A DNA stretch of 43,724 nucleotides, taken from positions 1-43,724 of IMG/VR virus record IMGVR_UViG_3300020470_005312. One strand, given 5' to 3'. Under the pieces are notes generated by a model. It searched no databases and was not told the DNA's origin. It was given only the letters and a program-made list of their open reading frames with translations. Below are positions 1 to 43,724 of this stretch, piece by piece; positions within the stretch are counted from its first letter, which is position 1, and each line of letters begins with the position of its first letter. Position numbers and translations under genes: made by a program. The DNA is from a virus.

Positions 1-3000
1 CATTACATACACCACATTCATCAACAACAGCATCACCACCACATTCACCATTACAATCATCTTCTAATCCTTCAGGACAATCCCAATTTGTATCATCATA
101 ACAAGTATAACTTGAACCTTCTAATGTCGGATTACTACACATTTCATATCTAACAAGATTTATTCCACCATCATTGAAACCTCCATCAAAAAATGGATTG
201 GATGGAGTATGTCCGTGAACCACATAAGTACCAGATTCATTTGGAATAGATGGAACGCCCCCAATAGTGTCACTCTTGACACATACAAAATCGTGATTTT
301 CTGCATATGGAATACCATCTCTGTCCCAATCCCTAAAGAAAATATACTCTGTATTTAAAATACCTGCCGAATTACAAACTCCACAATTGTCTACAGCACC
401 TGGTAGACAACAATGGTCTTCTTCATTACATTTAATGTTTCCATCACTAGCAAAATCACAAATTCCAGTTGTATCACTTATATTTTCACCACCATAAAGA
501 CCACCACAATCAACACATCCTACATTCCAATTTAAATTTCCTGGTATATAATCACTACCCCAAATATCCGCACAAGGATTGTTGAATATGTAATTACCAT
601 TTGCAAGTCTCCATCCATCTCCATCCCAACTAGGAATATAATCACCTTGTGGACAAGAACCATCTATTGTCCAATTACAACAAGTCATTGTCATACAATT
701 ACCACAATCATCTGTCTTATGACCATTCTGGTCACTAAAACATTCAACATTATCTCGACAATCACTATATAAAGTTATGTCTGACTCTTGAGACGAACAA
801 TGACCACAACTATCCCAATACCCATATTCACAAGTGTCATTTGGGTCACTTGCATAAGTACCATCAGCTAACTGATAACAATTAGTTCCATCACTATCAA
901 CAGGACAAGGACATTCATCATACACATCATAAACAGCATTATATCCTGGACACATATATGTGTTAACACATGTCGAGTCACCTAAATTATCATCACAAGG
1001 ATGTCCGTCTTTATCAAAATCTAATCTACACGATATTTTATTATAATCTAAACCATCACCGTCACCATCTCTATCAAAACAAGGAACACAATTTCCACCA
1101 AATCCGGCTGATATTGAAAAATCCATTGAACCATCAGGTGCACCTATACCACAAGGGTCTGTAACCCAACCAGTTCCACAAACACCACGACAGTCAAATC
1201 CAATAGAAGAATCACAAGATGAAATATCATTATTTGTAGTCCAACAAGGATAAGTACCTGGGTCACATATACATCTTATAGCTCCTATATTGTCATCAAA
1301 TTCTAAACTTCCATTACAATAATCAGGTCCGTCACAGACACCACAATCATCTATCACATTCGACTGACAATAATCATTCGGGTCATTACATACAGGGTCA
1401 CTACTACAATCACCACTATCACAACAATCACATTGGTAATAATTTTCTGGCTCTTCACATTGAACAACAAAAGCGGAATCACAATTTGTCAATTCATCAT
1501 TATCAAAATCGTGATACCATTTTGTTCTATAATAACAAGAACCATCGTCTACTTCAGCTTCTGCATCATAATTACAAGCAGGTTGTCCATCTGGATGATG
1601 TGGATATCCCGCATCAACAGCTCCACTACCATCTGCATCTGTACATCCGTGTTGAAAACACTTACTCGGAGACAATATTGAATCTCCACCATTTGTAACC
1701 ACAGAAACTTTAATTCTACAATCAATATTATTTTCACAATTTATAGTTGTGTCGTGAGAACATACTCCTTGATATAATCCATCATGTTGAGAACCACCAC
1801 ATAAATTCACATCTGAATAAATATGATATTTTATTTCATTGATTCCCCCATCGACACCATAATTACCACCAGCTAATATTTTCATACATCCTAATGGATA
1901 CTCTTGTTCATAAAATGGGTCATATAACTTTAAATATATTTTTTCGTGAGTGTTATCATTTACTTTATTTTTAATTGATAAACTATAAATAGGTGTAGTG
2001 TCTACAGCATTACCATCACCACCATCATTTAAAATTTTTGGATAAGGATTATTACTTATCAAAGATGAAGGAACATTATCATCTAATGAACTACTACCAT
2101 CCCAAGTTAGATATGGAACTGGAAATGTTGGATTATCCCAATATAAATGTCTATGCATTGTAATATCACCATCATCGAAAGTACCATTACCATAATCATA
2201 ATGAGTACCTCTAACTAATTTCTGATAAATTGTTGGAGGACCTTGAGTCAATGGATTTAAAACACAAGACCAAGAACAAGAACCAACTTCTTCACATTCT
2301 TCAACTTGATTTTCCCACCCTTCCCAATTATCATTGAGTTCAGTTCCACATCCTATTCCAGCAGAACCATAATGAGTTTGACAAGCTTGTCCTTGATAAG
2401 GTCCGTCTTCACAAATATAACCATAAAAGGTTGAACCAGCAGTAAGTCCCAAAGATGTCACTAATTGATTATGTGTTTCTGAATTGGCCACATGTTGAAA
2501 ATTAGTAGTGTCATATCCAACAGGAGGTAAACTTTCAAATCTTGGTAAAATACCACGAATATCACAATCATTAAAACTGTTACATTGACTACAATCAATA
2601 AGTCTATCACCATCACTACATTCAGCTCCAAATATAGAAACTATTGGTATTCCATACGGACTTTTTATACTTGTAGTGTTGATTGTGTCAATTTCTCCAA
2701 AAAATGGGTCTGATGGATTTTCCCAAAATCTATCAGGTCCTAAATCACCTACATTTTGACAAGTTGATAAAGATTCATCACTACATCTCATTAACTTGAA
2801 ATTCATTTCATAATCATCTGGAAGACCATTCCAATCAGGTAAATAATAATTAAAAGTATCTGTCCATTTTTTAGGGAAATCATGTAGACAACAATGTTCA
2901 AGTTTATCTATACAATAATTACCAGTATGTTCACCAGGACATTGTCCATCACAATTAGAATCAATTCCAAATGTTTTACATTGAGTTGTACATTCATAAG

Positions 3001-6000
3001 GTGTTGATTCACTTCCTGTCTCAACCATCTCACAAGTACCCGCCCAATTACCTTCTGTAGTTTCACCTACTTGTACTTGACCACACGAGTAAATTCCCCA
3101 AAAACAAGGGTCTCCATCAGAAGCATTATCACCACAACAAGGTTCACCATATTCACAACCATCAGTTCCTAATGCTCCACATTGTAACTCATAAATAGGT
3201 ACAGGCATTTCTGTCCAATTACAACCATCACCCACATCAGCACAATCACCATTGAATGAATCTGTATACATTCCTGCAGTCACACATCCTAATTCCATAA
3301 TAGGAGTTACCACATCCGTTCCACATAAAGGATTTCTATAACCATTCACATCACAAGTTTCATCACCGATTGGATAATATGTATCACCATTTGGGTCTAA
3401 CTTACAAACATAATCTGGTCTTATTATACAAGTACAATTTGTCCCTCCACAACCAGGGTCATTTTGATATACACTACCACCAATATCATCTTGACAAACA
3501 TAAGGCCATCCACCTTCAGGAATATCATAACAACCATTACACGATGTAGCCGCTCCATCCTCATCCCAACAATCCCAATCGTGATTTATATAAGGTTCTC
3601 CGTTATTTAAAAGTTGAGGGTATTTACTTGGACATCCTAAATACTGACTCATAGTTCTTGTTTGTTGGTATATATCATCTGTTGGAAGATTTGTTCTGTT
3701 CCATTGATTTAAAATATTTTCAACGATACTAAATACATCTGAACTATCCACGACACCATCTTGATTTACATCTGCAAAAAATGGTGCACATTCACTTATA
3801 AATGATAAATCATCAATATTGTTTATTATTTTTACAATATCAGTAACATTGATTTGACCATTATTATCAACATCTCCAAATTTAAAATCAGGAAACTGAT
3901 ATAAACAATTCAAAAATCCATCATCAAGATTAGGATTCAATGATGGTAAAGGTGGAGATGATTTTACAGAAACTTGTTTATCGTGTTTTCTTAACTTATT
4001 ATCTATAAAATTACTTTCTTTAGATTTAATTAATCTATTTTTAGCTTGTAATTGAGTAGACCTATTTTGACCAACAACTGTTACTTTTAAATCTGTTTGA
4101 CCAAGTAAGTTACCTTGACTATCTTTTATTATTAAATCAAAATTTCTAATACCAGGTACACCAGCTTGAAACCATCTACAATTAGGAATACCATTACATA
4201 TATCTGCATTATCATCGTATGATAAAGTTACTCCATCAGTCTGTATCCATTCATACCTGAATGTACTTTCATCGTATATATCGTCTTGATATAAAGAGTT
4301 TATTACTATTGGAAATCCTTCATCTTGATTTACTTCTAAATCAGGTCCTCCGTCAACTAAAAATGGTTGTACGCCCGTATCCCAAGTACCTGTCATAAAA
4401 CTCGCATAACCTATAGTACAATCTGAACCATCCCAACAAGGACCTGGATTACAATAAGGATTTTGGTCACCACAATTAGTGATATCATCTCCATCAGGAA
4501 AATAACAAAGATTACCATTTGTACAAAATCCCATCGCACAATCAACTTGTGCAACAGGAATACCACAACTAACTTCTTGTAAGGTGTTACTATCCCACCA
4601 AGTATAAAGTTGATTCCAATGAGTTTGTCCTTCTATTTCAAAATCTATACCAACATTATCACATGGTTCACATAAAGTTCCATCTGGTAATTCACAAAGT
4701 GGGTCATTCCCTAAATAGGAATCTCCACATTGATACAATGCCTCTTTCGCTTTAACTTCTACTCTAAATTTAGTGTTCATCCATTGATTAATATCATCCC
4801 AACCATCTACATCTTGAAAACCAGAAGGACCTGATATCGTGTTTTCGGTTATGACATAATTATGAACGACTTGATATACACCATCCCCAATATATTGAAT
4901 TGTCTCATCTTCATACCAAGAAGTAGAATTTGAAAAATTTTGTCCTGGTAAAGAAGCAATTCTTGTTGAAATAGATTCAACAGGATTATCTATACTATAT
5001 ATCTGAACTTTAACATCAATAGAATCTCCAGGTATTAAAATCGCATTATCTATTGATGTACCATCTGGATATGTTATCCAAACTTTATTTCTACAATTAT
5101 CAGGATTTTCTGTATCTAAACAACAATTAGATAGTTGTTCGAAGTTACTTCCACCACAAATACCACAAAGGTCATTAATACTATCTCCAAAACAAACACC
5201 AGCACAATCAAAATCACTTCCTACAAAAACACCATCACATGTACCACCTGTAAAATCCATAGTTCCACTACAATAATTACTACCATAACATACACCACAA
5301 TCATCATAACAACTTTCCGTACCAGTTCCTATCCCACCACCTTGACCATCACAAGTAGAAGGACATTGTTCACAAGAACCTGAATTATCTAAAACCCAAC
5401 CTGGAGGTTCTTCACCTTCACAAAATTGAGCAGATAAGTCAGGACAACCAAATCCATCCCAATCATTTGTATCATTGTAGTAGTCTAAAGGTTGGTCTCC
5501 ACTACAACCACATGGATATGATTCAGAACCTGGATAAGTATATTCACAACAAGTGGTATCACCATATACACCTAACCATATCCCGTTACAATTTTCATTA
5601 TTTATACTATAATCTTGTGAACATGATTCAAGACTTCCTTGTATTTGAGTATAGTTTACTTTTCTATAATGAAATGTGTTTATAGAACGATAATTTATCC
5701 ATAGACCTTCAAATTCGTCAAATGAAGGTGGGTCTGACTTTCCAGGATTGTCAAATGAAGTTCCAAGAGCAAAAATATTACATAATTCTGAAGCTTTAGA
5801 TTCGGAAAACAACCATGGATGACGAATATTGATAGGAAGGTCTGAACCAATTCCACCTTTCGATAAATAGAATGTACAAGCTTCTACATCTTTATCCCAA
5901 TCTGATTCCCAATTCCAATTAGGCACTGTTTCAGTTGAATAATTTGTAAATACTTCAGACACTACAGAAGATAATTTACCTGATAAACACACAAGATCCC

Positions 6001-7804
6001 AACTATCATCAAACGCATCACCTGCCTGTGATTCCCAAGCTTCTTGACAACTCATATATCCTATGTCATCTGGGTTAGAACATGCACCATACGGCAAGTT
6101 ATAATCCCCAGGTTCACCACAGTCATTCGAACCACCTAAATAGTGATCTCTAATTTGACATTGATTCATAGGGTGACCCCAAACATTAGTTATAGCACCT
6201 GATGATAATCCATATTGTCCACAACCTGACATAGCTCTCGCACCCCAATTATCTAATGCTTCATTTGTAGGGTCGTGGTCAGGTCTAAAATTCATATTAA
6301 AAAGATTAAAATACATTGTACCTATAATATCTGCATAAAATACAAATTCACCACCACCAAAATCATAACCTGGTGCACCATTACCTGTACCTGAACAATC
6401 ATTTGTATATGATGATTTATAATTACAGGATAATGGGTCAAGACATCCTACACATTGATTAGAACCACCACATATTCCACATTGGTCAAATTCATTTGAT
6501 GGACAATTACAATATTCTTGTGTCTCTTCACAGGTTTGTACTGCCCAGGGATATGTTACTGGACTTTGAGGACATATAAATGTTGACTCTTCACAACAAC
6601 CTATACCATCATTATCTTCATCAGTAAACCATTTATATTGATTTTGATAGACAGGGTTACATTGACTTACCGAATGTAATGTACAATCATTGTCTGAACA
6701 TAAATTACATTCAGTAAATGTTATATCATCATTTGTAAAAAGTGTAAATCCTTGAGAGATTAGTGTTGTGTAATTTACAGCATCACCTGGACAAGGACAA
6801 GGTACTCCTGATGGCCATGGAGTCTCACCATCACCGAATGGAAATCTCCATGTTGATTCTTCACTCTGACACCAGAATGGGTTGTCTTCTTTAAGACAAT
6901 AGAACATACATCCTTCATACTCACACATTTCTGTTACTGGAGTATCAGGACATTCACCTTCCACACATCCATCTGGACAACCAGGATAGCATATAGCACT
7001 ATCACCACAATTAGAAGTATCACCACCAGGAGTACAACTTAATAAAGTGTCCTCACAAAATCCTTCATTATTACAAGCTGGTTGTGTATAAAAATTAGAT
7101 GCATCCACATCCATACAACCATAAACTTCATCAATGATAGGAACACATTCAACATCCCTCATATTTTTTAATTCACAAGTTCCAGCTATAGCCCCACCAT
7201 TACCATCATCTTCACATATCCAAACTTTACAACAATCTCCTCTACCCTCACATTCAGGGTCACAATAACAATCCCTCGTTACTTCAACAGCACTAAATGG
7301 ATGAACTACAGAATTTTGAGGGTCAACTTGAGTTGTTACTTGAATACCAACCTTACCACTATCGTTACACATATTTCCTTGAGGTCCGTTGAGACAACTA
7401 CAAGCACCTTCTACTCCATCGATAGGGTCTCCACATGTACTTGGAAAATTATCTTCAGAACTTTCATAATACCTACAACAATAACCATTACCTACTGATA
7501 AGTTACCAGCTGTAGCAGTCCACATTGGAATATTATAAAAAACATCACCATCTGTTTGATAGTAACCATTACAAGAACAAGGATTATAATCATTTTGAAA
7601 TGTTAATACATTATTACATTGAAACTCATTATCTAATTTACCATTGTAACCACAACAACTTGGAAAAAGTCCACCTGAAACAGCGGGGTCTATAGCCCAA
7701 TCATACTCTAATCCCATAGAGTTCATTGGTGAACAATCACTAGTATCTGTACCACACTGTGGCCATTCGTAATAATTTAAATCTGCTTGACAGTTAAAAG
7801 CCAT
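1..7804 (-). CDS. Giant cysteine-rich repeat protein with dockerin-like pair (3' end outside window)
   Basis: An uninterrupted minus-strand frame runs from an ATG at 7804 to the left edge, at least 2600 codons, with no stop seen. It starts 11 nt after the 1521-aa gene and has AAGGA about 8 nt upstream. The protein is packed with cysteines. It repeats the D-x-C-G-[VI]-C-x-G module (near 5-22, 370, 1340, 5150, 5300 and 6480) and many D-x-D-x-D-G calcium-type loops. Around residues 1311-1322 and 1345-1356 lie two dockerin/EF-hand-like loops (D-V-D-N-N-G and D-V-N-Q-D-G). Such modules are known from long secreted proteins of marine bacteria. I infer an extracellular, calcium- and disulphide-stabilised fibre or adhesin, probably virion-attached. 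I see no signal peptide and no known tail-fibre domain. The reading frame is certain; the role is not. Confidence 0.85.
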   Translation of the reverse strand, partial: MAFNCQADLNYYEWPQCGTDTSDCSPMNSMGLEYDWAIDPAVSGGLFPSCCGYNGKLDNEFQCNNVLTFQNDYNPCSCNGYYQTDGDVFYNIPMWTATAGNLSVGNGYCCRYYESSEDNFPSTCGDPIDGVEGACSCLNGPQGNMCNDSGKVGIQVTTQVDPQNSVVHPFSAVEVTRDCYCDPECEGRGDCCKVWICEDDGNGGAIAGTCELKNMRDVECVPIIDEVYGCMDVDASNFYTQPACNNEGFCEDTLLSCTPGGDTSNCGDSAICYPGCPDGCVEGECPDTPVTEMCEYEGCMFYCLKEDNPFWCQSEESTWRFPFGDGETPWPSGVPCPCPGDAVNYTTLISQGFTLFTNDDITFTECNLCSDNDCTLHSVSQCNPVYQNQYKWFTDEDNDGIGCCEESTFICPQSPVTYPWAVQTCEETQEYCNCPSNEFDQCGICGGSNQCVGCLDPLSCNYKSSYTNDCSGTGNGAPGYDFGGGEFVFYADIIGTMYFNLFNMNFRPDHDPTNEALDNWGARAMSGCGQYGLSSGAITNVWGHPMNQCQIRDHYLGGSNDCGEPGDYNLPYGACSNPDDIGYMSCQEAWESQAGDAFDDSWDLVCLSGKLSSVVSEVFTNYSTETVPNWNWESDWDKDVEACTFYLSKGGIGSDLPINIRHPWLFSESKASELCNIFALGTSFDNPGKSDPPSFDEFEGLWINYRSINTFHYRKVNYTQIQGSLESCSQDYSINNENCNGIWLGVYGDTTCCEYTYPGSESYPCGCSGDQPLDYYNDTNDWDGFGCPDLSAQFCEGEEPPGWVLDNSGSCEQCPSTCDGQGGGIGTGTESCYDDCGVCYGSNYCSGTMDFTGGTCDGVFVGSDFDCAGVCFGDSINDLCGICGGSNFEQLSNCCLDTENPDNCRNKVWITYPDGTSIDNAILIPGDSIDVKVQIYSIDNPVESISTRIASLPGQNFSNSTSWYEDETIQYIGDGVYQVVHNYVITENTISGPSGFQDVDGWDDINQWMNTKFRVEVKAKEALYQCGDSYLGNDPLCELPDGTLCEPCDNVGIDFEIEGQTHWNQLYTWWDSNTLQEVSCGIPVAQVDCAMGFCTNGNLCYFPDGDDITNCGDQNPYCNPGPCWDGSDCTIGYASFMTGTWDTGVQPFLVDGGPDLEVNQDEGFPIVINSLYQDDIYDESTFRYEWIQTDGVTLSYDDNADICNGIPNCRWFQAGVPGIRNFDLIIKDSQGNLLGQTDLKVTVVGQNRSTQLQAKNRLIKSKESNFIDNKLRKHDKQVSVKSSPPLPSLNPNLDDGFLNCLYQFPDFKFGDVDNNGQINVTDIVKIINNIDDLSFISECAPFFADVNQDGVVDSSDVFSIVENILNQWNRTNLPTDDIYQQTRTMSQYLGCPSKYPQLLNNGEPYINHDWDCWDEDGAATSCNGCYDIPEGGWPYVCQDDIGGSVYQNDPGCGGTNCTCIIRPDYVCKLDPNGDTYYPIGDETCDVNGYRNPLCGTDVVTPIMELGCVTAGMYTDSFNGDCADVGDGCNWTEMPVPIYELQCGALGTDGCEYGEPCCGDNASDGDPCFWGIYSCGQVQVGETTEGNWAGTCEMVETGSESTPYECTTQCKTFGIDSNCDGQCPGEHTGNYCIDKLEHCCLHDFPKKWTDTFNYYLPDWNGLPDDYEMNFKLMRCSDESLSTCQNVGDLGPDRFWENPSDPFFGEIDTINTTSIKSPYGIPIVSIFGAECSDGDRLIDCSQCNSFNDCDIRGILPRFESLPPVGYDTTNFQHVANSETHNQLVTSLGLTAGSTFYGYICEDGPYQGQACQTHYGSAGIGCGTELNDNWEGWENQVEECEEVGSCSWSCVLNPLTQGPPTIYQKLVRGTHYDYGNGTFDDGDITMHRHLYWDNPTFPVPYLTWDGSSSLDDNVPSSLISNNPYPKILNDGGDGNAVDTTPIYSLSIKNKVNDNTHEKIYLKLYDPFYEQEYPLGCMKILAGGNYGVDGGINEIKYHIYSDVNLCGGSQHDGLYQGVCSHDTTINCENNIDCRIKVSVVTNGGDSILSPSKCFQHGCTDADGSGAVDAGYPHHPDGQPACNYDAEAEVDDGSCYYRTKWYHDFDNDELTNCDSAFVVQCEEPENYYQCDCCDSGDCSSDPVCNDPNDYCQSNVIDDCGVCDGPDYCNGSLEFDDNIGAIRCICDPGTYPCWTTNNDISSCDSSIGFDCRGVCGTGWVTDPCGIGAPDGSMDFSISAGFGGNCVPCFDRDGDGDGLDYNKISCRLDFDKDGHPCDDNLGDSTCVNTYMCPGYNAVYDVYDECPCPVDSDGTNCYQLADGTYASDPNDTCEYGYWDSCGHCSSQESDITLYSDCRDNVECFSDQNGHKTDDCGNCMTMTCCNWTIDGSCPQGDYIPSWDGDGWRLANGNYIFNNPCADIWGSDYIPGNLNWNVGCVDCGGLYGGENISDTTGICDFASDGNIKCNEEDHCCLPGAVDNCGVCNSAGILNTEYIFFRDWDRDGIPYAENHDFVCVKSDTIGGVPSIPNESGTYVVHGHTPSNPFFDGGFNDGGINLVRYEMCSNPTLEGSSYTCYDDTNWDCPEGLEDDCNGECGGDAVVDECGVCN

Positions 7805-7815
7805 ATAACTTTTCC

Positions 7816-10800
7816 TTAATTCCTATATCTTACTGGACAATGACTATTAGCACTTATTAAACCGGCATCTACTAATTCTCCTGGTATATAAGGACCTAAA
7901 CCGCCTGCATAAACATCATCTGGAAAGTCAGACAAATAGCTGTCAATATTACGATACATAGGTCCGTACCCACCGTTTACTTCTTGGTATTCCGCCGATT
8001 GACAATGGTCACAATCAGTTCCATCATCATACCAACTCGATGAACCTCCTCCACCATAATATATACAAGTATAAGAACCATTTGATGCAGACCATACCAT
8101 ATTACAACAAGCTTCGACTGCACAATAAAACCATGGAGCTAATGTTTTTAAATAAGTATCGTCTGGATATCCAGATGCCCAAACATTGTCTCCACTAACT
8201 GATAAGTTGGAGTCATAGAAAACTCCGTGAGCATCATTCTCATTACCACCCGATACAAAACCAGCAGCTGCTACCATTTCACACCAAGCATCTGGTGGTG
8301 CAGCTGGATAAGTATTCATCATACCTTGACTTCCACCACCTCCTTGAAATGCACCTGTATTAAAAGCACCATCATTACATTCTTTTACAGTTGGGTTAAT
8401 AAGATTACCCTGCCAGAATGTATAAGTTTCTGACATATTCTCTCTGGTTGTTAATGCCATACAATCAGCACATGGTGTATCATCCCAATTATGAAATACA
8501 CAGTCGTTAGCACCAGTATGAGTACCAAATCCTATTTGACCTCGAACATCATCCCACGCACAATGAGACCATCGATAATCACAGCAATCTCTAAACCAAA
8601 CACATGCAAAACTACAATCACAGTCTTGATTGTCCAAATAAGAACCACCTGACCACCATCTACCATCTTCACCTGTAGAAGTTCCAAAACAATTATTGTT
8701 ACAAGTTTGTAATCCACCACCACATGAAGAACCATCACCACCACAAACTTCACAATAATCTATATAATTATCAACATGTCCATCACCACCACCAACTGTA
8801 GCAGGTTGACCTCCAGCACAAACACCACACATACCAACTCTATTTTCACAAGACCTTTCTTTAGTAAAAGGATGTGAACAATCAGCTGTATTGGAGTAAT
8901 AACAAAGACCAGTTATACCTTGATATGCATATTGACTTCGCCACTCATCTCTTATTGATGGTTCTACATTTAAAGATTGTACCATTTTTGGATTTGCTTG
9001 TTGTTGAATTTTTCCTTTTCCACCAGCTTTATAGTACCAGTATTGATGCGAACCTGCATAATTACCAGCACTATCCTGTCCTCCACAATATCCAGCAAAG
9101 TACTCTGAAAGGTCTCCTGATTGACCTTGACATAAATTTATATTAAGTGCACCGGGACCGCTAGGTGTGTAATTAAAAGTATAAGAACCTACTATTTGAT
9201 TATTTACATTATATATTTGTTTTGTGGTTTTAACAGTTCTATCCCCTTGACCACATCTGTTACTTCCTGTACATGTTTCTGCCCAGTTAATTCGACCTAC
9301 TATCGGATTTCCATCAGGATCTAAATGAGATTGGTCATAAACTCTATTATCCCAAGCTTTATAATCCCATCCTGTCAATTCTTCTCCACCATTACTTGAA
9401 CATACAGGGTCACCATATGTTCCACTTAAACCCCCACAATCACTTGCACACCAAGTATAACACTCACACCACTTATCTGTCCAATCATTCTGGTCTTCAC
9501 CAAACCATCCATCACCTTTACATTCACCTGCAGGTGCACCTGCACCACCAGCTATATTTTCTTCAGGGTAATTTCCAGCTGGTACTTGATTACTTGGGTC
9601 ATTACCATAATGCATACAAGAGCTAGAATTAAAAATTGGGTTTGTACAATAAGGATGTCCACCACAACATGCTGGTCTATCAGCATAACTATCAAAACTA
9701 ACACAAAGTTGTTCTTCTTCAGGAGTACAACATTTTATACAATTATTACACGAATCAAAGCTAGCACTTCCATTTGACACACCCGTACAATCTTCACAAG
9801 ATGAACCATTACCACCACATACACCACAATCATCAAAGAAATTTGCGGCACAATCACAAGCCAAATCCCAACCTAAATCTGCCCATGCACAAGGTTGACC
9901 ATCACTACAAATAATGTTGTTATAATCTGATTGGTTTATAGCAGATGGTGCAGGTCCTTCAACATAATTTGCTGGTGCTGCACCACAACTTAAGACATAA
10001 TCAACATTACCTTCACAAGGTTGACCATCACCATCTGAATCATAATAATAAAATTTAGGTGGTGATGCATCACATCCAGTATAACTTGAACTAGCACCTG
10101 ATTGCATAGTTCCACAACAACAATTAGAGTCCATACCTTCTGCCGCTGAACAATTTAATCCTAATTGTTCTTGTTCTGCAGTTGACCAAGTTCTACCACC
10201 AATACAAGAAGCAAAATAAGCTGAAAGACCTCCATCACAATCTCCACAGTCATCGAGTTGAGAACCATATCCTGCATCACCTGGACAAAGACCATTACAA
10301 TCTACCCAATGGTCTGGGTCACATGAAGGATTTTGTGTATTTTCACCACAACAGAGACCACAACTATCATCATAAGTGTCACTAGAACAATCGTGGTCTA
10401 TATCACTACAAGAAGTAGACCAATTAGACGAATCTGGGGCATCCAATGGACAAGCCCGTATTGGTACACATTGTTCAGGAGTTTCAGAACAATTTACTCC
10501 AGGATTTGCTCCAAAATCTCCATCATAATCATCTGGTAAATGAGAGGTACAAGGTCGACATCCATCAGTTTCGTTTGCCCCCAAAATAGGACAATACCAA
10601 TCACCATAATCACATAAAGATTGGTGATGTTCTACACAAGTCGAACAATAGTTACAAGCTGTTGGGTCAGTACAACCAAATACATTGTCTATTACAAATT
10701 CTGAATTTATAGCTTCACAATTACCACCATCACAATTTAAACCACCATCTTTATAATTTAATCTCGTGCTCCAATCTGTTTTTAACCAAGCCCAATTTGT

Positions 10801-12381
10801 TACCTGTTCACCACCATTTTCATCAGCTACAAATGTGTGAAAATAAGTAGCACATACAGAATCTGCCAAATCTGATGAAATATCATTAGGTAAACACATT
10901 GGGTCATCAACTATATCAAATGTGAATGTTTCTGATGGAAATCCGACTCCACTTACTGGCCAAGTAGTACTTGAGGTTTGTCCAAATGGATGATTAAATT
11001 CATAACACCAACCTTCATCACCACCTGTGTGTGGATTTGAACAAGTTCTTTCTTTATCACCAGAAATACAATCATAGTTACCTTGTAAACAATCTTCATA
11101 TCTAATTCTATTGTAATATTTATTTACAAAAGTTTCGTTTAATAGATTGCTATATGTAAGTTGATTTGTATTAAAAACGCTAGATGGACAATAACTACTC
11201 TCATTACCTTGACAATAGGTAGCTTCACAATATTCATGAGTGTTGGGTTCAGTTAAACCTCCACAATGCCAATGACCAGAATTTGAACCTTCACCTAAAC
11301 CTCGTTGACAATAACCAGCAGGATTACAAAATCTTCTTGGAGGAACAGTTCCTGGCCAAGCATACTCACACAAATAAACTCCATCATCGCCTTGTGTATG
11401 CATTGTACAACTATAATTTGGATTTGCAATCCAATAATGATTTATACCATCCCAATCTGTACCGGTTGGTGTAGACGATTGAGCAGTGCCCCATACTGTG
11501 TTATGGTTACTATTTTTACTATAATCACTACCATCACAACCAGCAGAATCACTACACATTCCACCCATTCCAAAAGTTTCGTCCCAATAACCACATTTAT
11601 CAGGTTGAGTTCTATCTGCAGAAGTGTTACCAAATAAAGTATTCATGTTATCATCCCATGTCTGTTGAGGATAACTATCAATTCTATATTGTTGATTTAC
11701 ATCACATTCACCTTCAACACCTGTATGTAAAGGTTGGAATTTTGTATCAAAACCACCACTCGAACCTCCGTGAAATTTAGCTCTAACTTCAGCTAAAATT
11801 TCACCTGGAATTATACCAGTAGATGTACCTATAGTTGACCTTCCAGCTATGACTGATGAAGCTATTTTACCTCTTTGTGATAATTCGTAGTTAATGCCAC
11901 CAAAAATACCATTAGGTTCTAAACTACTCGGACCTATGTTATCGTAATCAAAAATCATACCAGCCGGATTACCCCAAGCTGACCTTACTCTTGTTATAAT
12001 CAGTCCATTTATATGTGAAGGGTCATCACCATATGTTACTTGGTCACCATCAGTACCAACATTAACAGTTTGTCCCCATAGTCCAGATGTAGCATCTAAA
12101 ACTATTCTAAAGTCACCTATGTTTCCTTGATAAACATTTGTAGGGGATGGCGTACTACCACATACACCATTTGAAGGAATGAAATCATCAGGTCTTGTAC
12201 TTCTGATGGAAGCTATTGAAAAGTTTATATATCCAGGGTCATCCCAATGGTCATCATTATCTTTTGTAAACCATATATTACTTACAAAAGTATATAAATC
12301 ACAAGGTTCAATGTCACAAGAACAATTAGGATTCATTGGATCCGTGTAACAACTATTCATGCATGTGTTCGGTGATGGCAT
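7816..12381 (-). CDS. Large cysteine-rich repeat protein, 1521 aa, putative virion fibre or adhesin
   Basis: Start ATG at 12381 follows AGGAG with five A's between. The 1521-aa product is very rich in Cys, Gly, Asp and Trp. The first 250 residues contain few cysteines and look like a beta-rich head, including W-D-D-P-G near residue 46. The rest has D-D-C-G-V-C-G-G-N-G-type modules and one G-C-T-D-P-T-A-C-N-Y unit near residue 566, a hallmark of repeat-containing secreted proteins of marine bacteria. No signal peptide, membrane segment or sortase/T9SS tail is visible; the C-terminus ends in plain R-Y-R-N. It sits 11 nt upstream of the giant ORF and is probably co-transcribed with it. I infer a structural or host-binding phage protein; a soluble secreted adhesin is the alternative. 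Confidence 0.85.
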   Translation of the reverse strand: MPSPNTCMNSCYTDPMNPNCSCDIEPCDLYTFVSNIWFTKDNDDHWDDPGYINFSIASIRSTRPDDFIPSNGVCGSTPSPTNVYQGNIGDFRIVLDATSGLWGQTVNVGTDGDQVTYGDDPSHINGLIITRVRSAWGNPAGMIFDYDNIGPSSLEPNGIFGGINYELSQRGKIASSVIAGRSTIGTSTGIIPGEILAEVRAKFHGGSSGGFDTKFQPLHTGVEGECDVNQQYRIDSYPQQTWDDNMNTLFGNTSADRTQPDKCGYWDETFGMGGMCSDSAGCDGSDYSKNSNHNTVWGTAQSSTPTGTDWDGINHYWIANPNYSCTMHTQGDDGVYLCEYAWPGTVPPRRFCNPAGYCQRGLGEGSNSGHWHCGGLTEPNTHEYCEATYCQGNESSYCPSSVFNTNQLTYSNLLNETFVNKYYNRIRYEDCLQGNYDCISGDKERTCSNPHTGGDEGWCYEFNHPFGQTSSTTWPVSGVGFPSETFTFDIVDDPMCLPNDISSDLADSVCATYFHTFVADENGGEQVTNWAWLKTDWSTRLNYKDGGLNCDGGNCEAINSEFVIDNVFGCTDPTACNYCSTCVEHHQSLCDYGDWYCPILGANETDGCRPCTSHLPDDYDGDFGANPGVNCSETPEQCVPIRACPLDAPDSSNWSTSCSDIDHDCSSDTYDDSCGLCCGENTQNPSCDPDHWVDCNGLCPGDAGYGSQLDDCGDCDGGLSAYFASCIGGRTWSTAEQEQLGLNCSAAEGMDSNCCCGTMQSGASSSYTGCDASPPKFYYYDSDGDGQPCEGNVDYVLSCGAAPANYVEGPAPSAINQSDYNNIICSDGQPCAWADLGWDLACDCAANFFDDCGVCGGNGSSCEDCTGVSNGSASFDSCNNCIKCCTPEEEQLCVSFDSYADRPACCGGHPYCTNPIFNSSSCMHYGNDPSNQVPAGNYPEENIAGGAGAPAGECKGDGWFGEDQNDWTDKWCECYTWCASDCGGLSGTYGDPVCSSNGGEELTGWDYKAWDNRVYDQSHLDPDGNPIVGRINWAETCTGSNRCGQGDRTVKTTKQIYNVNNQIVGSYTFNYTPSGPGALNINLCQGQSGDLSEYFAGYCGGQDSAGNYAGSHQYWYYKAGGKGKIQQQANPKMVQSLNVEPSIRDEWRSQYAYQGITGLCYYSNTADCSHPFTKERSCENRVGMCGVCAGGQPATVGGGDGHVDNYIDYCEVCGGDGSSCGGGLQTCNNNCFGTSTGEDGRWWSGGSYLDNQDCDCSFACVWFRDCCDYRWSHCAWDDVRGQIGFGTHTGANDCVFHNWDDTPCADCMALTTRENMSETYTFWQGNLINPTVKECNDGAFNTGAFQGGGGSQGMMNTYPAAPPDAWCEMVAAAGFVSGGNENDAHGVFYDSNLSVSGDNVWASGYPDDTYLKTLAPWFYCAVEACCNMVWSASNGSYTCIYYGGGGSSSWYDDGTDCDHCQSAEYQEVNGGYGPMYRNIDSYLSDFPDDVYAGGLGPYIPGELVDAGLISANSHCPVRYRN

Positions 12382-12411
12382 TTTTTCTCCTATTAAAACA
12401 TTTTATTTCAG

Positions 12412-12440
12412 TAATAAATATATAAATACATCATTTATTA
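12412..12440. other. AT-only inverted repeat in gap before the 1521-aa gene
   Basis: TAATAAAT at 12412-12419 is matched by ATTTATTA at 12433-12440, an 8-bp perfect but AT-only stem with a 13-nt loop that includes the stop codon of the 289-aa gene. It could be a weak 3' structure between two genes. The stem has no GC pairs, so a real terminator is doubtful. Confidence 0.2.
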
Positions 12441-13307
12441 TTTCTTTTTTGTTCTTTTTGGTTTAATTGTTTTTACTTTTTTAACTGTCTTTTTTGGTTT
12501 AGAAGCAGTTGGTTTTTTCACAACTTTTTTCTTTATAGGTTTTGTTGACCTTTTTTGAGCTTTTTTATCTATTTTTTTATCCATTCCTTTTTTAGTAAAA
12601 TTCTTAGCGGCGGCCGCATCCATCATTTTCTTTGTCGAAGATTTTGGTAACTTTCTAGCCGACTTTCTTATCATTTTTTGTAATTCTTTAGCTCTTTTTT
12701 CAAACTCTTTTCTATCTTTTTCTAATTTTCTACTATTTTCTTGATTTTGTTTTTCTAATACATCTTGAGTTTGTTCTTTTACACTTTCCAATTGAGCTTC
12801 TAATGCTTCTTTGATTCTGTCTAAATGAATATTCAATTTATAATTGAGAACATACGCAGTACCTATTTTACTTATTTTATATGTACGATATGCCTGAAAA
12901 TCAGGACTTATATCTAAAATTTTTGGTTTGATAACCTGTTCATATAAATTTCTTGGAATTATTTTATTACCTAATGGTATATCGACTTTTGTATAAGCTC
13001 CTCGTATAAAATTATATCCACTACCAGCTTCAACATAATTAACTGGTATTTTTCTTGATATCAATGTAAACATCCTCTGTACAATGTGTTGAGGTAAATA
13101 ATTTAAATTGACTCCATGCAATAGTCTTTTCTGTCTTTCTTTAGCCAAAACAAAAAACATTGGTCGTGGGTCTCCTGCATCTTGACCTATCATACCCGTT
13201 TTTGACCTATATTGAAATTCAATAATCATTCCTGGAAAAACTCTGTCAATAGGAACTTTTTCTCTATTCAATAAAAATTGTCTATGATTTTTTCTTTTTC
13301 TGGCCAC
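12438..13307 (-). CDS. Phage protein with lysine-rich histone-H1-like tail, 289 aa
   Basis: Starts with GTG (no ATG nearby) behind AAGAG. The N-terminal half (residues about 18-70) reads as a compact domain running from V-F-P-G-M-I-I-E-F to G-V-N-L-N-Y-L-P. I associate this pattern with small conserved proteins next to structural genes in marine T4-like phages, but I cannot name the family. A charged coiled-coil-like stretch follows (about 165-215). The last 70 residues are almost all Lys, Pro, Thr and Ser, like bacterial or phage histone-H1-like tails. This predicts a DNA- or polyanion-binding protein. It sits 10 nt from the upstream 483-aa gene within the cysteine-rich cluster. Function unknown. 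Confidence 0.8.
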   Translation of the reverse strand: MARKRKNHRQFLLNREKVPIDRVFPGMIIEFQYRSKTGMIGQDAGDPRPMFFVLAKERQKRLLHGVNLNYLPQHIVQRMFTLISRKIPVNYVEAGSGYNFIRGAYTKVDIPLGNKIIPRNLYEQVIKPKILDISPDFQAYRTYKISKIGTAYVLNYKLNIHLDRIKEALEAQLESVKEQTQDVLEKQNQENSRKLEKDRKEFEKRAKELQKMIRKSARKLPKSSTKKMMDAAAAKNFTKKGMDKKIDKKAQKRSTKPIKKKVVKKPTASKPKKTVKKVKTIKPKRTKKK

Positions 13308-13317
13308 TTATATTCTC

Positions 13318-14769
13318 TTAAAAATCAATATATGGATTTTCTAAATCTTCTTCATGTGGACAATTTGGACAATGGTCATATCCATTACTATCTCTTCCCA
13401 TAATAGTAGGAAGCCATTCACTATTTAATGGGTTCATCCAATCATATTCATAATTACTTCCACCACCACGAACCTCACCACCACCAGGAACTGATCCACA
13501 ATAACATTGACCACATACTGCACCTGTCCATTGACCTGCATACTGTGGCATACATATCGCCTCTAATCCATTTGCACAATTATTAGAACCTCCACCACTT
13601 GTGCAATTATTTCCAATATTTACTTGAGCACATTCACAAGTTCCCTCATCACCTGTCGGTACAACACCTTGATCAGTTACACCACCAATTGTAAAATCAC
13701 TAGTACCATGACCACAAGTTGAACTTAAAGACCCTACATTACAAACCTCATTCGGTGCACAAGTACCACATTGATTGGGGTCATCACACCAAGCTACAAA
13801 TTCGTCTGCAGAACCAAAAACCCATGCACCCATATGAGCGCCCCATATTCTCGGAGCCTCGCCAGGGTCTAATAATTCAGATGTTGCTGGAAATGCACCA
13901 TAACCAGGTCCACATAATCTATTTCTTCCTCCAGGATTATCTACAAAAGTTGATTCATACCAGTCATATGCCCTTGTTTCTTCTGGAAACTCTGAACCCA
14001 ATTGAACATATTTATAATAAGACCACATTGGTGACCTTGATGATTCATTACCATTTATATTGTCTTGCCATCCAGCACGACTCCAAGAAATTCCTAACTC
14101 GTAGTAATAAAAAAACCAAGAATTATACCACGAAAGTACTTCATCTGGATGTGGATTATTTCCACAAAATTTTGAACACAAATCATCATCTAATATGTCT
14201 GCTCTACAATAAGCCCCTCCCAATTCTTCACATAATATTGCACTCCAATCAGCGACTGTTATATTATCATTACCATCATCTATTACTTTTTCGAGATATC
14301 TTGGACACGAAAAATTATCTTGATTATAATTGTAAGCTGGAGGTAAAGCACAAGGAATCGGAGTTGGGTTATTATTTAAGTTTCTATTTCCTCTTAAAAT
14401 CCAATTGGATGTCTCTTTAAACCAAGTAGAATTTGAACGATTAACACCATCATTCGGAAAAACTTGGTCTGGTGTAATTTGTTCTGATAATGACCTTGTC
14501 ATAATAACACCTGGATTATCCCAATTTTCTTGGTCTGATTCACGAGTAACACTTTGATTTCCACTTTGTAAAAATGATAGATATGTTCTATTACTTCTAA
14601 AAACACCTGTAAAATCATTACCACCAAAAACAGAATTTTTTTGTTCTTCTGTTAATTCAGGACTAAATGCATACCTAAAATTATTTGTAGTTAATTTAGA
14701 ATTAAGATAATCAACTATTGTATTTCCTGATTTTTTACTATTTAAAGGTTTTTTATTAGTTCTTCTCAT
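13318..14769 (-). CDS. Cysteine-rich protein, paralogue of the neighbouring 350-aa protein, 483 aa
   Basis: ATG at 14769, 11 nt after the paralogue at 14781-15833. Residues 99-188 align without gaps to residues 126-215 of that paralogue; I count 77 of 90 identical. The N-terminal Y-L-N-S-K-L-T-T-N-N-F-R is also shared exactly. Beyond residue 190 the two differ completely. This one has a Trp/Tyr-rich region with W-S-R-A-G-W, then a Cys/Gly-rich tail (residues 330-440) with C-x2-C-x4-C spacings, and no dockerin loops. It looks like a shared attachment module with an exchangeable distal part, as in phage fibre proteins. No signal peptide is seen, and function is inferred from context only. Confidence 0.8.
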   Translation of the reverse strand: MRRTNKKPLNSKKSGNTIVDYLNSKLTTNNFRYAFSPELTEEQKNSVFGGNDFTGVFRSNRTYLSFLQSGNQSVTRESDQENWDNPGVIMTRSLSEQITPDQVFPNDGVNRSNSTWFKETSNWILRGNRNLNNNPTPIPCALPPAYNYNQDNFSCPRYLEKVIDDGNDNITVADWSAILCEELGGAYCRADILDDDLCSKFCGNNPHPDEVLSWYNSWFFYYYELGISWSRAGWQDNINGNESSRSPMWSYYKYVQLGSEFPEETRAYDWYESTFVDNPGGRNRLCGPGYGAFPATSELLDPGEAPRIWGAHMGAWVFGSADEFVAWCDDPNQCGTCAPNEVCNVGSLSSTCGHGTSDFTIGGVTDQGVVPTGDEGTCECAQVNIGNNCTSGGGSNNCANGLEAICMPQYAGQWTGAVCGQCYCGSVPGGGEVRGGGSNYEYDWMNPLNSEWLPTIMGRDSNGYDHCPNCPHEEDLENPYIDF

Positions 14770-14780
14770 AATTCAGTCTC

Positions 14781-15833
14781 TTAAAATGGGTCATTATATG
14801 TTTGTTTATTACTTTGAGCCATATGTCTATCGAGTATACGCTTCATTCTCTGTAATATAAATTGTTCAGTTTGTTGTTCAATAATATCATTTTCTAATAA
14901 ATTTAAAATATTATTTAATATTATTATGTCACTATCAGTTGCATCTGTTGATGGATTACGAGATAATATAAAGTTTACTAATAGAACAACATCAACTATA
15001 TTTATAGCACCATCACCATTTATATCTGCTAAAATAGGTGAACATACATCGTCTGAACCAGCATATCCCCAATCAGCAGTTCCTACAAGAATATTAATGA
15101 GATTGACTACATCAACTATATTTACTACTCCATCTAAATTAATATCACCATACTCATAAGCTCCAATACAAGGACTTTGAGATGAACTACAATAAGCTTC
15201 ACCTAACTCTTCACATAATATTGAACTCCAATCTCCAATTGTTATTGAATCGTTACCATCATCTAACACTTTTTCAAGTTGTCTCGGACAACTAAAACTA
15301 TCTTGACTATAATTATATATCGGTGGAACAGCACAAGGAATCGGAGTTGGATTATTGTTTAAATTTTTATTTCCCCTTAAAATCCAATTAGAGGTTTCTT
15401 TGAACCAAGTAGAATTTGATAAATTGACTCCGTCATTTGGAAAAACTTGGTCTGGTGTAATACTATTAGATAAAGACCTTATCTGATAATCATTTTGGTT
15501 ATTGTTTTGACTTAATTCTGATATAAGTCCACCACAACAAACATCTTCAGGGGTACAATTAGAAGCATTTTCATTCGCAGCTCGACAAAAATAACCAATA
15601 GAATCCCACGAACAAAAATCTGAAAAATGTACACATTGTTCTAAACCAAGTGAACAACATGTCATTTCATTATTAGTATTATATTCTAACGATTGATTGG
15701 ATATTGATTGACCACTAAAATATTCTCTCAAATTCAGTTCTTCTCTGAAATTGTTTGTGGTCAATTTACTATTTAAATATTTAGTAATGCTATTATCATT
15801 ACCAAGATTTTTTTTCTTAAAAATTTTCTTCAT
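14781..15833 (-). CDS. Dockerin-like repeat protein, paralogue of the 483-aa protein, 350 aa
   Basis: ATG at 15833 with GGAG 10 nt upstream. A Lys-rich N-terminus and Y-L-N-S-K-L-T-T-N-N-F-R are followed by a cysteine-rich block (59-100), then the module shared with the 483-aa neighbour (126-215). Next comes a textbook dockerin-type pair: D230-I-N-L-D-G with N238 and D241, and D270-I-N-G-D-G with N278 and D281, exactly 40 residues apart, each followed by an I/V-V-D-V-V helix. Type I dockerins bind two calcium ions and dock onto cohesins. In phage this may mean calcium-dependent subunit assembly. The tail (300-350) is helical and polar. The dockerin assignment is strong by pattern, but no cohesin was recognised in the window. 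Confidence 0.85.
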   Translation of the reverse strand: MKKIFKKKNLGNDNSITKYLNSKLTTNNFREELNLREYFSGQSISNQSLEYNTNNEMTCCSLGLEQCVHFSDFCSWDSIGYFCRAANENASNCTPEDVCCGGLISELSQNNNQNDYQIRSLSNSITPDQVFPNDGVNLSNSTWFKETSNWILRGNKNLNNNPTPIPCAVPPIYNYSQDSFSCPRQLEKVLDDGNDSITIGDWSSILCEELGEAYCSSSQSPCIGAYEYGDINLDGVVNIVDVVNLINILVGTADWGYAGSDDVCSPILADINGDGAINIVDVVLLVNFILSRNPSTDATDSDIIILNNILNLLENDIIEQQTEQFILQRMKRILDRHMAQSNKQTYNDPF

Positions 15834-15840
15834 ATTTATA
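15833..15840 (-). promoter_or_regulatory. TATAAATA octamer overlapping the start of the 350-aa gene
   Basis: The minus strand reads TATAAATATG, an exact T4 late -10 octamer. Its last bases overlap the ATG at 15833, so it cannot supply a leader for this start, and the upstream GGAG would not be transcribed from it. It may be chance in AT-rich DNA. Confidence 0.15.
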
Positions 15841-15896
15841 GAAACTCCATAGTATAAAATATTTTGTCACTAATAAATATAAAACAAATAAATAAA

Positions 15897-16142
15897 CTAC
15901 TTTTTATCTTTCCTTAAAAGGGGACTATCTTCGTGAATTTGAATAACACTACCACTTACTTCAGAAGGATTTTTAGCATAATCTTCTACTACTAATTTAG
16001 CCTCTTCGGTTATTTCTTTTATTAATTTATCTAACTCTTCTTGTTCTTCTTTTGTCAATTTATCAAAAAATGAAGGTCTTAATTCTTGTTGTTTGTGTTT
16101 ATTATCTTCGTGAAAATCATCCATTTCCATATCATACCCCAT
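15897..16142 (-). CDS. Small acidic hypothetical protein, 81 aa
   Basis: Not recognised. The ATG at 16142 overlaps the previous stop by one base. An alternative ATG at 16130 has GGGG six bases before it and may be the true start. The protein is Glu/Asp/Lys-rich with a predicted long amphipathic helix (F-F-D-K-L-T-K-E-E-Q-E-E-L onwards, about residues 26-55). It is the last gene of the small-gene operon that begins at 18804. No cysteines, signal peptide or membrane segment. Confidence 0.65.
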   Translation of the reverse strand: MGYDMEMDDFHEDNKHKQQELRPSFFDKLTKEEQEELDKLIKEITEEAKLVVEDYAKNPSEVSGSVIQIHEDSPLLRKDKK

Positions 16143-16354
16143 TATAAAAAACTCGCACTGACACTATTAGGTTCTATCCACCAGATTTTACCCATACTAT
16201 CAGTAACCCTTATTTTTTTAGTTTCTTCGTTCCATTCTGATATTTTTACAATACTATCCTTATGTAACATTCCTTCTACTGATGGTATATCTTCTTGGAT
16301 TCGAACTCTCTCACCTACTTTTATCTTTCTATTTTTATAATCAACTAATGACAT
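16142..16354 (-). CDS. Small SH3-like hypothetical phage protein, 70 aa
   Basis: Start and stop each overlap their neighbours by one base (TAATG), indicating translational coupling. The sequence is short beta-strand material: V-G-E-R-V-R-I near residue 13, I-V-K-I-S-E-W near 36, and I-R-V-T-D-S-M-G-K-I-W-W-I near 48. This resembles a small KOW/SH3-type barrel. Proteins with this outline occur in T4-like marine phages without assigned function. I cannot name a family. Confidence 0.65.
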   Translation of the reverse strand: MSLVDYKNRKIKVGERVRIQEDIPSVEGMLHKDSIVKISEWNEETKKIRVTDSMGKIWWIEPNSVSASFL

Positions 16355-16590
16355 TATAAACCTCTCTCTATAGTAGTTTCAGAATCATTGTTTGAATTTG
16401 TTTTTTTACAATGTTTTATCCAATTTTTCATTTTTGAATCTTTTTCAACAGCATCCAAATTAGTGTAAGAAACTATGTGATGTTCACACATTATATTTGA
16501 TAATGCGTTAGCTATCATTTCTCTATCTTTCTGATTAGATAAATCTGCGTTAGGATAATTTTCTAACACATACATAAAATCATCTTTCAT
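16354..16590 (-). CDS. Hypothetical protein, 78 aa
   Basis: Not recognised. ATG at 16590 has a good GGGGG site six bases upstream, and its stop overlaps the next ATG by one base. It looks mostly helical, with one Cys-x2-His (about residue 35) and a late W-I-K-H-C-K-K, which is too little for a zinc site call. A Ser/Asn/Thr-rich linker ends the protein. Part of the coupled run of small genes from 18804 to 15897. Confidence 0.6.
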   Translation of the reverse strand: MKDDFMYVLENYPNADLSNQKDREMIANALSNIMCEHHIVSYTNLDAVEKDSKMKNWIKHCKKTNSNNDSETTIERGL

Positions 16591-16600
16591 TATTCCCCCT

Positions 16601-16909
16601 TTATTTATTCAGATTTCTTAATGATTTCTTTCTATCAACTTGATTTTTATTCAAACCAGGTTTTACTGTAGGTTTAATATTCTTATTTTTTGTACTTGGT
16701 TTAGGTTTAGATTTAGATTTTTTTTCTTCTTTAACCTCAACCACTTTTTCGATAGGAATAGTTCCTTCAGGTGCTGGATTTGATTCATAATTACCATCCA
16801 AATTTTGAACTATTTTAGAAGCAATATGTTCCCTAGCCTGTGCTGAAAACAAGTTAACCATATAGTTATCATTCAAAACTTGTAGTATTTTACTTTTAGT
16901 ATCACTCAT
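16601..16909 (-). CDS. Hypothetical protein with lysine-rich tail, 102 aa
   Basis: Not recognised. ATG at 16909 with GAGG about 10 bases upstream. Residues 1-40 form a predicted helical domain (K-I-L-Q-V-L-N-D-N-Y, then S-A-Q-A-R-E-H-I-A-S-K-I). A Pro/Glu-rich linker follows, and the last 40 residues are Lys/Asn/Pro-rich and disordered, similar in style to the tail of the 289-aa protein. The basic tail suggests nucleic-acid or envelope-phosphate binding. Confidence 0.6.
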   Translation of the reverse strand: MSDTKSKILQVLNDNYMVNLFSAQAREHIASKIVQNLDGNYESNPAPEGTIPIEKVVEVKEEKKSKSKPKPSTKNKNIKPTVKPGLNKNQVDRKKSLRNLNK

Positions 16910-16934
16910 TGTTTATTAACCTCCATGTTAATGT

Positions 16935-17423
16935 TTATTGACAAAATATTTTTGATGATTTAAAATCACCGACATTAGTATAATGACAATTTGAACATAC
17001 AAGTCTCAAATTATCATATTCTTTATTTTTTTCGTTACCATCTATATAATCTAAATGAAGACATATTTTATTATCTGTTATTCTTTCTTCGTTCCACCCA
17101 CATATACTACATTCTTCTTTCAATAAGCCATCACCTACTAATCTCTTTTTTAGTATTTTAGATGGATAGTCTTCGTGTTTACCATCAAATACTTCTTGAA
17201 GTTCTATTTTAAACTTTGATGGTTTTTTAGGAACACCTTTACCAGATTGATTTAAATTCTTTTCAAACAATCCATAGTATTTAGACCACTTTTTATAAGT
17301 ATTATAAGAAACACCCAACCATCTAGCAGCTTCTGCATTAGAACGAGTTGACTCTATAGAAGTTTCAATCATATTTCTCGTTAAAACTTTTCTTCTACCT
17401 GGTATTCTTACAAACTTTTCCAT
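16935..17423 (-). CDS. HNH endonuclease with N-terminal helix-turn-helix, 162 aa
   Basis: The C-terminal half is an HNH nuclease of the zinc-ribbon type. C105-S-I-C108 and C143-S-N-C146 frame the metal site, and H123-L-D125, N138 and H147 give the His-Asn-His core. Residues 20-52 (S-N-A-E-A-A-R-W-L-G-V-S-Y-N-T-Y-K-K-W) form a clear helix-turn-helix for DNA recognition. This architecture is common in phage free-standing homing endonucleases. The gene begins one base after the previous stop, inside the small-gene operon. No intron or split gene is visible next to it, so its target is unknown. Confidence 0.88.
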   Translation of the reverse strand: MEKFVRIPGRRKVLTRNMIETSIESTRSNAEAARWLGVSYNTYKKWSKYYGLFEKNLNQSGKGVPKKPSKFKIELQEVFDGKHEDYPSKILKKRLVGDGLLKEECSICGWNEERITDNKICLHLDYIDGNEKNKEYDNLRLVCSNCHYTNVGDFKSSKIFCQ

Positions 17424-17636
17424 TTAGTATTCTTTCTGATAAACAGTTCTATTCGGGTCGACACCAAAAGACCTCATATTAGATAAATCTAAAGCTTCTT
17501 TATCATTAACTTTTCTGTAAGCTTTGTTTTCTCTACTAACATCTCTGGTAAACCAAAATAAATCATCATCAGTTAGTTCTCTATATCTATATGCTAACCA
17601 TTCCACATGGCCAGCATCTACTGGTGTATCTGGCAT
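17424..17636 (-). CDS. Hypothetical protein, 70 aa
   Basis: Not recognised. ATG at 17636 follows a GGAGG that lies within the end of the upstream gene (17640-17855), 7 bases away, so initiation is well supported. The protein is polar, with an aromatic stretch (H-V-E-W-L-A-Y-R-Y-R near residue 10 and D-D-L-F-W-F near 24) and a charged C-terminus. No cysteines. Adjacent to the HNH gene and probably co-transcribed with it. Confidence 0.6.
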   Translation of the reverse strand: MPDTPVDAGHVEWLAYRYRELTDDDLFWFTRDVSRENKAYRKVNDKEALDLSNMRSFGVDPNRTVYQKEY

Positions 17637-17639
17637 AAC

Positions 17640-17855
17640 CTATTCCTCCGATTTTTCTTCTTGTAATAATTGTTTTACTGTCTCTTCACTTTCTGTAGTG
17701 TCATCATCTTGATTTCTCACCAAAAAGTCTTTTAAATCTACATTCAATCTGTTTAATTCATTCCAAGCCAAATCAATAACAAACTTATCTTGTTCTTTGT
17801 CAAGAACTGTTGTCATTAATCTTTGAATGTAGGGTCCAAATTTATCTTTACTCAT
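17640..17855 (-). CDS. Hypothetical acidic protein, 71 aa
   Basis: Not recognised. It overlaps the upstream 52-aa gene by 8 bases. The first 50 residues are helical with alternating hydrophobics (I-Q-R-L-M-T-T-V-L and F-V-I-D-L-A-W-N-E-L-N-R-L). The last 25 are almost wholly Asp, Glu, Thr and Ser and look disordered. Such acidic tails occur in phage DNA mimics and in unstructured linkers; nothing here distinguishes the two. Confidence 0.6.
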   Translation of the reverse strand: MSKDKFGPYIQRLMTTVLDKEQDKFVIDLAWNELNRLNVDLKDFLVRNQDDDTTESEETVKQLLQEEKSEE

Positions 17856-18006
17856 CTAATGTTACCTCATATAGTTTATCAAAAGTTTTTACATCCATTC
17901 TTTTTCTCTCCATAAAAAATGATTTAGCATCTTCTAAAGTAGAAGCTCCAATCCTATCTACTCTAGAACCTTTACCACCATTTTTTAATCTTAAAATATA
18001 ATACAT
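17848..18006 (-). CDS. Small hypothetical protein, 52 aa
   Basis: A short frame beginning M-Y-Y-I-L-R-L-K-N-G-G-K-G and ending V-T-L-D-E. It fills the gap between the lipoprotein stop (18010) and the 71-aa gene and overlaps the latter by 8 bases, as its neighbours do with each other. The pattern is beta-strand, then helix (L-E-D-A-K-S-F-F-M-E-R-K), then beta-strand. No family recognised. Supported by position, overlap and lack of any competing frame. Confidence 0.55.
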   Translation of the reverse strand: MYYILRLKNGGKGSRVDRIGASTLEDAKSFFMERKRMDVKTFDKLYEVTLDE

Positions 18007-18009
18007 AAA

Positions 18010-18483
18010 TTACTCCTCGTCTATTACTATAACTTCCAAAGAATCTAAATAATGATTATTATACTCATCTGTATATCCAGCATATACTTTTACGGTATCA
18101 TTAACAAATTCTGACCAAGCTCCCAACACAGTATGAGCCTCTCCAAACTCATCCGTGTAAGAAGCTTCATTTACTAAATTAATCCATTGATTGCCCATCC
18201 ATATTTCTTTATTTGATATCCACGCTACTTTTTGATAATGAGTAGGTGAACCTGTATTAGCGGTAAGTGTAGTAAATGTTTGATTGTAACTATTTAAAAA
18301 TTCCATAATATAATAACCATTTTCATCCATTGGTAAATAAGATTCCAAAACTAAAAAATAATCAACTTCTGTAGTTTGTTCCTCTTCTTCTAATTCCCAT
18401 AACACAGGTTCAACAATATTTTGATTGTCACAACCTGTAGTTAATACACTTATAAATATAACCAAAAATAAATTTTTTACCAT
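18010..18483 (-). CDS. Phage-encoded lipoprotein, 157 aa
   Basis: Residues 1-17 are a short lipoprotein signal peptide: Lys3, hydrophobic core L5-L14, then T-T-G before C18, the predicted lipidated cysteine. Position -3 is Thr, which is not the usual Leu. Asp19 follows the cysteine; in enterobacteria Asp at +2 retains lipoproteins in the inner membrane. The mature part (about 140 aa) is acidic and beta-rich with several Tyr/Trp and no more cysteines; no family recognised. The gene overlaps the upstream 51-aa gene by 7 bases. Phage lipoproteins are known in superinfection exclusion and host-surface modification, which would fit. That function is inference; the lipobox call is fairly firm. Confidence 0.75.
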   Translation of the reverse strand: MVKNLFLVIFISVLTTGCDNQNIVEPVLWELEEEEQTTEVDYFLVLESYLPMDENGYYIMEFLNSYNQTFTTLTANTGSPTHYQKVAWISNKEIWMGNQWINLVNEASYTDEFGEAHTVLGAWSEFVNDTVKVYAGYTDEYNNHYLDSLEVIVIDEE

Positions 18484-18632
18484 TTATTCTTCCTTTTTTT
18501 ACGATATTCTGATTGTTTTTTAGATTTTTTGTAACCTTTTCTTTGTTTTCGTGGTTTTTGTGGTTTTTTCTTTTTTCTAAAACCGCCTCTATGTTCTTCG
18601 TTTTCCCAATCTTTGGGGTCTATATTACTCAT
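18477..18632 (-). CDS. Very basic small protein, 51 aa
   Basis: A short frame, M-S-N-I-D-P-K-D-W-E-N-E-E-H-R-G-G-F, then nearly continuous Lys/Arg/Gln to the end. Its start overlaps the previous gene by 8 bases and its stop overlaps the lipoprotein start by 7, matching the spacing style of the operon. The composition resembles a ribosomal-protein-like or nucleic-acid-binding tail. No family recognised, but the gene fills an otherwise empty gap and is likely real. Confidence 0.55.
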   Translation of the reverse strand: MSNIDPKDWENEEHRGGFRKKKKPQKPRKQRKGYKKSKKQSEYRKKRKNKW

Positions 18633-18804
18633 TGTTTTTTAATGATTCCTCTATTTTATTGTTTCTGGTATGAAAATATAATTTCGTTTCTAATTCACTC
18701 AATTCATCTCTCATACCTTCTAAAGCCCATCCATCCCAATATCCTTCGTGTGCGATTTCGGTCTTTAAGTATTTTATTCTCTTTATTACTTTATCAATTT
18801 TCAT
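18625..18804 (-). CDS. Small coiled-coil hypothetical protein, 59 aa
   Basis: First gene of the small-gene operon. The ATG at 18804 is chosen over an in-frame TTG 15 bases upstream because GGAG (18817-18814) sits nine bases before it. The sequence is a heptad-like helix (I-D-K-V-I-K-R-I-K-Y-L-K, then M-R-D-E-L-S-E-L-E-T-K-L) around H-E-G-Y-W-D-G-W. It lies directly behind the promoter-like element at 18818-18850. Function unknown. Confidence 0.6.
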   Translation of the reverse strand: MKIDKVIKRIKYLKTEIAHEGYWDGWALEGMRDELSELETKLYFHTRNNKIEESLKNNE

Positions 18805-18817
18805 ATGTATTATCTCC

Positions 18818-18850
18818 AATATACGAATTTTTTAGTATATAAGTCAAGCT
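18818..18850 (-). promoter_or_regulatory. Promoter-like element, copy 1
   Basis: The minus strand reads AAGCTTGACTTATATAC, then a short spacer, then TTCGTATATT. It starts immediately after the stop codon of the 721-aa gene and precedes the small-gene operon. TTGACT (18847-18842) and TATATT (18823-18818) are 18 bases apart, like a sigma-70 promoter. That -10 would start the transcript past the GGAG, so TATATA within 18840-18833 may be the functional -10. The same element recurs at 41464-41497 with the same spacing, which argues against chance. Confidence 0.55.
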
Positions 18851-21016
18851 TTATTTTAACCAACCATAAATTTTCATACAACAAGTATGTAATACACCAT
18901 CTTTATCTAACAATGGATTTTGATGAAAGCCTTTACCATCATCATATTTTATATATTTCATATCTACACTGTTTTCTTCCATATTTACCATACAATCAAA
19001 CCAAAGAGGATGTTCTTCATTACATTCCGATGGTTTATCAAGAACAACATCACCTTGAGGTTTATCGTTTTCATCCCAATACCAACAACAAGAATTAGAT
19101 TCATTTTTATAATTAATAGAAGCATTGTTTTCATTATAACATTCTTTATCATTTTTTTTACTACCACAAGGCCAATTTGCTCTTGGATTATAATTAGCCG
19201 CTAATTTATCAGTACAACCACATATACATCCAGAGTCAGTTGGTCTTTTACATGTACACATTGAGTTGTCACCAAAACATACACCACATTCATCTTTCTG
19301 TAAATCAGTACAACATTGTAGTTCTTTGGTAAAAGGATTATCTGAATAATATGAATCTCCGTCACATAAACCTGCACAATCAACATAATTAGATGGACAC
19401 CCAAGATTATCTGAATTTGATTGAACAAAACATTCAGAACAAACACCATCAGTTATTTCACTACAATATGCTCTTGTTCTTCCACTCTGTATTTGATTTA
19501 CACACATCGTATATGTAAATTGTGAATCACCTACACCATCACAATTATTATCAAAATAAACAACTCTTAAATGTTCTTGTGGACAACATCCTGCATCAGG
19601 ATTAATTACACCAATGTTAGTTGTATTTGAGTTATAACCCCAATCTACACCATTACCTCCACAAACACCACATTCATCAAATACATTTTCATTACAATCA
19701 CACCAATCATAATCTCTCGGATACCAGCAAGAACCATCATCTGTATTAGCCATCGTCCAGTAATTACATGCCTCTCGGTCAGTACATCCAGATATAACTA
19801 CATCAGGATTTACATAATTTGACCCATCAGACCATCCAGAACAACATTGTCTACAACAATATGGTAAACTTTGTTGTGGGTTACTTACATCGAATGTAAA
19901 ACAAGATGCACAATTAAAAATATTACAATTACAATCCAAAGGCTGTATAACCCCATAATCTACACAATCTCTAGTGTCATAAACACATTGTCTGTCGTTA
20001 CCTCTGCATAAGATTCCATTTAATCCATCACATACAAGTCTTCTACCATCGGAAGTATCCAATCCGCTTTCTTCTATAAAATCATTGGTACACATTCCTT
20101 GAACCCCCAATGTAACTTCAACACCATCACCATTAAGTGCCGTAGCTTTTATCCTTTGGTTTTGAATACATAAATTAAACAAATTGTTATTTCCAGATAA
20201 CTGCGGTATTACATTTTCAATTCTCAAAAATTTTCTGTAGTCACTACCTTGAAAAACATCTTCGTGGTCTGTTTCGACTAACGAACGGTCTCTCACCCAT
20301 CCAAATGTTCCATTTCCCCTACTACTCCCCAATATAGAAAAAGTAGGTGATTGAAGTGAATACATATGTTCTGGAATATTCCAATTTTCTAAATCATTTT
20401 CATTTATACAAACTTTATTAAAATGAAAATCTGGAAGATATTGTGGATTACCATATCCAATTTCAAAATAGGTCTCTGGGTCGTGGATAGTAGGAACAAA
20501 AGTACACCACACTGTATGAGTAGAGTGAATGTTAGAAGCAATTTCAAACGGACTATTACCTGACCTTATCATTTGAGGTATTGTGCCTGATGGCCATTGT
20601 TCATCAGGTAATCCTCTTATTTCAGGAATGTTATTTCCCCATTTTGTTTTTAGTATCTTGTTCCATACATTTACATTTTTTAATTTTAAAAATTCAGGTA
20701 AATCAATTTGAACCGAAGATAAATTTACTTCAGCATCAGAACCATCGGATGTTTCATATTTGATAAAAATATCTAATGAATAAATGTTTTGACCACTATC
20801 AAGAGTAGAAGTAACTGGATTGTATCCATCAACATACCCATCCCTAACTAATGGATGACGATGTAATACTGGATAGAATTTTAGAACACCCTCTCTATTT
20901 CTATTATCTCTACCCGTAGAATCTCTAACACCTTGTTTTCTTAATTCCAAAGGGGCATTCGTATTTCTTGAAAGTGATGTTCCTTTTCTTTTGATGAAAT
21001 CAGTAATTTTAGTCAA
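18851..21016 (-). CDS. Cysteine-rich repeat protein, 721 aa, putative virion fibre or adhesin
   Basis: Start is TTG at 21016, with GGAG seven bases before it and no ATG nearby. The first 300 residues have few cysteines and contain beta-rich segments (G-Y-N-P-V-T-S-T-L-D-S and Y-S-L-D-I-F-I-K-Y). This part may be the attachment or folding domain. From about residue 305 the protein is cysteine-rich, with G-C-T-D-R-E-A-C-N-Y near 407, D-E-C-G-V-C-G-G-N-G near 450, D-E-C-G-V-C-F-G-D-N near 590 and G-C-T-D-K-L-A-A-N-Y near 605. These units match those of the 1521-aa and giant proteins. It is separated from them by the small-gene operon and lies directly downstream of the glycan genes. A late-promoter-like TATAAATA precedes it. 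Virion location is inferred. Confidence 0.82.
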   Translation of the reverse strand: MTKITDFIKRKGTSLSRNTNAPLELRKQGVRDSTGRDNRNREGVLKFYPVLHRHPLVRDGYVDGYNPVTSTLDSGQNIYSLDIFIKYETSDGSDAEVNLSSVQIDLPEFLKLKNVNVWNKILKTKWGNNIPEIRGLPDEQWPSGTIPQMIRSGNSPFEIASNIHSTHTVWCTFVPTIHDPETYFEIGYGNPQYLPDFHFNKVCINENDLENWNIPEHMYSLQSPTFSILGSSRGNGTFGWVRDRSLVETDHEDVFQGSDYRKFLRIENVIPQLSGNNNLFNLCIQNQRIKATALNGDGVEVTLGVQGMCTNDFIEESGLDTSDGRRLVCDGLNGILCRGNDRQCVYDTRDCVDYGVIQPLDCNCNIFNCASCFTFDVSNPQQSLPYCCRQCCSGWSDGSNYVNPDVVISGCTDREACNYWTMANTDDGSCWYPRDYDWCDCNENVFDECGVCGGNGVDWGYNSNTTNIGVINPDAGCCPQEHLRVVYFDNNCDGVGDSQFTYTMCVNQIQSGRTRAYCSEITDGVCSECFVQSNSDNLGCPSNYVDCAGLCDGDSYYSDNPFTKELQCCTDLQKDECGVCFGDNSMCTCKRPTDSGCICGCTDKLAANYNPRANWPCGSKKNDKECYNENNASINYKNESNSCCWYWDENDKPQGDVVLDKPSECNEEHPLWFDCMVNMEENSVDMKYIKYDDGKGFHQNPLLDKDGVLHTCCMKIYGWLK

Positions 21017-21034
21017 TTGTATACTCCAATAATA

Positions 21035-21042
21035 TATTTATA
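21035..21042 (-). promoter_or_regulatory. T4-late-like promoter octamer TATAAATA
   Basis: The minus strand reads TATAAATA in the 37-base gap between the glycosyltransferase gene and the 721-aa gene, 7 bases before the GGAG of the latter. It matches the T4 late promoter -10 consensus exactly. The distance to the Shine-Dalgarno is short, and the gap is AT-rich, so chance is possible. The placement before a presumed structural gene supports it. Confidence 0.4.
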
Positions 21043-21053
21043 AATATTGAAAT

Positions 21054-22247
21054 TTACTCTTTATCTACATAGATTATTTTGTTTTCACATACAATATTAT
21101 CTTCAGAAATGTCAGTTAATGAACGAATGTTTAATCTAAAAATATCATACTGCATTTCTCCAACATCACCACTATCATTTAGAATATCTGGAAGTCTTTG
21201 AAGAAAAGCTAATCTATCTTGATTCATTTGATTAACATCAAATTCAACGACAATATCATTTGATATTTTACTTTCACTTTTTACTCTTTCATTCAAATCA
21301 AAAATAGTTTTATCTTGTTCTTCTGCTATGTAATCTAATATTAGTTTTCTATCTTCAAGATATATAGTAGAACACCAGGGTTCTAAAAATCTCAAGGATT
21401 CTAAATGACAATTTTTGGCTATAAATCCGATGTTATATTTTTTAGGAATAACCATATCTCTATTATCATCCCAAACTGTTCCTGGCCATACACCCCATTT
21501 TCTTACAAAATTTCTAAGTGATTTTTCATACTGACCATCTACATCTACCTTAATGTCATCAGTTTCTCTCATTCTAACACTTTTACTTGGCATATGATAA
21601 ACAGCAGTTTCAAATAATTGACAATATTTACCACCAGCCATTTTTACTCTTAAATAAAAATCGTCATCGTCTACCATATATTTTAAAAACAATGTATCGT
21701 TTCCACCTATTTCATTATAAAGTTTTTTAGTGGTCATCCAGGGAAAAAACATTCTCTGTTCAGTTCTACCTTTATTGTCCTCTGTGTTTTTTTCACTCCA
21801 TTTCAAAAAACCACCTTCATCAAAATCTTCTGATTTAGTTCCAAAGTCTACTAACTCCTTATCAACTGATGGAGGATATCCAACATTAGGTTCAACTCTC
21901 AATGGTGTGATAAAATCATATTCTTCCATATACTTCAACATAATTTCATCAAATTTTGGTGGAATGTACATATCACTATGAACCATACAAACTATTTCAT
22001 TTGAAGCCAATTCAACCATTTTATTATAAGAATATGCTATTCCTACATTTTCTTCATTTCTGTGGATTTTTAAATTATTATCTTTTTTAGATAAGTCTTT
22101 TATAAGTTCCCAAGTTCCATCTTCAGAACCATCATCTAATAGTACAATCTCATGTACATATCCTAAATTTTTTCTTATTGAATTATAACACCATTCTGTG
22201 TATTTTTTAGCATTATAATTTGTTATTATAAAACTTATATTATCCAT
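21054..22247 (-). CDS. Family 2 glycosyltransferase, 397 aa
   Basis: GT-A fold enzyme expected to transfer a sugar from a nucleotide donor. The N-terminus I-S-F-I-I-T-N-Y-N-A-K-K-Y is followed by L-L-D-D-G-S-E-D-G-T (Asp pair for the nucleotide) and M-V-H-S-D-M, the variant DXD metal site near residue 94. The remaining 200 residues are unlike other GT2 enzymes and may bind the acceptor. ATG 22247 is preferred over an upstream TTG because GGAG lies seven bases before it; the gene then overlaps its upstream paralogue by 8 bases. Last gene of the glycan island before the 721-aa cysteine-rich protein. Confidence 0.88.
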   Translation of the reverse strand: MDNISFIITNYNAKKYTEWCYNSIRKNLGYVHEIVLLDDGSEDGTWELIKDLSKKDNNLKIHRNEENVGIAYSYNKMVELASNEIVCMVHSDMYIPPKFDEIMLKYMEEYDFITPLRVEPNVGYPPSVDKELVDFGTKSEDFDEGGFLKWSEKNTEDNKGRTEQRMFFPWMTTKKLYNEIGGNDTLFLKYMVDDDDFYLRVKMAGGKYCQLFETAVYHMPSKSVRMRETDDIKVDVDGQYEKSLRNFVRKWGVWPGTVWDDNRDMVIPKKYNIGFIAKNCHLESLRFLEPWCSTIYLEDRKLILDYIAEEQDKTIFDLNERVKSESKISNDIVVEFDVNQMNQDRLAFLQRLPDILNDSGDVGEMQYDIFRLNIRSLTDISEDNIVCENKIIYVDKE

Positions 22248-23535
22248 TTTCAAACTCCAATTTGTTTATTGACGGATTACTTACTTTTATGTAATCATCT
22301 ATGTTATTTACTTTATTAGTTAAATGTATTTGAAATACATCAGAGTGATAATATCCACAATCAGTATCATTAATAAAATTATTTAACTGTCCAAAAAATA
22401 AAGCATTCTCATTTGTTATATCATTTAATTTAAAGTCTATTAATACATCATCATTTTCTATTTCAATTCCATCACTTATAATAAATTTATCTTTTATGTT
22501 ATCTATATTTATATACTGATAATGATTTTTCCAAAAATCTTTTCCATAATTACCAAACCCTAATCTCCAATTAACATGCATATGTTCATCCTTTTGGTGA
22601 TGTAAAACATGGTCTACTAATATTGGATTATCTATATAAATTTTATCAAAAAATGGTTCTATTTTTAAAAGAGTCATCCAATCAGATAAAATATCCGTAT
22701 GTATATTTGCAGTTGTTTTATATCTGAATGTTGGTCTGTCAAATCCAGGATGATATCTCCATCTTCTTATAAATTTTCGAGTTTCATATTTATCAGCTCT
22801 CGATTGACATTCAACTATCAGATTAGACTCATTAGTATTATCATACCAAGTTTCTCCACGAGATGAAACACAAGTAAAGTGATAAATTAAAGCTGACCAA
22901 ACAGTTTTAGCATTTATTCCAGCTAGTTTAAATCTGTTAGAAATATCCAAATCTTCTTTACCCCATCTAAATGCAGTATCAAACCCTCCAACTTTATCCC
23001 AATTTTTTTTGTAAGTAATCCAAGGCAATCCAAAAAATTCTGATATATCATCTTTTTTATTTTTTTCACAAAATTCATTAAACTCATCAAATTTAAATTC
23101 TTCGGGAGTTAACCCAAAATTTTCTGTATATTTATCAGGACTACTGGTGTGTAGTGGAGGTTCTATTCTAGCACCTGATAAAACTTTATTTTCTTCCATA
23201 TTTTCGATAATGTGAAAATCAAAGTCTTTACCTATAACCATATCAGATTGTATCAATGCAACTATTTCGTTGTTCGCCAGACTAAACATATAATTTGAGT
23301 TTGCTTGATATCCTACTGGATTGCCAGTATTATTGTTAATGATATTAAATTTAAATCTATTAAATTTATTTTTATTATTTTTTAACCATTCAAAAGTTCC
23401 TTGATTATCACTATCTACAAATATAATTATTTCGTGATTATCATATCGAAGATTCTTGTCCATTGACTTCAACAAAAGTTTTATATATTCTAATTCATTT
23501 TTAGCTGTATTTATACAAAAACTTATTTTTTCCAT
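22240..23535 (-). CDS. Family 2 glycosyltransferase, 431 aa
   Basis: Paralogue in layout of the following gene. It has an N-terminal I-S-F-C-I-N-T-A, I-I-I-F-V-D-S-D-N-Q-G-T as the nucleotide-binding loop, and A-L-I-Q-S-D-M-V-I as the metal-binding motif (near residue 95). G-G-F-D-T-A-F-R-W-G-K-E-D-L-D (about 188-202) matches the GT2 acceptor/catalytic loop with G-x-E-D. A unique C-terminal region of about 150 residues follows. It overlaps the SDR gene by 13 bases. The donor is unknown; the neighbouring Gmd, Fcl and dehydrase genes make a deoxysugar plausible. Confidence 0.88.
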   Translation of the reverse strand: MEKISFCINTAKNELEYIKLLLKSMDKNLRYDNHEIIIFVDSDNQGTFEWLKNNKNKFNRFKFNIINNNTGNPVGYQANSNYMFSLANNEIVALIQSDMVIGKDFDFHIIENMEENKVLSGARIEPPLHTSSPDKYTENFGLTPEEFKFDEFNEFCEKNKKDDISEFFGLPWITYKKNWDKVGGFDTAFRWGKEDLDISNRFKLAGINAKTVWSALIYHFTCVSSRGETWYDNTNESNLIVECQSRADKYETRKFIRRWRYHPGFDRPTFRYKTTANIHTDILSDWMTLLKIEPFFDKIYIDNPILVDHVLHHQKDEHMHVNWRLGFGNYGKDFWKNHYQYINIDNIKDKFIISDGIEIENDDVLIDFKLNDITNENALFFGQLNNFINDTDCGYYHSDVFQIHLTNKVNNIDDYIKVSNPSINKLEFENG

Positions 23536-24368
23536 ATTTCATAGACTCCTTCTATAGATTTTTGTAAACCATCAAACTCTAAACCCAATAGTGATAATCT
23601 ATGACAACTACCACAATAGGGCATATCCATTCCTTCTTTAATTATATTTATTTTAGATTTTCTATCTGATAGATTATTTATAATTTTAGCCACATCTAAC
23701 AAAGTGTGTTTTTCCTCGTAACACATATTATAGTCTTTATAAACTAATTCGTTTACATCCTTATTTATAATATGATTGACTACTTTATATAAATCGTCAG
23801 CACCAAAGAAATCCATAACTCTATCTTGATATATTTCCATCGAATTTCCCAATAAATAATTATTTATATTGTTTTTAACCATTCTATCATTAGCTTCATA
23901 TTCACCAAACACATTAAAAATACGAAGAGTAATCACATTGTGTATAGTTTTAGCTCTTTTACCAATTAAATATTTTGAAAACCCATAATAATCAAGTGGA
24001 ATATTTTTATTATGGATTCCAAAATCTAATTCACTTGAGTTATCAACTCCTTTAGTTCTTTCAGTTTCTGCACCTGAACCAAAGTGTATCATCATTTTGT
24101 AATTGCTGTTGTGTTTAATTAAGTTCTCAAACATCAAAGAATTATTATAGACAACATCATATCCATCAGGTTTAGTTCTCCTACCACCACTTATAGCACA
24201 ATGAAGAACTACATCAACTTCGTTATTTTTAAAAAAGTTATCAACCTCATTTGGATTCAATATGTCTAAATTATCTCTATTAGTTTTATATAAATGATGG
24301 TCATTTTCTAATCTTGAAATTAACTCTTTTGCTATAAAACCATTTGAACCAGTAACTAATATTTTCAT
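23523..24368 (-). CDS. NAD(P)-dependent epimerase/reductase, extended SDR family, 281 aa
   Basis: Rossmann start with G-S-N-G-F-I-A at residues 7-13 and D-V-V-L-H-C-A-I-S-G-G after the fourth strand. The catalytic Y-G-F-S-K pair lies near residue 128, and F-N-V-F-G-E-Y follows. This is the outline of nucleotide-sugar 4-ketoreductases and epimerases. At 281 aa it is on the short side for extended SDRs. It shares a 4-base ATGA overlap with the ThDP enzyme upstream, so it may reduce that enzyme's product, as YerF is proposed to act after YerE in yersiniose synthesis. Specificity is inferred only. Confidence 0.85.
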   Translation of the reverse strand: MKILVTGSNGFIAKELISRLENDHHLYKTNRDNLDILNPNEVDNFFKNNEVDVVLHCAISGGRRTKPDGYDVVYNNSLMFENLIKHNSNYKMMIHFGSGAETERTKGVDNSSELDFGIHNKNIPLDYYGFSKYLIGKRAKTIHNVITLRIFNVFGEYEANDRMVKNNINNYLLGNSMEIYQDRVMDFFGADDLYKVVNHIINKDVNELVYKDYNMCYEEKHTLLDVAKIINNLSDRKSKINIIKEGMDMPYCGSCHRLSLLGLEFDGLQKSIEGVYEIWKK

Positions 24369-26197
24369 ATGTTATCAACTTCCCTTTTTATCTTTTCCAT
24401 TTCATTATCATCTAAATGTGGAAACATATCTTCTAAAGAAGTTGATACTATGTTACCCTCATCATCTTTTCTACTTTGTACACGAGGTAACAATAATTGA
24501 TTTTCAACCATCATTATTTCACATAACACAGAACCATTATAGTTTAAAACTTCATCGATATTATTTTCTAACTGATTGTTATTTTCAAACTTAAATGTTT
24601 TAAAACCATAAGCTTCAGCTATTTTTGTAAAATCTGGATTACTAACTCCACTTTCGTTATTAGAGCCAATGTACTTACCATTAAATAAATTATCTTGCAT
24701 CAAAGAAATAGCCAAGTATCCATTATTGTTCAATACAAATATCTTAATTGGTATTTTATGATGTATAACTGATTGTAGTTCTTGGATATTCATTTGTAAT
24801 CCACCATCTCCTGTTATCAAAATGATATCTTTATCAGGACAAGCGAAATGAGAACCAATAGCACCAGGTAATCCAAATCCCATTGAAGCCTGTGTACTTG
24901 ATGTAAACAATCTACTTTTTCCGTTCATCTTTAAAGATTGCATTGAACAAGTATAACTTGTACCCATATCCGTAACAACAATATCGTCTTTTAATTTATC
25001 TGACAAAACTTCCATAAAATAAAAAGAATTGATTCTATCTTTATTTTTTTTATATTCAGGTTGGAAGACTGGATATTTTGATTTCCACTCTTGGGTTTTA
25101 TTTACCCACTCACTATGACTAGTAAGTCTCGTATTTTGTTCTATTTCAACATTTTCTAATTTTGATAATATGTTATCAAAAAAATTATTTAAATCATCGT
25201 GTATTGGACAATCTATATTAAGAGTCGGTTTACTTAATTCATTTAAATCTACATCAACCATTATTTTTTTTGAATTGGGAGAAAATAAATCAGTTCTATA
25301 TCCAATGTTAGGAATTGATAAGCGACTACCTAAAATTAAAAGTAAGTCTGCATGCTGTATAGCAAGATTTGCCGCTCTCTCACCCAATAAACCAAAATTA
25401 CCAACAAACAAATTATCATCATCACTCACCAAATCTTTAGCAGTCCAAGTTGCAACTATCGGTATACCAAGTTCATCTTTTAACTTCAAAAATTTTTTTT
25501 CTGTCTTTGATAAATGTACACCATTTCCAACAACCATAATTGGTTTTTTAGATTTACTGATTGATTCTATAATTTCATTCATATCATCTTCATCTGTAAC
25601 ACTATATGTTAAATCCCAATATTCTTCAACAGATTCATCATAACCAATCAACTCGTCAATATCTATTTGAGCATTCTGTATATCTAATGGTATATCCAAC
25701 CAAACAGGTCCCATTCTACCAGTTGTAGCTTCGTGATATGCTTTCTCTAAATGATACTTAATGTCATTTGGGTTAGTAACTTGTACTGCATATTTAGTCA
25801 TTGATTTTACCACATCAATAATGTCACATTCTTGTACACCCAATTGTCTTAATTTTATATCATCAGGTAAACTACCTAATGACTGACCAGTTGGTACTTG
25901 TCCAGAAATAACAATCATTGGTATAGACTCACCATAAGCACCAGATACTCCTGTAATAGCATTCGTTGAACCAGGTCCGTTAGTCACTAAAACACATGCT
26001 GGTTTATTCATCAGTCTACCATACGATTCAGCGGCCATTGAACAAGCTTGTTCGTGATAACTACATACATATTTAAAATCATCTCTTTCTGCAACTGAAT
26101 TGAGTAAATGAGCCGCTGCACCACCTGATACTGAAAAAATGGTATCCATTCCCTCATTAGACATAAAATCAAATATATAATCAGATAATTTTATCAT
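24365..26197 (-). CDS. Thiamine-diphosphate enzyme, acetolactate-synthase/YerE-like, 610 aa
   Basis: Full-length acetohydroxyacid-synthase-type protein. V-S-G-G-A-A-A-H-L and H-E-Q (catalytic Glu at residue 49 from M-I-K-L) form the N-terminal PYR domain, followed by T-N-G-P-G-S-T-N-A-I-T-G. A central nucleotide-binding-like domain follows, then the ThDP site G-D-G-G near residue 465, ending N-N-N-G about 25 residues later. ATG 26197 replaces an in-frame TTG at 26215, giving an ATGA overlap with the HAD gene. No regulatory small subunit is nearby, arguing against amino-acid synthesis. YerE of Yersinia, from this family, adds a two-carbon unit from pyruvate to a 3,6-dideoxy-4-ketohexose; the RfbH-like enzyme nearby makes the same role plausible here. 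Confidence 0.88.
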   Translation of the reverse strand: MIKLSDYIFDFMSNEGMDTIFSVSGGAAAHLLNSVAERDDFKYVCSYHEQACSMAAESYGRLMNKPACVLVTNGPGSTNAITGVSGAYGESIPMIVISGQVPTGQSLGSLPDDIKLRQLGVQECDIIDVVKSMTKYAVQVTNPNDIKYHLEKAYHEATTGRMGPVWLDIPLDIQNAQIDIDELIGYDESVEEYWDLTYSVTDEDDMNEIIESISKSKKPIMVVGNGVHLSKTEKKFLKLKDELGIPIVATWTAKDLVSDDDNLFVGNFGLLGERAANLAIQHADLLLILGSRLSIPNIGYRTDLFSPNSKKIMVDVDLNELSKPTLNIDCPIHDDLNNFFDNILSKLENVEIEQNTRLTSHSEWVNKTQEWKSKYPVFQPEYKKNKDRINSFYFMEVLSDKLKDDIVVTDMGTSYTCSMQSLKMNGKSRLFTSSTQASMGFGLPGAIGSHFACPDKDIILITGDGGLQMNIQELQSVIHHKIPIKIFVLNNNGYLAISLMQDNLFNGKYIGSNNESGVSNPDFTKIAEAYGFKTFKFENNNQLENNIDEVLNYNGSVLCEIMMVENQLLLPRVQSRKDDEGNIVSTSLEDMFPHLDDNEMEKIKREVDNI

Positions 26198-26712
26198 AAC
26201 AAATCTTCCCAACAATCAAATCCATTTCGGTCTACCACTTTAACATCAGGTATTGTTTTAGCAGCTTTCAAATCTTTCTCCATATCATCAAAGAATACAC
26301 ACTTACCTATTTTAGATAAATGATTAGCCTTAACTTCATCTTTGTAAAATAATAATTTATGAAATGAAAAATAGTCATAGATTTCAAAGGATTGTAATAA
26401 CAAAACTGATGGTTGGTTTTCATACTCAAGATTGTATATACCACCCCTCGATATAAAACCAACTTTTTTATTTTTAGATTTTAGATACATTAAGACAGAA
26501 CGAATACCTGGTTGTAATACACATTCAGATTCACAATCATCTACAACTAAATCTTCATCAAATCTTTTCAATGGTTGTATCATCTGTTTAGCCCATATAG
26601 GTTCACCTTTTTTGGTATATGTGTCAAAGACAGTTCTATCCAAATCAAACATAAACACATCATGTTCTTTACACCATTCTTCTAAAACTCCATTTCCGTT
26701 ATAATTAATCAT
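26194..26712 (-). CDS. HAD-family phosphatase, 172 aa
   Basis: Motif I is M-F-D-L-D-R-T, with nucleophile D23 and acid/base D25. Motif II is the Ser of F-I-S-R-G (S89). A Lys lies near 124-128, and motif IV is F-F-D-D-M-E-K-D (D142, D143, D147). The size and lack of a large cap fit small sugar-phosphate or nucleotide phosphatases such as those in heptose and Kdo pathways. It overlaps the cupin gene by 8 bases and the ThDP gene by 4. The substrate is unknown; a sugar phosphate or a pathway intermediate is likely. Confidence 0.82.
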   Translation of the reverse strand: MINYNGNGVLEEWCKEHDVFMFDLDRTVFDTYTKKGEPIWAKQMIQPLKRFDEDLVVDDCESECVLQPGIRSVLMYLKSKNKKVGFISRGGIYNLEYENQPSVLLLQSFEIYDYFSFHKLLFYKDEVKANHLSKIGKCVFFDDMEKDLKAAKTIPDVKVVDRNGFDCWEDLL

Positions 26713-27385
26713 TTTTATTTATAGTCATTATGATAGTATCAGGTTTTAATCCGTCTAATTGACAAGAAACTTGTTTTATGATATCACCATAACCAACATC
26801 TCCTGGTACGGTTACACAATGGGAAGTATCATCAACATTACGAATCATACCTCCCTTAAGAAACATAATTAAATCATCATCTTTTTTGTTATTAATTACA
26901 TCAATATCATTTATAGTTTCAATAGTCAGTTTACAATTTGCAAATTCATAGACCTTTGACTTTTCAGATTCTGGTTCTTCAATCCATAAACATTTTTCAT
27001 CTTTCAATGATTCGAATGTACTATCCTCGTAAGGTTTAGCAGACCGACCATATTTATCGTTCAATCTAACCAAGTCGTGTTTTTCAACAGGAGTTTCTAT
27101 CTCAAAAAGAGAAATACCACCATCTGACAAAGCTTTTGTCGAATGAAACAATCCTCTTCTAATCATTACTTTTCCTACTGATTCTATAACACGACTATCG
27201 GCTAAAAATGAAACTTCAGCTTTTCCATCCAATACTACCAATCCAGTAGTTTTTTTGGGATGACAATGCATAGAAGTTTGATGGCCTTTCTTTATATGCA
27301 AGAACCACAATCCGACATCTTCATTTTGGTAGGCCAAGTATTCGTGACCCCAAGGCTTTTTAACTACGGTCTTGTCGTATGACAT
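26705..27385 (-). CDS. Cupin protein, mannose-6-phosphate-isomerase/GMP type II-like, 226 aa
   Basis: Begins with V-V-K-K-P-W-G-H-E, the signature at the start of the type II phosphomannose isomerase domain. Metal-site histidines are visible at H40 and H42 and again at H81 (G-L-F-H-S-T). The Glu usual after the H-x-H pair is not obvious (T46/T47 there), so activity may differ. The second half (about 140-225) looks like a degenerate second cupin. If active it would supply mannose-6-phosphate toward GDP-mannose, the substrate of the Gmd gene nearby. No mannose-1-phosphate guanylyltransferase was seen in the window. Confidence 0.75.
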   Translation of the reverse strand: MSYDKTVVKKPWGHEYLAYQNEDVGLWFLHIKKGHQTSMHCHPKKTTGLVVLDGKAEVSFLADSRVIESVGKVMIRRGLFHSTKALSDGGISLFEIETPVEKHDLVRLNDKYGRSAKPYEDSTFESLKDEKCLWIEEPESEKSKVYEFANCKLTIETINDIDVINNKKDDDLIMFLKGGMIRNVDDTSHCVTVPGDVGYGDIIKQVSCQLDGLKPDTIIMTINKND

Positions 27386-27387
27386 AA

Positions 27388-27921
27388 TTAAACCCTTGCA
27401 TTGTAAATGTCAAATGCAGCTAACATCCATGGACCCATCCACTTATAATGTGGACAAGTAACAAGATTGTTTGACACAACTGCTGGTGCATCTACGAAGT
27501 TCCCACCTGAATTAATTAAATCATCTTTAATACTATAGTAACCTGAAACATCACGACCTTCTGTTATCTTTGCAGATATTAACAATTGTCCACCGTGACA
27601 TATACAAGCTATAGTTTTATCTCTACTATCCCAATCACTAATAAAATCTAAAACTTGTTGTTCTTGTCTTAATTTTTCTAGTGATTTAACACCACCTGGA
27701 ATGATTAAGAAGTCATACTCATCCATTATACTATCATAATCAGTATGTAATTCATCAACCGTTCTTGTACTTTCCATATAAGTTCCAAGAATACCGTGAA
27801 TTTTACCTTTAACATTTGACATAATGTCAACTTCAAAACCTTCTTCTAAAGCTCTGTAGTATGGATATATCACTTCGTGGTCTTGGTATTTTTCCCAAGT
27901 TACAATTAACGCTTTTTTCAT
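27388..27921 (-). CDS. DJ-1/PfpI family protein, 177 aa
   Basis: Class I glutamine-amidotransferase-like fold. K-A-L-I-V-T starts the first strand, E16 corresponds to the conserved acid, and D-F-L-I-I-P-G-G (70-77) is the oxyanion strand. A-C-I-C-H-G-G (105-111) holds the nucleophile elbow, with C108 before H109. Members are glyoxalases/deglycases, chaperones or proteases. The end H-Y-K-W-M-G-P-W-M is unusual. SD AGGAG lies 10 bases upstream in a 28-base gap. Its place inside a sugar operon hints at handling reactive dicarbonyl or sugar intermediates, which is inference. Confidence 0.82.
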   Translation of the reverse strand: MKKALIVTWEKYQDHEVIYPYYRALEEGFEVDIMSNVKGKIHGILGTYMESTRTVDELHTDYDSIMDEYDFLIIPGGVKSLEKLRQEQQVLDFISDWDSRDKTIACICHGGQLLISAKITEGRDVSGYYSIKDDLINSGGNFVDAPAVVSNNLVTCPHYKWMGPWMLAAFDIYNARV

Positions 27922-27949
27922 TTTCTATTTTCTCCTATTATTATTATAT

Positions 27950-28906
27950 TTACCATATAAAGTTGTTTCTATAAAAATCTACTATCTCATCAATTTCATC
28001 ATCAAAATTTGCTTTAGGTTTCCACCCAAGATTCCTTAATTTAGAATCATCTATAGAATATCTCAAATCAGCACCAGGCCGTTCATATTTGAAATCTACA
28101 TAATCTTCTATAGAATATACGGAATCTTTATGATACGAGTCAAGTATTTTCTTTACTGTATCTAAATTAGATTGTTCAAAATTACTTGATATATTATAAA
28201 TCTCATTAGTTTCTCCACTCTCAATTATAGTGATAATACCATTAGCCGTATCTTTAGCATGTAACCATATTCTTGTTGGAGTACCACCCTCGTGTAAACT
28301 TATTTTTTTACCAACTTCTAAAAATTGACAAGTCTTTGGAACTAATTTTTCTATGTATTGACCAGCCCCATAATTATTTGTGGGTCTTACAATCACATAA
28401 GGTACATCATAAGTTCTATTCCAAGCAAGTATCAATTGGTCTGCGGCCGCTTTGGTAGCAGAATAAGGGTTACTTGGTTTAAGTAAATCTTTTTCAGTAT
28501 GAGCACCGTTGATGATATCACCATATACTTCATCAGTACTGAAATGTAAAAGGATAGGCATTTTATAATGTTTTCTTTTTCTTATTAACTCCAATAAATT
28601 CCTAACCCCATTAATATTAGAATGTACAAATTCATCACTATTTACAATAGAATTGTCTACATGTGTTTCAGCCGCTGTATTAATAATATAATCACAATCA
28701 TATAACCAATTTAATTCTGCTATATCAGCTTTTTCAAATTCAAAATTTTCATATTTTTTAAATTCACTTAATAATTTTTTATTAGCCGCGTATGTCATTT
28801 TATCAACTCCTCTAACATACCAACCTTTTTCTAAACAAGCTCTTGTTACATAGGCTCCTATAAATCCAAGACATCCCGTAACATATACTAATTTTTTACT
28901 TGACAT
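27950..28906 (-). CDS. dTDP-glucose 4,6-dehydratase-like enzyme (RmlB family), 318 aa
   Basis: Extended SDR with G11-x-x-G14-x-x-G17 and V-D-K-M-T-Y-A-A-N after the second strand, which is typical of RmlB. The active-site triad is in H-F-S-T-D-E-V-Y-G (near 121-128) with Y-S-A-T-K (near 147). R-P-T-N-N-Y-G and R-P-G-A-D-L-R-Y complete the family signature. It removes water from an NDP-hexose to give the 4-keto-6-deoxy sugar. dTDP is the usual nucleotide of the family; CDP or another cannot be excluded. The product is the type of substrate the RfbH-like enzyme needs. It overlaps the upstream gene by 11 bases. Confidence 0.9.
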   Translation of the reverse strand: MSSKKLVYVTGCLGFIGAYVTRACLEKGWYVRGVDKMTYAANKKLLSEFKKYENFEFEKADIAELNWLYDCDYIINTAAETHVDNSIVNSDEFVHSNINGVRNLLELIRKRKHYKMPILLHFSTDEVYGDIINGAHTEKDLLKPSNPYSATKAAADQLILAWNRTYDVPYVIVRPTNNYGAGQYIEKLVPKTCQFLEVGKKISLHEGGTPTRIWLHAKDTANGIITIIESGETNEIYNISSNFEQSNLDTVKKILDSYHKDSVYSIEDYVDFKYERPGADLRYSIDDSKLRNLGWKPKANFDDEIDEIVDFYRNNFIW

Positions 28907-29864
28907 TTTTAAATTCTCCTATAATATTTTCAATGGTAGATTCAATATCTTTTTCAATACCTGCCTCTATCAAGTCTCTTTGTTTTTGTCTTTTACTTTT
29001 TAATTTTATTCTTTTTTCGTAGAAATCTCTCGTCAAATCAAAGTGTTCTGAACTCGTAGCTATTTGATTTCTAATTATATATTGTTTAAAATTCATTCCA
29101 TCAAAAACCATTTTAAGGTCATTAGCAAATTCTGGATTAGAACCTCCCCAATTTCTAAATGTACCGAGTACATATGCAAAAAAAGTATCCATAGGACCAT
29201 AACCTTTCCAATGTTTAGGATACATCACAGTATCTAAAAGTTTAGAACTATGAACATCACACCATCCAGCCCACTTATAATGAGGTTCTGTATTTTCAAC
29301 TAGTTTAACATTAGTTAAATTATCATTAACTACTTTTTCAGTATTATAACAATCAATATCCTCGTGTTCTTCATATGGAATATCTTTATATTTATGATTA
29401 ACTAATACATCCCAAGAAGAATCCCACAACTTTACTACTTCAGGATTTATAATGTAGTTATCTTCTCGAATAGATTCCATAGACCTAAATATATAAAATA
29501 GTAAGGTGTTGTGAAATCTAACATTAGGACATATACTTAAGTAAGCGTCACACTCATCTTTATCTTCCACCATACCTCTAAAGGCATCTAAATGTCCCCA
29601 CATCTCATTACCTTCATATATAAAAGGTTTATAATTAGACCAATCATTAAGTTTTTCCATTGAATTAAACTTATCAATAAAAAATTGTTTATCAAGTTTA
29701 GAATTATCCCAATCAATAACTGCATCAGAAAGATTTAAAAAGAAATCAAATTGTACACTATCATTTTCTGATAAATAATAACTATTTCTTCTTAAACTTT
29801 CACATACAGAAAAACAAGAATCTATTTCCCAAGGCATACAATGTAAAAATATTCTTAATTTCAT
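28896..29864 (-). CDS. Putative GT-A-like glycosyltransferase of unknown family, 322 aa
   Basis: Not firmly recognised. It starts M-K-L-R-I-F-L-H-C-M-P-W-E with no signal peptide. Y-L-S-I-C-P-N-V-R (about 125-135) could hold a metal-binding turn. H-Y-K-W-A-G-W-C-D-V-H followed by H-W-K-G-Y-G-P-M-D-T (about 195-228) resembles the W-x-G-x-G-x-E-D catalytic loop of several GT-A enzymes, with M-D in place of E-D. The C-terminus is a charged helix. It sits between the RmlB-like and RfbH-like genes with overlaps of 11 and 1 bases, so a role in sugar transfer is likely but unproven. Confidence 0.65.
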   Translation of the reverse strand: MKLRIFLHCMPWEIDSCFSVCESLRRNSYYLSENDSVQFDFFLNLSDAVIDWDNSKLDKQFFIDKFNSMEKLNDWSNYKPFIYEGNEMWGHLDAFRGMVEDKDECDAYLSICPNVRFHNTLLFYIFRSMESIREDNYIINPEVVKLWDSSWDVLVNHKYKDIPYEEHEDIDCYNTEKVVNDNLTNVKLVENTEPHYKWAGWCDVHSSKLLDTVMYPKHWKGYGPMDTFFAYVLGTFRNWGGSNPEFANDLKMVFDGMNFKQYIIRNQIATSSEHFDLTRDFYEKRIKLKSKRQKQRDLIEAGIEKDIESTIENIIGEFKNVK

Positions 29865-31186
29865 TACAAATTTCCCATAAACTTATCAACAATAGTTTCG
29901 ATATAATCAATCTGTTCTTTAGTTATAACAGGAGATGTACCCAAAAAGAAAGTATCCGTTGTTACTTTTCTAGCATTTGGATAATCCTTAACAACCTTTT
30001 TACTATCCATTAAATGTGTGTATCCTGGATTTAACATTATGTTACCACCAAAATATTGTCTTGTCTGTATTTTAGCATCTTCTAAATAACCACATATGTC
30101 AAATCTAGTGAATGGTGCACCATCTCTAATTGTCAATGGAAATGCAAACCAACTTGGGTCTGATTTTTCCGTTGGTGTAGGTAAGTGAAAATATTCCTCA
30201 TACTTTGAAAATACATTCAATAGTAAGGAATGGTTTTCTCTTCTACGAGAGTGTATTTCATCTAACTTTTCTATCTGTGCTAATCCCATAGAAGCTTGTA
30301 GTTCAATTGGTTTTAAATTATATCCAATCTCACCATAAACATACTTATGGTCAAAAACATAATCAGGTAGTGCAGGTAACCAACACTTAAATCTTTGTTT
30401 ACAAGTTCCATTCTTTAATAAATTTGCTTCTTTACCATTACAATAACAATCTCTACCCCATTCTCTAAAACTTCTGACTATACGCTCTTCTTGTAAAGTA
30501 TTAGTAGATACAAATCCACCTTCACCCATTGTAATGTGATGTGCCGGATAAAAAGAACAACTGGCCATATCACCGAAACTCCCAAGTTCTTTACCATCAT
30601 AAGTCGAACCGAGAGCATCACAACAATCTTCCAATAACACTAAATTATATCTGTCAACTATATCCATCAACTTATCCATATTTGGTGGATTACCAAGTAC
30701 ATGTGCAAATGTAATTATTCTCGCACCACTTCTCTGTACTGCTAATTCAACCTGACTCAAGTCTAAATTTAGACTATCTAATTCAATATCGACAAATATA
30801 GGTTCAAATCCAACTTGATATATTGGATTCAATGTTGTTGGAAATCCTGCAATTGGTGTTATTACTTTTGTTCCTTTTGGAAAGTTATAATGTTTTTTGG
30901 ATGTCATAGCTAACATCATCAGAAGATTAGCACTTGAACCACTATTGGTTAATACTCCGTGATTCTTACCAAAAAATTTTGGAAATTTTCTCTCAAACTT
31001 TTGAGCGTCACCACCAAGAACTAACCACTCACTCAACAAAGATTCTACTGAACGAATATATTCATCTGATGTGAAGTAAGGACCTGAATATTGAACCCAA
31101 TGTTCTCCAGCTTTCCAATGTCTCTTTGAATGTTTTTCTGTAATATATTCATCAACTAATTTTAATATCTGTGACTTTTTATCCAT
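29864..31186 (-). CDS. RfbH/E1-like NDP-4-keto-6-deoxyhexose 3-dehydrase, 440 aa
   Basis: Member of the sugar aminotransferase fold, fold type I. The PLP lysine is replaced: F-Y-P-A-H-H-I-T-M-G-E-G-G has H216/H217 where aminotransferases have Lys. That change is diagnostic of the 3-dehydrases E1 (RfbH) and ColD. The length matches E1 (about 437 aa) better than ColD. Cysteines for E1's [2Fe-2S] cluster are present (C188/C189, C247, C249, C262), but the last spacing is 12 residues rather than about 7. E1 works with a reductase (E3) to make 3,6-dideoxy-4-ketohexoses; no E3 is in the window. It overlaps the Gmd gene by 8 bases, so the donor may be GDP- rather than CDP-linked. Confidence 0.88.
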   Translation of the reverse strand: MDKKSQILKLVDEYITEKHSKRHWKAGEHWVQYSGPYFTSDEYIRSVESLLSEWLVLGGDAQKFERKFPKFFGKNHGVLTNSGSSANLLMMLAMTSKKHYNFPKGTKVITPIAGFPTTLNPIYQVGFEPIFVDIELDSLNLDLSQVELAVQRSGARIITFAHVLGNPPNMDKLMDIVDRYNLVLLEDCCDALGSTYDGKELGSFGDMASCSFYPAHHITMGEGGFVSTNTLQEERIVRSFREWGRDCYCNGKEANLLKNGTCKQRFKCWLPALPDYVFDHKYVYGEIGYNLKPIELQASMGLAQIEKLDEIHSRRRENHSLLLNVFSKYEEYFHLPTPTEKSDPSWFAFPLTIRDGAPFTRFDICGYLEDAKIQTRQYFGGNIMLNPGYTHLMDSKKVVKDYPNARKVTTDTFFLGTSPVITKEQIDYIETIVDKFMGNL

Positions 31187-32156
31187 GTATCTCCTTTAAT
31201 TGGTATTCTATCATTTCATCTAACATAGTCTCAAATGTATATTCGTGTTCCCACCCCAAAAGACTTTTTGATTTTGTACAATCACCTTTTAGTACATCTA
31301 ATTCTTCAGGTCTTAAAAACTTTTCATCTTGAGTAACATATTCTTTCCAGTCTAAATCTAATTTACCGAATACATATTCGACTAAATCTAAAACTGTGTG
31401 AGAAACTCCAGTAGAACATACAAAATCATCTGGCTCATCGTGTTGTAATATTAACCACATCGCCTTAACATAATCTTTAGCATGTCCCCAATCTCGACTA
31501 CTATTTAAGTTACCTAATTTTAAACTTTTAGACAAGCCTTTTTTTATTTTTACTGCTTCTTTTACAACTTTATTTGTAACAAAGTTCGTTCCTCGTCTTG
31601 GTGATTCGTGATTGAATAGGATACCATTACTTAAAAATAACCCATAAGCATTTCTATAGTTCCTAACCAAATTATATCCAAATACTTTAGCACAACCATA
31701 AGGAGAAACAGGGTCAAGTGGTGTAGTTTCTCTCTGATAACCATCTTCATCTATATTATTACCAAACATTTCTGAACTCGAAGCTTGATACATTTTAGCT
31801 TTAGGACATACTAATCTTATAGCTTCTAATAAATTCATTACACCAACAGCAACTGTTTGTGCGGTGTATAGTGGTTGGTCGAATGATATTCTTACATGTG
31901 ATTGAGCTGCTAAATTATATATCTCATCAGGTTGAACCTCTTGTAATACTCTTACCAATGAAGCCATATCTGTCATATCAGCATAATATAAATTATCTTT
32001 TATTTCTTTATAAGTCCCATTAAGTCTGGCAGTTTGATTTTCGGCTACTGAATTTCTCTTTAGTATTCCATGAACTTCATATCCTTTTTCTAATAAAAAT
32101 TCAGCTAGATATGAACCATCTTGTCCATTAATTCCTGTTATTAACGCTTTTTTCAT
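31179..32156 (-). CDS. gmd: GDP-mannose 4,6-dehydratase
   Basis: Classic Gmd N-terminus A-L-I-T-G-I-N-G-Q-D-G-S-Y-L-A-E-F-L-L with V-H-G-I-L-K-R after it. N-L-A-A-Q-S-H-V (near 82), S-S-S-E-M-F-G (near 125) and P-Y-G-C-A-K (near 152) form the active site, and N-H-E-S-P-R-R-G follows. It converts GDP-mannose to GDP-4-keto-6-deoxymannose, the entry to GDP-fucose, colitose and related sugars. At 325 aa it is slightly shorter than the 350-370 aa usual. It shares an ATGA overlap with the Fcl-like gene upstream. Confidence 0.94.
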   Translation of the reverse strand: MKKALITGINGQDGSYLAEFLLEKGYEVHGILKRNSVAENQTARLNGTYKEIKDNLYYADMTDMASLVRVLQEVQPDEIYNLAAQSHVRISFDQPLYTAQTVAVGVMNLLEAIRLVCPKAKMYQASSSEMFGNNIDEDGYQRETTPLDPVSPYGCAKVFGYNLVRNYRNAYGLFLSNGILFNHESPRRGTNFVTNKVVKEAVKIKKGLSKSLKLGNLNSSRDWGHAKDYVKAMWLILQHDEPDDFVCSTGVSHTVLDLVEYVFGKLDLDWKEYVTQDEKFLRPEELDVLKGDCTKSKSLLGWEHEYTFETMLDEMIEYQLKEIHG

Positions 32157-33055
32157 TTTCTTATATTCTCATAGTTTTCTACAAACCAATTGACTGTCTT
32201 TTCAATACCCTCTTCAATAGGTGTAAATTCAAAGTCAGGCAAATATGATTTTAGTTTTGAATTATCGGATGGTTTTCTAAACTGACCTTCAGGTTTTTCT
32301 GTATCAAATACTACATTACCTTTAAAATTTAAGTTTTCAACAATTAAGTCTACCATATATCTAATAGTTATTTCGTGTGATGGACTAAATATTATTGGTT
32401 CATCTTCCTCATAATTGTCTAAAGCCCATTCAGACAATTTAGCTATATCTTCTGAATAAATAAACTCCCTTAAAGCATTTCCAGTTCCCCATACATTTAA
32501 ATCTGTACCATTCTGTTTAGCTATATAACATTTATGTATCAACATTGGCATTACATGACCTTGATGTAAATCAAAATTATCATTAGGTCCGTATATGTTG
32601 GTCGGTATGACTGATACATAATTTACACCATATTGTTCTTTGTAAGCTCTACTTTGAATGTCGACCATTCTTTTAGCATATGCATATGGATAATTAGAAT
32701 GATGTGGTTCTCCCAAATGTATTTTATTTTCTGTTAGTGGATATTCTACATCGTCAGGAAATACACAAGTAGACATAAATGAAACTACTTTTTCGACACC
32801 AACTCTTCTCGAAGCTTCTAAAACATTTAAATTCATCATCATATTATCATAAAAATATTCACCTTTATAATTCATATTACCACCAAGTCCACCAACTCTA
32901 GCGGCACAATGAATAACTTTTTTTGGTTTTAATTCTTCAAAAATAGATAATGTTGATTTCCAATCTCTCAAATCAACATCACTTGATGATAATTTTATAT
33001 TCGCATTTATTGATGAACCGACAAGACCAGTTCCACCTGTAACCATTGTAGACAT
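32153..33055 (-). CDS. fcl: GDP-L-fucose synthase-like epimerase/reductase
   Basis: SDR with M-V-T-G-G-T-G-L-V-G-S at the start, H-C-A-A-R-V-G-G-L-G-G-N (near 49), S-F-M-S-T-C-V-F-P (near 92) and the catalytic Y-A-Y-A-K-R-M (near 124). I-P-T-N-I-Y-G-P-N-D-N-F and G-T-G-N-A-L-R-E-F-I-Y are also typical of Fcl/WcaG. It epimerises at C3 and C5 and reduces C4 of the Gmd product to give GDP-L-fucose. A colitose-synthase (ColC) role is the alternative given the RfbH-like neighbour. Strong SD (AGGAGG) at 33056-33066. Confidence 0.92.
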   Translation of the reverse strand: MSTMVTGGTGLVGSSINANIKLSSSDVDLRDWKSTLSIFEELKPKKVIHCAARVGGLGGNMNYKGEYFYDNMMMNLNVLEASRRVGVEKVVSFMSTCVFPDDVEYPLTENKIHLGEPHHSNYPYAYAKRMVDIQSRAYKEQYGVNYVSVIPTNIYGPNDNFDLHQGHVMPMLIHKCYIAKQNGTDLNVWGTGNALREFIYSEDIAKLSEWALDNYEEDEPIIFSPSHEITIRYMVDLIVENLNFKGNVVFDTEKPEGQFRKPSDNSKLKSYLPDFEFTPIEEGIEKTVNWFVENYENIRK

Positions 33056-33066
33056 AAAGTCCTCCT

Positions 33067-33918
33067 TTATAACTTATTTATCGTAACCAAATCATTCAAG
33101 AAATTTTTGAATCTACCAAAAAAATTAGCATAATGTAAAGCCAATTTATAATTCTTTTCCATATATTCTTTTCTATCGTGATAATCTTTTTCTGTTAAAT
33201 TATTTATTTTTGATATTGCTTCTTCTTTTGTTTCAAATCTTATCATACCTTTCTCATCAAAATATTTATCTATGTCTTTACAACCCCAATAAATTGGAAT
33301 AGTTTTTGTTAAGAAAGCATCAACAACTTTTTCAGTAAAATATCCGTTATGAGAATGATTCTCTATTGCTATATGAAACATACTTTCATTCCACACAATT
33401 TCTTTTGCGTATAGGTCAGTATGAAAACCAGTATTAGGGTCAAAGTCATCAAGTACATCAAAAAATTTAGTAGGTACTTGTACTCTATTCCTATCATCAT
33501 ACAAATCCCATCTTAAATCGTGACCAGGTGCTTTCTTTTTAGCTCCTCTTAAAAAAGATACTTCAAATTTTTTATCTGTAGGATTTTCCATTTTAGATAT
33601 ATAATCGTCTCTTAACCAAGTTGTACCAAATGGAAAAAGAACTGCATTATCACATCTATTAATAATATCATCACTCCAAGTTAAAATTACACTAAACAAT
33701 CTGCTATTCTGAATAGCGAAGTCATGTGTACCGAAATACTCATTAGGTTCTCCTAATATCAATATGTTATGTGGATTTTTTGATATCGCATTTTCAATTT
33801 CATTTTGATTCCACCCACAAGGCCAATCATAAAAAACACTAATTGGTTTTTCTTTAACATCAGTTAATGAATTTTCAAATAATTTAGGGTCGTGAAAATT
33901 TGAAAATATTTCTAACAC
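33067..33918 (-). CDS. GT10 alpha-1,3-fucosyltransferase-like enzyme, 283 aa
   Basis: Starts with GTG, GGAG eight bases upstream. The donor-binding block near residues 178-210 reads F-H-I-A-I-E-N-H-S-H-N-G-Y-F-T-E-K, then D-A-F-L and T-I-P-I-Y-W-G. This is the hallmark of family GT10, which moves L-fucose from GDP-fucose. The preceding V-S-F-L-R-G-A-K-K region fits the linker of bacterial FutA-type enzymes. The N-terminal half is short and divergent, and no membrane tail or heptad repeats are seen. It sits directly before the Fcl-like and Gmd genes, which would supply the donor, so the three form a coherent fucosylation unit. Confidence 0.85.
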   Translation of the reverse strand: MLEIFSNFHDPKLFENSLTDVKEKPISVFYDWPCGWNQNEIENAISKNPHNILILGEPNEYFGTHDFAIQNSRLFSVILTWSDDIINRCDNAVLFPFGTTWLRDDYISKMENPTDKKFEVSFLRGAKKKAPGHDLRWDLYDDRNRVQVPTKFFDVLDDFDPNTGFHTDLYAKEIVWNESMFHIAIENHSHNGYFTEKVVDAFLTKTIPIYWGCKDIDKYFDEKGMIRFETKEEAISKINNLTEKDYHDRKEYMEKNYKLALHYANFFGRFKNFLNDLVTINKL

Positions 33919-34541
33919 TAATTTATCTCCGAATATAACTGATTTTGTTTTTCTTGTCTATCTATATCTTTTGGATGATAGAATGAAAATTGTTCTTCAG
34001 CTGGTAAATAAGTATGTTCTTTATAACCTTCTAATACCTCGTGAACAGGATTTCTCCATCTTATGTTTGAACGATTTCTCCAAATTCTACCTTGATAATC
34101 AGGAAAGTTTACCCAACCTTTTTCATTCACATTCCAACCCCACTTATTCACATGTTCTTGAGTGATACCATCAACAGTGTTAACTCGCGGCACCCAATAT
34201 AAATCTACTGTCGGATTTGCTTCTAAAATTGGTTTAAGATTCTCTATCAATGATTTATGTGGAATTTCATCAGCATCAAGATTAAATATATAATCACCTG
34301 AACACATCTCTTTTAAATAATTTTTTTGTTCTGCGAAATTTTTATTTAAATGTCTTTGTTCAAATTTAATTTCGTGAATAGAACACATTGTGTCAAATAT
34401 TTCTTTTGTTCTTTCATTATCAGAAAAATCATCAAGAATTACTATCTCATCTTCCTCGTCTTTATGTTCAACTAGAAATTCTAATAATTTCAATAAAGAA
34501 TCTGTTTCATTATGTGTCGTAATAGAATAACTAATTTTCAT
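33918..34541 (-). CDS. Small family 2 glycosyltransferase, 207 aa
   Basis: Compact GT-A domain. I-S-Y-S-I-T-T-H-N-E-T-D starts the fold, V-I-L-D-D-F-S-D-N (near 38) binds nucleotide and N-L-D-A-D-E (near 88) is the DXD metal motif. N-F-A-E-Q-K-N-Y is also typical of the family. W-R-N-P-V-H-E-V lies in the acceptor part. SD AGGAG is six bases upstream, inside the end of the preceding gene. At 207 aa it is a minimal enzyme without accessory domains. Acceptor and donor are unknown. Confidence 0.88.
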   Translation of the reverse strand: MKISYSITTHNETDSLLKLLEFLVEHKDEEDEIVILDDFSDNERTKEIFDTMCSIHEIKFEQRHLNKNFAEQKNYLKEMCSGDYIFNLDADEIPHKSLIENLKPILEANPTVDLYWVPRVNTVDGITQEHVNKWGWNVNEKGWVNFPDYQGRIWRNRSNIRWRNPVHEVLEGYKEHTYLPAEEQFSFYHPKDIDRQEKQNQLYSEIN

Positions 34542-35067
34542 TTTTTTCTCCTATTACAGATGGATTTTTCATATCAGGTAATTTTATACCAACCGTTTTA
34601 CCTTCTGATTCTGCTTTCTTTTTAGCTTTAATAACCATATCTATCTCTAATAATCCTTGTGCAAATCCATCAAAATGGATTTCTTTTTCAGTATCATACT
34701 TGGTTTTGTAAAAAGTACCATCACCTACCGGATAGTTTTTTTGTTCCTCTTCAGGAATCTGAACTAATGGAGCAAATCCCCATTTAAGGTTTTCTTTATT
34801 TTCTCCAACAGGATATAAAATACCAATGTCTAAATTTAGAACTGACGGTACCCAAACATATCCTTTAGCTTCTTTAGCCCATTTTTTTAAATTAGAATCC
34901 ATATCTTTATAAGATTCACAAGTTTCTTTAGTACCAGCCATAGAATCAGATGTAGAATAACCACAGTTAATACACTGCATTAATTCTTTACCATCATCTT
35001 TAAGAACCTGTAATTCATTTTCCCCACATAGAGGACAATCTATTATAACTTTAAAGTCTTTATCCAT
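34531..35067 (-). CDS. Zinc-ribbon protein, 178 aa
   Basis: C-P-L-C near residue 11 and C-I-N-C near residue 32 form a four-cysteine zinc ribbon at the N-terminus. The rest (about 60-175) includes W-V-P-S-V-L-N, W-G-F-A-P-L-V-Q-I and a charged helix, and is not recognised. It overlaps both the methyltransferase upstream (8 bases) and the GT2 gene downstream (11 bases). The odd placement inside the glycan island could reflect an inserted conserved phage gene. No function is proposed. Confidence 0.7.
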   Translation of the reverse strand: MDKDFKVIIDCPLCGENELQVLKDDGKELMQCINCGYSTSDSMAGTKETCESYKDMDSNLKKWAKEAKGYVWVPSVLNLDIGILYPVGENKENLKWGFAPLVQIPEEEQKNYPVGDGTFYKTKYDTEKEIHFDGFAQGLLEIDMVIKAKKKAESEGKTVGIKLPDMKNPSVIGEKNEN

Positions 35068-35623
35068 TTTTTAACCCCCAAAAATATAAATCTGCTATAG
35101 GAGGAGGAGCATAATAAAACTGATGTTCTTCAAAAACATTTATATCTATAGCTTTTTTTATGTCATCTTCCGTCAAATTTTTATAGTAATTTTGCCATTT
35201 TTCCCAATCAGGGTCATCTTGATTATTAGTCAGAGTAACACCAGAATCTTGTGGAGTAGTTCTTAAAGTTCCGTGTTCTAATCTACCTGGTGCCGCACAA
35301 CTAAAAACAAATAACCCGTTAGGTTTTAACATTCTAATAATATTATTTAATGTTTTTTCATAATACATATCATGTTCAAAACATTCAGTTGATATTATTG
35401 TATCAAAAGATTCATTTTCACCATCATATTCGTGACCTTTACATACAACATCAACATTTTTTCCATCTATAATATCAACACCAATGTAGTCACACTTCTC
35501 AAACAAATATTTATTGTTACCATTGATATCATAAGAACCAATATCTAAAACTTTTTTATTTACAAAATATTCAGGAAATATATTTTTTACTTTTGTAGTA
35601 AAAATTTTTTGAGCATCGTGCAC
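35060..35623 (-). CDS. SAM-dependent methyltransferase, 187 aa
   Basis: Class I methyltransferase. V-L-D-I-G-S-Y-D (motif I, near 25-32), Y-I-G-V-D-I (acidic end of strand 2), F-D-T-I-I-S-T-E-C-F-E-H (motif IV, near 73) and M-L-K-P-N-G-L-F-V-F (near 96) give a Methyltransf_11-type core. It starts with GTG one base inside the previous stop. The position between glycosyltransferases suggests methylation of a sugar or of a glycan terminus. The C-terminal Y-Y-A-P-P-P motif is unusual. Confidence 0.85.
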   Translation of the reverse strand: MHDAQKIFTTKVKNIFPEYFVNKKVLDIGSYDINGNNKYLFEKCDYIGVDIIDGKNVDVVCKGHEYDGENESFDTIISTECFEHDMYYEKTLNNIIRMLKPNGLFVFSCAAPGRLEHGTLRTTPQDSGVTLTNNQDDPDWEKWQNYYKNLTEDDIKKAIDINVFEEHQFYYAPPPIADLYFWGLKNG

Positions 35624-37014
35624 TACTCTACCCCCTCAACATATTTATTTGGTTCTGTTCCTTGTTCTTCAAAAAAGTTATCAAAATCACTCATATCAAC
35701 TTTTCTTGATGTTTTTTCATTTACCTTTTGTAATTTAGGTAATTTTAATTTTACTTCTGTTTTTATATATTTATCCAATATCTCACCTAACTTTTCAGTC
35801 ATTTTTTTATGAGAAAAACTATTTCTATTTATATCCATAAGTTTTTTAGAATTATTTTGTATTGTTGATAGATTATTCCTAATGAAGTTAAAAGCTTTTC
35901 TAGTCTCTTCATCATTTACAACAAACCATTTACTTTGTGGAATTATAATATTTTCCCAAACAACTGATTTAGGAACTTGTTGTAATTCACCACCCAATAG
36001 AATAGAATAATTCTTATCGAGAAAATCAATGTGACCACTCCAATTTGATGCCATCACCGGTAATCCTGTCAAAGTTGCTTCTAACATAGGTCTTCCGAAT
36101 CCCTCTCCGTGTGTTAAAGATACTAAAGACTTTACTTTTGGATGATTATATAGAGAGTTCATCTGTTCAGTTGATAAATCTCCATGTAACACATATACAT
36201 TTGGTAATTGTTTCTGAACCATTTGTGGAAACTGATTTTTAATAGCTTTACATTTAGATATAATATCTTCTCTATCTAATATAGAAAAGTTAGCACCACT
36301 CGTTTTAACTATTAATGCAGGTTTATGGACACTATTTACAAAAGATTCATAAAATAACTTTATTGTTTTAGGTATATCTTTTCTATCTTCTCCAAATCCA
36401 CCTTTTATCCACTGTCCAACTAATAAAAAAGCAAAATCTTCTTTTATTTCATTTAGACTGGAATTAATTTTGTCATCTAATTCATTTTCTTTAATTGGTT
36501 TATAAACATCTAAATCCACCCCTTCAAACAAAACTTCCATTGGTTTTGATAATCTAAATTCTCCAAACTTTTTAGGTTGACCTGTAGAATCTTGTCCAAC
36601 TTTATCATAAACAGATTTAACAAATCCTTCTTTAGAATGTTCTGATGGAACTATCACTAAATCCATTTTATTACAACCTTCAATCCATTGTTGGGATACT
36701 GCATTTGTTTCTATTCCTGCAGTTATTCCGATATTATATTTACCTATGTTTTGAAATTCATTTGGTATTCTGATATCTACATATACATCAGGTTGATTTT
36801 TTATTGTGTCAGGAGTAACTATACTTTCAATGATTATTTTATCCCTATCATCATTCATATCTAAAGAGTTTCTTGGAGTGTTACCCCAAGGCACATCAAT
36901 CAATTTAATTTCATATCTATCCAAATCATAAAAAGACCAAAACAAATCTCTAGCGTGGTCTCCGTAACCACTTCTTGTAGAAAACGGTGCACATATTAAC
37001 ATTGATTTTTTCAT
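35623..37014 (-). CDS. GT-B glycosyltransferase (GT4-like), 463 aa
   Basis: ATG 37014 is chosen over an in-frame start at 37053 because GGAGG lies seven bases upstream and the stop/start overlap is one base. The N-terminus has the S-T-R-S-G-Y-G-D-H loop, V-I-V-P-S-E-H-S-K-E-G is the interdomain acceptor strand, and H-G-E-G-F-G-R-P-M-L-E-A (near 310) is the E-x7-E donor motif of GT4 retaining enzymes. A-S-N-W-S-G-H follows. The last 40 residues are a polar tail. It is paired with the next GT-B gene upstream and is probably cytoplasmic. Confidence 0.88.
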   Translation of the reverse strand: MKKSMLICAPFSTRSGYGDHARDLFWSFYDLDRYEIKLIDVPWGNTPRNSLDMNDDRDKIIIESIVTPDTIKNQPDVYVDIRIPNEFQNIGKYNIGITAGIETNAVSQQWIEGCNKMDLVIVPSEHSKEGFVKSVYDKVGQDSTGQPKKFGEFRLSKPMEVLFEGVDLDVYKPIKENELDDKINSSLNEIKEDFAFLLVGQWIKGGFGEDRKDIPKTIKLFYESFVNSVHKPALIVKTSGANFSILDREDIISKCKAIKNQFPQMVQKQLPNVYVLHGDLSTEQMNSLYNHPKVKSLVSLTHGEGFGRPMLEATLTGLPVMASNWSGHIDFLDKNYSILLGGELQQVPKSVVWENIIIPQSKWFVVNDEETRKAFNFIRNNLSTIQNNSKKLMDINRNSFSHKKMTEKLGEILDKYIKTEVKLKLPKLQKVNEKTSRKVDMSDFDNFFEEQGTEPNKYVEGVE

Positions 37015-38381
37015 TATATAGCCTCCATTACAAATTTTTCTTTGGGTTTCCATTTTTCAAATATATCATCAAAAGAAGATAAAAATCTACTACACATTTC
37101 AGTAGCTTCCATTCCTATGTTTTTATCCTTTAAAAATTCCATACCTAATTTACCACATCTTTGTCTTTCTTTATCTCCCACTTTATACCAATCTAATAAA
37201 GCATCACCAGCATCTTCGAATGAACACCTATCATCAAATATATAAGGTGTTTGTGGTGAACCTTGTAAACTTCTATTAGTTGGATATACAGGTTTAACCC
37301 ACTCACCATGTTCTCTATATCTACCATCGTGATTAGAACCTAACTCAACATAGTCATCAGCAGTTAAATACTTACCATCTTTCTTGAATCCACATTGGTC
37401 TTGTAATCCACCTGTTACATTAACTACAATCGGTGTTTGTGTCATAAGTGATTCCGCCGAACCCAATCCAAATCCCTCATTGGAAGCCATATTAATATAA
37501 ACATCCGCGGCATTGAATAGATAATTCATTTTCACATCATCAAAAGCACCACCTCTATCATAAGTAAATATTACTGGATATTCTGGTAAGAGAGTATGAC
37601 ATAAAGCTCTTATATCAGTTCCATTTTCATCGATAGGTGCTGTGTGAAATATTAACACACAATCTTTCCTTTGTTCAGGTGTGAGTTTGTCCATCATATG
37701 TTTGTAAGCTAATGCGACATCACCTGGTTGTTTTCTTCTTATATTTCTATTACAATAAAGAATCTTAAATTTATATTTATCAAAACCAAAATCACTTAAA
37801 AATCTTTTATAAGTTAAATCGTTATCTTTTACTTTAAATAAGAATTTATTACTGATTCCGTGTGGTACATATTTAATTTGCCAATCTTCATAATCATAAT
37901 CTTTAAGTATCCTTTTATTGATACCATAAGTCTGTTTTGATATTCCCATTAACAAATCTGAACTTCTGTAAAAATCTCTATTATATAGTGGGTCTGGTAA
38001 ATCATCCCAAATATTATAATACATAATAGGAATGTTCTGTCTTATCTCGTGTTCCATTTGATATAACCAAATCCAAAATCTTGGGTCTGTGAAATGTAGG
38101 ATAGCATCTGGTTTTTCTATATTTATTATCTGCCTTAATAAGTCTGGATTTCCATAACCAGTTGTTGGATATAAAATACAAGATGAACCTTTAGGTAACT
38201 CAAAATTCTCATCACTCTTAACTACTACTCTTTTACCTTCATCCGGATGTTTCACCGCACCGGCTACTTGTACCCAATCATATTTATGTAATGTACCTAC
38301 TACAATTTCTCTTGACATTCTAGCTATACCAGAATGCATTCTTAAATCATCAGCAAGTAAAAGTATCTTTTTTCTACTCAT
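37014..38381 (-). CDS. GT-B glycosyltransferase (GT4-like), 455 aa
   Basis: First gene of the glycan island. I-L-L-L-A-D-D-L-R-M-H-S-G-I-A opens the N-terminal Rossmann domain. L-Y-C-N-R-N-I-R-R-K-Q-P (near 211) is the phosphate-binding R/K region. N-E-G-F-G-L-G-S-A-E-S (near 308) is the E-x7-E motif of retaining GT-B enzymes. SD AAGGAAAAGG precedes the ATG. The Trp-rich stretch D-P-R-F-W-I-W-L-Y (near 99) is unusual but compatible with GT4. Donor unknown. Confidence 0.88.
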   Translation of the reverse strand: MSRKKILLLADDLRMHSGIARMSREIVVGTLHKYDWVQVAGAVKHPDEGKRVVVKSDENFELPKGSSCILYPTTGYGNPDLLRQIINIEKPDAILHFTDPRFWIWLYQMEHEIRQNIPIMYYNIWDDLPDPLYNRDFYRSSDLLMGISKQTYGINKRILKDYDYEDWQIKYVPHGISNKFLFKVKDNDLTYKRFLSDFGFDKYKFKILYCNRNIRRKQPGDVALAYKHMMDKLTPEQRKDCVLIFHTAPIDENGTDIRALCHTLLPEYPVIFTYDRGGAFDDVKMNYLFNAADVYINMASNEGFGLGSAESLMTQTPIVVNVTGGLQDQCGFKKDGKYLTADDYVELGSNHDGRYREHGEWVKPVYPTNRSLQGSPQTPYIFDDRCSFEDAGDALLDWYKVGDKERQRCGKLGMEFLKDKNIGMEATEMCSRFLSSFDDIFEKWKPKEKFVMEAI

Positions 38382-38399
38382 ATAACCTTTTCCTTTAAT

Positions 38400-38603
38400 T
38401 TAAAAACTACTGCCCGATTCTTTCAACTCAACATAATTGTTTACCTTATCTCTAAAGTCTTCATCCTTTATATATAAAGTAACACATCTATTTACAAGTT
38501 GTTGTAAATTTATATTATCATCTAAACTAACATGTTTAAAATCATTATATAAATCTTTTACTATTTTTACCGAAGTTAATTTTATATCTGTTTTAATTGC
38601 CAT
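38400..38603 (-). CDS. Ribbon-helix-helix-like small protein, 67 aa
   Basis: I-K-L-T-S-V-K-I-V (residues 7-15) is a plausible beta-strand. Helix L-Y-N-D-F-K-H-V follows, then a turn and helix L-Q-Q-L-V-N-R-C-V-T-L-Y-I. This is the Arc/MetJ/CopG layout of dimeric DNA-binding proteins. The upstream gap is AT-rich with a hairpin and no clear SD. It lies immediately before the glycan island, so it could regulate those genes. Regulation is inferred. Confidence 0.6.
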   Translation of the reverse strand: MAIKTDIKLTSVKIVKDLYNDFKHVSLDDNINLQQLVNRCVTLYIKDEDFRDKVNNYVELKESGSSF

Positions 38604-38625
38604 AACTATATATACATATATACAT

Positions 38626-38644
38626 AATGAAGAAAACCTTCATT
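38626..38644. other. Hairpin between the SLOG and ribbon-helix-helix genes
   Basis: AATGAAG pairs with CTTCATT around a 5-base loop (7-bp perfect stem). The T-rich run follows only on the plus strand, where no gene is transcribed. On the minus strand it would be a stem in the leader of the 67-aa gene. It could be an operator or an mRNA-processing site. Confidence 0.35.
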
Positions 38645-38645
38645 T

Positions 38646-39047
38646 TTAATTAATTATTATATATTTTTTTTCAAATTTTTTAGCATAATTTATCGTAGAC
38701 ATAGTACCACTTGATTGTTCACCTCGTGGAACAAAAGCCGCTATAACATCACTTGTACCTGCTATAATTTTATTTCTCACATGATAATTCTTTGGACTAT
38801 ATTGTTTACCATATCTCGATTCAGGTAATGTACAATATAAATTGTGTGTATGATGTGCTGGTGGATATTCTTCATATTGTAAACCTAACTCTAATGCATA
38901 TTTTTTAGCGTATTTATCAGCACCATCTTTAGCACCACCACTAACTATTGTAGTATTTTCTCCATATTCTTGTTTCAGTTTAAATATGAAATCTTTAATC
39001 TTTTTTTTGTTTTCATATCTTCTACTTCCTACAATTCCCACTTTCAT
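38646..39047 (-). CDS. SLOG-domain protein (DUF2493/YspA-like), 133 aa
   Basis: K-V-G-I-V-G-S-R-R-Y at the N-terminus and V-S-G-G-A-K-D-G-A-D near 35-43 are the two nucleotide-binding signatures of the SLOG fold. R-N-K-I-I-A-G-T-S-D-V-I-A-A-F-V (near 93) completes the family pattern. SLOG proteins sense or cut nucleotide-derived ligands and occur in phage and anti-phage systems. Good SD (GGGGA) in a 1-base gap from the upstream gene. The ligand is unknown. Confidence 0.82.
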   Translation of the reverse strand: MKVGIVGSRRYENKKKIKDFIFKLKQEYGENTTIVSGGAKDGADKYAKKYALELGLQYEEYPPAHHTHNLYCTLPESRYGKQYSPKNYHVRNKIIAGTSDVIAAFVPRGEQSSGTMSTINYAKKFEKKYIIIN

Positions 39048-39048
39048 T

Positions 39049-39879
39049 TTATTCCCCTTCTATATTAAATCCAAAACTAAATCTATTACATTTAGAATAA
39101 ACACAATGCCAATAAAAATCTCCAATTTTATCTGAAACATCGAACATTCTAATTGTCCACCCTTTCTGGTCATAAGTTGTTATTATTTTATTTGTCTTAT
39201 TATCTTTATATCTAAAAAATGATTTACCATTTTCATCAGCATAAGTTACATATATTCTTGTACCCTTTTTACCTTGATTGTTATGCCAACCCATATAATA
39301 ATTAGGTTTATACCAAAATCCACCAGATTTTTTGACATTGTTATTCGGAAATTCACTTTGTAACACATTTTTAACAACATCCATTTCTTGATAAAAACTT
39401 GTTCTACTATTTGTTGGATTAAACATTAAAGGTATTTTTTTATCTTTAAATAATAAATTTGTATGTAAGTCCTTATATTCAAAAAGAGATACATGTTTAG
39501 AATCTATCCCCCAACTAAAACCTTTTTTGATATTTTTTTTCCAAGCTTTTTTTAAATCTTCAGACCATTCATCAAAAGGTAATTGTTTACCATTAGTAGC
39601 AGTAAAAATAGATTTATCAGTAGACAATAAATTTTGATTATTATAATCAAAAATCATTCTATCGAGTAACTCTTCAGAAACAAAATAATTTGAATTTACT
39701 TGTACATTTTCAAAAAATCCATAGTCACTCATTGAAAAATTTGTTCTATACTCTTCATAATAGTTTTCTTGAATAACATCATTACACATCAAAGATACAT
39801 CAGATAAAAAAGTATCTAACTTTTTATTATTAATTAAAAATTTATTATCTACTTTACTAAAATTATAAAATTTTATCAA
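39049..39879 (-). CDS. Probable 2OG-Fe(II)-oxygenase-like protein, 276 aa
   Basis: Starts with TTG, AGGAG six bases upstream. Y-Y-M-G-W-H-N-N-Q (His near 199) and W-H-C-V-Y-S-K-C-N-R-F-S-F-G-F (His near 258, Arg near 264) look like the first His, second His and 2-oxoglutarate-binding Arg of a double-stranded beta-helix oxygenase. The usual H-x-D is H-x-N here, which would weaken iron binding. I recall similar G-W-H-T-N proteins in cyanophages, also unassigned. A DNA- or protein-hydroxylating role is possible; it could also be an inactive cupin-type fold. Confidence 0.55.
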   Translation of the reverse strand: MIKFYNFSKVDNKFLINNKKLDTFLSDVSLMCNDVIQENYYEEYRTNFSMSDYGFFENVQVNSNYFVSEELLDRMIFDYNNQNLLSTDKSIFTATNGKQLPFDEWSEDLKKAWKKNIKKGFSWGIDSKHVSLFEYKDLHTNLLFKDKKIPLMFNPTNSRTSFYQEMDVVKNVLQSEFPNNNVKKSGGFWYKPNYYMGWHNNQGKKGTRIYVTYADENGKSFFRYKDNKTNKIITTYDQKGWTIRMFDVSDKIGDFYWHCVYSKCNRFSFGFNIEGE

Positions 39880-40223
39880 CTTATTCTCCTATTCATGTAA
39901 CTCATCACTTCGCGATAACTTTGTATACCAAAATCAATACTACCAAGTGTATGATATCTTGAATTTATACTTTTCATTTCATCATCAGTTATAATTAAAA
40001 ACCAAACTGAATTAGGTGATTTTCTTATATGAGTTTTTAACTTAAATAATTTTTTTTCGTTTCTTTTGATAAAGGATTTTATTTTGTTTTCGTTTAAATT
40101 TTTATTCCAAAAAATTACATTAAATCCTTTTATACTTTCTTCTTTACATTGAATTAATTTATCTATTATATTTTTTTCATCTAATAAAACATCGGATAAA
40201 TTAAGACATATAGACATATCCAT
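39876..40223 (-). CDS. Hypothetical protein, 115 aa
   Basis: Not recognised. The stop overlaps the following TTG start by four bases and its ATG overlaps the nuclease stop by one. I-C-L-N-L-S-D-V-L-L-D-E is followed by a Lys/Asn-rich middle and W-F-L-I-I-T-D-D-E-M. The layout is alternating strand and helix. The coupling with the nuclease and oxygenase-like genes suggests one transcriptional unit. Confidence 0.65.
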   Translation of the reverse strand: MDMSICLNLSDVLLDEKNIIDKLIQCKEESIKGFNVIFWNKNLNENKIKSFIKRNEKKLFKLKTHIRKSPNSVWFLIITDDEMKSINSRYHTLGSIDFGIQSYREVMSYMNRRIS

Positions 40224-41083
40224 TACTTAACTCCAACACTACAATATTCTGTTTGATTAAATTCACAGAATCTACAAGCTTTCTTACTTGGTTCTGGAAA
40301 TATTTTTTTAGTGTTATAACTACCATCATCATTAAAAGCAACATCTATAAAATTACCTAATCTCTTACCAACTCGATTCATACTTATCTTACCACTTGCC
40401 GGTGCCCATTGTTGTATTCTTTTCTGTGGCCAATCACAATTTTCATATAGTTTTCTCTTTACTATGAAGTATTCAACTTCTATGTTTTCAATAGGAACAT
40501 CATATTGTTTTGAATAAAATTGTTTATATAATAACAATTGTTGAGTTTTGTTCTCGTCTTTCTTTTGCCATTTGTTCCAACCCATTGTAGATGTTTTTAT
40601 ATCCATTATAGTTATAGTATTAGTAGGTATGTGTCTTATAACTACATCTAAATAACCAATCATTTTAATATTCTTCTGTAAATCTACTTCAATTGGAACT
40701 TCACAACCTATAAGTTCATAATTTCTTTTACTGAAATAATCACCTCTCTTTTTTATAAAGAAGTCAATTATTTCTACACCTTGTTCATAAAACTCTTGTA
40801 ATTCTTCTTTAGTACAGGGTGCCTTTCCTTCAGACTCTTTAGCCTGTTTAAATCCTTCTACCATCTTTTCACGAAGAACCCTATCATAACCAATCATATC
40901 AGCTCTCTTAGCCGTGTCGTGATACATAACCTCAAGATACTTTTGAAGTACCTCGTGCATAGCCGTTCCAAATATGAGGAATATATTTGATTCTGATACT
41001 CTTAATTTGTCAACATAGTTTAATTTCCACCTATGTGGACATTCTGAAAACATCGATAATTGTGAATACGATATTTTAGTCAT
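40223..41083 (-). CDS. PD-(D/E)XK exonuclease, RecB/Cas4-like, with four-cysteine cluster, 286 aa
   Basis: S-Y-S-Q-L-S-M-F-S-E-C-P-H-R-W opens the fold. H43 (G-T-A-M-H-E), E128, D146 (G-Y-L-D), D161-I-K163 and the Q181-Q-L-L-L-Y motif form the nuclease active site. C15 with C270-x2-C273-x7-C281 matches the iron-sulphur arrangement of AddB/Cas4-type nucleases, with a slightly longer last spacing. Such phage enzymes act in recombination or DNA end processing. It overlaps the thioesterase gene by 8 bases. No Cas1/Cas2 or CRISPR is nearby, so a CRISPR role is not indicated. Confidence 0.9.
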   Translation of the reverse strand: MTKISYSQLSMFSECPHRWKLNYVDKLRVSESNIFLIFGTAMHEVLQKYLEVMYHDTAKRADMIGYDRVLREKMVEGFKQAKESEGKAPCTKEELQEFYEQGVEIIDFFIKKRGDYFSKRNYELIGCEVPIEVDLQKNIKMIGYLDVVIRHIPTNTITIMDIKTSTMGWNKWQKKDENKTQQLLLYKQFYSKQYDVPIENIEVEYFIVKRKLYENCDWPQKRIQQWAPASGKISMNRVGKRLGNFIDVAFNDDGSYNTKKIFPEPSKKACRFCEFNQTEYCSVGVK

Positions 41084-41450
41084 TATTTTTACTCATCCAT
41101 CCGTGTCCTTTTGGTAACCCATATTTGTTTACTCTAACATAAACTATTTTATCAATAGTCAATACTACTTTATCTGCATGTAAACTCCTAACTTCACAAG
41201 CTAATGTTACTGAACTTTTACCTATATCTAAAGTTTGCATTCCTATTTCAATAACATCACCAAGTATAACAGGAAACTTAAAGTCTATCTCTGATATTAA
41301 TTTCGTAACTATAAGTCCCGTATTTAATTCTAAACCTGCATGTATACCACCCTCTTCGTCAATCCATTTCAATAATTGACCACCGTGTAAGTATCCTCGT
41401 GGATTTAAGTCTTCGTGAGTTACTAATTTTCTAGTTAAAAATTTCATCAT
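41076..41450 (-). CDS. Acyl-CoA thioesterase, YciA-like hotdog fold, 124 aa
   Basis: N-P-R-G-Y-L-H-G-G-Q-L-L-K-W-I-D-E-E-G-G (near 16-35) is the catalytic loop and central helix of hotdog thioesterases of the YciA type. V-Y-V-R-V-N lies in the last strand. It would hydrolyse acyl-CoA esters in the cytoplasm. Two consecutive ATGs follow AGGAG; the second (41447) has the better spacing. First gene behind the promoter-like element at 41464-41497. An auxiliary metabolic gene for lipid turnover during infection is the simplest reading. Confidence 0.88.
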   Translation of the reverse strand: MMKFLTRKLVTHEDLNPRGYLHGGQLLKWIDEEGGIHAGLELNTGLIVTKLISEIDFKFPVILGDVIEIGMQTLDIGKSSVTLACEVRSLHADKVVLTIDKIVYVRVNKYGLPKGHGWMSKNND

Positions 41451-41463
41451 TTACTCCTATGAT

Positions 41464-41497
41464 AATATACGAATAATTATGTATATAAGTCAAGCTT
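41464..41497 (-). promoter_or_regulatory. Promoter-like element, copy 2
   Basis: The minus strand reads AAGCTTGACTTATATAC, then TTCGTATATT, with TTGACT (41493-41488) and TATATT (41469-41464) 18 bases apart. It begins directly after the stop codon of the DUF1599 gene and ends just before AGGAG of the thioesterase gene. Sequence, spacing and placement match copy 1 at 18818-18850. Confidence 0.6.
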
Positions 41498-41911
41498 TTA
41501 TTTTCCCCATTTACCATTTTGAACTATTTGTGCAATTATACCATAACAGGCTAAATCTTTAAACGCATCTATTGATGGTTCGTTTTGTGCTTCTCTATTA
41601 TTTCTAACCATAAGATTGAGTAACCTTTGAACTTTATCATTGATTCTAACTATTAACCCAACTAAACTTAATCTTTTTTCACTATCTGTCTTTAAAGGTG
41701 TTCCCATAGAAATATTTGTCGGACCATAATCCATTTGTTTTTTACAAAATAAATGATATTGTTCAAACTGTAACCTTTGAAACTCTTTTGCTGTTTCTGG
41801 ATAATGTTTTTCAATATACTCTATTGGACTCATATCTTCATCTTTTTTTGTGTTATCTTTTTCTTTAAAAGATACTTTTACTTTTCTTCTTGATTCTTTT
41901 ATTGCTTCCAT
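41498..41911 (-). CDS. DUF1599 (nucleotide-modification-associated domain 1) protein, 137 aa
   Basis: K-K-Q-M-D-Y-G-P-T-N-I-S (near 57-68), R-L-S-L-V-G-L-I-V-R-I-N-D-K-V-Q-R-L (near 80-97) and D-A-F-K-D-L-A-C-Y-G (near 115) match the DUF1599 pattern, known from phages with modified nucleotides and related in fold to MazG-like all-alpha proteins. The N-terminal 30 residues are charged and extra. It overlaps the gp62-like gene by 13 bases. A role in nucleotide metabolism is likely; the substrate is unknown. Confidence 0.78.
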   Translation of the reverse strand: MEAIKESRRKVKVSFKEKDNTKKDEDMSPIEYIEKHYPETAKEFQRLQFEQYHLFCKKQMDYGPTNISMGTPLKTDSEKRLSLVGLIVRINDKVQRLLNLMVRNNREAQNEPSIDAFKDLACYGIIAQIVQNGKWGK

Positions 41912-42327
41912 TTAATTAATTTCCTTATTTTTTTAGGTTCTGTACCGTATTTAGTTAGAATATTTTCTACTTCTTCTTTACTAATTAATTCAAGATATTC
42001 ATTTATATGTGATTTACTACATTCAAAGTGATTTACTAAAATACTAATTAGTTCTTTATCGTATTTCTTATCTTTCTTACCTTTAATGTACTTGTTGAAT
42101 CTTTTACCTTTTGGTAAAAAGTTACGATAAAATTCATAAACTTCTCGTGGTTCTAATGTCCCAATGGAATATTTCTGAAAGTAATTAACCACTTCAAGAA
42201 AATCTTTATCCATTGATAACCAACGATTGATTATAAATGGACTAAACTTCTTCTGTTCATCTTCTGTAAATTCATTCCAATGTTTCTTGTGAACCAACAA
42301 CTGGTTCATCCAATCTATAATTGTCAT
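41899..42327 (-). CDS. 62: Sliding-clamp-loader small subunit, T4 gp62-like, 142 aa
   Basis: Pattern of the marine T4-like gp62: K-K-H-W-N-E-F-T near 14, F-I-I-N-R-W-L-S-M (near 31-39), V-V-N-Y-F-Q-K-Y-S-I-G (near 46), F-L-P-K-G-K-R-F-N-K-Y-I-K-G-K-K (near 69-84) and an H-I-N-E-Y-L helix. It is shorter than T4 gp62 (187 aa), as in cyanophages. With gp44 it loads the gp45 clamp onto DNA for the phage polymerase. The gp44 gene lies upstream but four small genes intervene, unlike T4. ATGA overlap with the FmdB-like gene. Confidence 0.85.
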   Translation of the reverse strand: MTIIDWMNQLLVHKKHWNEFTEDEQKKFSPFIINRWLSMDKDFLEVVNYFQKYSIGTLEPREVYEFYRNFLPKGKRFNKYIKGKKDKKYDKELISILVNHFECSKSHINEYLELISKEEVENILTKYGTEPKKIRKLIKWKQ

Positions 42328-42500
42328 CCACCACCACCTTTACCAAATCCCCAAGAACCATCTTTCGAACCTGGTTTTGCATTAGGTTTAAATATTCTTT
42401 TCATCTCTATACCATCACAGATTGGTGGTTTGTCATTCATACCTTGTAATACTTCTTTTTCTTTTTTACAAGATGGACATTTGTAAGAATAAAAAGGCAT
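42324..42500 (-). CDS. FmdB-like zinc-ribbon protein, 58 aa
   Basis: M-P-F-Y-S-Y-K-C-P-S-C-K-K-E-K-E-V is the FmdB/CxxC-ribbon start. The second cysteine side is reduced to P-P-I-C with no partner, so the zinc site may be incomplete. M-K-R-I-F-K-P and a G-rich tail follow, as in the family. Stop overlaps the gp62-like ATG by four bases. Small phage zinc ribbons of this sort have no firm function. Confidence 0.75.
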   Translation of the reverse strand: MPFYSYKCPSCKKEKEVLQGMNDKPPICDGIEMKRIFKPNAKPGSKDGSWGFGKGGGG

Positions 42501-42502
42501 TG

Positions 42503-42757
42503 TTATCCTTTTTTAATTTCAGCTTCTTGAAATTCTTTGTTGATATGACCACACGCCTGACAAGCAAATGCGGCAACTGGAACAATAGCTTCTTGTCCAC
42601 TCGGTGATATTAATGCTGATAATTTTTTCAACATCATTGTCTGTGTGAAACCTTTACAACCACATTCTTCACACTCAAGAGTTTTGGCATGGGATAAATC
42701 TACATTATCAAGTGATGGAGCTCCACCACCACCCATATTACCTTTAATCATTGTCAT
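42503..42757 (-). CDS. Zinc-ribbon phage protein, 84 aa
   Basis: C-E-E-C (near residue 29) and C-Q-A-C (near 67) form a four-cysteine ribbon flanking F-T-Q-T-M-M-L-K-K-L-S-A-L and V-P-V-A-A-F. The family appears conserved in marine T4-like phages but I cannot name it. GGGAG lies seven bases before the ATG. It overlaps the FKBP gene by 14 bases. Confidence 0.72.
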   Translation of the reverse strand: MTMIKGNMGGGGAPSLDNVDLSHAKTLECEECGCKGFTQTMMLKKLSALISPSGQEAIVPVAAFACQACGHINKEFQEAEIKKG

Positions 42758-43172
42758 TATACATCTCCCTATTAACTTTTTTTACTTTTTCTTCTGATTC
42801 TTTTTTTACTACTTCTGCATAGTTTTGTGTAATTTTTGTAACTTTAATATCAAATATTAAAATAGAATTTGATGGTATCATCGAACCTACACTTCTATTA
42901 CCATAAGCCAATTCAGGTGGTATTATAATAGTACATTTACTACCAACCTTCAAACCCTCAATAGCTTCTTCCCATCCTTTGATAACCTGTCCTTGACCGA
43001 CAATCATAGACAAAGGGTCTTTGTTATCTGAACTATCAAAGATATTACCATTTTCTAAATATCCGGTATATTTAATCCAAACCTTATCACCTTTTTCGAC
43101 TGGTTTACCTATCCCATCAATAGCATTGACGATATGTACACCTGACTTTGTTATTCTATCCTTCATCTTCAT
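42744..43172 (-). CDS. FKBP-type peptidyl-prolyl isomerase, 142 aa
   Basis: V-W-I-K-Y-T-G-Y-L, G-N-I-F-D-S-S, V-I-K-G-W-E-E-A-I and I-I-I-P-P-E-L-A-Y-G are the standard FKBP segments in order, ending F-D-I-K-V. A charged tail of 25 residues follows. ATG 43172 is used instead of an in-frame TTG at 43193, since GGGAG lies seven bases before it. It speeds proline cis-trans isomerisation. FKBPs are uncommon in phage and may assist folding of the large virion proteins. Confidence 0.92.
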   Translation of the reverse strand: MKMKDRITKSGVHIVNAIDGIGKPVEKGDKVWIKYTGYLENGNIFDSSDNKDPLSMIVGQGQVIKGWEEAIEGLKVGSKCTIIIPPELAYGNRSVGSMIPSNSILIFDIKVTKITQNYAEVVKKESEEKVKKVNREMYNDND

Positions 43173-43365
43173 TATCAATCTCCCTATCAACAAGACTTGG
43201 TTCTACTAAATCCTCATCATAATCACAATGAACTTCTTTTATGATTACATCTTTTTCTTTCCAACCTGTTTTATATAATATATTTTCGTTTTCAAAAGGT
43301 GGGTTATGTAATATAACTTTTATTGTTTGACCTCTTCTTGCATTCTCTACTAAAAATGTTTTCAT
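43156..43365 (-). CDS. Hypothetical protein, 69 aa
   Basis: Not recognised. It begins four bases inside the gp44 stop and overlaps the FKBP start by 17 bases. T-I-K-V-I-L-H-N and D-V-I-I-K-E-V are beta-strands, and the last 20 residues are acidic. No cysteine pair or membrane segment. It occupies a place between clamp-loader genes where T4 has none. Confidence 0.65.
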   Translation of the reverse strand: MKTFLVENARRGQTIKVILHNPPFENENILYKTGWKEKDVIIKEVHCDYDEDLVEPSLVDREIDNEDEG

Positions 43366-43724
43366 CTTATTATCCTTTTAAGTTTAATTATAGTTGACAT
43401 AAAATTAATTTCTTTATCCACAACATTTACATCTTGATACTGACCTTCAGCAATAGACAATATACATTCAGACTCTTTATCTTTTCCATAAGTTCCAACT
43501 TCATCATATAACAATCTATATAAATCAGAATAATCAGTTATAGAATTATCAGCTATCAATTGTCTTATATCATTTAATTTTGAACCATTCGACATTTTAT
43601 CCAATAACTGAATCTTGTAATCATTCTGAATAACTGAACTCACATCTATCTTCAACTTACCATCAACGATTTGTCTTTGGGCTGAATTAATAACTCTACG
43701 AATATCAGGATAACCAGCGTTTAC
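43362..43724 (-). CDS. 44: Sliding-clamp-loader large subunit, T4 gp44-like, C-terminal part
   Basis: The frame runs to the right edge with no start, giving 120 residues. G-Y-P-D-I-R-R-V-I-N-S-A-Q matches the P-D-I-R-R segment of the AAA+ lid (sensor 2) in clamp-loader subunits. L-Y-R-L-L-Y-D-E-V and A-E-G-Q-Y-Q-D-V-N-V-V-D-K-E-I-N-F match the C-terminal collar domain of T4 gp44. It is the ATPase of the gp44/62 complex that opens the gp45 clamp. Its N-terminal ATPase motifs lie outside the window. It ends with a four-base overlap with the 69-aa gene. Confidence 0.9.
   Translation of the reverse strand, partial: VNAGYPDIRRVINSAQRQIVDGKLKIDVSSVIQNDYKIQLLDKMSNGSKLNDIRQLIADNSITDYSDLYRLLYDEVGTYGKDKESECILSIAEGQYQDVNVVDKEINFMSTIIKLKRIIR

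Follow-up and report, generated by a model that had tools for sequence, protein, structure and literature searches.

A type I dockerin in a putative tail-associated protein of a T4-like phage fragment, and dockerin-ended apparent tail tips in marine siphophages

The window, by which we mean the whole 43,724-nucleotide stretch analysed here, is a 43.7-kb virus sequence (IMG/VR record IMGVR_UViG_3300020470_005312). One of its genes encodes a 350-aa protein made up of an N-terminal region, a middle domain, a type I dockerin and a long C-terminal helix, so that the dockerin is followed by the helix and is not itself C-terminal (Table 1). The next gene downstream encodes a paralogue of this protein, and a 289-aa ORF sits between the two Cys-rich/dockerin genes of this region. 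As judged by eye, the 350-aa ORF has no obvious signal peptide at its start, and inspection of the 2601-aa, 1521-aa and paralogue ORFs gave no recognisable one either.

Table 1. Features of the window discussed in the text
Feature	Position	Strand	Basis or remark
Giant Cys-rich ORF, 2601 aa, 7.8% Cys, open at the window end	2..7804	(-)	internal dockerin
Second dockerin module, residues about 1310-1363 of the giant ORF	3710..3877	(-)	Pfam
1521-aa Cys-rich ORF	7816..12381	(-)	N-terminal ~200 aa homologous to 1360-aa ORF of phage G496
289-aa ORF	12438..13307	(-)	relative in T4-like contig L003
483-aa paralogue of the 350-aa ORF	13318..14769	(-)	common N-terminal motif and middle domain
350-aa dockerin-bearing protein	14781..15833	(-)	ORF list, Pfam, AlphaFold2 model
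Predicted ~48-residue C-terminal helix, residues 300-347	14793..14936	(-)	AlphaFold2, pLDDT about 68-86
Type I dockerin module, residues 228-291	14961..15152	(-)	Pfam PF00404, VIA-align
Calcium loop 2, DINGDGAINIVD, residues 270-281	14991..15026	(-)	sequence, intact ligand positions
Calcium loop 1, DINLDGVVNIVD, residues 230-241	15111..15146	(-)	sequence, intact ligand positions
Middle domain, residues 118-215, common to the paralogue	15189..15482	(-)	DNA alignment
T4-type clamp loader, C-terminal part	43362..43724	(-)	phrog_168, E 2.5e-15

A first-pass annotation, made from the letters alone, had pointed to two calcium loops exactly 40 residues apart and had read them as a type I dockerin of a phage protein. 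The spacing is as it said: DINLDGVVNIVD and DINGDGAINIVD are 40 residues apart from first aspartate to first aspartate, which lies at the long end of the range (29-39 in 70 of 71 other pairs, from viral and host loci). The calcium ligands at positions 1, 3, 5, 9 and 12 are intact in both loops when compared with 63 viral pairs. The search with a type I dockerin profile that the annotation had proposed gave a match to Pfam Dockerin_1 (PF00404) over residues 228-290, with 33.9 bits against a curated cut-off of 22.9 bits (E 3.6e-8), and this match covers the profile in full, from position 1 to 57. AlphaFold2, run on residues 118-350, predicted two loop-helix units with a pLDDT of about 90-94 followed by the long helix, from an alignment made up mostly of viral and host dockerins, a composition that favours a dockerin prediction. 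The annotation had also raised the possibility that the loops serve some unrelated EF-hand use; when the predicted model was compared with the PDB by Foldseek and VIA-align, the top matches were exclusively dockerins (VIA-align Z 10.3 to 2ccl_B; Z 9.3 and rmsd 1.2 A to 1ohz_B), and phmmer of the ORF against the PDB returned weak matches only, almost all of them dockerins. Since the full-profile match, the predicted fold and the dockerin-only structural matches agree, the dockerin of the 350-aa protein is confirmed as genuine, far beyond chance.

By blastp, residues 229-341 of this protein are 34% identical to a 370-aa dockerin protein on contig L059, and the similarity extends into the C-terminal helix; the likeness to other phage dockerin proteins likewise takes in the dockerin together with the flank on its C-terminal side. 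Neither IMG/VR nor the cultured phages yielded close relatives of the 350-aa protein. The dockerin ORF had no match among 50,697 phage records, a search limited by BLAST low-complexity filtering, and tblastn with the bare dockerin gave no matches, probably owing to low-complexity masking.

The window carries a second dockerin, which the first-pass annotation did not mention, inside the giant Cys-rich ORF. It scores 33.6 bits with Pfam in the ORF search and 39.7 bits (E 2.6e-11) in a search of the whole record, with a loop spacing of 34. Pfam finds no enzyme domain in either of the two dockerin ORFs. The Cys content of the Cys-rich ORFs is 7-8%, versus about 1-2% in the other ORFs of the window, and the Cys-rich giants neighbouring the dockerin also carry a few D-x-D-x-DG loops. 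By blastp (E 1e-9), the N-terminal ~200 aa of the 1521-aa ORF resemble a 1360-aa ORF that adjoins a dockerin ORF in the related phage G496. Repeated D-x-CGxC and GCTDxxACNY motifs were seen in the giants at 2-7804, 7816-12381 and 18851-21016, and giants resembling these are also found in G496 and in another phage, G495.

The middle domains of the 350-aa ORF and its paralogue are identical at 237 of 293 aligned bases (81%). Where the former has its dockerin, the paralogue has a distinct Cys-rich C-terminus with no Pfam match, so that the two proteins seem to be built on one base to which different ends can be fitted. In both proteins the middle domain (15189-15482 and 14194-14499) ends in DDGND[SN]IT[IV]xDW, after which comes a helix, and this end has the look of half a dockerin loop; as a possible third half-loop, DDGNDSITIGDW, it is one residue short and falls in a low-confidence part of the model.

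From its gene content, the record is a fragment of a T4-like phage, and the attribution of the dockerin to a phage protein in the first-pass annotation is thereby borne out. The window holds a T4-type clamp loader, and syntenic relatives carry clamp, clamp loader and polymerase genes. One of these, a 67-kb contig (L003) in which no dockerin was found, has a gene run in common with the window together with polymerase, sliding clamp and clamp loader. The nearest phages for the window clamp loader are an uncultured phage, Mel-JY01 and cyanophages; for one of the glycosyltransferases, the nearest named phages are Microcystis phage Mel-JY01, the Flavobacterium immuto phages and Rhodothermus phage RM378. 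The window thus resembles T4-like phages such as Flavobacterium phage immuto, cyanophages and RM378 in its clamp loader and glycosyltransferase homologues, and differs from the cultured ones in its dockerin ORF, which is without a match there. No recognised tail gene was found in the window, the capsid and tail genes lying outside the 43.7 kb. A block at 21054-38381 contains sugar-nucleotide and glycosyltransferase genes (epimerases, a GDP-mannose dehydratase-like gene, an aminotransferase, a thiamine-diphosphate enzyme) and perhaps serves surface glycan change; one of its genes has up to 74% DNA identity to Neomarinimicrobiota genomes.

Because no tail gene is recognised in the window, a tail location for the 350-aa protein rests on its relatives. 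A pattern for the host-like dockerin loop found 98 stretches in IMG/VR, and these were the basis of a viral dockerin library; since the pattern fixes parts of loop positions 10-14, conservation at these positions is biased in the library. Contig L059 belongs to G496, a 108-kb phage syntenic with the window (60% identity for the HNH endonuclease, 64% for the glycosyltransferase), which has four dockerin ORFs in all. One of them, a 1195-aa ORF with a C-terminal dockerin, adjoins a 2731-aa Cys-rich ORF, and both match parts of the window giant, the match to the former including its dockerin end. The dockerin is therefore kept at the matching place in G496, the two parts being fused in the window. 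A baseplate-wedge gene (phrog_219, E 8e-27) in G495 is followed, about 3 kb further downstream, by a Cys-rich giant with a dockerin, and contig L087 has a head-tail adaptor Ad2 gene (phrog_211) in the vicinity of a 970-aa dockerin ORF. These structural neighbours argue for a tail or baseplate location of such dockerin proteins.

The same location is indicated by a family of siphophage proteins that takes in 54 of the viral dockerin ORFs. In contig L065 a tail-type gene is followed by an apparent tape measure and then by a dockerin-ended member of this family, an order that corresponds to the place of J-like tail tips, and we read the family as apparent tail-tip proteins. PHROGs gave these proteins no name, so that the assignment rests on gene order, size and inspection of the sequences; no cultured phage record matched them. 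A search of IMG/VR with the non-dockerin part of the family, a query free of the dockerin yet built from dockerin-bearing proteins, found 168 relatives, of which 80 were kept. A dockerin pair forms the end of 67 of the 72 stop-terminated ORFs of this marine family (40 of 44 clusters at 70% identity), and in 59 of these 67 it lies at most 4 aa from the stop; among the five exceptions, at least two look truncated or split. In pairs of tail tips with 70-80% core identity, the dockerins have a median identity of 52%, compared with a background of 47% between distant members. The tail-tip dockerins thus diverge faster than the core and independently of it, which is expected of a specificity module and fits an exchangeable or fast-evolving one; relaxed constraint can also account for it. 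A second siphophage family, whose members start like xxPRFYxxxLxFL, carries a dockerin in mid-protein (L073:2143-3960(-) and L078:5367-6539(+)), and in L065 the gene for a dockerin-free relative of it comes immediately after that of the tail tip.

The first-pass annotation had proposed looking for cohesins in the genome and in candidate hosts. In the window, PF00963 had no match at E<=10, and in 40 dockerin-bearing viral contigs, which are fragments, several of them of 25-108 kb, no cohesin scored above the Pfam cut-off. A match in a fibre-like ORF of contig L142 reached 17 bits, which is sub-threshold, and is not credited. The N-terminal ~200 aa of the 1521-aa ORF resemble a cohesin by eye, a likeness unsupported by every test made: there was no Pfam cohesin and no PDB match by phmmer, hhalign against 13 cohesin-like sequences gave a probability of 0.1%, and AlphaFold2 obtained no fold (pLDDT 27). 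Cohesins were found instead in the probable host group, in 36 of 61 sampled Neomarinimicrobiota genomes at E<=1e-3, and many of these proteins have C-termini that we read as T9SS-like, such as NYPNPFNP.

Several observations point to this phylum as the host group. A stricter dockerin pattern had six matches, in four of 84,980 species genomes: four matches in two Neomarinimicrobiota MAGs, one of which has 86 dockerin matches, and the rest in Prevotellaceae and Gemmatimonadota genomes. Dockerins at E<=1e-6 were present in 33 of 62 sampled Neomarinimicrobiota genomes, and contigs syntenic with the window phage occurred in two of 245 (G177 and G232), this being the one phylum searched. Relatives of the J-like proteins were found in five of 245 Neomarinimicrobiota genomes and, in the phylum to which a Prevotellaceae genome belongs, in one of 247, a weak difference; the large ORFs of the five regions inspected had no dockerin loop motif flagged in them. 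The window lipoprotein at 18010-18483, taken as a host marker, matched one of 100 Neomarinimicrobiota genomes, weakly. Against this host stands the closest cultured-phage glycosyltransferase, which is in Microcystis and Flavobacterium phages. Neomarinimicrobiota as the host group is moderately supported, and we consider it rather probable for the window phage, going no further because MAG contigs may be mis-binned and the DNA search covered Neomarinimicrobiota only.

We tentatively propose that the window dockerins are tail-associated adhesion modules that dock on a surface cohesin of a host of the FCB group, probably Neomarinimicrobiota. The genuine type I dockerin of the 350-aa ORF would then belong to a tail-associated T4-like phage protein; its two loops would bind the Ca2+ of sea water, so that the module folds into a plug, and the plug would dock on a cohesin-type domain exposed at the host cell surface, this contact being the virion's protein grip on its host. 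The paralogue would carry another binding end on the base that the two proteins share. A tail or virion location of the dockerin proteins is well supported by the genomic evidence. That the dockerin belongs to a virion protein, as the first-pass annotation supposed, gains from the baseplate-wedge and connector neighbours and from the tail tips, and for the 350-aa ORF would follow by way of these relatives. Its suggestion of docking on a host surface protein is plausible, and we infer a host cohesin as the partner. This is the simplest reading because the phages carry a dockerin with no recognised cohesin and the likely host group has both; against it, Pfam finds cohesins in only about half of the sampled Neomarinimicrobiota, and the dockerin of the 350-aa protein, with its long helix behind it, does not form a C-terminus.

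Phages with no recognised cohesin, in the window as in the 40 contigs, would also be expected if no cohesin were involved at all. The dockerin would then be a small calcium-stabilised fold, copied from host surface proteins, that only caps or stiffens a Cys-rich, calcium-binding fibre. Such a role agrees with the composition of the neighbouring giants, with their high Cys content and a few D-x-D-x-DG loops, and with tail-tip proteins that end in a dockerin like a cap. A cap, however, should not drift to near background at 75% core identity, a point that relaxed constraint could explain, and the aliphatic residues at positions 10 and 11 persist in both repeats, which is partly an effect of the search pattern. 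We regard this explanation as somewhat unlikely.

The presence of several dockerin ORFs in one phage (four in G496) might instead suggest joints in virion assembly. In that case the dockerins would plug into some other virion protein that bears a diverged cohesin, tying fibres together or linking them to the baseplate. The obvious candidates, the 1521-aa and 1360-aa proteins beside the dockerin genes, have in common the very N-terminal domain that looks cohesin-like by eye and failed the cohesin tests. Neither the window nor the 40 viral contigs gave a cohesin, which leaves the docking of fibres on each other, also suggested at first, unsupported; moreover, conserved joints would be expected to coevolve with the core, whereas the dockerins diverge faster. 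Assembly joints are thus quite improbable. Not every phage dockerin need be virion-borne, because the frame of a lipoprotein-like trypsin-family protease in G496 runs on into a dockerin, and such proteins could act on the infected cell, the dockerin attaching them to the host's own surface complexes. For the window proteins such a role is very unlikely: the 350-aa and 2601-aa ORFs lack a recognisable signal peptide, and the structural neighbours in G495 and L087, with the tail-tip family, point to virions.

The dockerin is an ordinary domain in an unusual setting, outside any cellulosome and on phage tail-type proteins. Like the type I dockerins of the Clostridium cellulosome (1ohz, 2ccl), the window module has two 12-residue F-hand calcium loops and two helices, and its predicted fold superimposes on cellulosomal dockerins with Z 9-10 and rmsd 1.2-1.9 A over 56-62 residues. 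Unlike them, the window dockerins sit on phage proteins with no enzyme domains, with a spacing of 40 in the 350-aa ORF; the record, itself a fragment like the others, holds no cohesin scaffold, and no secreted enzyme is joined to the dockerin. In both repeats the loop has aliphatic residues (I-V) at positions 10 and 11, whereas cellulosomal dockerins use residues such as S-T there. The loop style DxNxDGxxNIxDIV is that of Neomarinimicrobiota and other non-cellulosomal bacterial dockerins, which occur in many copies per genome; those of the hosts lie in cellular, largely secreted-type proteins, those of the phages on tail-type or Cys-rich proteins. As C-terminal ends of a siphophage protein encoded after the tape measure, the tail-tip dockerins are comparable to phage receptor-binding tips (lambda J, T4 fibre tips), none of which, to our knowledge, is a dockerin.

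We found no description of dockerins in virion proteins in the literature covered, and as most subscription journals lie outside this coverage the absence is no proof. In the single phage paper there that names a dockerin for a structural protein, PMC5967307, the mention concerns a carbohydrate-binding module of a cellulosome protein (2wz8). The dockerin-ended tail tips suggest that viruses grip other proteins with a docking device, most likely on the host surface. Even more tentatively, a broad range of marine phages, T4-like phages as well as dockerin-tipped siphophages, may use dockerins as receptor-binding modules that plug into host-displayed cohesins, the docking system of the host being the phage receptor. 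Of the non-covalent interactions known between proteins, that of cohesin with dockerin ranks with the strongest, and it is regarded as a device of the cellulosome. With dockerins as regular ends of tail tips and on several T4-like phage proteins, this device would acquire a second role in biology. The phages of uncultured marine bacteria would then have a receptor class that can be put to the test, and the occurrence of dockerins where no cellulosome exists would be explained in part.

The protease mentioned above (L059:9962-11461(-)) is found on five marine viral contigs (also L055, L063, L064 and L098). In all of them an in-frame TGA stands where the Cys of SWGxGC is expected, and the frame runs on into the dockerin; in L059 a cohesin-like stretch lies between the two. 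Such a pattern is suggestive of selenocysteine or of an unusual stop; when the RNA downstream of the TGA was folded as single sequences, the folds were no better than those of shuffled sequences. Two small G496 proteins (L138:5333-6415(-) and L059:3349-4461(-)) carry, besides a lamin-tail-like domain recognised as Pfam LTD in the L059 protein and by similarity in the L138 one, a dockerin and a very basic tail at the C-terminus.
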